This document shows, in pieces, positions 1 to 40,979 of a stretch of DNA of 40,979 nt. The translations under genes were made by a program, and so were the position numbers. The notes below the pieces were generated by a model, which did not search any database, was not told the origin of the DNA, and saw only the letters and a program-made list of their open reading frames with translations. The stretch is from a virus: positions 1 through 40,979 of IMG/VR virus record IMGVR_UViG_3300027969_000189. One strand, given 5' to 3'. Each line of letters opens with the position of its first letter. Position 1 is the stretch's first letter.

Positions 1-302
1 AGTTTTAGGGCGCTTTCATTATCGCCACAAACTTGCCCAATTATAACGCTAACTCCTAGTTTATTAAAGGGATAATCGAAAGCCGCCCACAGCAAATCTC
101 GACTCATCCAATTTACTTCACCTACTGCCGCAATGTGCATTTGGCACGCTTTTGGCATAAAACTACAAAACCCTACTACTGCTGCTAAATTACCATCTAC
201 TTCTTGACCTATACATACTGTTTCTAAAGGCAAAGGGTGGTTCATCATTCTGACTAGCCAATCCCCTAAATACTGTTGGTTTTCTGTAGTTACTTTACGC
301 AA
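1..302 (-). CDS. GNAT-fold virion-associated protein, partial (left copy)
   Basis: Only the first 100 or so residues are present; the gene runs off the window at base 1. The start is TTG at 302-300, preceded by a GGAGG Shine-Dalgarno sequence about 10 bases upstream and abutting the stop of the hub gene (TAA at 305-303). The protein matches the complete 147-aa copy at 35603-36046 with about 13 differences in 101 residues. The family resembles GNAT acyltransferase-fold proteins encoded beside tail genes, such as the T7 gp13 type; enzymatic activity is not shown. Confidence 0.8.
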   Translation of the reverse strand, partial: MRKVTTENQQYLGDWLVRMMNHPLPLETVCIGQEVDGNLAAVVGFCSFMPKACQMHIAAVGEVNWMSRDLLWAAFDYPFNKLGVSVIIGQVCGDNESALK

Positions 303-2078
303 TTACAGCACCCCTCCTTTTTCCATTACATAATCCGTACTAGCCCAATGAAAGTCAATTCCTTGGCTTGCCACATTCATGTTAACTGAACCTGAAAAGC
401 CTAATCCTGTAACACCTTGCCAAAACTTAGTAACAACAAGGTTTCCACCCCAATTATTGTCATCCCATAAAGCTGAGTCCCAAACACCAATATCTAATGT
501 AGTAGGGTTAAATGCTATTTGGTTAGTCAAAGGTATTGTTTCAAAATCGGTGCTAATACCGCATAAAACAGTCGGTAAGCCGTTATCTGTCTGTAGAATA
601 GGGCGCACTAAGGTAAAGCGTTTTAATTGACCTGGGTTGTCAAAATAGCTATATGCTTGTTGTGCAGTTGCAACAATGTTTGTACCGTTGTCCGAGTTAG
701 TAGTATAAAACTGGGCTACATAGCCATCACCACCAAAATACATACCATTATTGCCGCTAGTTTCCCAGCAATTAGCTTCTATGCCGGTAAATTGTCCCCA
801 AGACTTAGTAATAGTGTGCATGACAAACTGTTGTGTGCCACCGTCAATAGGAATATTTAAAATCAGCATATTTTCAGAAGCAAAGTAATTTACTTGCCAA
901 CCAAAATTAGCGTAATAAGTAGTAGCTGCTTGGCTTACAGCATAGTAAATCTTGTCTGTAATGTTAATTCTAGGGTCTAAGCGGCTAGATTGTAGGGCAG
1001 AAGCCAATGGCACTAATCCGTCTTGGGTTAGTAAAAGCAAGTCACCAGACCACTTAAAAAAGCATCTACGGCTAAAGGTTTGGCCTAATTGCCATACACC
1101 TTTAAGCACCCAAGTTTCTGCGGCAGTAGGGTCTGTACCATTAATTACTATGACTTCGCCCATATTGGTAACTACAACAAAATAGTCATCTGCGCCTTGT
1201 CCAGCATCTAATGTCCATGTACCTACTGCTTGTACATAGCCACCATTTCTAGCAATGGAACCGTAAGGCAATACTTCTGCCAATCCACCAATGGCATTGA
1301 CATCTAAATACCATACATTCATCGAGTTTTTTTCGGTAAAAAACAAGCGATTTTTAAACAAATTAACATTAATAAATTTGTTACTGTTTATGCCTGTAAT
1401 ACCAATAGTAGTGTAAACCCCTACTACTGTTGCGTTACCACTTGGGGCGCTTGCCATTGTGTAAGTAAGAGTGCTTGCACCTGTTACTGTAACAACATAA
1501 GTACCATTAAATTGGGTAGGTGTAGCGCCTGAAACAGTTATTCTATTGCCGGTAACTAAACCATGCGGTGCAGCAGTAGTCAAAGTAGCAGTTAAATTAC
1601 CTGTGCCACCTCTTGTAATACTGCTAATTGTTTGTGCAGTTGTAGTAGTTGCTACTGAAAACCATGCAGAACCGTCATAAATCATTACGGCATCTTCACC
1701 ATTACAAGCTACTAAAAAATGACCACCATCAGTAGTGACATTGACATGCTGAAATTTAGCGTTAGAAAGCCCTGAATAGACTTCTGTAGCCGTACTTGTA
1801 GATGTGTCGTATATCTTAGTAGAAGCCGCAGCAAATAGCTTTTGGCTAGTTGTGCCAGCGTAATTCATTAAGCTATAAACTTGCCCTGTAATGCCTGTAG
1901 AAATCTTGGTATACCCTTTTCTAAGGGTGACATCAGTAGGTGTCGGAAAGAAGTTATTTAAAACTACTGCGTCTGTAGGGGACATATTAGCAAGCGAATC
2001 CCTAGCGTTCCAGCCCCCAATAGGAGATGGCAAAGAAGCTGTTAATGCAGAGCGTTGTTTAGCTTGCCCTAAAATCAT
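303..2078 (-). CDS. Tail hub / DNA-stabilisation-type protein (P22 gp10-like), left copy
   Basis: A 591-aa structural protein rich in aromatic and beta-type segments. It follows the adaptor gene with a 4-base overlap and precedes the GNAT gene, the position of P22 gp10-like tail proteins. The N-terminal region carries the conserved-looking GGWNARDSLANM and TLRKGYTK. Residues about 150-225 form a Thr/Gly-rich beta module (motifs ITRGGTGNLTAT, PHGL, NGTYVVTVTGA) that looks inserted into the hub. No signal peptide or membrane segment is seen. A 589-aa homologue lies at 36043-37812, clearly more diverged than the neighbouring capsid genes. The role is inferred from position and general resemblance; a receptor-side function of the inserted module is possible. 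Confidence 0.7.
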   Translation of the reverse strand: MILGQAKQRSALTASLPSPIGGWNARDSLANMSPTDAVVLNNFFPTPTDVTLRKGYTKISTGITGQVYSLMNYAGTTSQKLFAAASTKIYDTSTSTATEVYSGLSNAKFQHVNVTTDGGHFLVACNGEDAVMIYDGSAWFSVATTTTAQTISSITRGGTGNLTATLTTAAPHGLVTGNRITVSGATPTQFNGTYVVTVTGASTLTYTMASAPSGNATVVGVYTTIGITGINSNKFINVNLFKNRLFFTEKNSMNVWYLDVNAIGGLAEVLPYGSIARNGGYVQAVGTWTLDAGQGADDYFVVVTNMGEVIVINGTDPTAAETWVLKGVWQLGQTFSRRCFFKWSGDLLLLTQDGLVPLASALQSSRLDPRINITDKIYYAVSQAATTYYANFGWQVNYFASENMLILNIPIDGGTQQFVMHTITKSWGQFTGIEANCWETSGNNGMYFGGDGYVAQFYTTNSDNGTNIVATAQQAYSYFDNPGQLKRFTLVRPILQTDNGLPTVLCGISTDFETIPLTNQIAFNPTTLDIGVWDSALWDDNNWGGNLVVTKFWQGVTGLGFSGSVNMNVASQGIDFHWASTDYVMEKGGVL

Positions 2079-2986
2079 GAGCCATAACCTGTGTCTGGGA
2101 TGTTAGCGTAACCAATAAGCACTTTAGATGGGTAAGGTGCAAATGATAGATTTGGCGCACCTTTGTCGTTAGCTTTAGCAACTGACAAAAAGCGTTGGTA
2201 ATCTTGCATTAAAGCAGTAGTGTCAAATGACTTAATTTGGAAGTATTTAAGTTTAGTAGCCAAAACCATAATACGGTCATCTAAAACTGTAGTGTCTGTG
2301 TCAGCAGTAAAGCTATTCTTTACAGCGCCAGCAGCGCTTCTTGCCCAACCTTTTGAACGATATTCCCAACCCAAATACTCTTGGGTATTCATAATAGGCC
2401 ATATCTGGAATTGGTTATCTAGTATTCTCCAGCGTACTCTAGGGCCTGTAGAGATATAACCAGACTTCAACCATTGCCATTGTTGTGCATCTTCTGGCCC
2501 TAACATTTCCCAATGCTTAGATTTATCCCAATGGGTTCTATTAGTCATTGTTTCAAAATCATCAGGCAAGTCATATGCAGTTTGGGCGCAAACTACTGAT
2601 TGCACTCCATCGCCTGTAGCATATTGACTCATCACTACTACTTTTGTAGTGTTATTGGCGCTTACAACATAAGTGTCTTGAGGAATGTTATAGCCTGATA
2701 ACTGCCATTGGCTATCAACATTGCTTAAATCTGTGCCTGCCGCAAAAGTTAATGTAGCAGAACCATTAACAGTTGTGGCATTGGCGGTTAAAGATTGTGT
2801 GTAGAAACGATATTGCACTTGCAATGCTTGCCAATCGTACTCTTTTAACAAGTCATAACCAGCGCCGTTCATCAAAGCTAATATTTGCTGTACATCCTGT
2901 GAGGTGTTTCCAGCCACATAGGTAGGTACGGCTAAGTTTAGTTCTGCTGTGGTTTGTTGAACCAGTTGCAACATCGTTTGGGACAT
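2075..2986 (-). CDS. Head-tail adaptor / tail accessory protein, left copy
   Basis: A 303-aa protein starting MSQTMLQLVQQTTAEL and containing GYDLLKEYDWQALQ, a pattern typical of adaptor proteins that bind below the portal (P22 gp4 or T7 gp11-like group). Its stop overlaps the start of the hub gene by 4 bases, so the two are probably translationally coupled. The duplicate at 37809-38720 has the same length with roughly 30 substitutions, several clustered in the last third. The family assignment rests on length, gene order and motif impression, not a search. Confidence 0.65.
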   Translation of the reverse strand: MSQTMLQLVQQTTAELNLAVPTYVAGNTSQDVQQILALMNGAGYDLLKEYDWQALQVQYRFYTQSLTANATTVNGSATLTFAAGTDLSNVDSQWQLSGYNIPQDTYVVSANNTTKVVVMSQYATGDGVQSVVCAQTAYDLPDDFETMTNRTHWDKSKHWEMLGPEDAQQWQWLKSGYISTGPRVRWRILDNQFQIWPIMNTQEYLGWEYRSKGWARSAAGAVKNSFTADTDTTVLDDRIMVLATKLKYFQIKSFDTTALMQDYQRFLSVAKANDKGAPNLSFAPYPSKVLIGYANIPDTGYGS

Positions 2987-2987
2987 A

Positions 2988-3611
2988 TTAGGCCTCTACT
3001 ACTTTCGGTTTGCGTGTTTTTGGAGTCTTTTCCGCAACAGCCGCAAGTAGCGCTGACATCTGCTCTTGCATAGCAGCCAGCTTCGCATCTGTTTCAGCCT
3101 TAATTTTAGCATTTTCTTCTTTTAATGCTTGCAATTCTGACTCTCTTTGTGCTACTTCAGCAGAATCGTTAGCTAAATTCAAGAAAGCCTTGGCTTTTAG
3201 ACGGAAATTATGCGGTGACATACCGGCTACCATGCCAATACGCTGTAATTGTTGGTCAGAACAGTCAGCAATAGCTTCTACTGTGTAAAACTTAAGACCA
3301 CGCAATTCTTCAGCTTGGCTACGGGTAACTTGAGGCCATTGGTCTAAAGGTGTGCCAACAATATCTTCTTGCCCTGCTACTTGGTTCTGATAATGCGCCC
3401 ATTGACGGGGAAAACGCTGTTTATGGGACTCTTGTGCGTAAGTGTCGATTTCTGTCAAATTATCGCCAGGAATCATAATCCTTACAAAATCGAATTCTTT
3501 AAAAATTGGTCTACCTGCCTCGTTTGAAGCATCTTCTTGCTTCATACTTTTTTTATAGAATTGGACTGCTAATCGTGAATCTGCGTTTTGAACATCTGAC
3601 TCTATTGCCAT
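2988..3611 (-). CDS. Conserved virion-block protein with C-terminal coiled coil, left copy
   Basis: A 207-aa protein between the capsid genes and the adaptor. Residues 1-140 look globular (WPQVTRSQAEELRGLKFYTVE segment). Residues 145-190 are a Glu/Lys/Ala coiled coil (LQALKEENAKIKAETDAKL), followed by a basic tail KTPKTRKPKVVEA. It starts with ATG at 3611 behind a GGAG-type ribosome site and lies just downstream of a terminator hairpin. Homologues of this shape accompany capsid genes in podovirus-like phages, but I know no established function. A head or assembly-related role is inferred. The duplicate differs at about 8 residues. Confidence 0.6.
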   Translation of the reverse strand: MAIESDVQNADSRLAVQFYKKSMKQEDASNEAGRPIFKEFDFVRIMIPGDNLTEIDTYAQESHKQRFPRQWAHYQNQVAGQEDIVGTPLDQWPQVTRSQAEELRGLKFYTVEAIADCSDQQLQRIGMVAGMSPHNFRLKAKAFLNLANDSAEVAQRESELQALKEENAKIKAETDAKLAAMQEQMSALLAAVAEKTPKTRKPKVVEA

Positions 3612-3641
3612 TTTTAATTCTCCAAAGTGGTTTGGGGTTTA

Positions 3642-3679
3642 TAAAAAAATAAAAGGGACTCCCCTTGTGAGAGAGTCCC
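3642..3679 (-). terminator. Rho-independent terminator after the 99-aa gene (left copy)
   Basis: Inverted repeat GGGACTC (3655-3661) and GAGTCCC (3673-3679). On the minus strand it is followed by a T-rich run (3654-3642). It lies between the 99-aa gene and the 207-aa gene. The right copy keeps the hairpin with different, still complementary bases. Confidence 0.85.
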
Positions 3680-3716
3680 AGTTTTACTAAATATTCAATT
3701 TAAGAGGGTTAACCTA

Positions 3717-4016
3717 TTAAACAGAAGCTGCTGAGAACCAACCATAATCGCCTGAAGCCATTGCGACTGTTGGTGCTAAGTAAGTACCAGCAGAACCAGT
3801 AGCTACGAAAGTCGAAGCGTTGATAGAGCAAGTTGCTGTGTTAGCTGTAATAGCTGCACCTGCAACTGCCCATACATAGCGGCGACCATCAGAAGCAAAA
3901 GTTTCTGCGCCCAAAGGGCCAAAAGTTGGTACGGTTGTACCGTTAGCTGCTAATTCAGTAACGGTTTGGGTATCTACAAGGTCTACACCTGAGATAGGGA
4001 GAGTGCTATATGCCAT
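3717..4016 (-). CDS. Capsid-associated 99-aa protein, possible decoration protein (left copy)
   Basis: A 99-aa Ala/Thr/Gly-rich beta-type protein (motifs GPLGAETFASDGRRYVWAVAGAA, shortened here, and ASGDYGWFSAASV at the end). It is encoded directly downstream of the major capsid gene and set off by terminator-like hairpins on both sides. Small beta proteins in this position are often head-decoration or cement proteins; that is inference. The duplicate at 39450-39749 differs by a single residue (T for A near residue 20), so it is under strong constraint. Confidence 0.65.
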   Translation of the reverse strand: MAYSTLPISGVDLVDTQTVTELAANGTTVPTFGPLGAETFASDGRRYVWAVAGAAITANTATCSINASTFVATGSAGTYLAPTVAMASGDYGWFSAASV

Positions 4017-4035
4017 GATATTTCCTTTATTAATT

Positions 4036-4068
4036 AATTAAACAAAATAAATAGGGGTTTCCCCCTAT
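4036..4068 (-). terminator. Terminator-like hairpin after the major capsid gene (left copy)
   Basis: Perfect 7-bp inverted repeat ATAGGGG (4051-4057) and CCCCTAT (4062-4068) with a 4-base loop. On the minus strand it is followed by TTTATTTTGTTT. It sits between the capsid gene stop and the 99-aa gene start and is conserved in the right copy. Confidence 0.75.
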
Positions 4069-4071
4069 CTA

Positions 4072-5046
4072 TTAAGTTGTCAACAAGCCTTGTAGGAAGC
4101 TGTTAGAAGTAGTCAAGTTACCAGCCCAACCGTATAACTTCACGATTGCATCTTGGTTGATTGACTGACGCTCGCCACCGATAGGTACAAAGTTACGCTC
4201 TTTATGTGGGCGTAAGAAAATGTAGTTAGTGTTCAACAAGTACATATATGTAGCTGTTTCCTGTGAGCCATAACCGCCACCCAATACCACATCAGCAGAT
4301 GTACCGCCACCGTAGAACTTGAGGGAAGCAAAACCAGCAGCGCCAGATTCTTCAGCAGCAATACGCTGAATAGCTTGCAATGCGCCTACATAGTAGGAAT
4401 ACATTGTGTTACCAGCAACAATCAAGTCAGCTTTGTCTGTGCCACGAATCTGTTTGATAGCAGCGTCAGTCATTTTTGACAAGATGTTTGCAGATGTAGC
4501 GCCAGTAGTAATTTGGTTCTGCCAGAAAGTCCATACGGCACGGTTAATACCACCGTAAGTACCAGATGTAGGTGAAACTGCAACCGCAGCGCCTAGACCA
4601 TCCAAGTTCTTACCACCGTTACCAGTACCGTTACCATACAAGTCACCTGAAATACGGTTTAACAAGCGAGCTTCGGAAACTTGCATACGACCATCTAACA
4701 AGTCAATGATTGCTTCTTTAGAGCTGTTTTGCAACATCTCAAGACCAGACATAGTAACTGCGTCAGCGTACTGAGCAATTTTGTATTGTGCAGCAGAAAT
4801 AGGGCTATCTGGAGCAATGTTCAATACTTCATATCCGCTGTAAGAGTTAGCGTTGTTTGTAGCTGAATCGTCATACATGATTTCTTCCAAAATCACATTA
4901 CCACCTGAGAATGGGCGTACATTACCCTTCTGTTGGAGGCGCTGAAGAATAGCGTTGTTTTGTGTTAAGTTGTCTGCCAATTCACCGCTACGAGATTGAA
5001 TCGTGGTAGCGATAATATCGGTGATTGCTGAGTTAGCAAATGCCAT
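4072..5046 (-). CDS. Major capsid protein (left copy)
   Basis: A 324-aa protein directly downstream of the scaffold gene. It opens MAFANSAITDIIATTIQSR and includes NNAILQRLQQKGNVRPFSGG, LNRISGDLYGNGTGNGG, and a C-terminal LYGWAGNLTTSNSF, the usual look of major capsid proteins of podovirus-like phages, presumably HK97-fold. The order scaffold then coat, the high conservation of the duplicate (2 substitutions, Y to F and L to M), and flanking hairpins support a high-abundance structural protein. ATG at 5046 has an AAGGA site upstream. Capsid identity is strong; the fold is known from the family rather than visible. Confidence 0.88.
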   Translation of the reverse strand: MAFANSAITDIIATTIQSRSGELADNLTQNNAILQRLQQKGNVRPFSGGNVILEEIMYDDSATNNANSYSGYEVLNIAPDSPISAAQYKIAQYADAVTMSGLEMLQNSSKEAIIDLLDGRMQVSEARLLNRISGDLYGNGTGNGGKNLDGLGAAVAVSPTSGTYGGINRAVWTFWQNQITTGATSANILSKMTDAAIKQIRGTDKADLIVAGNTMYSYYVGALQAIQRIAAEESGAAGFASLKFYGGGTSADVVLGGGYGSQETATYMYLLNTNYIFLRPHKERNFVPIGGERQSINQDAIVKLYGWAGNLTTSNSFLQGLLTT

Positions 5047-5059
5047 GATTATTATCCTT

Positions 5060-5081
5060 AAAAAAATGTGCCAAAATTGGC
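5060..5081 (-). terminator. Terminator-like hairpin between scaffold and capsid genes (left copy)
   Basis: Perfect palindrome GCCAA (5070-5074), two-base loop, TTGGC (5077-5081). On the minus strand it is followed after three bases by seven Ts (5066-5060), just before the capsid ribosome site. It could attenuate read-through from the scaffold gene, or cap the 5' end of a processed capsid mRNA. Confidence 0.55.
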
Positions 5082-5084
5082 TAG

Positions 5085-6143
5085 TTAAACCCTACGACTC
5101 ATTGCTTCGCCTAATCCTTCGGCTATCAATGACCGTCTATCCTTTTTATCTTCTGGATTACTCACTTTTCCACTAGGAGTAGTGGACTTAGGACTAACCG
5201 CAGCAGCCTTAGCCTTCGCTACTTGCTGTGCTTTGATTGTCGTCTGTCTGGCTTCTTTCAAGAGTCTATCTTGTTCTAATGCCCAAACATCGTCATTCAT
5301 ACGCACGGCTTTCTTGTAGGCCGTTTCTAAGTCTTGGGCTTTCCCTAGCTCAAGTAGTTGAGCCATTTCTTCCCTTACCACATCAAAATGCGGGAACTTC
5401 TCCGCATCACTTCTTACTCTTTCAATTTCATTTGTTAAGCGTTGGTTTTCTTCTTGCTGAAACCGACTCTTAATAGATGAAACTTCTTGATTTACCTGAT
5501 TTAACTGGTTCATCAGTTGCTGAGTATATGCGTCTTGTTGTATAGGCGCAACACCTTCGCCATTTAATTGTATACCATAATCTTGTGCAAGTCGCTGAAA
5601 CATTTGAACTTTTTGTTCGTATGGGGCTTTGGTCAAAACCATGTGCGCCCTACCCAAATTATTAATCCATGCAGCAGGGCTAATATTTTGTGCTTGCAAC
5701 TCAGGAATAAAAGGCGCAATAGCTTCTTCGTAACCTCTAGCACGGTCAGCTTCAGCTTTATAAGTGCTTACGCCTTTTTTATACTCAGATTCACGCTGAT
5801 TAGCATATTCAGCAAATTTAGCAAAATCTTCTTTGCTAATCTGTTCGCCAGCTTCCATTTTGTCCCAAATCTGGACATATTCTTTCTTCCAAGTAGATGG
5901 TCTGCTTATAGGCTTTGCTTCTTCCTCCTGCGCCTCATCCTTATCCGCAAATTCAATAGCATCAGCATCTTCGGTAACTTCTTCGTGGTCTTGTGCGCTA
6001 ACTTCCTCTTTAGCGGACTCCTCGGAAATATCGTCTTTAACCACCTCAATGTCTTTTTCGATTGGTGCTTCAAGAGTGCCTTCCTCTGCTGCGTCTAAAG
6101 CAGCTTCTAATAAATCTCTACGGTCTAGTTGTTCTTCTGACAT
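5085..6143 (-). CDS. Capsid scaffolding protein
   Basis: A 352-aa, highly charged protein immediately upstream of the capsid gene. The N-terminal 80 residues are very acidic (runs of E and D). The middle is predicted alpha-helical and Gln/Glu-rich (SIKSRFQQEENQRLTNEIER), and the C-terminus is basic (DKKDRRSLIAEGLGEAMSRRV). That acidic start, helical middle and basic coat-binding tail is the usual composition of scaffolds that nucleate procapsids and exit before DNA packaging. No protease signature is seen, so scaffold release rather than self-cleavage is likely. The last 162 bases are repeated exactly at the window end. Confidence 0.82.
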   Translation of the reverse strand: MSEEQLDRRDLLEAALDAAEEGTLEAPIEKDIEVVKDDISEESAKEEVSAQDHEEVTEDADAIEFADKDEAQEEEAKPISRPSTWKKEYVQIWDKMEAGEQISKEDFAKFAEYANQRESEYKKGVSTYKAEADRARGYEEAIAPFIPELQAQNISPAAWINNLGRAHMVLTKAPYEQKVQMFQRLAQDYGIQLNGEGVAPIQQDAYTQQLMNQLNQVNQEVSSIKSRFQQEENQRLTNEIERVRSDAEKFPHFDVVREEMAQLLELGKAQDLETAYKKAVRMNDDVWALEQDRLLKEARQTTIKAQQVAKAKAAAVSPKSTTPSGKVSNPEDKKDRRSLIAEGLGEAMSRRV

Positions 6144-6156
6144 GGGGTTTCCTTGA

Positions 6157-6549
6157 TTATCGTAATTTGGCGTAAGCTAATTCAGCAATTTGGCGTTTTC
6201 TTGCCTCTTGTGACTGTCTACTCATTTCTGGTGCTTTTTGCTGCATAGGCACATCATTGCCTAATTCAATACAACCGTTGCGTTTTAGGTTTTCTCTGTG
6301 TTTAGACCGACTGTCTACCCATGTACCATCAGCCATAGAAATATGCCCTGGAATGTCAGACATCACCATTGGCGCTTCTTTTGGGGTCATGTTTAACTTT
6401 GCTTGCCACGCTTCTTCAGCTTGAGGCGTATTAAACGGTATATTCCAATAAGCGAGGTATTTTTCTTTATCATCGTATTGCGTTGGGTCGTATTCTTCAT
6501 GGTCTACTTTGCAGCATGGGCAAGTTACCGTGACTTTTACTAATGCCAT
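6157..6549 (-). CDS. Small protein with N-terminal CPCC zinc-ribbon-like motif
   Basis: A 130-aa protein between the glycosyltransferase-like gene and the scaffold. Its N-terminus VKVTVTCPCCKVDHEEYDP has a Cys pair and a nearby His that could bind zinc. The segment PGHISMADGTWVDSRSKHREN, cut here to its key residues G, D, S-R and H-R-E, resembles a short domain found in many phage head-region proteins. The start ATG overlaps the upstream stop (both at 6549), showing coupling. Function is unknown; a head-assembly or host-interaction role would be a guess. Confidence 0.6.
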   Translation of the reverse strand: MALVKVTVTCPCCKVDHEEYDPTQYDDKEKYLAYWNIPFNTPQAEEAWQAKLNMTPKEAPMVMSDIPGHISMADGTWVDSRSKHRENLKRNGCIELGNDVPMQQKAPEMSRQSQEARKRQIAELAYAKLR

Positions 6550-7301
6550 TACATTCTCCTTATTAAATCGGGTATTTTGTGCAGCTCTTCTTCTTCAACA
6601 GTTACTACTGAGTTGTACCAAGTGCCGTGTTTCCAGCGCCAGCATTTAAACTCTTTTTTAGGCATGATTACAATAGTTTTAACGCCTAATGCGCCTGCTA
6701 GGTGGGCTATGCCTGTATCTACAGTCACTAAACCTTTACAGGCTTTCAAATGGCTTGCAGTTTTAGCCCAATCTTTTTGCCAACCGTCTTTTGGCAAAGG
6801 CGACCAAAACCTATCTTCTTCAGGATTAAACGAATAAGCGTCATCTCCTACCAACTCCAACATGGTTTCTGGGCGCATAGTGCGTACATAATGCAAAATA
6901 CCTTTAGATGTAGACCAGTTGACCGCTAATTTTTTAGGAATATTGCTTGCAATAGCATCTAAATAGCCTTCTGACCCTACAATCTTCGTTGTGTTGCATG
7001 GAAACAACGCTTTTGCGTATGCTGGTGCAAGACTTATGTAATAAGGCAAAGAAATAATGCCAATCCAATAGTCTGATTCTGTAGCAATACCTTCTTCTGG
7101 CATATTGGTAAATGTATCAACGCAATCGAGTTGACCAAATAGCGTATGCAATGAACCATGTTGTAATAAAACAACAGATTTAGCGCCCATCACCTTTAAA
7201 AAGGGTAAAAAGCGTGCATATTGAATGATGTCACCAAAACCTTGCTCTGCTTGGACAGTAATGGTTTTCCCTAATAAAGACTCACCTCTCCATACAGGCA
7301 T
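6549..7301 (-). CDS. Glycosyltransferase-like protein (GT-B, TPR-linked/GT9-like)
   Basis: From the first ATG the protein is 250 aa. It contains EQGFGDIIQYARFLP near the N-terminus and GLVTVDTGIAHLAGALG near residue 200, the signature pair of the heptosyltransferase-like glycosyltransferases that bind sugar nucleotides. The family normally begins earlier. In the same frame the sequence back to 7457 encodes AYEHLHAGRLDAGFRLFEYRWHP, which fits the family's N-terminal end, but there is no ATG, GTG or TTG. The real start may therefore be ATT at 7457. Placed among head genes, it could modify virion or cell-surface glycans; substrate unknown. Confidence 0.72.
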   Translation of the reverse strand: MPVWRGESLLGKTITVQAEQGFGDIIQYARFLPFLKVMGAKSVVLLQHGSLHTLFGQLDCVDTFTNMPEEGIATESDYWIGIISLPYYISLAPAYAKALFPCNTTKIVGSEGYLDAIASNIPKKLAVNWSTSKGILHYVRTMRPETMLELVGDDAYSFNPEEDRFWSPLPKDGWQKDWAKTASHLKACKGLVTVDTGIAHLAGALGVKTIVIMPKKEFKCWRWKHGTWYNSVVTVEEEELHKIPDLIRRM

Positions 7302-7457
7302 TTTTAATGGCTGATGATATGGTTGTGCTTGATTAGCAATAATCTCAGGATGCCATCTATATTCAAAAAGCCTAAATCCAGCGTCTAAGCGACCAGCATG
7401 GAGGTGTTCGTAGGCTTTCTTATATTCCGTGTGCGGGTTTAAAGTAAGAGTGCTAAT
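7302..7457 (-). other. Coding-looking N-terminal extension of the glycosyltransferase, no standard start
   Basis: The frame of the glycosyltransferase stays open from 7301 back to 7466 (TGA at 7469-7467). The 52 codons from 7457 include GRLDAGFRLFEYRWHPE and YHQPLKMPVWRGE, as expected for this enzyme family. The only plausible start is ATT at 7457-7455, preceded by an AGGA ribosome site six bases upstream, inside the end of the 164-aa gene. AUU starts are rare but known (infC). A ribosomal frameshift from the 164-aa gene or a sequencing error are alternatives. Confidence 0.5.
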
Positions 7458-7933
7458 AGTGCTTCCTCATCGTCTAATTCTGCTTGACGCTTCATTTCTA
7501 AGATTGCTAACTCTTGCTCTAAGCGGAGTTTTGCAGACCTTATTAATACAGCGTTTTGCAAGTCTTGTTGTTGCGTTACAAGATTAGCGATGTATCGGTC
7601 AATGTTTGCTAGGTTTGACGGTATATCAACGCTAACTTCTTGATTGGATTGTACTTTAGTTTGTTGTTTCTTTGCAACGGGTTTTGGGTTTACCAAATCT
7701 GCAATAGTTTGCTTACGGTTTTCAGCATCAGCTTTAAGTGCAGCAATACGCTTTTCTTCTGTTTGTCGCAGTTTTTTCTGGATACCTTTAAGGCGCTTTA
7801 ATTCTTCCCGTGTATATGGTGCATCATCCCCGCCAAACTTGGTAGGTTCTACAGGGGTAATGACAATTTGAAATGCGTCATTTTGAAACGCATTAACCTG
7901 AAAAGCAGTTTGAAACACTATAGGACTACCCAA
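7439..7933 (-). CDS. Head-region protein with AFQ repeats and coiled coil
   Basis: A 164-aa protein. The N-terminus repeats AFQ three to four times (FQTAFQVNAFQNDAFQI), then come a basic helical segment (REELKRLKGIQKKLRQTEEKRIAA) and a C-terminal helix rich in Leu/Glu/Gln ending ALLALLL. It overlaps the fibre gene by 16 bases and runs into the glycosyltransferase frame at its end. Similar AFQ-repeat proteins occur near fibre or capsid genes in related phages, with no assigned role. I call it a structural-region hypothetical protein. Confidence 0.55.
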   Translation of the reverse strand: MGSPIVFQTAFQVNAFQNDAFQIVITPVEPTKFGGDDAPYTREELKRLKGIQKKLRQTEEKRIAALKADAENRKQTIADLVNPKPVAKKQQTKVQSNQEVSVDIPSNLANIDRYIANLVTQQQDLQNAVLIRSAKLRLEQELAILEMKRQAELDDEEALLALLL

Positions 7934-10164
7934 CGGCTACCACTAGCTACAGTCACAGACTGACCAGAAGCTACAGTTACAGGGCCTACAGACATACCGC
8001 AGTCACCTGAAGCAATAGAATAACTTGCAGATACAGTCTTGCTATTGACTACTATGCCGTTACTTGCCCTTTGAATTGGGGCGGTTTGTGTAGTGCCATC
8101 AAAAGTATAGCTAGACGATTGGTTAGGCGTTGTAGTGCCTTGACCATAAGGTACATAGTTTGTAGTGTAAGTAAATGGCGCAGCTTTATTATTAAATGTA
8201 GTCCAATCGGTACTTGTTAAATAACCGTTTACGCTACCAGTAGCAGCAGCCATACTAATAGCTGGGGTTGCACCACCGCTTGAAACTACAGGTGCAGTAC
8301 CAGTAACGCTAGTAACCGTGCCTACGCTGATTGAGCCACCAAGACTTGTGCTTGTGCCATTGATGGTGATTGCACTATTAGTTAACTGGCTATTGGCGAT
8401 AGAACCTAATGTGCCACCTAAAGTTAAATTACCGCTAGAAGTTACCGTACCGCTTAATGTTATGCCGTTTATGCTACCTGTACCGCCTACGCTAGTAACA
8501 GTACCACCGCTAGATGGGGCGGTATTGGTAATAGTGAAGTTAGGGTATGTACCACTAGTACTAATCCCTGTACCAGCCGTTAATGCAACAGTTTGGTCAG
8601 GGGCAGTATTAGTAATGGTTAAAGTGCCGCTACCTGTAATAGGACTACCACTTACGCTAATGCCTGTACCTGCGGTTGCCGCTACGCTAGTTACTGTGCC
8701 AACGCTTACAGAACCACCTAATGCAGTTGAGTTTCCATTAATGGTAATAGTTGAATTAGATAATTGGGCATTAGTTACTGTGCCTGATAGGTCTGTAGTA
8801 GGAATAGTAGAAGCGGCTGTTAAAGCGCTTGTTCCGCTACCTTTTACATATCCTGTAAGGGTTGTTGTTCCAGTACCACCGTGGTCTACACCCAAAGTAC
8901 CAGTAATGATAGAAGCTGGGACTGCTAAAGGCGTGGTCTGTTTTACATAAATATGACCAGCAGAAGAATCAATATAAGTTGCAATACCAACTTGTACTGT
9001 TATTCCTGTTGGCGGTACAGTATTCATTAACTGACCAGCAGAATAAGGGCTTAAATAAAGAACCTGCCCTACTGTAAATGTGCTTGTATTGACATTATCA
9101 ATAGTGCCTTGTGATGTTACATAGCCAAAAGCACCATTAGCAATAGCACCATTTGTAAGGCCAATAACAGAAGAAGTAGCCGCTACATCAGCTTTAGCCA
9201 ATGCAACATTAGGGTATGTTTGACCGCTAGAAGTGCCTGTAATGTAAACAGGACTGCCATTAGGAATGGTTGAGCCTGTGTTATTGATAACTTTAAAAAT
9301 TAAGTCTTGGCTAATATGAACCGCTAATGCAGATGAATCATTGTAAAAAGCTAAAGCCTTTTCTGTGTTGTCGTACCAAACTCGACCTTCAGAATAAGCA
9401 GGAGCAGTTGTAGAAGTAAAGTTTTCGTAGTTGCTAATAGTTGGGTTAGCTTGAGTTGCGCCTGTAGCTAATACGACATTGCCAGTACCAGTTGTGCTTG
9501 TAGCAGGGAAAGCACCAACATCGCTATAAGTTAAAACGACTGTACCTGTATATCCGTTGACAGAAGTTACAGCATCAGTATTGTCTATTTTTTGCCAGGC
9601 AGAACCATTGTAAACAGCCCAGTCGCCCACTTTCCAATCTGTAATCCCATTAAGATTAGTGCTACCAGCAACAGATACAACATAGTAGTAACCCTTAGTG
9701 CCAACAGACGAAGTAAGAGTAGGAGTATTTGTGTTGGCATCCCATGTTCCTTGGTAACTTAAAGCGCCTAATACTGCGGCTGGTAATTGGCTTACAGGGA
9801 CTGTGCCTGAACCGTCTAAAGTTGCTACACCATTGGCTACGCCTTTTGTTGCGGTTGCAACATAATCGCTAATAGTAACGCCTGACATTGAACCACCAGT
9901 AACAGATATGTTATTACTGTTTTGCGTGGACATTGTGCCTAAACCAGTTACATCGGTATTAGGAATGGTAGATGCAGCAGTCATGGCAGATGTGCCATTA
10001 CCTTTTACATAACCAGTTAAAGTTGCAGCGCCTGTACCACCATTAGCTACAGGTACTGTTCCTGTTAATTGATGGTCAGCGTTCCAATCACTTGGGCGAA
10101 CAACGGATGTGTCATCTCCGTCAGGTATCGTTGAAACCTTAGTATGCTTGACTGTAATAGCCAT
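7918..10164 (-). CDS. Large tail-fibre-like protein with internal repeats
   Basis: A 748-aa Gly/Thr/Ser/Asn-rich protein with beta-repeat character. The segment GGTGxxTLTGYVKGNGTSAxTAASTIP occurs near residue 40 and again near residue 430. Glycine-rich TVTSV/GTVTSV repeats fill residues about 480-650. The C-terminus, GQSVTVASGSRWVVL, is the same tip module as in the 191-aa fibre protein at 30566-31141. It lies between portal and scaffold genes, an unusual place for a fibre, and its start overlaps the portal stop by one base. It is likely a host-recognition or capsid-fibre protein; the attachment point on the virion is not visible. Confidence 0.7.
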   Translation of the reverse strand: MAITVKHTKVSTIPDGDDTSVVRPSDWNADHQLTGTVPVANGGTGAATLTGYVKGNGTSAMTAASTIPNTDVTGLGTMSTQNSNNISVTGGSMSGVTISDYVATATKGVANGVATLDGSGTVPVSQLPAAVLGALSYQGTWDANTNTPTLTSSVGTKGYYYVVSVAGSTNLNGITDWKVGDWAVYNGSAWQKIDNTDAVTSVNGYTGTVVLTYSDVGAFPATSTTGTGNVVLATGATQANPTISNYENFTSTTAPAYSEGRVWYDNTEKALAFYNDSSALAVHISQDLIFKVINNTGSTIPNGSPVYITGTSSGQTYPNVALAKADVAATSSVIGLTNGAIANGAFGYVTSQGTIDNVNTSTFTVGQVLYLSPYSAGQLMNTVPPTGITVQVGIATYIDSSAGHIYVKQTTPLAVPASIITGTLGVDHGGTGTTTLTGYVKGSGTSALTAASTIPTTDLSGTVTNAQLSNSTITINGNSTALGGSVSVGTVTSVAATAGTGISVSGSPITGSGTLTITNTAPDQTVALTAGTGISTSGTYPNFTITNTAPSSGGTVTSVGGTGSINGITLSGTVTSSGNLTLGGTLGSIANSQLTNSAITINGTSTSLGGSISVGTVTSVTGTAPVVSSGGATPAISMAAATGSVNGYLTSTDWTTFNNKAAPFTYTTNYVPYGQGTTTPNQSSSYTFDGTTQTAPIQRASNGIVVNSKTVSASYSIASGDCGMSVGPVTVASGQSVTVASGSRWVVL

Positions 10165-12428
10165 TATTGGACTCCAATGATTTTGCCGTCTTGACCTCTA
10201 ACCACCGTCTTAGGGCGGTTATGTTGAGCATTAATTGTATCTACCAAAGCGGTAATTGCATTTGCCATTTGTGCGTTTCCTTGACCAATAGCATTAGCAA
10301 TAGGTTGCATTGGGTGTTCCATAGCATGAGCCATTGACTCTTCAGTCATGTAGGCTTGTTCGCCATCAGATTCACCAGCAGAAATACGAGCAGTTTCAAT
10401 CTTTGCGCCATTGTTGATATGAGCAAGAAGAACCTGGGTATTTCTTTCAGTCATCATCTTCATTTGAGCTACTTTTGCTTGCATTTCAAGGTCAGATTGA
10501 TTTCTTTGTGCTTCTAATTGGAATTTAAGCTGATTTTCTTGAGCTTGGTACTCTTGTTTAGCTTTTTCTAGCTCCATTTGACCTTGTAACTTAGCTTGTT
10601 CAAGTTGTGCAGTCATTTGTAGCTGTTGCATCTTAGCTTGGCCATCCATTTGAGCCTTTTGAATCTCAACAGGAGGCTGTTTAGGTTGACCTTTAGTAGC
10701 TTCGTACTGTTTCTTCATGTCATCAGCAGTTTGGTCAATAATTCCCTCTAATTGCTTACCAGCTTTGAACGCAGTTACGCCAAATTTGAGCATTTCTAGC
10801 AACATAGGAGTCATTTCGGGCGCGGCCTGAGCAGTTGGAAGAGCCATAGACACAAATTGACCAACAGCAGCTAAAAATGCGGTTCTATCAGCTTTTTCTT
10901 GTTGTTCATCTTGGTAAATCATTGAGTCAGAAGTGACTTCAATGCGGAAATTCTTGGCTGCTTCGTCTCTTAGGAGTGCAATAGCTTGTGGAATGTACTG
11001 TTTGTCCTGGTCAGACAGTTGCATTGCGCCAGAAATTTTAACAAGCGTGTCATCAGTAAAGTGATTGCAGATAATCTGCGCTTTAATAGATAGCAGCGAG
11101 GTTGCAAAGTCTACAACAGCGTGTTGTTGGGTTTTGAGGCGACCTGCTGCGTTGTTTGACTTAATGATTTGTGCGCCAAGGGTTTCAGTAGGCTCTGTTT
11201 GACCACGCTGAATGTCAGCAATGCCCATTAATTCATAGATTTGACCTTTAACCTGGTCCATTGCTTGATAGCAAGACATCAATGCGCTTGCAAATGGGGT
11301 TAAATCGACTAAATCAATAGCACCTTTCATGCCTTGCTTTTCAGCAAAAGCCATCCAGTTAGATACTGGAATCATGGTGTTATTTTCGCCTTCAGAGAAT
11401 AAGCGTTGTAGCTCACTTGCTGAGGCATCGTATACACCACGCACTTTAAGGGCGTTAATTAAGCCATCAATACGGTCACAAAGGACATCTAATTCTCTTG
11501 CTTGGTCTTGGTAAATAGTAAAGTCAGGGATTGGCTCTAAAGAATCTGTAGTCAGAGTTGCATAAAGTGGCTTTGGACAAGGCCAAAAGTTTTCTAATCC
11601 TAGTGGGTCATCACGCTCATCAATAATTTTGCCGAGGGATTTACTAATCCAAAGGACTTTGCCTGTTTCTTTATCCCAAATCTCGTATATCACCGCCTCA
11701 TATACACCGTCATCAGATTTGTAGGATTGTTTTAAATCGTCAGGCTTGGTATCCAATGGGATTTTGTAGCCCATTTCTTCGCCAAAGCGTTCTACTAGGG
11801 CAGGGCGAGACATATAAACTCTACGCCATACTGCGGTTACTTCTTCCCAAGTACGGGCAATAGTATGTCCAAAGTCTCTCCAATGGACATAATCAACAGG
11901 ACAGCACTCATACTCAATACGCTCTGGATTTTCGGTTTCAGTAGCTTCAGGAGTTTCTGCTTCATCACTATCCTCGGTTACTTCTAATCCGTCATCAGGT
12001 GTTCCAGCTTCTTCGCCCACGATATGTGGCTCGTAACGAACCCAGGCCACTCCTCGACCACCAAGTAAGCGGTCTAATACTGCGTTATTCATGGCTGACT
12101 TGTAGTCACCATAGTGTTCAATCTCAAACTCTAATGCCCTTTCGAGCATCATTGAGGCTACTCTGCCTATTGGGTCATTATCTCTAAACCTACGGCTAAC
12201 ATCAGGTCTAGGCAGTCTTGCAAAGATAGCTGGCTGAATAGTTTGGACATTGGACCAAAGTATGTTAAATCTTGCGTTAGGATTTCTATCGTATCTGGAA
12301 TCATCTTTGTACTTTTTTACAATGCGGTCAACTCTGGCTTCCCATCGTTTATATGAGCGCTCATAGCCCATAATGGTTTTATACCAATCTTCGTAGGTAT
12401 GATTGACTGTAGCTTTATCGTTTGCCAT
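10164..12428 (-). CDS. Portal protein (P22-like)
   Basis: A 754-aa protein downstream of the large terminase. Length, position and features such as the N-terminal YEDWYKTIMGYERSYKRWEAR, LRDEAAKNFRIEVTSDSMIYQDEQQ and PTETLGAQIIKSNNAAGRLKTQQH match P22-type portals, the dodecameric DNA gate at one capsid vertex. After residue about 590 there is a long Gln/Lys/Glu coiled-coil stretch, as in the helical barrel of this family. An acidic insert near residue 150 (EVTEDSDEAETPEATETENPE) looks flexible. It starts with ATG at 12428 after an AAGG site. Confidence 0.85.
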   Translation of the reverse strand: MANDKATVNHTYEDWYKTIMGYERSYKRWEARVDRIVKKYKDDSRYDRNPNARFNILWSNVQTIQPAIFARLPRPDVSRRFRDNDPIGRVASMMLERALEFEIEHYGDYKSAMNNAVLDRLLGGRGVAWVRYEPHIVGEEAGTPDDGLEVTEDSDEAETPEATETENPERIEYECCPVDYVHWRDFGHTIARTWEEVTAVWRRVYMSRPALVERFGEEMGYKIPLDTKPDDLKQSYKSDDGVYEAVIYEIWDKETGKVLWISKSLGKIIDERDDPLGLENFWPCPKPLYATLTTDSLEPIPDFTIYQDQARELDVLCDRIDGLINALKVRGVYDASASELQRLFSEGENNTMIPVSNWMAFAEKQGMKGAIDLVDLTPFASALMSCYQAMDQVKGQIYELMGIADIQRGQTEPTETLGAQIIKSNNAAGRLKTQQHAVVDFATSLLSIKAQIICNHFTDDTLVKISGAMQLSDQDKQYIPQAIALLRDEAAKNFRIEVTSDSMIYQDEQQEKADRTAFLAAVGQFVSMALPTAQAAPEMTPMLLEMLKFGVTAFKAGKQLEGIIDQTADDMKKQYEATKGQPKQPPVEIQKAQMDGQAKMQQLQMTAQLEQAKLQGQMELEKAKQEYQAQENQLKFQLEAQRNQSDLEMQAKVAQMKMMTERNTQVLLAHINNGAKIETARISAGESDGEQAYMTEESMAHAMEHPMQPIANAIGQGNAQMANAITALVDTINAQHNRPKTVVRGQDGKIIGVQ

Positions 12429-12481
12429 GAGTTGCCTTAATGTTTGAATATTTGGCGAAATGTTTGCTTATTTTACCTTTT

Positions 12482-13828
12482 TTATATCCTATTGTTTGTT
12501 TTTACCTTAGTCTCTTTCCATAACTCATTAAGAGATACATCAGTTTTGCCGACAAATACCCCCCGTATAGGCGTTTCAGGGTCAACTATTTTTGCTTCGT
12601 CTTTCCAAACAATCGCTAAATACCTAAAAGCATCAGCACCATGAGAAGTCCAATCATGGCGAGGCTTATCTCTGAATACCTTTTTATCCTCATCGTATTC
12701 TCTTTGATATTGGCGTAGACACTCTATGCCGTCAGTACACTTGTGGTCGAACCATGCCCTAGTAAGCGCTAACCTACTAGCCTGGATGCCGTCTTGAAGT
12801 TTTAAATTAGGGGTTATCTTGATTGTTTTTAGGGGTATTTTATCGCCTAGCTGTTCGATTACAGAACGATTAGAAGATAAAGTCTTGGCTCTAGCATCAT
12901 GTGGCAACCAATGTGTACCGTATGTATAGCCCCGCTCTTCCTCTCTGGCTTGGATAATCCCCGCATAGAAGGCAACGGGTTGACCGTTAGAGGAGTGATA
13001 GTCAAGGAGTCTAATTTCCCCATGCACGACTTGATACCACCAGATTGCCGTATCGTCTGAATACCCCAAGTCCCATGCCGTATGGACAGGGAATAAGGGG
13101 TCATATTCGACATCGGTTATACGCCCTTGGTCTGTAAGCTGGCGCATTTCCTTACCATAGTAAGCCCCTAGGATTGCAGATTCAAAGTCACATTCAAATT
13201 CTTGAAGATATTGGTCTTGAGTCATTGTCTTGGCTGCGTCATCTAGCTCCGCCTTGTCTAATAGCCCCGTCTGGCTAGCTCTTAGGACTTTGACATACCA
13301 GCTCTTATCTTGCGTGGCATTGTTGTATACCTCCCAAAAAGCATTATGCCCTTTAGGAGTGCCTATAAACGTACACCAGCCCTTTCTGTCAGCAAGGAGG
13401 GGTCTAAGTACTGCTCCGAAGATACTAGGCTTCATATCAGCGTATTCATCCAATACAACCCCGTCTAGATATAGCCCCCTTAAGGCATCGGGATTATCCG
13501 CACCGAATAGCCTTATCCTTGCTCCATTGATTAGCTCCACCCATAGCTCCGCTTGGTTAGACTTAGACATGACAGGGCGTGAGTACTTAAGCAAGTAGTC
13601 GAAGGCGATAGTCTTAGCCTGTGACATATATGGGGCGACATAAGCATACCGCCCATCCTCTTTATCCTCTATCAATGCTCTATAGATTAAGTCATTAATA
13701 CATAGGACAGTCTTACCGCACCGCCTATGGGCAACAATGACACTCCAACGCTCTTGTCTATCGTGGAAATCCTCAAAGACCTGACGGGGGCAATAGTCCA
13801 GCTCTACCTCTAATAATCCCTCGCTCAC
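12482..13828 (-). CDS. terL: Terminase large subunit
   Basis: A 448-aa packaging motor. The ATPase domain has Walker A VAHRRCGKT (about residues 32-40) and Walker B with catalytic acid VVLDEYAD (124-131), followed by the coupling motif FIGTPKGHN (155-162). The RNase H-like nuclease domain shows D253 (AWDLGYSDDTAIWW) and D399 (HGADAFRYL). It cuts concatemers and pumps DNA through the portal. Its start overlaps the TerS-like gene by 4 bases. The length is normal for the family, and the 53-base gap to the portal gene is AT-rich with no clear hairpin. Confidence 0.95.
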   Translation of the reverse strand: MSEGLLEVELDYCPRQVFEDFHDRQERWSVIVAHRRCGKTVLCINDLIYRALIEDKEDGRYAYVAPYMSQAKTIAFDYLLKYSRPVMSKSNQAELWVELINGARIRLFGADNPDALRGLYLDGVVLDEYADMKPSIFGAVLRPLLADRKGWCTFIGTPKGHNAFWEVYNNATQDKSWYVKVLRASQTGLLDKAELDDAAKTMTQDQYLQEFECDFESAILGAYYGKEMRQLTDQGRITDVEYDPLFPVHTAWDLGYSDDTAIWWYQVVHGEIRLLDYHSSNGQPVAFYAGIIQAREEERGYTYGTHWLPHDARAKTLSSNRSVIEQLGDKIPLKTIKITPNLKLQDGIQASRLALTRAWFDHKCTDGIECLRQYQREYDEDKKVFRDKPRHDWTSHGADAFRYLAIVWKDEAKIVDPETPIRGVFVGKTDVSLNELWKETKVKTNNRI

Positions 13829-14244
13829 TCTGGGCGCTTCCAGCTGATTACCATGCGTTGCGGTGCTGCTTCATCTCCTACGCTCTCAACTCTGGCGAGC
13901 TTAGGTAAGTGATACTCCATTACGGCTTGCAACATTAAAAAGGCTTTCTCTGGGTTAGGCGGGACAATCCACACAATATCCCCGTTCTTGTCATATCTAA
14001 TACATCCCTCTTTATCAGTCTTAGGAATACCGCTTGCTACTTCCTCAAGCCAATGTTGCATACGAGGGCTGTTCTTATCTACAAACTTGGCTATAGCTTC
14101 CTTAGCAATGGCTGTATGTTTATTAACAGCACCAACGGGGCGACCTTTTCCAGCGTTGGGAGGTGTTCTTTTCTTGGGTTTTACTATTGAACCATCTTGA
14201 TTAATGGTGATTACTTCAGATGCTTTTGCTGTAGTTTCAGACAT
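13825..14244 (-). CDS. Terminase small subunit-like protein
   Basis: A 139-aa basic protein upstream of and overlapping the large terminase. The N-terminal segment is Lys/Pro-rich (KPKKRTPPNAGKGRPVGAVNKHT), then a helical region follows (AIAKEAIAKFVDKNSPRMQHWLEEVASG), ending in RMVISWKRPE. Position and composition fit the DNA-recognition subunit that presents concatemers to TerL, but the classical TerS helix-turn-helix is not obvious. It is the first gene of the left-hand late unit, facing a divergent intergenic region. Confidence 0.65.
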   Translation of the reverse strand: MSETTAKASEVITINQDGSIVKPKKRTPPNAGKGRPVGAVNKHTAIAKEAIAKFVDKNSPRMQHWLEEVASGIPKTDKEGCIRYDKNGDIVWIVPPNPEKAFLMLQAVMEYHLPKLARVESVGDEAAPQRMVISWKRPE

Positions 14245-14456
14245 TCTTTATAGCTTTCAGTAATTAAGTATTTAATTAAACGCTAAGTCTTTGATTCATT
14301 TAGACGCAATATATCATAAATCCATAGTTTTGATGTAAAAACCACACTTATTAGATAGATTCGTAATATAAGCAAATATTTGTTTGTTTATCTGTAGTGA
14401 TGCGCTACAGTCATGCTTAGCAGTAACGATTAACAGTCAACTAAAGGGGAATTTAA
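14245..14456. promoter_or_regulatory. Divergent control region between late unit and small-gene operon
   Basis: 212 bases without genes between the TerS-like gene (minus) and the 106-aa gene (plus). It contains an inverted repeat CTGTAG (14392-14397) and CTACAG (14405-14410), and a perfect 10-base palindrome CAAATATTTG (14373-14382), either of which could be an operator. A possible minus promoter has TTTACA (minus strand, 14339-14334) followed by an AT-rich -10 region around 14311-14320. No convincing plus -35/-10 pair was found. The plus gene has a strong AAGGGGA ribosome site just before 14457. Confidence 0.5.
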
Positions 14457-14777
14457 ATGACTAAAAAACAAGCAGACCAAGAGAACGCAAGAGTAGAGTT
14501 AGACAAGATATTGCGTGACATCAATACAGACACAATCTATACAGTTTTACGCCATGTAAGCTCAAGTCGTATGCAAAGAGAGATTAGCGTAAAGATGATA
14601 GATGCAGGTCGAATCATCCATCTAGATTATTTAGTGTCTACAGCTTTAGGAATGAAGCAAGGTAAACACAATGGCATAGTAGTAAAGGGATGTGGAATGG
14701 ATATGGGCTTTCATATTGTTCATAACATCCTTAGAGCTGTTAGTCCATCTAAGCAATATAGACATGAGTGGATTTAA
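14457..14777 (+). CDS. Small conserved phage protein, function unknown (106 aa)
   Basis: First gene of the plus-strand small-protein operon, with a strong AAGGGGA ribosome site. The protein begins with a charged helix (KKQADQENARVELDKILRDI), then a mixed region with GIVVKGCGMDMGFHIVHNIL. No motif with catalytic meaning is seen. Such proteins are common in early regions of aquatic phages; the position next to the divergent control region suggests early expression. Confidence 0.6.
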   Translation: MTKKQADQENARVELDKILRDINTDTIYTVLRHVSSSRMQREISVKMIDAGRIIHLDYLVSTALGMKQGKHNGIVVKGCGMDMGFHIVHNILRAVSPSKQYRHEWI

Positions 14778-14779
14778 TC

Positions 14780-14869
14780 ATGACTAATCTACAGGCAATG
14801 GCTTTATCTATTCTTTTGGCGGGATTTTTATACTTTATTTGGTATCTAACTGCCATACATTACATTTAA
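14780..14869 (+). CDS. 29-aa single-span membrane microprotein
   Basis: ATG at 14780, two bases after the previous stop, with 29 codons. The sequence is MTNLQAMALS followed by a hydrophobic run ILLAGFLYFIWYLTAI, one membrane helix. There is no strong ribosome site of its own, so translation would depend on coupling with the upstream gene. Too short for homology; support is position and hydrophobicity. Confidence 0.4.
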   Translation: MTNLQAMALSILLAGFLYFIWYLTAIHYI

Positions 14870-14912
14870 ACGCATTACACGGGCTTTTTTAACTGTTTTA
14901 TAAGGGGATAAC

Positions 14913-15284
14913 ATGATTACTAGCACTTTTACCTACGGCAACAATGTAAAGAACTTAGACGATTGGCAGAAAGATGCTAATCCTTGGACTATTACGCTTA
15001 AAAATGGGACTAAAAAAATGACAGTTCCATATTTCACAGGTCAAGCTGTTGAGATGATTAAAACCGAAGATGTTTTATGGTGTTTAGTATCTGATGCCAA
15101 TATGACTGCGGATGGCTTTGACTGGTTTTGTAGCTGTTATGGATATAGCGATGACAGCAGAAAAGCGGAAACACTCTATAAGCAATGTGAGCAAACAAGG
15201 CGCAAGCTAGAGAAGTTTTTAGGGGGTTCTTTTGCCGAAATTATGGCAATGGATGAAGGTGAAATCAATGAATTATGCAAATAA
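14913..15284 (+). CDS. Conserved phage protein, function unknown (123 aa)
   Basis: A 123-aa protein with TFTYGNNVKNLDDWQKDANPWTITL at the N-terminus, TVPYFTGQAVEM in the middle and an aromatic/Cys patch GFDWFCSCYGYSDDSRKAETLY, then a helical, acidic end. Good ribosome site AAGGGGA before ATG. The Trp/Cys-rich patch and acidic tail are unusual, but I recognise no named family. It is followed nine bases later by the 63-aa gene. Confidence 0.6.
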   Translation: MITSTFTYGNNVKNLDDWQKDANPWTITLKNGTKKMTVPYFTGQAVEMIKTEDVLWCLVSDANMTADGFDWFCSCYGYSDDSRKAETLYKQCEQTRRKLEKFLGGSFAEIMAMDEGEINELCK

Positions 15285-15293
15285 GGGGTTTAT

Positions 15294-15485
15294 ATGTACG
15301 CTATTCGATTAAATAACGAGCCTGTATGGTTTACAGATGGGGAAGAGGAGTTATTCCACACAGAGAGCCACGCAATAGAGGCAATTAATGTAGAAATTAT
15401 GGTTTGCGAAGAGGCTGTAAAAGCTGGATACATGGAAGACGCTGGCGGATTTGAAGACTATCGAATTATCAAAATAGGGGAATAA
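15294..15485 (+). CDS. Small acidic protein, function unknown (63 aa)
   Basis: A 63-aa acidic protein (VWFTDGEEELFHTESHAIEAIN), with a ribosome site AAGGGG before the ATG. It is tightly packed between neighbours of the same operon. No recognisable motif. Small acidic early proteins in phages can be inhibitors of host enzymes, but nothing in the sequence proves this here. Confidence 0.5.
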   Translation: MYAIRLNNEPVWFTDGEEELFHTESHAIEAINVEIMVCEEAVKAGYMEDAGGFEDYRIIKIGE

Positions 15486-15488
15486 AAA

Positions 15489-15662
15489 ATGATTCATGCA
15501 AACTTAATTACCTATCACCGCAAGCCTACATCTTACGAAATCAAATTCGGGCATGGTGCTACCCATTACAAAGACTTTAAGCGCTCACAATGTACTAAAC
15601 CTAATGGATGTCGCAAACAATGGCTAATTTGCCCTGTTGACGGCTTACGCTATTACTACTAA
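15489..15662 (+). CDS. 57-aa basic protein with three Cys residues
   Basis: ATG at 15489, three bases after the previous stop; GGGGAATAAAA upstream is a suitable ribosome site. The protein is basic and aromatic (TYHRKPTSYEIKFGHGATHYKDF) with Cys residues at about 35, 41 and 48, ending GLRYYY. A metal site is conceivable but Cys spacing is not diagnostic. Gene support comes from the clean operon fit. Confidence 0.5.
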   Translation: MIHANLITYHRKPTSYEIKFGHGATHYKDFKRSQCTKPNGCRKQWLICPVDGLRYYY

Positions 15663-15671
15663 GGGGGATTT

Positions 15672-15836
15672 ATGACACAAGAAAAGAGACTTCAAGAGGT
15701 CAAAGAGCTGATTTGGGCTATAGAAAGAGACTTAGACCCTTATGAGCGTGGCGATTCAATGAATTATTCGGGTTACATGATGGAAAACGCATTAGACCTA
15801 AAAAACGCAGTATTTAATCTACTTAAAGGGGAATAA
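15672..15836 (+). CDS. 54-aa helical protein
   Basis: ATG at 15672 with GGGGGA seven bases upstream; stop TAA at 15834-15836, followed four bases later by the next gene. The protein looks like two amphipathic helices (EKRLQEVKELIWAIERDL and GYMMENALDLKNAVFNLLKGE). No family recognised. It fits the chain of short coupled genes in this operon. Confidence 0.5.
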   Translation: MTQEKRLQEVKELIWAIERDLDPYERGDSMNYSGYMMENALDLKNAVFNLLKGE

Positions 15837-15839
15837 ACC

Positions 15840-16097
15840 ATGACTACAAAACAACCAAAGACCAAGCCATTGACTAAGGTTCAACAGCTTGAAAGGCAAA
15901 TAGGCAATTTAGAGGAGGCTATTTATATGGCTTATAACGATACAGACGAATTGTTTGGCCCTTTGTATCTCATTATTCAAGAATTAGACAAGCCTGACTG
16001 TAATCGCTATATGGTTAAAAAATCTGTACAGGCTTTAAGGTCATTGCTTATAGGTAATCAAACAATGATGATGGAATGTGCTGGGCTTGAATATTAA
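15840..16097 (+). CDS. 85-aa helical protein, function unknown
   Basis: A basic N-terminus (TTKQPKTKPLTKVQQLERQIGNLEE) leads into a coiled-coil-like helix, then GPLYLIIQELDKPDCNRYMVKKSVQALRSLLI in shortened form. It is the last gene before a clear rho-independent terminator at 16111, so it closes the operon begun at 14457. No enzyme motif. Confidence 0.55.
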   Translation: MTTKQPKTKPLTKVQQLERQIGNLEEAIYMAYNDTDELFGPLYLIIQELDKPDCNRYMVKKSVQALRSLLIGNQTMMMECAGLEY

Positions 16098-16110
16098 CTT
16101 TTAACTAATC

Positions 16111-16137
16111 AAGGGGGCTTGTCCCCCTCTCTTTTTG
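16111..16137 (+). terminator. Rho-independent terminator of the small-gene operon
   Basis: AGGGGG and CCCCCT arms (16112-16117 and 16123-16128) around a short CTTGT loop, followed by CTCTTTTT. It lies 14 bases after the 85-aa gene stop, separating it from the HTH gene. Confidence 0.75.
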
Positions 16138-16151
16138 CGGGGAATTTTTAT

Positions 16152-16331
16152 ATGGTCTTTGACCTGAAAGGGTGGCGCTCATCCTTAGGACTTACACAAG
16201 AGGGCGCAAGCGCTTTGCTTGGAGTGCATAGGGTTACATACACAAGATGGGAAACGGGGGCGCAGAGCCCGCCTAATCATATTGGAATGGCTTGCTTACA
16301 ATTCAAACAAATGATGGAAAAACGACCCTGA
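16152..16331 (+). CDS. Small HTH (XRE-type) DNA-binding protein
   Basis: 59 aa from ATG 16152, which has GGGGA eight bases upstream. The upstream TTG at 16119 would overlap the terminator and is rejected. The protein is almost only a helix-turn-helix: LTQEGASALLGVHRVTYTRWETGAQSPPNHI, shown here by its key parts LTQEGASALLGV and YTRWETG, the typical helix 2-turn-helix 3 of Cro/CI-like regulators. Being separated from the operon by a terminator, it is likely made by read-through or its own promoter. It could regulate one of the palindromic sites in this genome. Confidence 0.75.
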   Translation: MVFDLKGWRSSLGLTQEGASALLGVHRVTYTRWETGAQSPPNHIGMACLQFKQMMEKRP

Positions 16332-16416
16332 TTGGAAAATGCTAGGAATTCCGATTTTCAATTTGGCGATTTTTTTGACCCTGATTTCAAAATGCCTGGA
16401 ATTCCGATTTTGGATT
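16324..16416. repeat. Two 40-bp direct repeats, 53-bp period, centred on GGAATTCC
   Basis: Copy one 16324-16363 and copy two 16377-16416 match at about 34 of 40 positions, sharing GACCCTGATT, AAAATGC, GGAATTCCGATTTT. Each holds the palindrome GGAATTCC flanked by AAAAT and ATTTT, giving dyad symmetry. The repeats fill the gap between convergent genes, overlapping the HTH gene's last codons and reaching the stop of the opposite gene. They could be operators, a protein-binding array or a bidirectional terminator. Confidence 0.75.
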
Positions 16417-16636
16417 AGCCAACAATATCTGGGTCATGGTATTTATTCATGGCCTTAGACAATGCCTCTTTACGCTTCATTCTTTGATTGGCTTTTTTAT
16501 TCAGAATGGTGCTATCGTCTAATTCCAACGGAGGATTATGGTCTTGGCGCTTTTTTTGCTGTTTTTCGAGCGTTGATTCTTTGTGCGAGCGCAACATAGC
16601 ATTTTCTGGCGGGTAATCTCTTGTCATATGTTTCAT
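16415..16636 (-). CDS. 73-aa basic protein, function unknown
   Basis: Lys/Arg-rich and probably helical or disordered (STLEKQQKKRQDHNPPLELDD, ending AMNKYHDPDIVG). Its ATG at 16636 overlaps the TAA of the upstream gene. It is the last gene of the small minus-strand cluster. No family recognised. Confidence 0.5.
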   Translation of the reverse strand: MKHMTRDYPPENAMLRSHKESTLEKQQKKRQDHNPPLELDDSTILNKKANQRMKRKEALSKAMNKYHDPDIVG

Positions 16637-16818
16637 TACATATCCTTCATTTTGTCAGTAATGACTTGTTTTCTTGTTGGTTTTGCTGTTTTTGCGGATT
16701 CTTTAAAGTCTTTAGCGGTTGGAGCGCCTTTAGTGCCAGGTTTACGCATCTTTTCGCCCGAACCAGCTTTAATTCGTGCTTGTTTTGCGTGAATGTTTGC
16801 GTATAGTCCTGGTTTCAT
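16636..16818 (-). CDS. 60-aa basic conserved phage protein
   Basis: Start chosen at ATG 16818, which overlaps the upstream TAA in a TAATG junction. Earlier ATGs at 16866 and 16824 lie inside the preceding gene. The protein MKPGLYANIHAKQARIKAG then KMRKPGTKGAPTAKDFKESAKTAK is Lys-rich and resembles a short basic protein seen in many podovirus-like and siphovirus-like phages. Its role is unknown; nucleic-acid binding is plausible from charge only. Confidence 0.6.
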   Translation of the reverse strand: MKPGLYANIHAKQARIKAGSGEKMRKPGTKGAPTAKDFKESAKTAKPTRKQVITDKMKDM

Positions 16819-17084
16819 TAGCATTTCCACCTTGCTCTTGCTGCTTTTCCTCGTTCCCCTGTCCATCCTTTAGACCTAGCGCAAAAACTATCATGCCTAG
16901 AGCCTGATGCCTGGGGTGCTTGTAAGTTACTGCCGTTTTTAGCGTTATAAGCTGCTCGACCTTTAGCCGTCATTCCAGCGCCTTGTTCAGTTGGCAGATA
17001 ATTTTTACCTTTGCCGACTGTGGTCTTTGAAATAGGTTTATCGTGCTTTTCTACTGCGGCACGAATTTGGTCTTTACGACTCAT
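16818..17084 (-). CDS. 88-aa protein with SFCARS motif (DUF6321-like)
   Basis: Contains LPTEQGAGMTAKGRAAYNA, NGSNLQAPQ, and HDSFCARSKGW followed by KAARARWKC. The order of an AKGRAxYN box, a GSNL box and a FCAR box with a terminal RKW/RWKC is characteristic of a small phage protein family (DUF6321-like, from memory) of unknown function. The stop overlaps the start of the next gene and its ATG overlaps the upstream TAA, so it is translationally coupled on both sides. Confidence 0.65.
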   Translation of the reverse strand: MSRKDQIRAAVEKHDKPISKTTVGKGKNYLPTEQGAGMTAKGRAAYNAKNGSNLQAPQASGSRHDSFCARSKGWTGERGKAARARWKC

Positions 17085-17269
17085 TATGCGTTGGCTTCTA
17101 CATATTTAGAATACTGCTCTTCCAACTTAGCTTTGCGCTTGCCTTTAGCATGGGTACGCTCTTCGGACAATGCTATTGCCAATGCCTGTTTTTTAGGCTT
17201 TCCCGCAGCTACTTCAGTTTTGTAGTTTTTGCCGACTGATTGAGCCGAGCCTGATTTGTCCATTGGCAT
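17084..17269 (-). CDS. 61-aa basic protein (KKQALAIALSE family)
   Basis: Start at ATG 17269 (MPMDKSGSAQSVGKNYKTEV), with AGGA upstream; the longer frame to 17347 runs into the ferritin-like gene and is rejected. The conserved-looking GKPKKQALAIALSEERTHAK is typical of a small basic protein family found in phages and bacteria, unknown function. The C-terminus is a charged helix. Confidence 0.6.
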   Translation of the reverse strand: MPMDKSGSAQSVGKNYKTEVAAGKPKKQALAIALSEERTHAKGKRKAKLEEQYSKYVEANA

Positions 17270-17277
17270 ATTGAGTC

Positions 17278-17637
17278 CTATTTCAAAAAGCGTAGTTTGT
17301 AAGTGGTTGAATCTATTTGGTCTGCAATTGCATCTACCAGATTGCATAATTGTTCATCTTGCGGCAAATCTTGGCGGGCTTCTTTTACAAACTTTTGCAG
17401 GCTTTGTAAGTATTTAATTGGGTCTTTTGGCTGGTGATATACGCTTGGGAAAGTCGTAATCTTGTCGTATGCGCCCATATAGGCTTCAACATAAGCGTCT
17501 GTAAGTTCTACAATTCCATCATAATATTCGCCCAAAGCCATGTGTTTACTGAAAGAATCGGTAGACCAATGGAAAAAGTGGGTGTTTGTCGCTGAGTGCA
17601 ACAAAGTGGCGGCAAACATAGCAACATTATCATTCAT
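17278..17637 (-). CDS. Ferritin-like/Dps-like small helical protein (DUF5856-like)
   Basis: A 119-aa all-helical protein. The N-terminal helix ATLLHSATNTHFFHWSTDSFSKHMALG, summarised by its His-x(8)-H-W and SKHxALGEYYD pattern, followed by DGIVELTDAYVEAYMGAY, resembles ferritin/Dps-type four-helix proteins in which His, Asp and Glu bind metal. Similar proteins (DUF5856, from memory) are encoded by T4-like and other phages. A DNA-protecting or structural role is conceivable; metal binding is not proven. It is encoded just after the VRR-NUC gene. Confidence 0.65.
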   Translation of the reverse strand: MNDNVAMFAATLLHSATNTHFFHWSTDSFSKHMALGEYYDGIVELTDAYVEAYMGAYDKITTFPSVYHQPKDPIKYLQSLQKFVKEARQDLPQDEQLCNLVDAIADQIDSTTYKLRFLK

Positions 17638-17641
17638 AGAA

Positions 17642-17926
17642 TTACTCCATTTTTAACGATTTTAATACTTCTAGGGCTTCTTCGCTTGAATTTACCCTGT
17701 ATAAATGCCCACCTTTCCAACCAGCTATAAACTTAATTTGGTCAGGTGTAAACTTTTTATCAGCACCATCTTTTACTTCCATTAAAATAGTGTGTCCTTC
17801 ATAAGCCACAAGTAAATCGGGTATACCCGCTCCTACCATGTGTAATAAGTGGACATCAGCACCATTATCTCGTAGCGCTTTTACAACACTTGCTTGATTT
17901 TTATCTACTTTTTTGGCGAATGTCAT
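17642..17926 (-). CDS. VRR-NUC domain nuclease
   Basis: A 94-aa stand-alone VRR-NUC domain, a compact PD-(D/E)XK nuclease fold. The catalytic signature is GAGIPDLLV (D37) followed by ILMEVKDG (E50, K52), and the terminal helix QIKFIAGWKGGHLYRVNSSEEAL is family-typical. Viral members act on branched or damaged DNA. It starts the minus cluster, divergent from the metallophosphoesterase gene 46 bases away. Confidence 0.85.
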   Translation of the reverse strand: MTFAKKVDKNQASVVKALRDNGADVHLLHMVGAGIPDLLVAYEGHTILMEVKDGADKKFTPDQIKFIAGWKGGHLYRVNSSEEALEVLKSLKME

Positions 17927-17972
17927 ATTTTAGGTTAGTATTTGATAACTTATTGATTATAGGGGATTTTTA

Positions 17973-18932
17973 ATGTCTGGCTACCATTTAACGGATGAAC
18001 AATGGATTGAATCTTGGAATAAGATTGGCAGCCCAAGTGAATTTGCAAGAATACACGGAATAGCAGTTAGAAATGTAATGGCAAGGCGCAGGACTTTAGA
18101 AAATAGATTGCGTATCAAATTAGATACATTTAATAGCCAAAATCCAGCCTATACAAAAAAAATACAACAAACCCCTGGCAATGTACGCAGAGGTATGGAT
18201 ATTGAAAAGGGTCGAGTCATTGTATTTAGTGATGCGCACTTTTGGCCTGACGAAACAACTACAGCCTTTAAAGCGCTCATAGAGATGATTAAAGAGTATA
18301 AGCCTACTGCCATAGTCTGTAACGGTGATGCTCTTGATGGCGCTTCGATTAGCCGCTTTCCTCGCACCGATTGGAGTAAGTTGCCAACAATGAAAGAAGA
18401 ATTGGAGGCTTGTCAATATTTCTTGGGCGAAATTGAATCAGTAGCCAAAGGCGCTAAATTATTTTTTCCAATGGGAAATCACGACCAACGCTTAGAAGCT
18501 AACATTGTGGCTAATCTTCCATCTTTTGAAGGTATACCTGGCACTAGCCTTAAAGATTATTTTCCTATGTGGAATCCTTGTTGGTCTTTTTGGGTAAATG
18601 AAGATACTTGTATCAAGCACCGTTGGAAAGGTGGATGGACAGGCGGCAGAAATAATGCTGTCAACTCTGGTGTCAATATGATTACTGGGCATACCCATGT
18701 GTTATCTGCCATTCCATTTAATGACTACAACGGTACACGCTGGGGAGTTCAAACTGGTACGCTTGCCGACCCTAATGGTCAACAGTTTAGTTATACAGAG
18801 GACACCCCCAAAGATTGGAATAGTGGCTTTGTAATGCTATCTTTTGAGCGCAAGAAATTATTGCAGCCTGAAATGATTAGAGTATGGGGTGAGGATGAAG
18901 TTGAATTTAGAGGCAAGATACATCAAGTATGA
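17973..18932 (+). CDS. Calcineurin-like metallophosphoesterase with N-terminal HTH-like region
   Basis: 319 aa. Residues 80-300 form a metallophosphoesterase: DAH (87-89), NGDALDG (117-123), GNHDQRLE (168-175) and GHTH (239-242) are the metal-binding motifs. Residues about 1-45 (DEQWIESWNKIGSPSEFARIHG, then AVRNVMARRRTLENR) resemble a small helix-turn-helix, suggesting nucleic-acid targeting. Substrate is unknown; phage relatives are often called DNA-repair or phosphatase enzymes. Ribosome site GGGGA precedes the ATG, and the stop overlaps the next gene by 4 bases. Confidence 0.88.
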   Translation: MSGYHLTDEQWIESWNKIGSPSEFARIHGIAVRNVMARRRTLENRLRIKLDTFNSQNPAYTKKIQQTPGNVRRGMDIEKGRVIVFSDAHFWPDETTTAFKALIEMIKEYKPTAIVCNGDALDGASISRFPRTDWSKLPTMKEELEACQYFLGEIESVAKGAKLFFPMGNHDQRLEANIVANLPSFEGIPGTSLKDYFPMWNPCWSFWVNEDTCIKHRWKGGWTGGRNNAVNSGVNMITGHTHVLSAIPFNDYNGTRWGVQTGTLADPNGQQFSYTEDTPKDWNSGFVMLSFERKKLLQPEMIRVWGEDEVEFRGKIHQV

Positions 18933-19276
18933 AACTAACCGCCCCTATTCTTCGTAATCTGTATTCGGCAATTTATTGCATGAAGCCTTTTGATAGGTGG
19001 AATATGCCTTTACCAGAGCAGATTAATTTTGTTGTGGATAAAGACCAACAGGTAATGGGTAGTTATTTATATGATGATGGCGAAAAGTATGAACACACCA
19101 TTACTATTTCGTCTGCCCGTTGCGGTCATCTTGATACTGTGATTCGTGTTTTGTGCCATGAATGTATCCACATGAGCCGTCACAAATCGAGCAAGTGGAC
19201 TCATCACGATAAGGAGTTTCGTAATAGAGCGCACCGTATCTCGTCTGAGTTGGGTTTTGACCCTCTAGAGCTTTAA
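18929..19276 (+). CDS. SprT-like zinc metallopeptidase-fold protein
   Basis: A 115-aa protein with HECIHMSRH at residues 77-85 (HExxH zinc motif) and a downstream HHDKEF (92-97) supplying the third ligand, as in SprT/Spartan-like proteases. It is coupled to the metallophosphoesterase by ATGA overlap. SprT-like proteins cut proteins cross-linked to DNA in eukaryotes; bacterial and phage members are less studied. The protein is short but includes the whole core. Confidence 0.8.
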   Translation: MKLTAPILRNLYSAIYCMKPFDRWNMPLPEQINFVVDKDQQVMGSYLYDDGEKYEHTITISSARCGHLDTVIRVLCHECIHMSRHKSSKWTHHDKEFRNRAHRISSELGFDPLEL

Positions 19277-19304
19277 CTCTGTCTTCCGTAGTAAATGTAG
19301 TCAT
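19104..19304 (-). CDS. Doubtful 66-aa protein antisense to the SprT-like gene
   Basis: ATG at 19304 overlaps the TAA of the HNH gene (TAATG), like true junctions in this genome, and the first residues MTTFTTEDRVKALEG look protein-like and resemble the start of small phage proteins. However, the remaining 170 bases lie antisense to the SprT-like gene, so the later sequence may simply be its shadow. Confidence 0.25.
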   Translation of the reverse strand: MTTFTTEDRVKALEGQNPTQTRYGALYYETPYRDESTCSICDGSCGYIHGTKHESQYQDDRNGQTK

Positions 19305-19591
19305 TAGCCAATTTCCTTTCCAAGTTTTTCGCTGACTCGCTCCAATAACCTCTCACAGGATATTTCGTATTTTCTTTCAAAACCTTTGACACCCAATCCG
19401 TGAAGCCCACTATTTCCCCGATGGTGTTCTGGGCATAAAGGCAAGATTGGGGATGTAGACCGTTTAGCTCCATACCGTCTAACATGATGGAGTTCTGACG
19501 GGCTGCCTTCAATCCCAAAGTATTCGGAGCATAAAATACATCCGAGTTCTGCAATCTTATTGAGAGCGTTCTTTTCATCTTTTGTCGCCAT
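19304..19591 (-). CDS. Ref-like HNH endonuclease
   Basis: 95 aa with C18-x-x-C21, ELHHVRRYG (34-41), PLCPEHHRGNSGLHG (51-65) and a final FERKYE. This spacing of HH, then C-P-E-HH-R-GNSGLHG is that of the RecA-dependent nuclease Ref of phage P1 and its relatives, ββα-metal HNH enzymes that cut at RecA-bound D-loops. The usual disordered N-terminal DNA-binding region of P1 Ref is absent. It overlaps the upstream PD-(D/E)XK-like gene by 17 bases. A role in recombination or DNA processing is inferred. Confidence 0.8.
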   Translation of the reverse strand: MATKDEKNALNKIAELGCILCSEYFGIEGSPSELHHVRRYGAKRSTSPILPLCPEHHRGNSGLHGLGVKGFERKYEISCERLLERVSEKLGKEIG

Positions 19592-19955
19592 CAGCTAATT
19601 CGTACCATAGTTTGTACCATTCTTTAAAAGAACCAAAACCTAAACCGCATTTAAAAGGTTTGCCGTCTGAAGTGTATTGCCAAAACTCTTGTATGTTAGT
19701 GCCATTATCTGTATCACCTATGATAACAACAACCATAAACTTAGGGGTTGCTGCTAATGCTTGCAATAATCGCTTTTGGCCTTCACTTACTTTTTCGCCA
19801 GGTCGTTTCCATTCCATGATTAAAAAGTGACCATTGCGTTCTGCAATACCGTCTACATTGCTAGGCACAAACGCAGGATTTGCGGAGATTAGTCCTTTAA
19901 ACTCCGCATAGTCTGTATGCGTAGCAAACATATTGCGCATTAGTTTCGCAGCCAT
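19575..19955 (-). CDS. PD-(D/E)XK-like nuclease-fold protein
   Basis: 126 aa. The stretch NVDGIAERNGHFLIMEWKRPGEKVSEGQ, reduced here to D35, E48-x-K50 and Q60, fits the PD-(D/E)XK core seen in restriction-like and Holliday-junction nucleases. It is encoded between the HNH gene and a 59-aa helical gene, all overlapping. Substrate unknown; annotation as VRR-like or resolvase-like is possible but not distinguishable here. Confidence 0.65.
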   Translation of the reverse strand: MAAKLMRNMFATHTDYAEFKGLISANPAFVPSNVDGIAERNGHFLIMEWKRPGEKVSEGQKRLLQALAATPKFMVVVIIGDTDNGTNIQEFWQYTSDGKPFKCGLGFGSFKEWYKLWYELADGDKR

Positions 19956-20119
19956 TGTTCCTTCAATGCCCTAACGCTGGCAATCTCCAATCTAATAGTT
20001 TCATCAGCTAAGTCGTGGGCTATTTTGGTAGCTGTTTCATACTGATTTTTTAATGTTGCATTGTGATAGCATTTAAGTAGTTTTTGTATACGCAAATAGT
20101 TTTCAGAGTAATCGTTCAT
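19940..20119 (-). CDS. 59-aa helical protein
   Basis: ATG at 20119 overlaps the TGA of the upstream gene (ATGA) and its TAA at 19942-19940 overlaps the start of the nuclease gene. The protein is one or two charged helices (SENYLRIQKLLKCYHN and AHDLADETIRLEIASVRALKEQW). No homology recognised; the junctions support that it is real. Confidence 0.6.
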   Translation of the reverse strand: MNDYSENYLRIQKLLKCYHNATLKNQYETATKIAHDLADETIRLEIASVRALKEQWLRN

Positions 20120-20445
20120 CTAGTCATTCTTTCAATATTACGGTTAGTTGCTTGTTCTGTACGCCATGCTTCAAATCTCATTTTAGCTGCTTCTAATTGC
20201 CATCTAAGTGCTTCAGCTTCTTCTGTCGCCAATCCAATGGCCTCACATAACTCTTGGTAAGCCTGCGATTTATACGCATCCATCTCTTTGCCCCCAATCG
20301 TTGTTGCTTCTGATTTAGACATTTCAATAGCTTTAAGACTGTGTTTAAAAGCCTCGAATTGAGCGAGGTTACCTTTCGCCTTTGCATACGCTGGCGATGT
20401 TTTAAATATGTAGTCGATAGCGTCATTTGGGTCGTAATCTTTCAT
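20116..20445 (-). CDS. 109-aa helical phage protein, function unknown
   Basis: Predicted all-helical (YQELCEAIGLATEEAEALRWQLEAAKMRFEAWRTEQ in the second half). This helical end recurs in small phage proteins near replication genes. ATG at 20445 overlaps the upstream TGA (ATGA) and the stop overlaps the next start. Function unknown; a role in the replication/recombination operon is suggested by position only. Confidence 0.6.
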   Translation of the reverse strand: MKDYDPNDAIDYIFKTSPAYAKAKGNLAQFEAFKHSLKAIEMSKSEATTIGGKEMDAYKSQAYQELCEAIGLATEEAEALRWQLEAAKMRFEAWRTEQATNRNIERMTR

Positions 20446-20591
20446 TTAAGATTCATCCATAAACCAATTTGAGCTGCTGCGTAACCAAGCCAAATAAATG
20501 CGTTAGATGTCGACCCTTTAAAGTATTGTGCTAGTCCTACGACTAAATACCCAAACCCCGTTGCTGCGACAATGATTTTTTCAATATCCAT
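20442..20591 (-). CDS. 49-aa two-helix membrane protein
   Basis: ATG at 20591, TGA at 20444-20442 overlapping the next ATG. The sequence has two hydrophobic stretches, KIIVAATGFGYLVVGLAQYF and AFIWLGYAAAQIGLWMNL, separated by KGSTSN, giving a small hairpin-type membrane protein. It overlaps the 72-aa gene upstream by 49 bases in another frame. Possible early membrane-acting protein; no assigned function. Confidence 0.55.
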   Translation of the reverse strand: MDIEKIIVAATGFGYLVVGLAQYFKGSTSNAFIWLGYAAAQIGLWMNLK

Positions 20592-20761
20592 TTTCCCCAT
20601 TCTCCCCTGTTTCCTAATGTGTATTGCTCTTGAAAATCTGCAAAATACTTGTGCAAGTTTTCTTTTTCAGATATGTAATTGCGAAACCACTTCAAACCTT
20701 TTTTGTGTCGTAAATAACACAAATATCTTACAGCGCACTCATGCCTAGCTTGTTCATACAT
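20543..20761 (-). CDS. 72-aa basic protein (EQARxECxVRYL type)
   Basis: Starts MYEQARHECAVRYLCYLRHKKG, a pattern seen in short phage proteins of unknown function that sit in replication regions (DUF7696-like by impression). The rest is basic and aromatic. The ATG at 20761 lies inside the end of the replication-loader-like gene (34-base overlap), and its end overlaps the membrane protein gene. Confidence 0.55.
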   Translation of the reverse strand: MYEQARHECAVRYLCYLRHKKGLKWFRNYISEKENLHKYFADFQEQYTLGNRGEWGKWILKKSLSQQRGLGI

Positions 20762-21117
20762 TTGCGTTTAAGGCTATCGTATGAGTCATAACCAGTACCC
20801 AAGACACCCAACTCCCTTGCTTTGGCCTCAATACCTTCGTTAGAAAACATCCACTTTTTATCAATCTTTTCTTTCTTGGGTTCAATTACCAATTCATCCT
20901 CATACCGCTCACCATTAAGCCAAGTGCTTGCATGGGGTATAAATTCTAACTCAGTTTCTTTTGATTTCCAGTATTCGCAATGTGTGTTAATAGCTTTTGC
21001 AGCCATAAGTTGTTGTTCTGCGGAAAGTTTTTGCCAGGCTTTTCTTGCAGTTGCTTTAGCAATTTTTCGTGGATATAAAGACCAGAATTCATCAAACATT
21101 CCTGTGATACCTGTCAA
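20728..21117 (-). CDS. Replication loader-like protein (phage O/DnaT-type C-terminal domain)
   Basis: 129 aa. FDEFWSLYPRKIAKATARKAWQKLS at the N-terminus and EFIPHASTWLNGERYEDE in the middle are the classic pair found at the ends of phage replication initiator/helicase-loader proteins. Here that domain stands alone, without an N-terminal winged-helix origin-binding part. It may cooperate with a host helicase. The alternative start at 21099 (MFDEFW) is possible; the ATG at 21117 is equally placed. Confidence 0.7.
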   Translation of the reverse strand: MTGITGMFDEFWSLYPRKIAKATARKAWQKLSAEQQLMAAKAINTHCEYWKSKETELEFIPHASTWLNGERYEDELVIEPKKEKIDKKWMFSNEGIEAKARELGVLGTGYDSYDSLKRKCMNKLGMSAL

Positions 21118-21208
21118 GTGGGTTGTTAATCATTGATTGAAGTAATTGGTCAATAGTGAACCAATGTGTTTCTCTCATACCGTTATGCCTATAAACCGTA
21201 AAACTCAT
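21092..21208 (-). CDS. 38-aa small protein
   Basis: ATG at 21208 overlaps the lipoprotein gene's TGA (ATGA), and the frame stays open to TGA at 21094-21092, overlapping the loader gene's start. The sequence is MSFTVYRHNGMRETHWFTIDQLL followed by a short polar end. The tight overlaps on both sides argue that it is translated; nothing else is known. Confidence 0.5.
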   Translation of the reverse strand: MSFTVYRHNGMRETHWFTIDQLLQSMINNPLDRYHRNV

Positions 21209-21513
21209 TGCATAACTCTTGGCGTCATTGGTGTTGGTGGGCTTGGCGGTACTATGTAGCCTGTGTTGCCAATCACCGCAGTAGTTACACCGCTTGGTGT
21301 TTGTATGATAACTTGACCTGGATATAGCGTAGCTATTTGAGTGGTAACTCCCATAGGGTTTACAAATTGTGCTGTGTTGCCGTTGATTTGGACTGTTCCC
21401 ACATTATAACCTTGAGCATTAGTCATTGGAATGGTCTGTGCTTTTAAATTTGTTGCACATGAACCTACTGCCATGCCACAAACAAAAATAAATATTAATT
21501 TTAATTCTTTCAT
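21205..21513 (-). CDS. Predicted lipoprotein
   Basis: 102 aa with a signal sequence MKELKLIFIFVCGMAVGSCA: a Lys-containing start, a hydrophobic core and a lipobox-like VGSC with Cys19. The mature part is Thr/Gln/Gly-rich (QGYNVGTVQINGNTAQFVNP) with a Pro-rich end. Phage-encoded lipoproteins near replication genes often block superinfection, but that is only a possibility. It is first in the minus operon and preceded by AAGGGGA. Confidence 0.7.
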   Translation of the reverse strand: MKELKLIFIFVCGMAVGSCATNLKAQTIPMTNAQGYNVGTVQINGNTAQFVNPMGVTTQIATLYPGQVIIQTPSGVTTAVIGNTGYIVPPSPPTPMTPRVMQ

Positions 21514-21529
21514 TTAAATCCCCTTTAAA

Positions 21530-21545
21530 TACTCGTTATTGAGTA
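21530..21545. promoter_or_regulatory. Inverted repeat upstream of the lipoprotein operon
   Basis: TACTC (21530-21534) and GAGTA (21541-21545) around GTTATT, 17 bases before the lipoprotein start. It sits close to where an operator or the leader hairpin of this minus operon would be; no clear -35/-10 pair was matched to it. Confidence 0.45.
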
Positions 21546-21613
21546 CTTAAAGTTTCTTATTATTTTGGAGGGATGTAACTAAGTATTTTCCCTAGTGTTG
21601 TATTTTTGATACT

Positions 21614-21667
21614 TATAGGTATTAGTTAGGTTTAGTTATTAGTACCTATAGGTGTTAGTAAGGTTTA
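21614..21667. repeat. Iteron-like 21-bp direct repeats with an inverted TATAGGTA/TACCTATA pair
   Basis: TATAGGTATTAG... (21614-21634) and TATAGGTGTTAG... (21647-21667) match at 19 of 21 bases, 33 bases apart. TATAGGTA (21614-21621) is also the exact reverse complement of TACCTATA (21643-21650). The site lies between the lipoprotein operon and the repressor gene. It may bind a regulator or the replication initiator. Confidence 0.7.
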
Positions 21668-21689
21668 AAGCTACTTCCAAGAGGTTTAA

Positions 21690-21867
21690 GCGAACCTAGC
21701 CTACCTAGGTTTGCCTTCAAATGCTTCCATTGAGGAATCGCATCACCCGACAGTCTTGCATGGTATAGGCACTATCTTCGCCACCTATATTGCGCTGTTT
21801 CAACCATTACCCCCAGTAGCGCTTTTAATCCTATCCCCTGGTATGTCGTTAGAGCCTCGAGATAGGA
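21690..21867 (-). ncRNA. Densely folded 3' region downstream of the repressor, possible structured RNA
   Basis: No gene is found in 21514-21875 (362 bases). Read on the minus strand there are five successive stems: 21861-21867 with 21829-21835 (7 bp), 21818-21822 with 21792-21796 (5 bp), 21784-21789 with 21764-21769 (6 bp), a bulged 8-bp stem at 21721-21743, and a 10-bp stem (one G-T pair) at 21690-21714 with a 5-base loop. Some may arise by chance, but the density is high. It could be a 3' UTR structure, a small RNA or DNA cruciforms at an origin. Confidence 0.4.
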
Positions 21868-21875
21868 AGGTGATT

Positions 21876-22154
21876 CTACTCCTCGTCTAAATCCTGTTGC
21901 AAGCCAAATGCGTTGTTTTTTAGCAACTCAGGCCAAATAAAATGCCATGTTCCTGGAAACATATCTTGCCGTGTTACTAAACCCTTACTTTCTTTTTCAA
22001 TTCTTGCGGCAAGCATTAAAAGTTTTCCATGAGGAATACCATTATCACGCCATTGGGCTACAGATGCAGATGAAACTTTACAAATCCTAGCAACTTTGTT
22101 AGTGCCACCAAGCAAATCAAGAATTGCTGATTCAGATATTTTTAATTTGTTCAT
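21876..22154 (-). CDS. Cro/YdaS-like transcriptional repressor
   Basis: 92 aa. AILDLLGGTNKVARICKVSSASVAQWRDNGIP is a helix-turn-helix of the YdaS/Cro type (recognition helix around SSASVAQWRDNG), followed by RIEKESKGLVTRQDMFPGTWHFIWPEL, the family's usual end. Such proteins repress the opposite operon. The ATG at 22154 has no Shine-Dalgarno site, whereas an extended -10 (TGCTAAGAT, minus strand 22169-22161) ends seven bases upstream. The mRNA is therefore probably leaderless, as for lambda cI from PRM. Confidence 0.75.
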   Translation of the reverse strand: MNKLKISESAILDLLGGTNKVARICKVSSASVAQWRDNGIPHGKLLMLAARIEKESKGLVTRQDMFPGTWHFIWPELLKNNAFGLQQDLDEE

Positions 22155-22160
22155 TTAGTA

Positions 22161-22169
22161 ATCTTAGCA
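22161..22169 (-). promoter_or_regulatory. Extended -10 promoter of the repressor gene
   Basis: Minus-strand TGCTAAGAT. Transcription would begin about seven bases downstream, at the A of the repressor ATG (22154). No good -35 is visible, which is usual for extended -10 promoters or those needing an activator. Confidence 0.5.
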
Positions 22170-22193
22170 TAAAAACAACAAAACATAAAGGTG

Positions 22194-22222
22194 TTGACAA
22201 AAGTGCAAAGATAGCCTAGTAT
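22194..22222 (+). promoter_or_regulatory. Sigma70 promoter of the recombination operon
   Basis: TTGACA (22194-22199), a 17-base spacer and TAGTAT (22217-22222). Perfect -35, 4-5 of 6 for -10. It fires away from the repressor gene toward the 67-aa and Erf genes. Confidence 0.8.
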
Positions 22223-22229
22223 TATTTCT

Positions 22230-22245
22230 ATAGCAATTTTGCTAT
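22230..22245. promoter_or_regulatory. Operator-like palindrome at the transcription start
   Basis: ATAGCAA (22230-22236), TT, TTGCTAT (22239-22245): a perfect 7-bp dyad starting about eight bases after the -10. It is the natural place for repressor binding, or it could form a 5' hairpin in the mRNA. Confidence 0.65.
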
Positions 22246-22264
22246 GCCATTTAAGGGGATTTAT

Positions 22265-22468
22265 ATGGGTGAATTAAACCAACTAATGTTAGAACACGAA
22301 GAATTTTTAGAATCAGCTTTAGATGACATGGAGTACGGTGGTGAACTTACACAAGAACAAGTTGACTGTATTCGTCAAGCCTGTGGCAAGCCACGCAATA
22401 GCCAAGTAAATCCTGTGCTGCGTGATGTTATCAATGACTTTGGCAGAATCTTTGGAGGTGCAAAATGA
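22265..22468 (+). CDS. 67-aa acidic protein, first gene of recombination operon
   Basis: Start at ATG 22265, with AAGGGGA upstream; an earlier ATG at 22244 lies in the operator and lacks a ribosome site. The protein is acidic and helical (LNQLMLEHEEFLESALDDMEYGGELTQEQVDCIRQACGKP). The stop overlaps the Erf start by 4 bases. Function unknown. Confidence 0.65.
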   Translation: MGELNQLMLEHEEFLESALDDMEYGGELTQEQVDCIRQACGKPRNSQVNPVLRDVINDFGRIFGGAK

Positions 22469-22893
22469 TGCAATCAGAAAGCATTGCTAACCTAGCCAAA
22501 GCACTATCAATCGTACAAGGGAAACTAACCCATGCTAAAAAAGATTCTGCTAATCCTTTTTTCAAAAGTAAATATGCTGACCTTGAGTCTGTTTGGGATG
22601 CTTGCCGTGATTTGTTGGCTAGTAACGGTTTGGCTGTGGCTCAATTCCCTGGGACTTATTGCGAATTAGACAAGTCCATGTCTTTAACAACTATGCTGAC
22701 CCATTCTTCTGGCGAGTGGATTAGTCAAGAAATGTCAGTACCCGTTACAAAGCCTGACGCACAAGGCGCAGGCAGTTGTTTAACCTATATGCGTAGATAC
22801 GCATTAGCAGCAGTAGTAGGAGTAGTGCAAGCAGACGATGACGGTAATGCCGCTTCGTCACCTAAACCAGTAGTAAAAGCAAAGGATATTTAA
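22465..22893 (+). CDS. erf: Erf-family single-strand annealing protein
   Basis: 142 aa. LAKALSIVQGKLTHAKKDSANPFFKSKYADLESVWDACR, reduced here to ANPFFKSKYADLESVW, and the middle GAGSCLTYMRRYALAAVVGV are hallmarks of the ERF recombinase core (P22 Erf). The protein anneals complementary single strands during phage recombination or circularisation. The C-terminal extension of P22 Erf is absent. It is followed by an SSB-like gene and an exonuclease, forming a recombination cassette. Confidence 0.9.
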   Translation: MMQSESIANLAKALSIVQGKLTHAKKDSANPFFKSKYADLESVWDACRDLLASNGLAVAQFPGTYCELDKSMSLTTMLTHSSGEWISQEMSVPVTKPDAQGAGSCLTYMRRYALAAVVGVVQADDDGNAASSPKPVVKAKDI

Positions 22894-22895
22894 TC

Positions 22896-23150
22896 ATGGC
22901 ATATGTACCAAAAGAAGGTTCTGGGAGTTTATTTAAAAATGACCGCAAAACGACAGAAAATCACCCAGACTATACAGGCAGCATTATGGTCAATAACCGT
23001 GAACACTATCTATCTGCGTGGGTTAAAGAAGGCACAAAGGGCAAGTTTTTTAGCGTATCTATTGGCAAAGAAAAACAACCTAAAGGCTTTACTGAAGCAG
23101 GCAGTAATGAGTTGCCTAAAAACACTTTAGAAGATGATGTACCTTTTTAG
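22896..23150 (+). CDS. SSB-like OB-fold protein with acidic tail
   Basis: 84 aa. SGSLFKNDRKTTENHPDYTGSI and YLSAWVKEGTKGKFFSVSIG are beta-rich and match a small phage protein family with an OB-fold look. The C-terminus LEDDVPF mimics the SSB tail (DDDIPF) that recruits repair proteins. It is encoded two bases after erf and before the exonuclease. Assignment as ssDNA-binding is inferred from fold impression, tail and context. Confidence 0.65.
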   Translation: MAYVPKEGSGSLFKNDRKTTENHPDYTGSIMVNNREHYLSAWVKEGTKGKFFSVSIGKEKQPKGFTEAGSNELPKNTLEDDVPF

Positions 23151-23158
23151 AGGATAAT

Positions 23159-23359
23159 ATGAAAACCGTTATTAATGACATTATTCAGCAAAACATTGAG
23201 TCAATCCACGATGAGGATTTCCATGTTGATGAAACAAGGCAGTTAATATCTATGACTACTGAGGGGTTGGTTAGTGTTATTAATACGGTAGTCAAGGTAG
23301 CTGCGGACAAAGTAACAGATGCAACCGAAAGAGAAGCAATCTTAAAGATGGTTAACTAG
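23159..23359 (+). CDS. 66-aa helical protein in recombination operon
   Basis: Mostly helical and acidic (DIIQQNIESIHDEDFHVDET and TTEGLVSVINTVVKVAADKV). ATG at 23159 with AGAGGA upstream. Position between the SSB-like and exonuclease genes suggests a recombination or accessory role; no motif recognised. Confidence 0.5.
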   Translation: MKTVINDIIQQNIESIHDEDFHVDETRQLISMTTEGLVSVINTVVKVAADKVTDATEREAILKMVN

Positions 23360-23379
23360 ATGCAAATAAGGGGAAATTT

Positions 23380-24126
23380 ATGTCACAACATTGGTATTGC
23401 GCCAAAACAGGCGAAACACGCTATACAACCATTGGCAAAAACGGAAAAGAAAGAAACACTACACTCAGGGATGCCAAAGCAAACCCAGGTACACTTGTCC
23501 CAAGCGTATCTACAATTAATGGACAATTATCAAAAGATGGCCTTAATACATGGTTGCAATCTGAAGCCATAAAAGCTGCCGCAGAAAACCCAAGGGGCGC
23601 AGAAGAAACCGAAAAAGAGTATGTAGATAGAATTTTGGTTCTTGCCAAGCAAAAATCCCAAGAAGCCATGACTAGGGGTACTCTTATACATGACTTCATA
23701 GAAGCGTTCTACAACCAAGAATATATGCCAGAGATGCCAGCGTATGTCCGTAAGGTAGATGAGGCCATCACAGCCCATTTTGGCACTCAGCTATGGATTC
23801 CAGAACAGTCTTTAGTCAACCAAGAAGGTTATGGCGGTAAGTGCGATTTATATGCCAAGCCTAAGCATGATTTCAATGGGGTCGTAATTGACTTTAAAAC
23901 TACGGAGAAATCCCCTGGTGATTTAACACCCTACCTAGAGCATACACTACAGTTAGCAGCTTACAGAGAGGTTTTAGCCCCTGCTGCACGATGCGCCAAT
24001 GTTTACATTAATGGCACAACTAATGAAGTAGCAATTTACGAACATAGCGAACAAGACATCAGAGATGGGTATGAGATGTTCTTATCGTTGCTCAAAATAT
24101 ACAAACTCAAAACTGGGTTAAACTAA
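23380..24126 (+). CDS. PD-(D/E)XK exonuclease (Cas4/YqaJ/RecB-like)
   Basis: 248 aa. Motif I at H104 (RGTLIHDFIEAF), then GKCDLYAK (D156), VIDFKTTEK (D171, K173) and QLAAYRE (Q191) form the RecB-type nuclease core, the pattern expected of phage 5'-3' exonucleases working with Erf or RecT annealases. ATG at 23380 follows AAGGGGAAA. It is the last gene before a structured intergenic region. The full catalytic set is present, so it should be active. Confidence 0.85.
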   Translation: MSQHWYCAKTGETRYTTIGKNGKERNTTLRDAKANPGTLVPSVSTINGQLSKDGLNTWLQSEAIKAAAENPRGAEETEKEYVDRILVLAKQKSQEAMTRGTLIHDFIEAFYNQEYMPEMPAYVRKVDEAITAHFGTQLWIPEQSLVNQEGYGGKCDLYAKPKHDFNGVVIDFKTTEKSPGDLTPYLEHTLQLAAYREVLAPAARCANVYINGTTNEVAIYEHSEQDIRDGYEMFLSLLKIYKLKTGLN

Positions 24127-24131
24127 TCAAC

Positions 24132-24262
24132 GGGGGCGAGGTGATTTTCCCCTTTTCACCTACCATGTCTGTCCGTGCAGACCGCCCCCACCCTATTCGG
24201 GTGTTAAGCCGCCAATGTAGGATGCAGTAATTGGGTAATTTTGCGGCTTTCTCGCCCATTGG
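24132..24262 (+). ncRNA. Three-way-junction-like structured intergenic RNA candidate
   Basis: P1 GGGGGCG (24132-24138) pairs with CGCCCCC (24183-24189). Inside it P2 AGGTGA (24139-24144) pairs with TCACCT (24156-24161), and P3 GTCTG (24167-24171) pairs with CAGAC (24178-24182), giving a closed three-way junction with one 5-base linker. After it come P4 CACCC/GGGTG (24189-24193 and 24199-24203) and P5 AGCCGC/GCGGCT (24207-24212 and 24243-24248) followed by TTCTC. CCAATG (24212-24217) can also pair with CATTGG (24257-24262), crossing P5. It begins just after the exonuclease stop. Confidence 0.5.
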
Positions 24263-24294
24263 TAGCAACTGCCAAATACAACCCTGTCTCTTAT

Positions 24295-24323
24295 TTGCAA
24301 CACATAGGGTTTATCCCTATATT
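24295..24323 (+). promoter_or_regulatory. Promoter with embedded operator-like dyad
   Basis: TTGCAA (24295-24300), a 17-base spacer and TATATT (24318-24323). The spacer holds a perfect dyad ATAGGG (24304-24309) and CCCTAT (24315-24320) around TTTAT. It is well placed to drive the genes from 24369 and to be repressed by a protein bound between the -35 and -10. Confidence 0.6.
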
Positions 24324-24368
24324 AAAGTGCATGAAATTTTAAGAAACTAAGTTTTTAAGGGGAAACAA

Positions 24369-24611
24369 ATGAAACAAGACATAACTTATACAGTCAAAAA
24401 ATGGTGTATTGACTATTCAGACCTTATTCCACGCCATATTGGCAAATACAAAGTAATGCCATTGAATGAAAAAGAATGGTATTTCCAGACTGAAGAAGAA
24501 AACCAAGACGGTTATGCTGTTTATGAAAACGACAAAATAGTTTACTTGTCATCAGACCCATATGAAGCAAGCAATGAATTTGATAACCTAGTTTATTTGG
24601 AAGCCGAATAA
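24369..24611 (+). CDS. 80-aa acidic protein, function unknown
   Basis: Acidic, aromatic protein (KKWCIDYSDLIPRHIGKYKVM and DGYAVYENDKIVYLSSDPYEAS). ATG at 24369 follows AAGGGGA. Its TAA overlaps the next ATG. No motif recognised; the C-terminal YENDKIVYLSSDPYEA segment is common in small phage proteins. Confidence 0.55.
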   Translation: MKQDITYTVKKWCIDYSDLIPRHIGKYKVMPLNEKEWYFQTEEENQDGYAVYENDKIVYLSSDPYEASNEFDNLVYLEAE

Positions 24612-24877
24612 TGGAAAAATTTGGGCGCAGAGTATTTGAGGGTGAAGCCCCATGCGACAAGTGTGACCAGGCGCTTGACTGTAAAGAATATGAATGGGCT
24701 TGCAGAGCATTTAGCTTTTATGTACTTCATGGCACATTTGAAGAGTACACAGTCAGACACCCTACTAGGGGTATGTTTAATAAGATATTTAAAGAAGATG
24801 ATAAGGCACTTAAAAACTACCTTAAATCAGTTAAATCTAAAGAAGAAATGGGGATACATGACCTCTTTGAAGAATGA
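24611..24877 (+). CDS. 88-aa protein with N-terminal Cys motif
   Basis: Contains CDKCDQALDCKEYEWACRAF: four or five Cys residues spaced like a small metal-binding ribbon, followed by GTFEEYTVRHPTRGMFNKIF and a charged helix. This type occurs in many phages of aquatic bacteria, with unknown role. The start overlaps the upstream stop (TAATG). Confidence 0.6.
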   Translation: MEKFGRRVFEGEAPCDKCDQALDCKEYEWACRAFSFYVLHGTFEEYTVRHPTRGMFNKIFKEDDKALKNYLKSVKSKEEMGIHDLFEE

Positions 24878-25040
24878 TATGTTTAAGCTGCAAGGTCAAA
24901 TTGACAGCGTAATAAAGATTAGTGGCACATCTTTAGAAGCTAAAAGACGCATTGTTGCTAACTTTAATCCATTGTTTTATGTATTTGGTTATGAATTGCA
25001 ACAAAAGCCTTGGTTAAATTATGGGGGGAAATATGAATGA
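24858..25040 (+). CDS. Small protein of uncertain start (53-60 aa)
   Basis: The frame is open from 24858 (ATG after GGGGA, close spacing) or 24879 (ATG two bases after the upstream stop) to TAA at 25040. It encodes FKLQGQIDSVIKISGTSLEAKRRIVANF then PLFYVFGYELQQKPWLN. No family known. The overlap and spacing resemble the other coupled genes here, supporting expression. Confidence 0.45.
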   Translation: MTSLKNDMFKLQGQIDSVIKISGTSLEAKRRIVANFNPLFYVFGYELQQKPWLNYGGKYE

Positions 25041-25320
25041 ACCAGTAGCGTGGATGTATGAAGATGCAAACGGAACAATGAAAATGCTTAGTAATACTCG
25101 TCTTGAAGAATGGGTAACTAAATTTGGATGCAAAGAAATTCCACTCTACACCCATCCAGCAAAGACACTAACAGATGAGGAAATACTTGTTTTAGCAGAA
25201 ACATACAAAAATGGTTGGGTTGAGAATAACTTTGAAAGACAGTTGTTTATGGATGCTGAAGCATTGGTTTTATTTGCTAGAGCAATACTAAGAAAGGCAC
25301 AAGATGGACATCAGAGTTGA
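25033..25320 (+). CDS. 95-aa protein, EPVAW family
   Basis: Start at ATG 25033 (MNEPVAWMYEDANGTMKML) with GGGGGGAAAT upstream; the earlier ATG at 25021 lies within that ribosome site. EPVAWxY at the N-terminus, IPLYTHP in the middle and TDEEILVLAE afterwards are typical of a widespread small phage and prophage protein of unknown function. Confidence 0.6.
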   Translation: MNEPVAWMYEDANGTMKMLSNTRLEEWVTKFGCKEIPLYTHPAKTLTDEEILVLAETYKNGWVENNFERQLFMDAEALVLFARAILRKAQDGHQS

Positions 25321-25471
25321 AATAGTTAAAGAGAATGAAGATGGGTCAGCAGACGCATTAGTACATTTTGATAAAGAAGGCCTTGGAATGTTAGTAGAGG
25401 CTGGGGTTATTAGCATATTGCGTCAATACATTGACCAAGAAAAAAAGAAAGCTAAGAAAGGTAAAAAATGA
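25304..25471 (+). CDS. 55-aa protein with Lys-rich tail
   Basis: ATG at 25304 overlaps the previous gene's end; TGA at 25469-25471 overlaps the next ATG (ATGA). Sequence begins MDIRVEIVKENEDGSADALV, then GLGMLVEAGVISILRQYI and a basic tail KKKAKKGKK. It appears real by its clean coupling on both sides; function unknown. Confidence 0.55.
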   Translation: MDIRVEIVKENEDGSADALVHFDKEGLGMLVEAGVISILRQYIDQEKKKAKKGKK

Positions 25472-25563
25472 CAGTATTTTTAAGTCTCATGGCTTTAACA
25501 GGCATGATAGTATGGGTAGGTGTTTTTGGCATTATTTTGTTAATTTGGATGGAGAACAGATGA
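25468..25563 (+). CDS. 31-aa single-span membrane microprotein
   Basis: ATG overlaps the upstream TGA (ATGA) and its own TGA overlaps the next ATG (ATGA). The peptide MTVFLSLMALTGMIVWVGVF continues GIILLIWMENR: one membrane helix. The double coupling makes translation likely. It may act on the membrane or another protein. Confidence 0.55.
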   Translation: MTVFLSLMALTGMIVWVGVFGIILLIWMENR

Positions 25564-25766
25564 ATAACGAATACATATACACACCTGTAGGCACAGACAT
25601 TACTGTACGCTGGCGTTTAAATGGTTGGATTCCACCGTCTGAATTACCAGAATACTTAGCTAAATGGAAACATTTTCAAGAGTTGCCATTACGCAAACTT
25701 GATGACCAAGCTAGAAAAGAATACGAATTAGTAATGAAAAAAGCTAAAGTAATGCGTGTGCGTTAA
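25560..25766 (+). CDS. 68-aa protein, end of the plus-strand block
   Basis: ATG at 25560 within an ATGA junction. The upstream open frame to 25431 is a shadow of the microprotein. The sequence MNNEYIYTPVGTDITVRWRLNGWIPPSEL and a basic end KKAKVMRVR shows no named domain. The stop codon shares the bases TTAA with the stop of the endolysin gene on the other strand. Confidence 0.6.
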   Translation: MNNEYIYTPVGTDITVRWRLNGWIPPSELPEYLAKWKHFQELPLRKLDDQARKEYELVMKKAKVMRVR

Positions 25767-26275
25767 CCATTTTTAGCCATATCAAGGGCTTCAGCTTCTT
25801 CCCTGTCTACTCTTGCAAGCCATCCCTTACCAAAGATAGGAAAAGTCTTTAGTGACTTGTAATATTCCCGTCTAGCTTCAGAGAATTTTGCGACAAGATT
25901 TGCGCCATTACTGGATGAAATAAGTCCTCTTGTTGTTGGGCCGATAACTCCATCAGGTACGCAGCCAATAGCGGACTGAAGCAGTTTAACGCTCCTTCCT
26001 GTCCCTGCGTTAACTCCCATTGAAAAGACAACAAAATCGAGTCCTCTAGGTAATACTTCACAATAGCAAGGTCTCCAGTATTTTAACTCGTACATAGGGG
26101 CTACATCGTCTTTGGTGAGGTCTTTCATGGTCTTTACAGGATGACCTACATACTCTTCCCAAACAGCCTTAGTGACCCCTAAATTCGTTTCACCGCCAGG
26201 GTCGCTAGGATGATTAACCCAACCACCCTCAGACTTTAATACTAAATCTAAACACTCTTTAAAATTACTTGCCAT
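25763..26275 (-). CDS. Endolysin, GH108-type N-acetylmuramidase with PG-binding tail
   Basis: 170 aa. SEGGWVNHPSDPGGETNLGVT (catalytic Glu16 in the EGGW motif) is the glycoside hydrolase 108 signature, followed by YWRPCYCEVLPRGLDFVVFSMGVNAGTGRS and the PG_binding_3-like GVIGPTTRG segment. It should cleave the glycan of peptidoglycan. No signal peptide, so release depends on the holin. It overlaps the 132-aa holin gene by 11 bases, completing the lysis cassette. Confidence 0.88.
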   Translation of the reverse strand: MASNFKECLDLVLKSEGGWVNHPSDPGGETNLGVTKAVWEEYVGHPVKTMKDLTKDDVAPMYELKYWRPCYCEVLPRGLDFVVFSMGVNAGTGRSVKLLQSAIGCVPDGVIGPTTRGLISSSNGANLVAKFSEARREYYKSLKTFPIFGKGWLARVDREEAEALDMAKNG

Positions 26276-26663
26276 TCTTCATTTCCATAATTTTTTCTGC
26301 TGTACGACCACCAAAGTAAGCTAAGAATACGATTTGCCCCCATTGACCTAATAGTTGGACATAGGATTCAGTAGCATTAAATCCAAAGGCTGACATCATT
26401 GCAAATAAGAAATAGCCTGCAAAGATAGCAATTAAAGCCATTGGGCGAATGTTTTTAGATAACCAAGAATCAGAAGCCATGTCTGATTCCCAGCGTTTAG
26501 TGATTTCTTGTTGTTCTGCGGTATCTGCTGCAATTCTGGCTAATTCGCCATTCTGTTGCATTTCTAACAGTTTGAGTTTGGCTTGTTCAGCTTGTGCAGG
26601 GTCAGGGAATACTTTGTCAAGTATCTTACCGCCAATGTCTAATAATGCACCTAATGGAAACAT
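26265..26663 (-). CDS. Holin, GTA-type 3TM family
   Basis: 132 aa. The N-terminal helix DIGGKILDKVFPDPAQAEQAKLKLLEMQQNGEL is followed by SKNIRPMALIAIFAGYFLFAMMSAFG and VQLLGQWGQIVFLAYFGGRTAEKI, two clear membrane segments, the third likely near the N-terminus or amphipathic. DPAQAEQAKLKLLEMQQ and the FGGRTAEKIMEM end are the hallmark of the GTA_holin_3TM family. It sits directly upstream of the endolysin. Confidence 0.82.
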   Translation of the reverse strand: MFPLGALLDIGGKILDKVFPDPAQAEQAKLKLLEMQQNGELARIAADTAEQQEITKRWESDMASDSWLSKNIRPMALIAIFAGYFLFAMMSAFGFNATESYVQLLGQWGQIVFLAYFGGRTAEKIMEMKNGK

Positions 26664-26672
26664 AAGAAATCC

Positions 26673-27125
26673 TTAAAATTTATAACCCCAAGTCAAATAC
26701 CAAGCTATTACTGCTGCTGCTGCAAAGCAATAAAACTGCACTCTGCGTACTGCTTTGATGTCATGTTGATATTCTTCGTTGTCTTTGCGTTGCATATTTT
26801 CAATGTCTAATTTAATTTTTAAGACTGCTTCCCATTCTTTTGCGCCATATTTTTTTACAAAGTCTATCTTTAACTTGGCTTCTTCATCACTTATTTGCTT
26901 CTTATGCTTCCAGGACTCTAAGGCTTTAATTAATGCCCGTTCTTTTCTAAACTCTGCTTCTCGCCTTGCTCTTAATCTTTCTTGGGCTTGTTTGTTAGCA
27001 ACATCCAAGCCATCTCGCTGTATGTTTTCAATAGATTGAGATAAGCCTTTGCTTGCGGTTCTGCTTGCTTCAAGGCTGTCTGTAAGGCCTTTGACACCTT
27101 CAGATATTCCGAATGGGTCTGCCAC
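26673..27125 (-). CDS. Lysis-region protein with long helix and C-terminal membrane segment
   Basis: 150 aa. Residues 20-110 are a charged coiled coil (RLRARREAEFRKERALIKALE), and the end VQFYCFAAAAVIAWYLTWGYKF is one membrane span. This layout, N-terminal coil plus C-terminal anchor, resembles spanin-like or holin-associated proteins, but the family was not recognised. Position upstream of the holin supports a lysis-associated role. Confidence 0.55.
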   Translation of the reverse strand: MADPFGISEGVKGLTDSLEASRTASKGLSQSIENIQRDGLDVANKQAQERLRARREAEFRKERALIKALESWKHKKQISDEEAKLKIDFVKKYGAKEWEAVLKIKLDIENMQRKDNEEYQHDIKAVRRVQFYCFAAAAVIAWYLTWGYKF

Positions 27126-27126
27126 A

Positions 27127-27336
27127 TCATTTACTTGTGAAGTAATGTGCTATAAAACCGACAACCGAACTAATGCCTGATACGACCATCATGCCAACCC
27201 AAAACCCACCCCTGCCTTTATTAGCTAAAGCAAGCAATTCCTCCATGCCAGCTTCTAGCTTGTCAACTTTTTGAGTTAATGTGTCAACCTTTTCCCAAAG
27301 TTGTCCATAGCGTACAGGGTCAATTTCAAAAGACAT
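27127..27336 (-). CDS. 69-aa coiled-coil plus membrane-anchor protein
   Basis: The N-terminal coiled coil (WEKVDTLTQKVDKLEAGMEELLALANK) is joined to one membrane segment FWVGMMVVSGISSVVGFIAHYF. Small proteins of this form are common in phage lysis modules and may be a second holin, pinholin-like, or a holin inhibitor. ATG at 27336; the gene is separated from the 150-aa gene by only a few bases. Confidence 0.6.
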   Translation of the reverse strand: MSFEIDPVRYGQLWEKVDTLTQKVDKLEAGMEELLALANKGRGGFWVGMMVVSGISSVVGFIAHYFTSK

Positions 27337-27343
27337 AACTAAC

Positions 27344-27493
27344 TCACTTTTTAGTTGTATTGCGAGTAGTCGCTTTTTTAACAGTTTTACGGGCTACTTT
27401 TTTAGCAGCAGGCTTTTTAACAGGCAAGTCAAAGGTTTCAATTTTAGGTTGAAAGCCAAACTTATCTAATATCCAGGTAAATGTAAAGTTCAT
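27344..27493 (-). CDS. 49-aa protein with Lys/Ala-rich tail
   Basis: ATG at 27493, TGA at 27346-27344. MNFTFTWILDKFGFQPKIE is followed by KKPAAKKVARKTVKKATTRNT, a histone-like basic tail. It fills the otherwise empty gap between the lysis genes and the fibre-assembly gene. It may bind DNA or RNA, or the membrane through its first residues; unknown family. Confidence 0.5.
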   Translation of the reverse strand: MNFTFTWILDKFGFQPKIETFDLPVKKPAAKKVARKTVKKATTRNTTKK

Positions 27494-27495
27494 AA

Positions 27496-27810
27496 TTATC
27501 CCCAAACTGGTTGCGGTTCAGTAGGCCAAGTAGGGTCTGTAACTGGACTAATTACATATCCTCTAAGGATTGCTCGGTAGTTGTCAAAAGCGGCTTTATT
27601 AGTAATTTGCACATCAGGCAATACTGACCAATCACTAGCGGCTAAAAGTGCTTTAGCTTGTGCTTTACAAGCGTCTTTTTGTGCTTGTGTAGTAACTGCG
27701 GCTAAATCGTAAGTTACCTCATTGCCGTTTGCATCGTAAGCATTATCTTCAATAATAGAAATTACTTGTGGATAAAGTTTAGTAATGGCATTTGCTATGT
27801 TTGAGTTCAT
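27496..27810 (-). CDS. Tail-fibre assembly-type protein (DUF4376-like)
   Basis: 104 aa. The second half contains LLAASDWSVLPDVQITNKAAFDNYRAILRGYV followed by a Pro-rich end PEPQPVWG; DWSVLPDVxxTNKxxFxxYRxxLR is the conserved signature of phage tail-fibre assembly/chaperone proteins. The first half is helical. It lies downstream of the fibre genes, the usual place for a fibre chaperone. Confidence 0.65.
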   Translation of the reverse strand: MNSNIANAITKLYPQVISIIEDNAYDANGNEVTYDLAAVTTQAQKDACKAQAKALLAASDWSVLPDVQITNKAAFDNYRAILRGYVISPVTDPTWPTEPQPVWG

Positions 27811-28298
27811 CCTGCAATCTCCATAAGAGTAATTGATGACGGAGCAGTTCCAGTAGCACTTTGATAATTATTTATCCATGCTTGAGCATTATTATTGCCA
27901 CTTGCTATTTGTAACTTATATGTTGTAGCCGATGTAGTGGCTGGGGAATCTAAATAAGTCATGTTTACAGATTGATTAACTTCTAATGTAGTTTGTGTCA
28001 TGCCAGCACCATTTACATAACAAATAGATGTACTACCTCTTATTAAAGCAATGTTTAAATAAGTATTATTTGTTGATTTTCCACAATTATTGGCTGAAAC
28101 AATACATAAAATTTTGCTAGTTGAAAACTTTGGAGTAATAGTTATAGAGCTACTGGTAACATCAGTAAAAGTGCTTGTAGATACACCTTGAAAACCAGAC
28201 CAACTTCCGCTAACCACTTGCAACACACTACCAGCACTAGCTTGTGTAGTAGCGTTGTTAAATGTTAGACCATTAGTCCCATCAATAATCATTGACAT
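27807..28298 (-). CDS. Beta-rich tail-fibre tip protein (163 aa)
   Basis: Starts MSMIIDGTNGLTFNNATTQ, a common lead-in of fibre modules, then Ser/Thr/Asn-rich beta repeats (TFTDVTSSSITITPKFSTSK, SANNCGKSTNNTYLNIALI). ATG at 28298 overlaps the TAA of the 48-aa gene (TAATG), and its stop overlaps the assembly gene by 4 bases. Likely a receptor-binding accessory or tip; no catalytic motif. Confidence 0.6.
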   Translation of the reverse strand: MSMIIDGTNGLTFNNATTQASAGSVLQVVSGSWSGFQGVSTSTFTDVTSSSITITPKFSTSKILCIVSANNCGKSTNNTYLNIALIRGSTSICYVNGAGMTQTTLEVNQSVNMTYLDSPATTSATTYKLQIASGNNNAQAWINNYQSATGTAPSSITLMEIAG

Positions 28299-28444
28299 TA
28301 TGTATTCTCCGCTGGTAATGGTTCATTCCCGTCAGCCACCCATTTTAGGTAGGCTTGGTAGTCTGTGTTGGCTTCGTCAAATGGAATAAATGCGTTATCG
28401 CTTGTACGAATAACACCATTGTTTCGGTCTGTTAATTTATACAT
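28298..28444 (-). CDS. 48-aa protein resembling the N-terminal module of fibre-assembly proteins
   Basis: ATG at 28444, TAA at 28300-28298. The peptide MYKLTDRNNGVIRTSDNAFIP followed by DEANTDYQAYLKWVADGNEPLPAE is the small domain usually fused to the front of fibre-assembly proteins, here encoded separately and in coupled order (fibre tip then assembly gene). It would be missed by length-filtered calling. Confidence 0.6.
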   Translation of the reverse strand: MYKLTDRNNGVIRTSDNAFIPFDEANTDYQAYLKWVADGNEPLPAENT

Positions 28445-28447
28445 ATC

Positions 28448-29596
28448 TTATAACTCCGCAGAAGCTGAAAAGTGATACAAAACCGCATAACTATTAACAG
28501 TTATTGATGCACCGCTGGCATTGTATATGTTGAAATTATTTGTAGTCGCAGCCGCCAATCCACCTGAACCTGATGTTAAATCAACCCCTGACCAGCCATT
28601 ACTTACTACTCCTGTGGTGCTACTTGTGTAGCTATAAATGGTTGTTGTTGGTGCGGCTCTTTTAGTGACTTTAAATGCAACTGAACTAAGACTTTGCGAT
28701 GTTGAGCCACCACCACCACCAACATAACTTGTTGAACCTAAACCACTAATAACAGTTGAAGCAGTATTATTTGTTGGTACTTTTACACCTTCATAGCTTG
28801 TCTCATAATAGCGTTGTGCTAATTGCAATTCGGTAGTGTATTGACGATACTCAAATCCAGTAGCACTACTTCCTACTTCTAGTTGAACACCAGTAATGTA
28901 GAAAGTTGCTCCGTTTGTTCCTACTACGGATGTTGCACCAGTAGGGGCAAGATAAAGTGAAGATGACCAAGTATTTGCCGTTCCTGAAACAGTAGAACCA
29001 GCACCTAAAGAAAAGAATACTTGCATCCCTGCCGAATTATCTGTGTACCAAGTTGAGCCAACTGTCGGTGCAGGGACTGTTACTGAAATTGAAGTCCAAG
29101 TGTTTGCAGATGAAACTGTGTAGCTAAATGGATAAAATTGATTATTTGCACCATTCCAAACAGTACCGCCAAAAGTTCCAGTTAGGCTTGTGTAAACTTG
29201 AAACGACAAAGTTACTGTTTTTCCGCTTGAAGTTCCCCATCCTAAATCAGCAATGTTGTAACCTTCAATAATTTGCTTGATGCCAAAATATTCACTAGCA
29301 CCTACTGTGTAAGCTGAAGATGATGTTACTTTTAGGCTATTAACAAACCCTGCTGGGGCAGTAGATACTTGTTGGACTGTAAATTTAGATGCCTGTGAAC
29401 CATAGCTTGTCCATCTATCTAAACAATATGTAAAAGACCCTGTGCCGTTACTAACACTAGCACCAGCATTTCTTTGGTCAATTACCATCGCACCATTGAT
29501 AATGCGATTCTTCATAATAGAAGCGTTACCAGCACCTAATACACCACCAGCCGTACTTGTAGTTATTACATCAGCGTTTACTGAACCATAAGGCAT
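28448..29596 (-). CDS. Tail fibre protein with NGAMVIDQRNAG beta module
   Basis: 382 aa, rich in Ser/Thr/Gly. N-terminal NASIMKNRIINGAMVIDQRNAGAS is a signature of fibre or carbohydrate-binding modules in many aquatic phages; later AFYITGVQLEVGSSATGFEYRQYTTELQLAQRYYET, shortened here to GVQLEVGSSATGFEYR, belongs to the same module. ATG overlaps the TAA of the S74-domain gene. It likely forms the distal receptor-binding part. Confidence 0.7.
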   Translation of the reverse strand: MPYGSVNADVITTSTAGGVLGAGNASIMKNRIINGAMVIDQRNAGASVSNGTGSFTYCLDRWTSYGSQASKFTVQQVSTAPAGFVNSLKVTSSSAYTVGASEYFGIKQIIEGYNIADLGWGTSSGKTVTLSFQVYTSLTGTFGGTVWNGANNQFYPFSYTVSSANTWTSISVTVPAPTVGSTWYTDNSAGMQVFFSLGAGSTVSGTANTWSSSLYLAPTGATSVVGTNGATFYITGVQLEVGSSATGFEYRQYTTELQLAQRYYETSYEGVKVPTNNTASTVISGLGSTSYVGGGGGSTSQSLSSVAFKVTKRAAPTTTIYSYTSSTTGVVSNGWSGVDLTSGSGGLAAATTNNFNIYNASGASITVNSYAVLYHFSASAEL

Positions 29597-30540
29597 TATG
29601 CTACTCCTTTAAGTGCTTGGATTTCTAATGCTTGTGCATCTACTTTAGCGTTTAGTTCTTGAATAGCGGCAGTTAATGTAGCTACTAGGAATGAAGTATC
29701 AATACCTTGATATTCAGGCACTTCTTTTGTGCCAATTACATTACCTTCTTCATCCATTTCATTTACAGTTTTTACCGCATCTTTTTCACCAGTAACGGCA
29801 TCAGGTACTACGGCTTGCAATTCATGGGCAATAAAACCCTGTGAACTTTCACCATTAGATTTCCATTTATAAGTAACTGGTTTAAGTGCTGAAACAGTAG
29901 CTAATGCACCTGTCATTGGTGCTACATCTTCTTTTAGACGATAGTCAGAAGTTACATTGTATGAAGTTGTAGTTCCGTTAGTTGTAATAGAACCAACAGG
30001 AGTAGCGGCTGTGTAATGGAAAAGAATTAATTGTCTAGCAGTATTATCTACTCTTACAAGGACTGCACCACCATCAGATGCTCTGTCATTCCAAGCGGAT
30101 ACTGCCCATGCCAAACTTGCACTTGATGTTTTAGATGATAAAACTTGGTCACCTGACCAGCCACCAGTTTGTGTTGTATTAACTAAAACATTACCATCCG
30201 AAGTAATACGCATCCGTTCTGCATTGTTAGTGCCTAATGCCAAAGGATTTGTATTTGCAGTAAATAAATTAGTAGCAGTAGATGTACCTTGCAAGTAAGC
30301 CTGACCTGTACCGCCAGCCATTACACCAAGAATACTATCTGTTGTTCCATTTACTGCTAATACATTACGATTAGAAGAAGTAAATGCAGGGCTTGAAGTG
30401 CCTACACCAACATTCTGTGCAGTTGTAATAGTTACCGCAGTAGTAGGGGTAGAGCCTGACTGAAGTTGCAGGATGCCAGTAGTATCGGCTGATATTGCCG
30501 CACCGCTTGTAGCGTTTCCTGCGTTAAGGGTAGTTGCCAT
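29596..30540 (-). CDS. Tail fibre with C-terminal peptidase S74 chaperone domain
   Basis: 314 aa. N-terminal two thirds are fibre-like beta repeats (LNAGNATSGAAISADTTG, RMRITSDGNVLVNTTQ). The last 120 residues are the intramolecular chaperone of the S74 family: SDYRLKEDV with Ser198 and Lys203 as the self-cleavage dyad, then YKWKSNGESSQGFIAHELQAVVPDAV. The chaperone trimerises the fibre and cuts itself off at Ser198. Confidence 0.85.
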   Translation of the reverse strand: MATTLNAGNATSGAAISADTTGILQLQSGSTPTTAVTITTAQNVGVGTSSPAFTSSNRNVLAVNGTTDSILGVMAGGTGQAYLQGTSTATNLFTANTNPLALGTNNAERMRITSDGNVLVNTTQTGGWSGDQVLSSKTSSASLAWAVSAWNDRASDGGAVLVRVDNTARQLILFHYTAATPVGSITTNGTTTSYNVTSDYRLKEDVAPMTGALATVSALKPVTYKWKSNGESSQGFIAHELQAVVPDAVTGEKDAVKTVNEMDEEGNVIGTKEVPEYQGIDTSFLVATLTAAIQELNAKVDAQALEIQALKGVA

Positions 30541-30565
30541 TATTTATCCTTTAATTTCGTCTATT

Positions 30566-31141
30566 TTACAAGATTACCCAGCGACTTGTGCTAGAAACTG
30601 TAACTGTAACACCTGAGTTAATAGTGATTTCTCCTACACTTTCTGCTGATTTAGACGCAGGAATTGTGTAGTTTGTAGTAACTACTCTTGAATTTTCAAC
30701 AAAGACTGTATCGCCACCACCGCCAGTAGCGCCACCACCTAATTGACCCCATGCGCCATTGGCATAACCTTCAAACTGGTTAGTAGTGGTGTTATAACGC
30801 ATTTCACCATCTACGGGTACGGCAGGGCGTTGAGCAGTTGTACCTTTAGGAATGAGCATAAACTCATTACCGCCAAAGGTAGGGTTTACAAAAGCGGCTA
30901 GGAATTGGGTGTAATTAACAGCATCGCCAGTAGTTGTTCCAGCCGCAAGATTAACAATCTTGTTGCTGTTCATGTCCAAATTACCAGTTGCAGGGGTTTG
31001 ACCGTCAGATGCTAATGAATTAGTTAATGCAGTTGCAATATCTGTCAGCGTGTTATTAGCCCAAGTAGAGCTAATAGTTGTGCCTGTAACTACGGGATTA
31101 CCCGCAGGAAGGTTATAAGTACCGCTACCGTTTCTACTCAT
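30566..31141 (-). CDS. Short tail-fibre protein with SRWVIL tip module
   Basis: 191 aa. NGSGTYNLPAGNPVVTGTTISSTWANNTLTDIATALTNSL is a familiar phage fibre/collar N-terminal part, shown here by GTTISSTWANNTLTDIA. The end INSGVTVTVSSTSRWVIL matches the C-terminal tip of the 748-aa protein at 7918-10164 (about 40 residues, similar pattern). ATG overlaps the upstream stop by 8 bases (ATGAGTAG). Likely part of the distal fibre or an adaptor. Confidence 0.7.
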   Translation of the reverse strand: MSRNGSGTYNLPAGNPVVTGTTISSTWANNTLTDIATALTNSLASDGQTPATGNLDMNSNKIVNLAAGTTTGDAVNYTQFLAAFVNPTFGGNEFMLIPKGTTAQRPAVPVDGEMRYNTTTNQFEGYANGAWGQLGGGATGGGGDTVFVENSRVVTTNYTIPASKSAESVGEITINSGVTVTVSSTSRWVIL

Positions 31142-32627
31142 TTTGTTTTCCTTTAGATTTCTTAGGAGATTTTGAACCAGCCCTCATAACCGCAGCAAGT
31201 TTGTTTAACTCATTTTGTTTCATTTTTGTAGATGCCATTCTTGAGCCTATTGCTCCAGCAGTAGCAGCAAGACCTAATGGTGCGCTTGCAGCAGTAGCTA
31301 AAATAGATGGAATAGACGAAACAGCGCTAGTTGGAGCAAATCTACCAAACTGGCTTAATATGTTTTGAACTGTTCCGCCTTTAGCAGCTTGAACAATGGC
31401 TGCTTGTTCATCTGGGGTAAACAAACGCATTTTCTTAGGGTCTTTAGCTAAAGCACGGAGTTGATTGGTTAATGACTTTTCTATACCCATGCCAGCTTTG
31501 TCAATTTCTGCTCTTTCTGCCATGTTGGTAAATACTTCAGATTTACGCAATCTACTATAGGTGTCTCTAGCTTGTTGCCAAGTTTTAGCGCCTTCAGCAG
31601 ACCCAGAAGAAATAGCTTCAATAGGAGCATTAACAACAAAATCATCAAACTTGTCTTTAAGAACAGTTGCAAGCATTTTTTCTTTAGGATTTTTGCTGCC
31701 TTGTCCATTGGCAATAAATTCTCTTAAAGATTGCAATTCCAACATATCTTTAGGTTTTTTAGTATTTGTAAGTTCTTGAAGTGCAACTTTAATATCAGGA
31801 TGAAGTTTAGGGTGATAACCAAGTTCTCTTAAATCAGCGCCAATTTTGCCCATTTCTGCACCAAACACATCAGGTTTAAAGGCTGTTCCAGAGGCTTTAG
31901 TTGCAGCATATAGTTTAGTTGCATCAGCAGCTAAATTTTCAGCAGTAGGAGCAGAAGCAAGTATGCCTTTAGGAGCAAAATCTGTAGTTCTTAGCGCATT
32001 AGCCATGCTATTAACTACTGGCTTAGTGCTTTCCATAGTAGTTCTAAGAGCTTCTTGTACAAAAGGTTTTGCAACTCCAGCAGCTTGAGTAAAAGATGGT
32101 ATTTCACCAATTCCACCTCTGCCAAATTTACCAATATAAGGAGGTAATTTAGAGGCCTCTAAAACATCGCCAATGTTTTCTAAAACATTAACTGAAGCAG
32201 GTGAACTAGGTACAAATTGAGTTTTTCTTCTAGCTTGTCTATAGTATTCATTTTGAGCTTCTGGGCTAGGCATTTGACCTTGCATAGCACCTTCTATAGC
32301 ACTTCTACCAGCGCCATATAGCATAGAAACAGGTTGTGAAACCATGCCACTAGCAATAGTAGCTGGTACTTCATACACAGCTTTAACCTTGTCCATCATG
32401 GATGTTGTAGGTTCAGGCTGATTTATTGTTGGTCTTGCATATTGACCAACTACAGAAGGCACATCACCAGTTACATAATTAGACTGATTTGATGGTACTA
32501 AAGTAGTTGGAGGGGGTGCTTTTGTAGGTGATGGCAGCTTTTGTAATGCAGACTCCATCGCTTCCTTTGACATTCCGTCAGGAAACTCTACAGGACCTAC
32601 TCCGACAATATCAACCGTTATAGTCAT
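31134..32627 (-). CDS. Internal virion / DNA-ejection protein (497 aa)
   Basis: Begins MTITVDIVGVGPVEFPDGMS, an N-terminal tag with KEAMESALQKLPSP that recurs in large phage ejection proteins. The middle is helical and Ala/Lys-rich. The end contains a Gly/Ala-rich hydrophobic stretch ILATAASAPLGLAATAGAIG and a basic tail KSPKKSKGKQNE. That arrangement suggests a protein delivered into the host membrane during DNA entry. Its start overlaps the upstream gene (32627). Confidence 0.55.
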   Translation of the reverse strand: MTITVDIVGVGPVEFPDGMSKEAMESALQKLPSPTKAPPPTTLVPSNQSNYVTGDVPSVVGQYARPTINQPEPTTSMMDKVKAVYEVPATIASGMVSQPVSMLYGAGRSAIEGAMQGQMPSPEAQNEYYRQARRKTQFVPSSPASVNVLENIGDVLEASKLPPYIGKFGRGGIGEIPSFTQAAGVAKPFVQEALRTTMESTKPVVNSMANALRTTDFAPKGILASAPTAENLAADATKLYAATKASGTAFKPDVFGAEMGKIGADLRELGYHPKLHPDIKVALQELTNTKKPKDMLELQSLREFIANGQGSKNPKEKMLATVLKDKFDDFVVNAPIEAISSGSAEGAKTWQQARDTYSRLRKSEVFTNMAERAEIDKAGMGIEKSLTNQLRALAKDPKKMRLFTPDEQAAIVQAAKGGTVQNILSQFGRFAPTSAVSSIPSILATAASAPLGLAATAGAIGSRMASTKMKQNELNKLAAVMRAGSKSPKKSKGKQNE

Positions 32628-34126
32628 TATTGATTTACCCAGCTATTTGTTTGAGGATTCCAGCGTAAAGAAGGTTTATTTGCAGGGTTTGTGTATTCTT
32701 TAGAAACACCAGCTTTGTTTTTAGCCAATTCCATGCCACGCTGTAAATTTTCTTGAAATTCTCTAGCGTACTTAATAAAGTCTTTTTCGTTTTGTGCTTT
32801 ATTAAGTTTAAGTAAAGCATCAGTAGCTTTTTGACCTTCAATTTCGGTAATTTGACCTCCACCTTTAAGTCTTGTAAAAGCATCCAAAAACGCTTGACCT
32901 TTAATTGCTTGATAAAGAGGGTCAAAAGAAGCTGTCTCAGTACCTTCTATAAATCTTAATCCAGGGAACATTGTTGCACCAACATAGTTTTCAAATCCAC
33001 CATGAGGTTTTACACCTTCTACATATTTTTTAGTAACAGGGTCATACTTTTGATAAACAATTTCGCCTTTATCATTTAAACGAGCATCACCAATCATTTG
33101 GTCAATAGTTTTAATTGCGTTATTAGCCTGCTCCATAGCTCCTGGCAATGCTTTTAAATCAGCTTGACGCTGTTTTTCACTTTCAGTAAAAATAGCTTGA
33201 TTAGCTTCACCTTGTTGTTTTGGAGACATACGAGGTGCGTTCATAGCACTTACAGGTACAGCATTGCCAGTAGCAGAAATAACTTGATTACCAGTTTGAT
33301 TTGACATAGGTGCTGCGGCTGGTCTATTGGGCACAGGTGCTGCGGTAGGTGTAACTTGAGCAGGTGTTTGACTAGGAACGACAGGAACTTGTTGTGCTGG
33401 CGCACCTTGAACAGGTCTACCAGTTTGAACAGGCGCACCAGGAGGTTGCATACCTGTGTCGTATTGGAATCTCATTCCTTCCAATGCTGTGTAAGCTGGT
33501 TTTGTGCCACCCTCAATAAATGTATCTTTAGGGTTTGGAGAATTGTAATTTACCCAACCATGTCTGACGCTACCATCAGCCATAGGCATTTCTGCTTTTT
33601 CCCATTTAGGGCCTTCAGTCATGCGTTTAATACCCATTTGACGAAGAATTGGGCTGTATGAGCTTGCAGCAAACAAATTGGCTTGTTCGGCATTGCCAGG
33701 TACAGCAGCTTGGGCAGGTACAGCTTCTTTGAAAGCGGTAGGTTTAAGCATATCGCTTGTGTATGGCCCTGCCAATTCAGTAGTTTTTTCTGGTTGAGCG
33801 GCAACAGCCTCAGTACCTTTAAGAATCTGGTTATATTTTCCAATATCAGCAATTTCTTGAGTGCGTAATCTTTGAGCTAATTTATTTTGTTCAGCATCAG
33901 CTTTACTACCAACATATTGCGATGCGGCAATGTTAGCCATAGGCAAAATGTTTTGGAAAAAAGATGTAGGAACATATCTACCACTAACCATCTGGCCTTG
34001 TGGCTGTTGCGTACCTTGTTGCAACAACATTTGTGCCATTTGTTGTTGGCGATTTAATTGTTGTTGTTGGGCATAATCCTCTGGCGACATAGTGCCAGCT
34101 TGTCCAAAGTTATATTCATTTGCCAT
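32627..34126 (-). CDS. Gln-rich virion/ejection protein (499 aa)
   Basis: Starts with a very Gln-rich segment (QQQLNRQQQMAQMLLQQGTQQ), continues with a Pro/Val/Gln-rich linker and a helical end including KGQAFLDAFTRLKGGGQITEIEGQKATDAL. The latter is commonly seen in phage proteins annotated as internal or DNA-transfer proteins. It sits in a run of such genes before the GNAT protein. Function inferred from composition and position. Confidence 0.5.
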   Translation of the reverse strand: MANEYNFGQAGTMSPEDYAQQQQLNRQQQMAQMLLQQGTQQPQGQMVSGRYVPTSFFQNILPMANIAASQYVGSKADAEQNKLAQRLRTQEIADIGKYNQILKGTEAVAAQPEKTTELAGPYTSDMLKPTAFKEAVPAQAAVPGNAEQANLFAASSYSPILRQMGIKRMTEGPKWEKAEMPMADGSVRHGWVNYNSPNPKDTFIEGGTKPAYTALEGMRFQYDTGMQPPGAPVQTGRPVQGAPAQQVPVVPSQTPAQVTPTAAPVPNRPAAAPMSNQTGNQVISATGNAVPVSAMNAPRMSPKQQGEANQAIFTESEKQRQADLKALPGAMEQANNAIKTIDQMIGDARLNDKGEIVYQKYDPVTKKYVEGVKPHGGFENYVGATMFPGLRFIEGTETASFDPLYQAIKGQAFLDAFTRLKGGGQITEIEGQKATDALLKLNKAQNEKDFIKYAREFQENLQRGMELAKNKAGVSKEYTNPANKPSLRWNPQTNSWVNQ

Positions 34127-34127
34127 A

Positions 34128-34466
34128 TTAGACTCCGTTTGCCATCATGTTACTCATTTCACCAGAGGACATATTGTTATAAGCATTACCATTTCCATAA
34201 GTAGGGTCAGGTATTACTTTTCCAAACGAATTAGTTGTTTCACCTAATCCTGGCTGTTTTTTCTGACCACGCAAAGCCATTGCCATAGCCATTGGATTCA
34301 TTCCACCTTGTTGCTGAGTTTGACCAGCTTGCTGTACTAATTGATTTTGTTGTGCAAGCGCAGCATTTTGATTTTGTTGTTGCTGTGCAATATTTTGAAA
34401 AACAGGGCTTAAACCTTGGTCTTGTTGAGCAAAATATGGATTTACAGTAGTAAAGTAATCGTTCAT
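34128..34466 (-). CDS. Gln/Asn-rich 112-aa protein
   Basis: A low-complexity, Gln-rich protein (QQQQNQNAALAQQNQLVQQAG) with a short MNDYFTTVNPYFAQQDQG start and an Asn/Gly/Met-rich end. It overlaps the neighbouring gene by 4 bases. Similar small Gln-rich proteins occur in the ejection modules of podoviruses; role unknown. Confidence 0.5.
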   Translation of the reverse strand: MNDYFTTVNPYFAQQDQGLSPVFQNIAQQQQNQNAALAQQNQLVQQAGQTQQQGGMNPMAMAMALRGQKKQPGLGETTNSFGKVIPDPTYGNGNAYNNMSSGEMSNMMANGV

Positions 34467-34765
34467 AATCTTCTAATCAAAGGTAGTTTTTCAAAAAACA
34501 CATACAAGTGTCGCAAATTTCCTGTGTTAATAACATCTGATTCAGAAGGATAAAACTCAACTGCATCACAATCAGCAAAACCACAATCGTTTTTAATCTG
34601 TTGTAATTCATCCCAAGTAATACCATCTAAACCATCTTTTCTTTCTATATCTAATCTAACTGCTTTACCATCTTGAAACGCATAAACTTTAAATTCATCT
34701 GATTCCCATATTGCAATACTGGGTTCGTAAAAGTAAGAGTTTATTTTTTCATCTGTTAATTGCAT
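34463..34765 (-). CDS. 100-aa acidic protein (DUF7694-like)
   Basis: Contains KAVRLDIERKDGLDGITWDEL, then FADCDAVEFYPSESDVIN and NLRHLYVFF. The order WDELQxIK, AVEFYPxExDVIN and RHLYV resembles a small domain (DUF7694-like, from memory) in phages and bacteria, unknown function. Coupled to both neighbours by 4-base or 1-base overlaps. Confidence 0.55.
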   Translation of the reverse strand: MQLTDEKINSYFYEPSIAIWESDEFKVYAFQDGKAVRLDIERKDGLDGITWDELQQIKNDCGFADCDAVEFYPSESDVINTGNLRHLYVFFEKLPLIRRL

Positions 34766-35601
34766 TAAAACGCCATCATTGCTGCGCCACCCAAGCCCAT
34801 AAGACCACTATTCAAATTCTGTTGTGCTGCTTGTTTGGCATTAAAATCACCCATCTGAGCGTTATAACCCATTTGTGTTGCACCTAAAATATCAGCACCA
34901 CCTGTTGTTGCTTGTTGTGCAGAGTTTACAAAAGTAGGATTTTGAACTTGTGAACCACTACGCAACGCACTTAAAGTATTAAGTGGCATATTGTATTTAG
35001 TCATCTCTTGGTTAAATGCTTGCTGATTAGCCTGCGAACCAACACCAAAACCTTGAGTAGTAGCGCCCAACAATAAATCGTTTTCTTTCATTCCTTGTTG
35101 ACGCATGGCGTTTTCGTATGCCTTAGTGCCTGGTACAACACCTTGATTGGCTAACTGAGCTTGCATAGACTCACGACCTTGCTCAATTTGAGGAGCAAGG
35201 CGTTGCATATAGGCTTCTTGGTAACTTTGCCCAGGATTCATGCCTGTAGATGGCAAATTAGGGTTAAATGCTTGACCCATTGTGTCTTGCACTCGACCTA
35301 AAGCTGAATTAATTGTGCTGCCAAGACCTAAAGAAGTTTGATTTTGGTTATTTAAAAGTTGTTGACCTACATCAGAAAGGCTTGTAGTTGCAGTCCAAGT
35401 AGGATTGCCATATGGGTCTGTACCAGATTGTGTGTAATCTAAGTTGCCATAAGGTGTAACTTGATTTACACGATTGGCGGCAGTAGCTACTCTAGCCGCA
35501 TCAAGATTGCCTTGTGCAGTTTCTTGCGCTGCCGCCCTATAATCGGGAGCTGCTGGCGCACTTGGCGCTGGGCCTAACCCTAGAAATCCACCACCACCCA
35601 T
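34765..35601 (-). CDS. Virion/ejection protein with hydrophobic glycine-rich ends (278 aa)
   Basis: N-terminal MGGGGFLGLGPAPSAPAAPDYRAA and C-terminal LNSGLMGLGGAAMMAF are Gly-rich and membrane-seeking, enclosing a Gln/Asn-rich helical middle (MQRLAPQIEQGRESMQAQLANQGVVPGTKAYENA, shortened to QLANQGVVPGTKAYENAM). This type recurs in podovirus-like phages as a DNA-ejection or internal protein. It follows the GNAT gene with only a one-base gap. Confidence 0.6.
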   Translation of the reverse strand: MGGGGFLGLGPAPSAPAAPDYRAAAQETAQGNLDAARVATAANRVNQVTPYGNLDYTQSGTDPYGNPTWTATTSLSDVGQQLLNNQNQTSLGLGSTINSALGRVQDTMGQAFNPNLPSTGMNPGQSYQEAYMQRLAPQIEQGRESMQAQLANQGVVPGTKAYENAMRQQGMKENDLLLGATTQGFGVGSQANQQAFNQEMTKYNMPLNTLSALRSGSQVQNPTFVNSAQQATTGGADILGATQMGYNAQMGDFNAKQAAQQNLNSGLMGLGGAAMMAF

Positions 35602-35602
35602 G

Positions 35603-36046
35603 TCATTCTCCTCTTGCTGTTCTTAAAGGGCATTTGATGTCGAGCCAACGACAATCTTCACGCCTCATAGCCATAATCACTAAATCTCCATCCATATGAG
35701 CATCAGGGATTTCGGCTATCACTTTAAAACCAAGGTGTCGGTTCAATCTAAGGGCATCTTCATTACTGCCACATATTTGCCCAATTATAACGCTAACTCC
35801 TAGTTTATTAAAGGGATAATCGAAAGCCGCCCACAACAAATCTCGATTCATCCAATTTACTTCACCTACTGCCGCAATGTGCATTTGACACGCTTTTGGC
35901 ATAAAACTGCAATATCCTACTACAGCTACTAAATTACCGTCTATTTCTTGCCCTATACATACTGTTTCTGTAGGCAATGGGTAATTCATCATTCTTACTA
36001 GCCAATCACCCATATACTGCTGATTTTTAGTAGTAACTTGCCTCAA
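35603..36046 (-). CDS. GNAT-fold virion-associated protein, complete (right copy)
   Basis: 147 aa. VCIGQEIDGNLVAVVGYCSFMP, SVIIGQICGSNEDALRLNRHLGF and a C-terminal DGDLVIMAMRREDC show the GNAT-like beta-alpha arrangement and the RxLGF acetyltransferase motif. In T7-like phages a related protein (gp13) is an internal virion protein, which fits its place between tail and ejection genes. The start is TTG at 36046-36044, overlapping the stop of the hub gene in a TTGA junction. Catalysis is uncertain. Confidence 0.65.
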   Translation of the reverse strand: MRQVTTKNQQYMGDWLVRMMNYPLPTETVCIGQEIDGNLVAVVGYCSFMPKACQMHIAAVGEVNWMNRDLLWAAFDYPFNKLGVSVIIGQICGSNEDALRLNRHLGFKVIAEIPDAHMDGDLVIMAMRREDCRWLDIKCPLRTARGE

Positions 36047-37812
36047 ATTACCCCACCTCTTTCCATTACATAGTCAGTTGAAGCCCAATGCAATTCAATG
36101 CCTTGTGATGCCACATTGATGTTGACTGAGCCACTAAACCCTAATCCTGTGACGCCTTGCCAAATTTTAGTAGTAGTAAGACCACCACCCCAATTTGCAC
36201 CATCCCATTTAGAAGAATCCCAAATACCAGTATTAACAATATTTGGGTTAAATGCTATTTGATTAGTAAGTGGCTGTGTGTCAAAATCTACGCTAATACC
36301 ACATAAAACAGTTGGCAAACCGTTATCTGTCTGTAGGATAGGGCGTACTAAAGTAAATCGTTTTGTTTGTCCTGGTGAATCAAAATAAGAGTAGGCTTGC
36401 TGTGCAGTTGCAACAATGTTACTACCAGCATCTGCATTAGTGTCGTAAAACTTACCTACAAAACCATTGCCACCAAAGTGCATATCTGAATCACCGCTTA
36501 CTTCCCAACAATAAGCCTCAATACCTGTAAATCTGGCCCATGACTTAGTAATAGTGTGCATTACATACTGCTCCATACCATTATTGGTAGGAATAGATAA
36601 AATAAGCATATTTTCAGAAGCATAATAATTAATTTGCCATCCGTCTAAAGCATAAAAGTTAGTAGCTGCTTGACTTACAGCAAAATAAATCTTATCTGTA
36701 AGATTAATTCTAGGGTCTAAACGGCTAGATTGCAACGCAGAAGCTAATGGCACAAGTCCATCTTGAGTTAAAAGCAATAAATCGCCCGCCCATTTAAAAA
36801 AGCAGCGTCTATTAAATGTTTGTCCTAATTGCCATACGCCTTTAAGAAGCCAAGTTTCTGCCACATTGGGGTCTGTACCGTTATAAACAATGACTTCGCC
36901 CATAGAAGTTACAAATACTGCATAGTCATCAGCGCCTTGTCCAGCATCTAATGTCCATGTACCCATAGCTTGTAAATAACCAGCATTGCGAGCAATTCCG
37001 CCAAAATAAAGCGGCAAAGCAGCACCACCAATAGAGTCTACTGGCAAATACCAGCAAGTCATACTGTCTTTTTCTGTGAAATACAGTCTGTTTTTAAACA
37101 AATTGACATTAATAAATTTACTTGAATCAACGCCAGTAATACCGATAGTAGTGTATGTTCCTACTACAGTAGCATTGGCAGCAGGCGCAGTAGCCATTGT
37201 GTAAGTAAAAGTTGTTGCACCAGTTACTGTAATTACATAAGTACCGTTATAGTTTGCTTCAGTAGCACCAGAAATAGTAACTCTGTTTTTTGAAATTAAA
37301 CCATGAGCAACAGCAGTAGTTACAGTAGCAGTTAAATTACCTGCGCCACCTCTTGTAATTGTTGTTATTGTTTGTGCGGTTGTTGTTGTGGCAATTTTAA
37401 ACCAGCGTGTGCCATCAAATACAAGGGTAGGGTCAGAACCATTACAAGCTACTAAAAAGTGTCCTGCTTGATTTGTAAGGTTTACATGCTGAAATTTGTC
37501 GCTAGTTAAACCTGTAAAATACTCTACAGCCGTACTTGGCTTAGAGTCATAAATCTTAGTGCCAGCAGCAGCAAATAGTTTATATCCTGAATTCTCTGTG
37601 TAATTCATTAAAGACTTTACTTTTCCAGCAATGCCAGTAGAAGCCTTTGTATAGCCTTTTCTTAAAGTGACATCAGTAGGAGTAGGAAAGAAATTGATTA
37701 ACTGCACCGCATCTAGCGGTTGCATATTAGCCAATGAATCCCTAGCGTTCCAACCTCCTATGGGCGATGCCATAGAGGTAGTAGTTGCCCTACGCTGCTG
37801 TGGGGTTGTCAT
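36043..37812 (-). CDS. Tail hub / DNA-stabilisation-type protein, right copy
   Basis: 589 aa, counterpart of 303-2078 with two residues fewer and many substitutions, especially in the inserted Thr/Gly module and in the middle. Conserved blocks include GGWNARDSLANM, TLRKGYTK, RRCFFKW, LLLLTQDGLVPLASALQSS and LVRPILQTDNGLPTVLC. The pattern of conserved framework and variable module suggests a receptor-facing or strain-variable surface. Confidence 0.7.
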   Translation of the reverse strand: MTTPQQRRATTTSMASPIGGWNARDSLANMQPLDAVQLINFFPTPTDVTLRKGYTKASTGIAGKVKSLMNYTENSGYKLFAAAGTKIYDSKPSTAVEYFTGLTSDKFQHVNLTNQAGHFLVACNGSDPTLVFDGTRWFKIATTTTAQTITTITRGGAGNLTATVTTAVAHGLISKNRVTISGATEANYNGTYVITVTGATTFTYTMATAPAANATVVGTYTTIGITGVDSSKFINVNLFKNRLYFTEKDSMTCWYLPVDSIGGAALPLYFGGIARNAGYLQAMGTWTLDAGQGADDYAVFVTSMGEVIVYNGTDPNVAETWLLKGVWQLGQTFNRRCFFKWAGDLLLLTQDGLVPLASALQSSRLDPRINLTDKIYFAVSQAATNFYALDGWQINYYASENMLILSIPTNNGMEQYVMHTITKSWARFTGIEAYCWEVSGDSDMHFGGNGFVGKFYDTNADAGSNIVATAQQAYSYFDSPGQTKRFTLVRPILQTDNGLPTVLCGISVDFDTQPLTNQIAFNPNIVNTGIWDSSKWDGANWGGGLTTTKIWQGVTGLGFSGSVNINVASQGIELHWASTDYVMERGGVI

Positions 37813-38720
37813 GAACCGTAACCAGTATCAGGGATATTAGCGTAGCCAATAAGCACTTTGCTTGGGTATGGGGCAAATGACAGGTTAGGTGCGCCTTTAT
37901 CATTGGCTTTAGCTACAGACAAATAACGCTGATATTCTTGAGAAACAGCAGTAGTGTCAAAGCCTTTAATAGCCCAATACTTCATTTTTGTGCTTAAAAC
38001 AATGATACGGTCATCTAAAACTGTAGTATCTGTGTCAGCAGTAAAGCTATTCTTAATTGCGCCATCTGCGCCTCTAGCCCATCCTTTTGACCTGTATTCC
38101 CACCCTAAATACTCTTGGGTATTCATAATAGGCCAAATACAGAATTGGTTATCTAGTATTCTCCAACGCACACGAGGTCCTGTAGAGATATAACCAGACT
38201 TTAACCATTGCCATTGTTGGGCATCTTCTGGCCCTAACATTTCCCAATGCTTAGATTTATCCCAATGGGTTCTGTTGGTCATTGTTTCAAAGTCAAGTGG
38301 CAAATCATAGGCTGTTTGGGCGCAAACTACTGATTGCACACCATTTCCTGTTGCCATTTGACTCATTACAACCACTTTTGTGGTGTTATTGGCACTTACA
38401 ACATAAGTATCTTGAGGAATGTTATAGCCTGATAACTGCCATTGGCTTGTAACACCGCTTAAATCTGTGCCAGACTCAAAAGTTAATGTAGTAGAACCAT
38501 TAACAGTTGTAGCATTGGCGGTTAAAGATTGCGTGTAAAAACGATATTGCACTTGTAATGCTTGCCAATCGTATTCTTTTAGCAAGTCATAACCAGAACC
38601 ATTCATTAAAGCAAGAATCTGCTGTACATCTTGGCTAGTGTTACCAGCTACATAGGTAGGTACAGCCAAGTTTAACTCGGCTGCGGTTTGCTGGACAAGT
38701 TGCAACATCGTTTGGGACAT
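37809..38720 (-). CDS. Head-tail adaptor / tail accessory protein, right copy
   Basis: 303 aa, same length as 2075-2986. Variable positions cluster at residues 75-95 (LTFESGTDLSGVTSQ versus LTFAAGTDLSNVDSQ) and 240-275. Overlaps the hub gene by 4 bases. Intact frame and mostly conservative changes indicate a functional strain variant. Confidence 0.65.
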   Translation of the reverse strand: MSQTMLQLVQQTAAELNLAVPTYVAGNTSQDVQQILALMNGSGYDLLKEYDWQALQVQYRFYTQSLTANATTVNGSTTLTFESGTDLSGVTSQWQLSGYNIPQDTYVVSANNTTKVVVMSQMATGNGVQSVVCAQTAYDLPLDFETMTNRTHWDKSKHWEMLGPEDAQQWQWLKSGYISTGPRVRWRILDNQFCIWPIMNTQEYLGWEYRSKGWARGADGAIKNSFTADTDTTVLDDRIIVLSTKMKYWAIKGFDTTAVSQEYQRYLSVAKANDKGAPNLSFAPYPSKVLIGYANIPDTGYGS

Positions 38721-38721
38721 A

Positions 38722-39345
38722 TTAGGCCTTTACTACTTTCGGTTTGCGTGTTTTTGGAGTCTTTTCCGCAACAGCCGCAAGTAGCGCTGACATTTGTTCT
38801 TGCATAGCTGTCAGCTTCGCATCTGTTTCAGCCTTAATTTTAGCATTTTCTTCCTTTAATGCTTGCAATTCTGATTCTCTTTGTGCTACTTCAGCAGAAT
38901 CATTAGCTAAATTCAAGAAAGCCTTGGCTTTTAGACGGAAATTATGCGGTGACATGCCAGCTACCATTCCAATACGCTGTAATTGCTGGTCAGAACAGTC
39001 TGCAATAGACTCTACTGTGTGGAATTTAAGCCCACGCAATTCTTCGGCTTGGCTACGGGTAACTTGAGGCCATTGGTCTAAAGGTGTACCAACAATATCT
39101 TCATGTCCTGCGGTTTGATTCTGATAGTGCGCCCATTGGCGTGGAAAACGCTGTTTATGGGACTCTTGTGCGTAAGTGTCGATTTCTGTCAAATTATCAC
39201 CAGGAATCATAATTCTTACAAAATCGAATTCTTTAAAAATTGGTCTACCTGCCTCGTTTGAAGCATCTTCTTGCTTCATACTTTTTTTATAGAATTGGAC
39301 TGCTAGTCGTGAATCTGCTCCTTGAATATCGCTTTCTATTGCCAT
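38722..39345 (-). CDS. Conserved virion-block coiled-coil protein, right copy
   Basis: 207 aa. About eight differences from 2988-3611 (such as N9G, Y to H near 109, and final KVVKA versus KVVEA). The coiled coil and basic tail are unchanged. Same ribosome site and same place after a terminator. Confidence 0.6.
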   Translation of the reverse strand: MAIESDIQGADSRLAVQFYKKSMKQEDASNEAGRPIFKEFDFVRIMIPGDNLTEIDTYAQESHKQRFPRQWAHYQNQTAGHEDIVGTPLDQWPQVTRSQAEELRGLKFHTVESIADCSDQQLQRIGMVAGMSPHNFRLKAKAFLNLANDSAEVAQRESELQALKEENAKIKAETDAKLTAMQEQMSALLAAVAEKTPKTRKPKVVKA

Positions 39346-39375
39346 TTTTAATGCTCCTAAGTGGTTAGGGGTTTA

Positions 39376-39412
39376 TAAAAAAGAAAAAGGGCTACCCTTT
39401 TGAGATAGCCCT
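39376..39412 (-). terminator. Rho-independent terminator after the 99-aa gene (right copy)
   Basis: GGGCTA (39389-39394) pairs with TAGCCC (39406-39411), with an A-T pair added outside, followed on the minus strand by a T-rich run. The left copy has GGGACTC/GAGTCCC instead. The stem is conserved while its bases changed on both sides. Confidence 0.85.
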
Positions 39413-39449
39413 AGTTTTACTACATTTTCAATTTAAGAGGGTTAACCTA

Positions 39450-39749
39450 TTAAACAGAAGCTGCTGAGAACCAGCCATAATCGCCTGAAGCCATTGCGAC
39501 TGTTGGTGCTAAGTAAGTACCAGCAGAACCAGTAGCTACGAAAGTCGAAGCGTTGATAGAGCAAGTTGCTGTGTTAGCTGTAATAGCTGCACCAGCGACT
39601 GCCCATACATAGCGGCGACCATCAGAAGCAAAAGTTTCTGCGCCCAAAGGGCCAAAAGTTGGTACGGTTGTACCGTTAGCTGCTAATTCAGCAACAGTTT
39701 GTGTATCTACCAGGTCTACACCTGAGATAGGGAGAGTGCTATATGCCAT
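39450..39749 (-). CDS. Capsid-associated 99-aa protein, right copy
   Basis: Identical to 3717-4016 except one residue (TQTVAEL for TQTVTEL). The near identity alongside more diverged tail genes marks it, like the capsid protein, as strongly constrained. Flanked by the same two hairpins. Confidence 0.65.
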   Translation of the reverse strand: MAYSTLPISGVDLVDTQTVAELAANGTTVPTFGPLGAETFASDGRRYVWAVAGAAITANTATCSINASTFVATGSAGTYLAPTVAMASGDYGWFSAASV

Positions 39750-39768
39750 GATATTTCCTTTATTAATT

Positions 39769-39801
39769 AATTAGACAAAATAAATAGGGGTTTCCCCCTA
39801 T
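39769..39801 (-). terminator. Terminator-like hairpin after the capsid gene (right copy)
   Basis: ATAGGGG (39784-39790), 4-base loop, CCCCTAT (39795-39801), followed on the minus strand by TTTATTTTGTCT. Same as in the left copy with one changed base in the T-run. Confidence 0.75.
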
Positions 39802-39804
39802 CTA

Positions 39805-40779
39805 TTAAGTTGTCAACAAGCCTTGTAGGAAGCTGTTAGATGTAGTCAAGTTACCAGCCCAACCGTATAACTTCACGATTGCGTCTTGGTTGATTGACTG
39901 ACGCTCGCCACCGATAGGTACAAAGTTACGCTCTTTGTGTGGGCGTAAGAAAATGTAATTGGTGTTAAGCATGTACATATAAGTAGCTGTCTCTTGTGAG
40001 CCATAACCACCGCCCAATACTACATCGGCTGAAGTGCCACCACCGTAGAATTTGAGGGAAGCAAAACCAGCAGCGCCAGACTCTTCAGCAGCGATACGCT
40101 GAATAGCTTGCAATGCGCCTACATAGTAAGAATACATTGTGTTACCAGCAACAATTAAGTCAGCCTTGTCTGTGCCACGAATCTGTTTGATAGCAGCGTC
40201 AGTCATTTTTGACAAGATGTTTGCAGAAGTAGCACCAGTAGTGATTTGGTTCTGCCAGAAAGTCCATACAGCACGGTTAATACCACCGTAAGTACCAGAT
40301 GTAGGTGAAACTGCAACAGCAGCGCCTAGACCGTCAAGGTTCTTACCACCGTTACCAGTACCGTTACCATACAAGTCACCAGAAATACGGTTTAACAAGC
40401 GGGCTTCGGAAACTTGCATACGACCATCTAACAAGTCAATGATTGCTTCTTTAGAGCTGTTTTGCAACATCTCAAGACCAGACATGGTAACTGCGTCAGC
40501 GTACTGAGCAATTTTGAACTGAGCAGCAGAAATAGGGCTATCTGGAGCAATGTTCAATACTTCATATCCGCTATAAGAGTTAGCGTTGTTTGTAGCGCTA
40601 TCGTCATACATAATCTCTTCTAAGATTACATTACCGCCTGAGAATGGGCGTACATTGCCCTTCTGCTGGAGGCGCTGAAGAATTGCGTTGTTTTGTGTTA
40701 AGTTGTCTGCCAATTCACCGCTACGAGATTGAATCGTGGTAGCGATAATATCGGTGATTGCTGAGTTAGCAAATGCCAT
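39805..40779 (-). CDS. Major capsid protein (right copy)
   Basis: 324 aa, two residues different from 4072-5046 (F for Y in SAAQFKIAQ, M for L in TYMYMLN). The first 90 or so bases of the gene are identical between copies and silent changes accumulate further on. Same ribosome site and upstream hairpin. Confidence 0.88.
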   Translation of the reverse strand: MAFANSAITDIIATTIQSRSGELADNLTQNNAILQRLQQKGNVRPFSGGNVILEEIMYDDSATNNANSYSGYEVLNIAPDSPISAAQFKIAQYADAVTMSGLEMLQNSSKEAIIDLLDGRMQVSEARLLNRISGDLYGNGTGNGGKNLDGLGAAVAVSPTSGTYGGINRAVWTFWQNQITTGATSANILSKMTDAAIKQIRGTDKADLIVAGNTMYSYYVGALQAIQRIAAEESGAAGFASLKFYGGGTSADVVLGGGYGSQETATYMYMLNTNYIFLRPHKERNFVPIGGERQSINQDAIVKLYGWAGNLTTSNSFLQGLLTT

Positions 40780-40792
40780 GATTATTATCCTT

Positions 40793-40814
40793 AAAAAAAT
40801 GTGCCAAAATTGGC
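40793..40814 (-). terminator. Terminator-like hairpin before the capsid gene (right copy)
   Basis: The GCCAA-AA-TTGGC hairpin (40803-40814) with the adjoining T-run on the minus strand is identical to the left copy. Confidence 0.55.
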
Positions 40815-40817
40815 TAG

Positions 40818-40979
40818 TTAAACCCTACGACTCATTGCTTCGCCTAATCCTTCGGCTATCAATGACCGTCTATCCTTTTTATCTTCTGGATTACTCACTT
40901 TTCCACTAGGAGTAGTGGACTTAGGACTAACCGCAGCAGCCTTAGCCTTCGCTACTTGCTGTGCTTTGATTGTCGTCTG
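40818..40979 (-). CDS. Scaffolding protein, 3' end only (right copy, partial)
   Basis: The last 53 codons and stop of the scaffold gene, identical to 5085-5246. The window ends inside the gene. Nothing distinguishes it from the complete copy; it is an overlap of the map rather than a second functional gene if the genome is circular. Confidence 0.8.
   Translation of the reverse strand, partial: QTTIKAQQVAKAKAAAVSPKSTTPSGKVSNPEDKKDRRSLIAEGLGEAMSRRV

Follow-up and report, generated by a model that had tools for sequence, protein, structure and literature searches.

What lies between the end of the early operon and the following genes in this phage DNA, and what might it do there? The window, by which we mean the whole stretch analysed (40,979 nt), contains a rightward operon in which an ERF-type annealing protein is encoded along with an SSB, with the Shine-Dalgarno (SD) sequence AAGGGGA (22253–22259, + strand) before its first gene. 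The last gene of this operon encodes a PD-(D/E)XK exonuclease of 248 amino acids (23380–24126, + strand; PHROG 298 exonuclease, E = 2e-17; Pfam PDDEXK_1, E = 8e-7). The region of interest is flanked by the exonuclease stop codon on one side and by small genes on the other, and it is not explained by any gene, as a sequence-only reading of this DNA had already stated. That reading had noticed a three-way junction followed by further hairpins and a possible pseudoknot. Beyond this, we found that the 3′ UTR of the exonuclease gene is the site of two separate RNAs, elements A and B, and that the junction presents a loop complementary to the SD sequence of the upstream gene. The two ends of the window (15–5246 and 35759–40979) were 85.6% identical over 5.2 kb; the window is a circular phage genome of ~35.7 kb that was assembled past its start, probably with two strains joined.

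Element A is a three-way junction (24132–24189, + strand) starting 6 nt past the exonuclease stop codon, with the 7, 6 and 5 bp stems exactly where they had first been placed. P1 pairs GGGGGCG (24132–24138) with CGCCCCC (24183–24189), which is followed by ACC here and in nearly all relatives. The P2 hairpin (24139–24161), AGGTGA-TTTTCCCCTTT-TCACCT, consists of a 6 bp stem (24139–24144 with 24156–24161) carrying the C-rich anti-SD loop TTTCCCCTT (24147–24155) on top. The P3 hairpin (24167–24182), GTCTG-TCCGTG-CAGAC, has a stem of 5 bp (24167–24171 with 24178–24182). P1 abuts P2 and P3 abuts P1 with no unpaired bases, and the five bases ACCAU lie between P2 and P3. The predicted fold of the + strand from 24120 to 24275 had a free energy of −55.5 kcal/mol (z = −3.6, one of 200 shuffles being as stable), whereas the minus strand of the same segment was not unusual (z = −1.0).

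Relatives were collected as 80 IMG/VR loci through an exonuclease query and as at least 118 further matches to a DNA pattern for element B; distant exonuclease lineages were added by further protein searches. We refer to the clade whose exonucleases are >70% identical as the main clade. The sequence collections are environmental and redundant, and the SD and start positions are our own assignments. A DNA-level search of named phages gave no match. Where the end of the exonuclease gene was intact, nearly all loci contained a folded element 3–9 nt past the stop codon and then a second conserved element.

Comparison of the first of these elements established that its stems are maintained. In the window subtype of A (14 distinct junctions), 99.2% of cells were paired, and changes on both sides affected 7 pairs and 20 cells compared to 2.9 and 3.8 in shuffles; pairing fell to 44–57% when the partners were slid. 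The commonest subtype, GAGG (16 distinct junctions, P1 of 11 bp), was paired in 100% of cells, with both-side changes in 8 pairs and 26 cells compared to 3.4 and 6.1 in shuffles. Double changes occurred in all three helices of both subtypes. In the window subtype they included GC to CG and CG to UA in P1, three pairs in P2, and GUCUA/UAGAC, GUGUG/CGCAC and GUAUA/UAUAC in P3. Among 38 distinct junctions of several subtypes, the outer seven pairs of P1 were 99% paired versus 78% after random re-pairing of the strands; the automatic parser that provided this set missed some window-type junctions, and the pair counts given above were taken from alignments. The part of A that varied least was the P2 loop, in which UCCCC was kept in the main clade while the stems drifted. 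Chance is ruled out by the relatives, which retain the stems with compensating changes, and the earlier judgement that the arrangement was unlikely by chance is borne out. G-U cells outnumbered A-C cells by 60 to 3 in A and B together, indicating that the functional RNA is the + strand, i.e. the exonuclease strand. We conclude that A is a conserved structured RNA in the 3′ UTR, on the + strand.

A comparison with known families had been suggested, and Rfam 15 matched neither A nor B, whether the window was searched at gathering thresholds, positions 24000–24400 at E up to 10, or the loci of the relatives. An RT-3 match that appeared at permissive E scored 12.7 bits, where the gathering score is 40.5, and was rejected as chance.

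The interval between the exonuclease gene and B was variable among relatives. A hairpin of the form stem-GAAA-...-AGUA-stem-ACC was present there in L002, L022, L024, L044, L047, L068, L088, L149, L171 and others, with compensated variants of its closing stem (GGGC/GCCC, GAGG/CCUC and GACC/GGUC). Its internal loop reads like the sarcin-ricin or bulged-G motif. Two loci, L063 (4817–4889) and L064, carried a tRNA gene between A and B (71.7 bits with the Rfam tRNA model). An open frame was found at or overlapping the exonuclease stop codon in L056, L181, L218, L220 and L232, with A displaced downstream (seen in L095/L220); this frame looks like a homing-endonuclease insertion.

Element B (24199–24284, + strand) is 86 nt long and was represented by 42 distinct sequences. 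It consists of five helices, with P2 crossing the others in an H-type pseudoknot. The pseudoknot that had been proposed from the window was therefore upheld, its P2 (24206–24212 with 24243–24249) being paired in 42 of 42 sequences with double changes in three pairs; what changed is the extent, as the hairpins and pseudoknot belong to a single RNA, separate from A, whose end is at 24284 and not at 24262. P4 pairs UGUA (24216–24219) with UACA (24277–24280), replaced by AACA/UGUU in three sequences and by UUAGA/UCUAA in L197. P5 (24231–24236 with 24254–24259) had the alternatives UUGGGU/ACCCA and GUUAGG/CCUAAC, and its outermost pair is U-U in the window. Over the 42 sequences, 97% of cells were paired, and both-side changes affected 11 pairs and 74 cells versus 4.5 and 19.8 in shuffles; as the counted sequences are related, these shuffle figures do not amount to probabilities. 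Compensatory changes were found in four of the five helices, P3 alone having no double changes, and B has invariant unpaired bases and invariant U4 and AAA stretches.

At least 120 contigs of environmental phages carry B, and two exact patterns for it had no match in 84,980 cellular genomes. Rfam models of small self-cleaving ribozymes did not match it at E up to 10. Judged by these comparisons, B is a new RNA family, absent from Rfam. Of 29 large or related contigs, 26 had a single copy of it and none had a second. Among the 179 loci that we tabulated from the matches listed, B was 3′ of the exonuclease gene in 166 and 4–6 nt past an sprT-like gene in 6; the others were at a contig edge (5) or beside another neighbour (2). 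The gene following B in the sprT context was convergent in 5 of 6 loci. Downstream of both RNAs in the window, between them and the next genes, is a promoter-like site (24295–24323, + strand), TTGCAA-17-TATATT, with the inverted repeat TAGGG TTTAT CCCTA in its spacer; it has 9 of 12 consensus matches, and the count of such sites was not above chance. Because of this site and the convergent genes in the sprT context, B is most unlikely to be a leader of the downstream gene.

B may act as a 3′-end stability or processing signal or as an independent small RNA. The first of these ideas can be stated more narrowly, as a pseudoknot that directs 3′-end processing of, or blocks decay of, the upstream exonuclease or sprT mRNA. 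The 3′-end placement, the knotted fold with its invariant U4 and AAA stretches and the single copy per contig, in 26 contigs with the pattern, would suit a barrier to decay or a signal for processing. However, conservation of the loops exceeds what a passive barrier needs, and these loops would leave room for a binding partner. We consider this role of B a serious possibility, rated somewhat below even. Its invariant AGGAUG resembles the CsrA consensus, which is a lead only; GGA is not common to the subtypes of A. A ribosome decoy or two-codon minigene (AUG CAG UAA in B) was considered and rejected, as the AUG lies in a helix and abuts the only SD-like bases.

We compared the A loop with the start of its own gene. 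The exonuclease start region reads AAGGGGAAATTTATG at 23368, and its SD sequence AAGGGGAAA (23368–23376, + strand) is an exact 9-nt complement of the loop, the pair being UUUCCCCUU / AAGGGGAAA. The predicted duplex has −13.3 kcal/mol versus −7.3 kcal/mol for the same SD with the 16S 3′ end. The identical SD sequence precedes the next gene (start at 24369; SD 24357–24365, + strand) and is likewise complementary to the loop. Throughout the main clade the complementarity was 7–13 nt. Fine-scale covariation of loop and SD within this clade was not beyond chance (549 of 5000 permutations were as high), and one frozen SD choice could be the source of the match there.

Two lineages outside the main clade were more informative. 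In L164, L087 and L205–L210, with an exonuclease 42% identical to that of the window, UCGGGGGAA(U) serves as SD and faces (A)UUCCCCCGA in the loop, giving 9–10 nt of complementarity. In L177 and L200–L203, with an exonuclease 44% identical, an SD of UAGGGGG is matched by CCCCCUA in the loop, giving 7 nt. The exonuclease tree placed L164 and L177 opposite the main clade, amid lineages in which the C-rich loop and the G-rich SD are both absent, both branches being long and their exact places unsure. Exonuclease lineages lacking the loop also lacked a G-rich SD, to the extent that starts were assignable, which is in keeping with joint loss of both partners. A 2 × 2 test left 13 exceptions, in most of which the GAAA/AGUA hairpin had its 3′ stem strand misclassed as a C-rich loop; its p value is inflated by relatedness and carries no weight here. 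A more distant phage, MW202674.1 (ctn9Y15), also has a folded element 3′ of its exonuclease gene, in which UUGUUCCC matches the initiation region GGGAACAA over 8 nt; this is suggestive of a weak fourth lineage, as 38 of 2000 shuffles were as good.

Over all lineages, the mean loop/SD match exceeded that after re-pairing in 4997 of 5000 permutations. Loop:SD duplexes of −13.3, −13.9, −17.8 and −19.2 kcal/mol were reached by 2, 1, 0 and 0 of 300 shuffled SDs, respectively, and pairing of the SDs with the 16S 3′ end (−7.3 to −9.3 kcal/mol) was weaker than the predicted loop:SD pairing. A two-state cofold of the window leader with A, using a model that excludes pseudoknot-type pairing, gave a minimum without loop/SD pairing. 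The comparison shows that loop and SD are complementary and changed together between lineages. Support for co-change is strong in three deep lineages and weak in the fourth; it rests on these, not on variation within the main clade.

The reading that we favour, with moderate confidence, is that the A loop pairs with the SD of its own mRNA and limits exonuclease translation in cis, possibly together with that of other genes in trans, while B is separate. Nascent exonuclease mRNA would be translated until the 3′ UTR is made. Once it is transcribed, A would fold and its loop capture the SD; the resulting duplex is predicted to block 30S binding and end initiation, lowering exonuclease synthesis, and might also mark the mRNA for RNase III. 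On other phage genes with the same G-rich SD, A could act in trans, either while still within its mRNA or after processing to a small RNA. That pairing occurs in the cell, that it represses, and that it does so in cis rather than in trans is what we infer from the comparisons, as is everything proposed for the function of B. If A represses, changing the loop from TTTCCCCTT to TTTGGGGTT would raise output, and a matching change of the SD would restore pairing. A phage would in this way curb a potentially harmful DNA exonuclease through a finished mRNA that silences itself.

Control by an element of this position has a precedent in phage lambda. In int retroregulation, sib is a structured element just downstream of a recombination gene and serves as an RNase III entry site. 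Like sib, A is a folded element just 3′ of a phage recombination gene that it would control; unlike sib, its predicted primary step is pairing with an SD rather than RNase III entry.

The best reading of A is as a possible phage counterpart of the 3′-UTR/SD interaction of the icaR mRNA of Staphylococcus aureus, where UCCCCUG in the 3′ UTR pairs with the SD UAGGGGG, an interaction that was proven and shown to block initiation and mark the mRNA for RNase III (PMC3868564). As in icaR, a C-rich motif is located in the 3′ UTR of the gene that would be regulated and is complementary to the G-rich SD of the same mRNA; the SD of the L177 clade is identical to that of icaR in all seven letters. The phage motif differs in being the hairpin loop of a conserved junction a few nucleotides past the stop codon, whereas the icaR motif is found 260 nt beyond the stop codon, within a long UTR. 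For icaR the function is proven and for A it is inferred, and we do not suggest common ancestry. The S. aureus small RNAs with a UCCC seed, such as RNAIII, also present an unpaired UCCCC hairpin that targets SDs (PMC3868564), whereas A has a likely cis target, another fold and another organism, and is known here from sequence alone. Very few cases of bacterial gene control by pairing of a gene's own 3′ UTR with its SD have been proven in the open-access literature. The wild phages provide rare comparative evidence of this kind, a loop and an SD ~750 nt apart in one mRNA that co-changed in separate lineages.

The main alternative for A is that it is chiefly a trans-acting small RNA, made by processing of the early operon's 3′ end, and silences genes with AAGGGGA ribosome sites. 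The targets proposed would be the early genes at 14457–15840, 21513, 22265 and 24369 together with the exonuclease gene. In loop-bearing phages, 14% of genes have AAGGGG ahead of the start, compared to 1% in loop-free phages, and the window itself has nine such sites ahead of starts, with four genes reaching a 9-nt match; a trans regulon is therefore allowed. Several main-clade genes have the same SD, so that no cis target stands out in that clade, and SD style and loop are co-present or co-absent across phages. UAGGGGG is likewise shared by one to three further genes in the L177 clade. However, a shared SD style may reflect a preference of the clade, and the L164 clade, where complementarity to several mRNAs is absent, matches the exonuclease SD only: in four of its loci this SD ranked first of 12–20 genes, with 9–10 nt versus at most 6 elsewhere. 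This argues, from sequence, that the own mRNA is the original or essential target. We consider a mainly trans-acting A unlikely, though far from negligible. Cis and trans action are not exclusive of each other; icaR also formed dimers in vitro (PMC3868564).

A broader proposal, which we think improbable, is that the slot after the exonuclease gene holds an 'RNA tail' kit of interchangeable folded modules, followed by single-copy B with an active role, which together would time early expression in cis and in trans. The modules would be the SD-matching junctions (at least four subtypes), the GAAA/AGUA hairpin and the tRNA, and B, under the same joint proposal, would be a ribozyme, host-protein binder or small RNA of a new class.

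A might instead do no more than stabilise or terminate the 3′ end of the exonuclease transcript, its C-rich loop being incidental. The very stable GC-rich stem immediately past the stop codon is what such an element would have, and in relatives the same slot holds the GAAA/AGUA internal-loop hairpin or a tRNA (L063/L064). This explanation seems quite unlikely because the loop is better conserved than the rest of A and co-changes with the SD in other lineages, and because no stem with a U run behind it turned up in a scan of 23900–24700. The same scan, with the ACCYUA-like tail of A, speaks against the complex terminator suggested by the sequence-only reading. That the loop binds a protein or ribosomes, or acts as their decoy, instead of pairing with the SD of the phage itself, is very unlikely; neighbouring loops do carry other conserved motifs (UUCAC and AUCACGG), but such a site leaves the co-change to UCGGGGGAA and UAGGGGG unexplained. 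A riboswitch-like leader of the downstream genes, also among the early suggestions, is extremely improbable despite a complex, strongly conserved fold and the invariant unpaired bases of B, since the junction begins so close behind the exonuclease stop, the promoter-like site follows both RNAs, the next gene is convergent in most sprT-context loci and the downstream genes differ between relatives. We thus retain pairing of the A loop with the exonuclease SD as the probable function of A.

A known RNA occurs nearby in the same genomes. RF02932, the Betaproteobacteria-1 RNA, was matched in the window at 21745–21868 on the minus strand (95.9 bits) and also in several relatives. In the opposite early operon it mirrors A and, like A, is a structured phage RNA just past a stop codon, in this case 7 nt past that of a repressor-like gene (21876–22154); its sequence and fold differ from those of both A and B. 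A similar leader, ACAAC..TAGGG...CCCTA..AAGAAACT...TTTAAGGGGA before the start, follows both RNA genes (24283–24365; 21605–21525 on the minus strand), and this repeated leader may be a shared regulated promoter.
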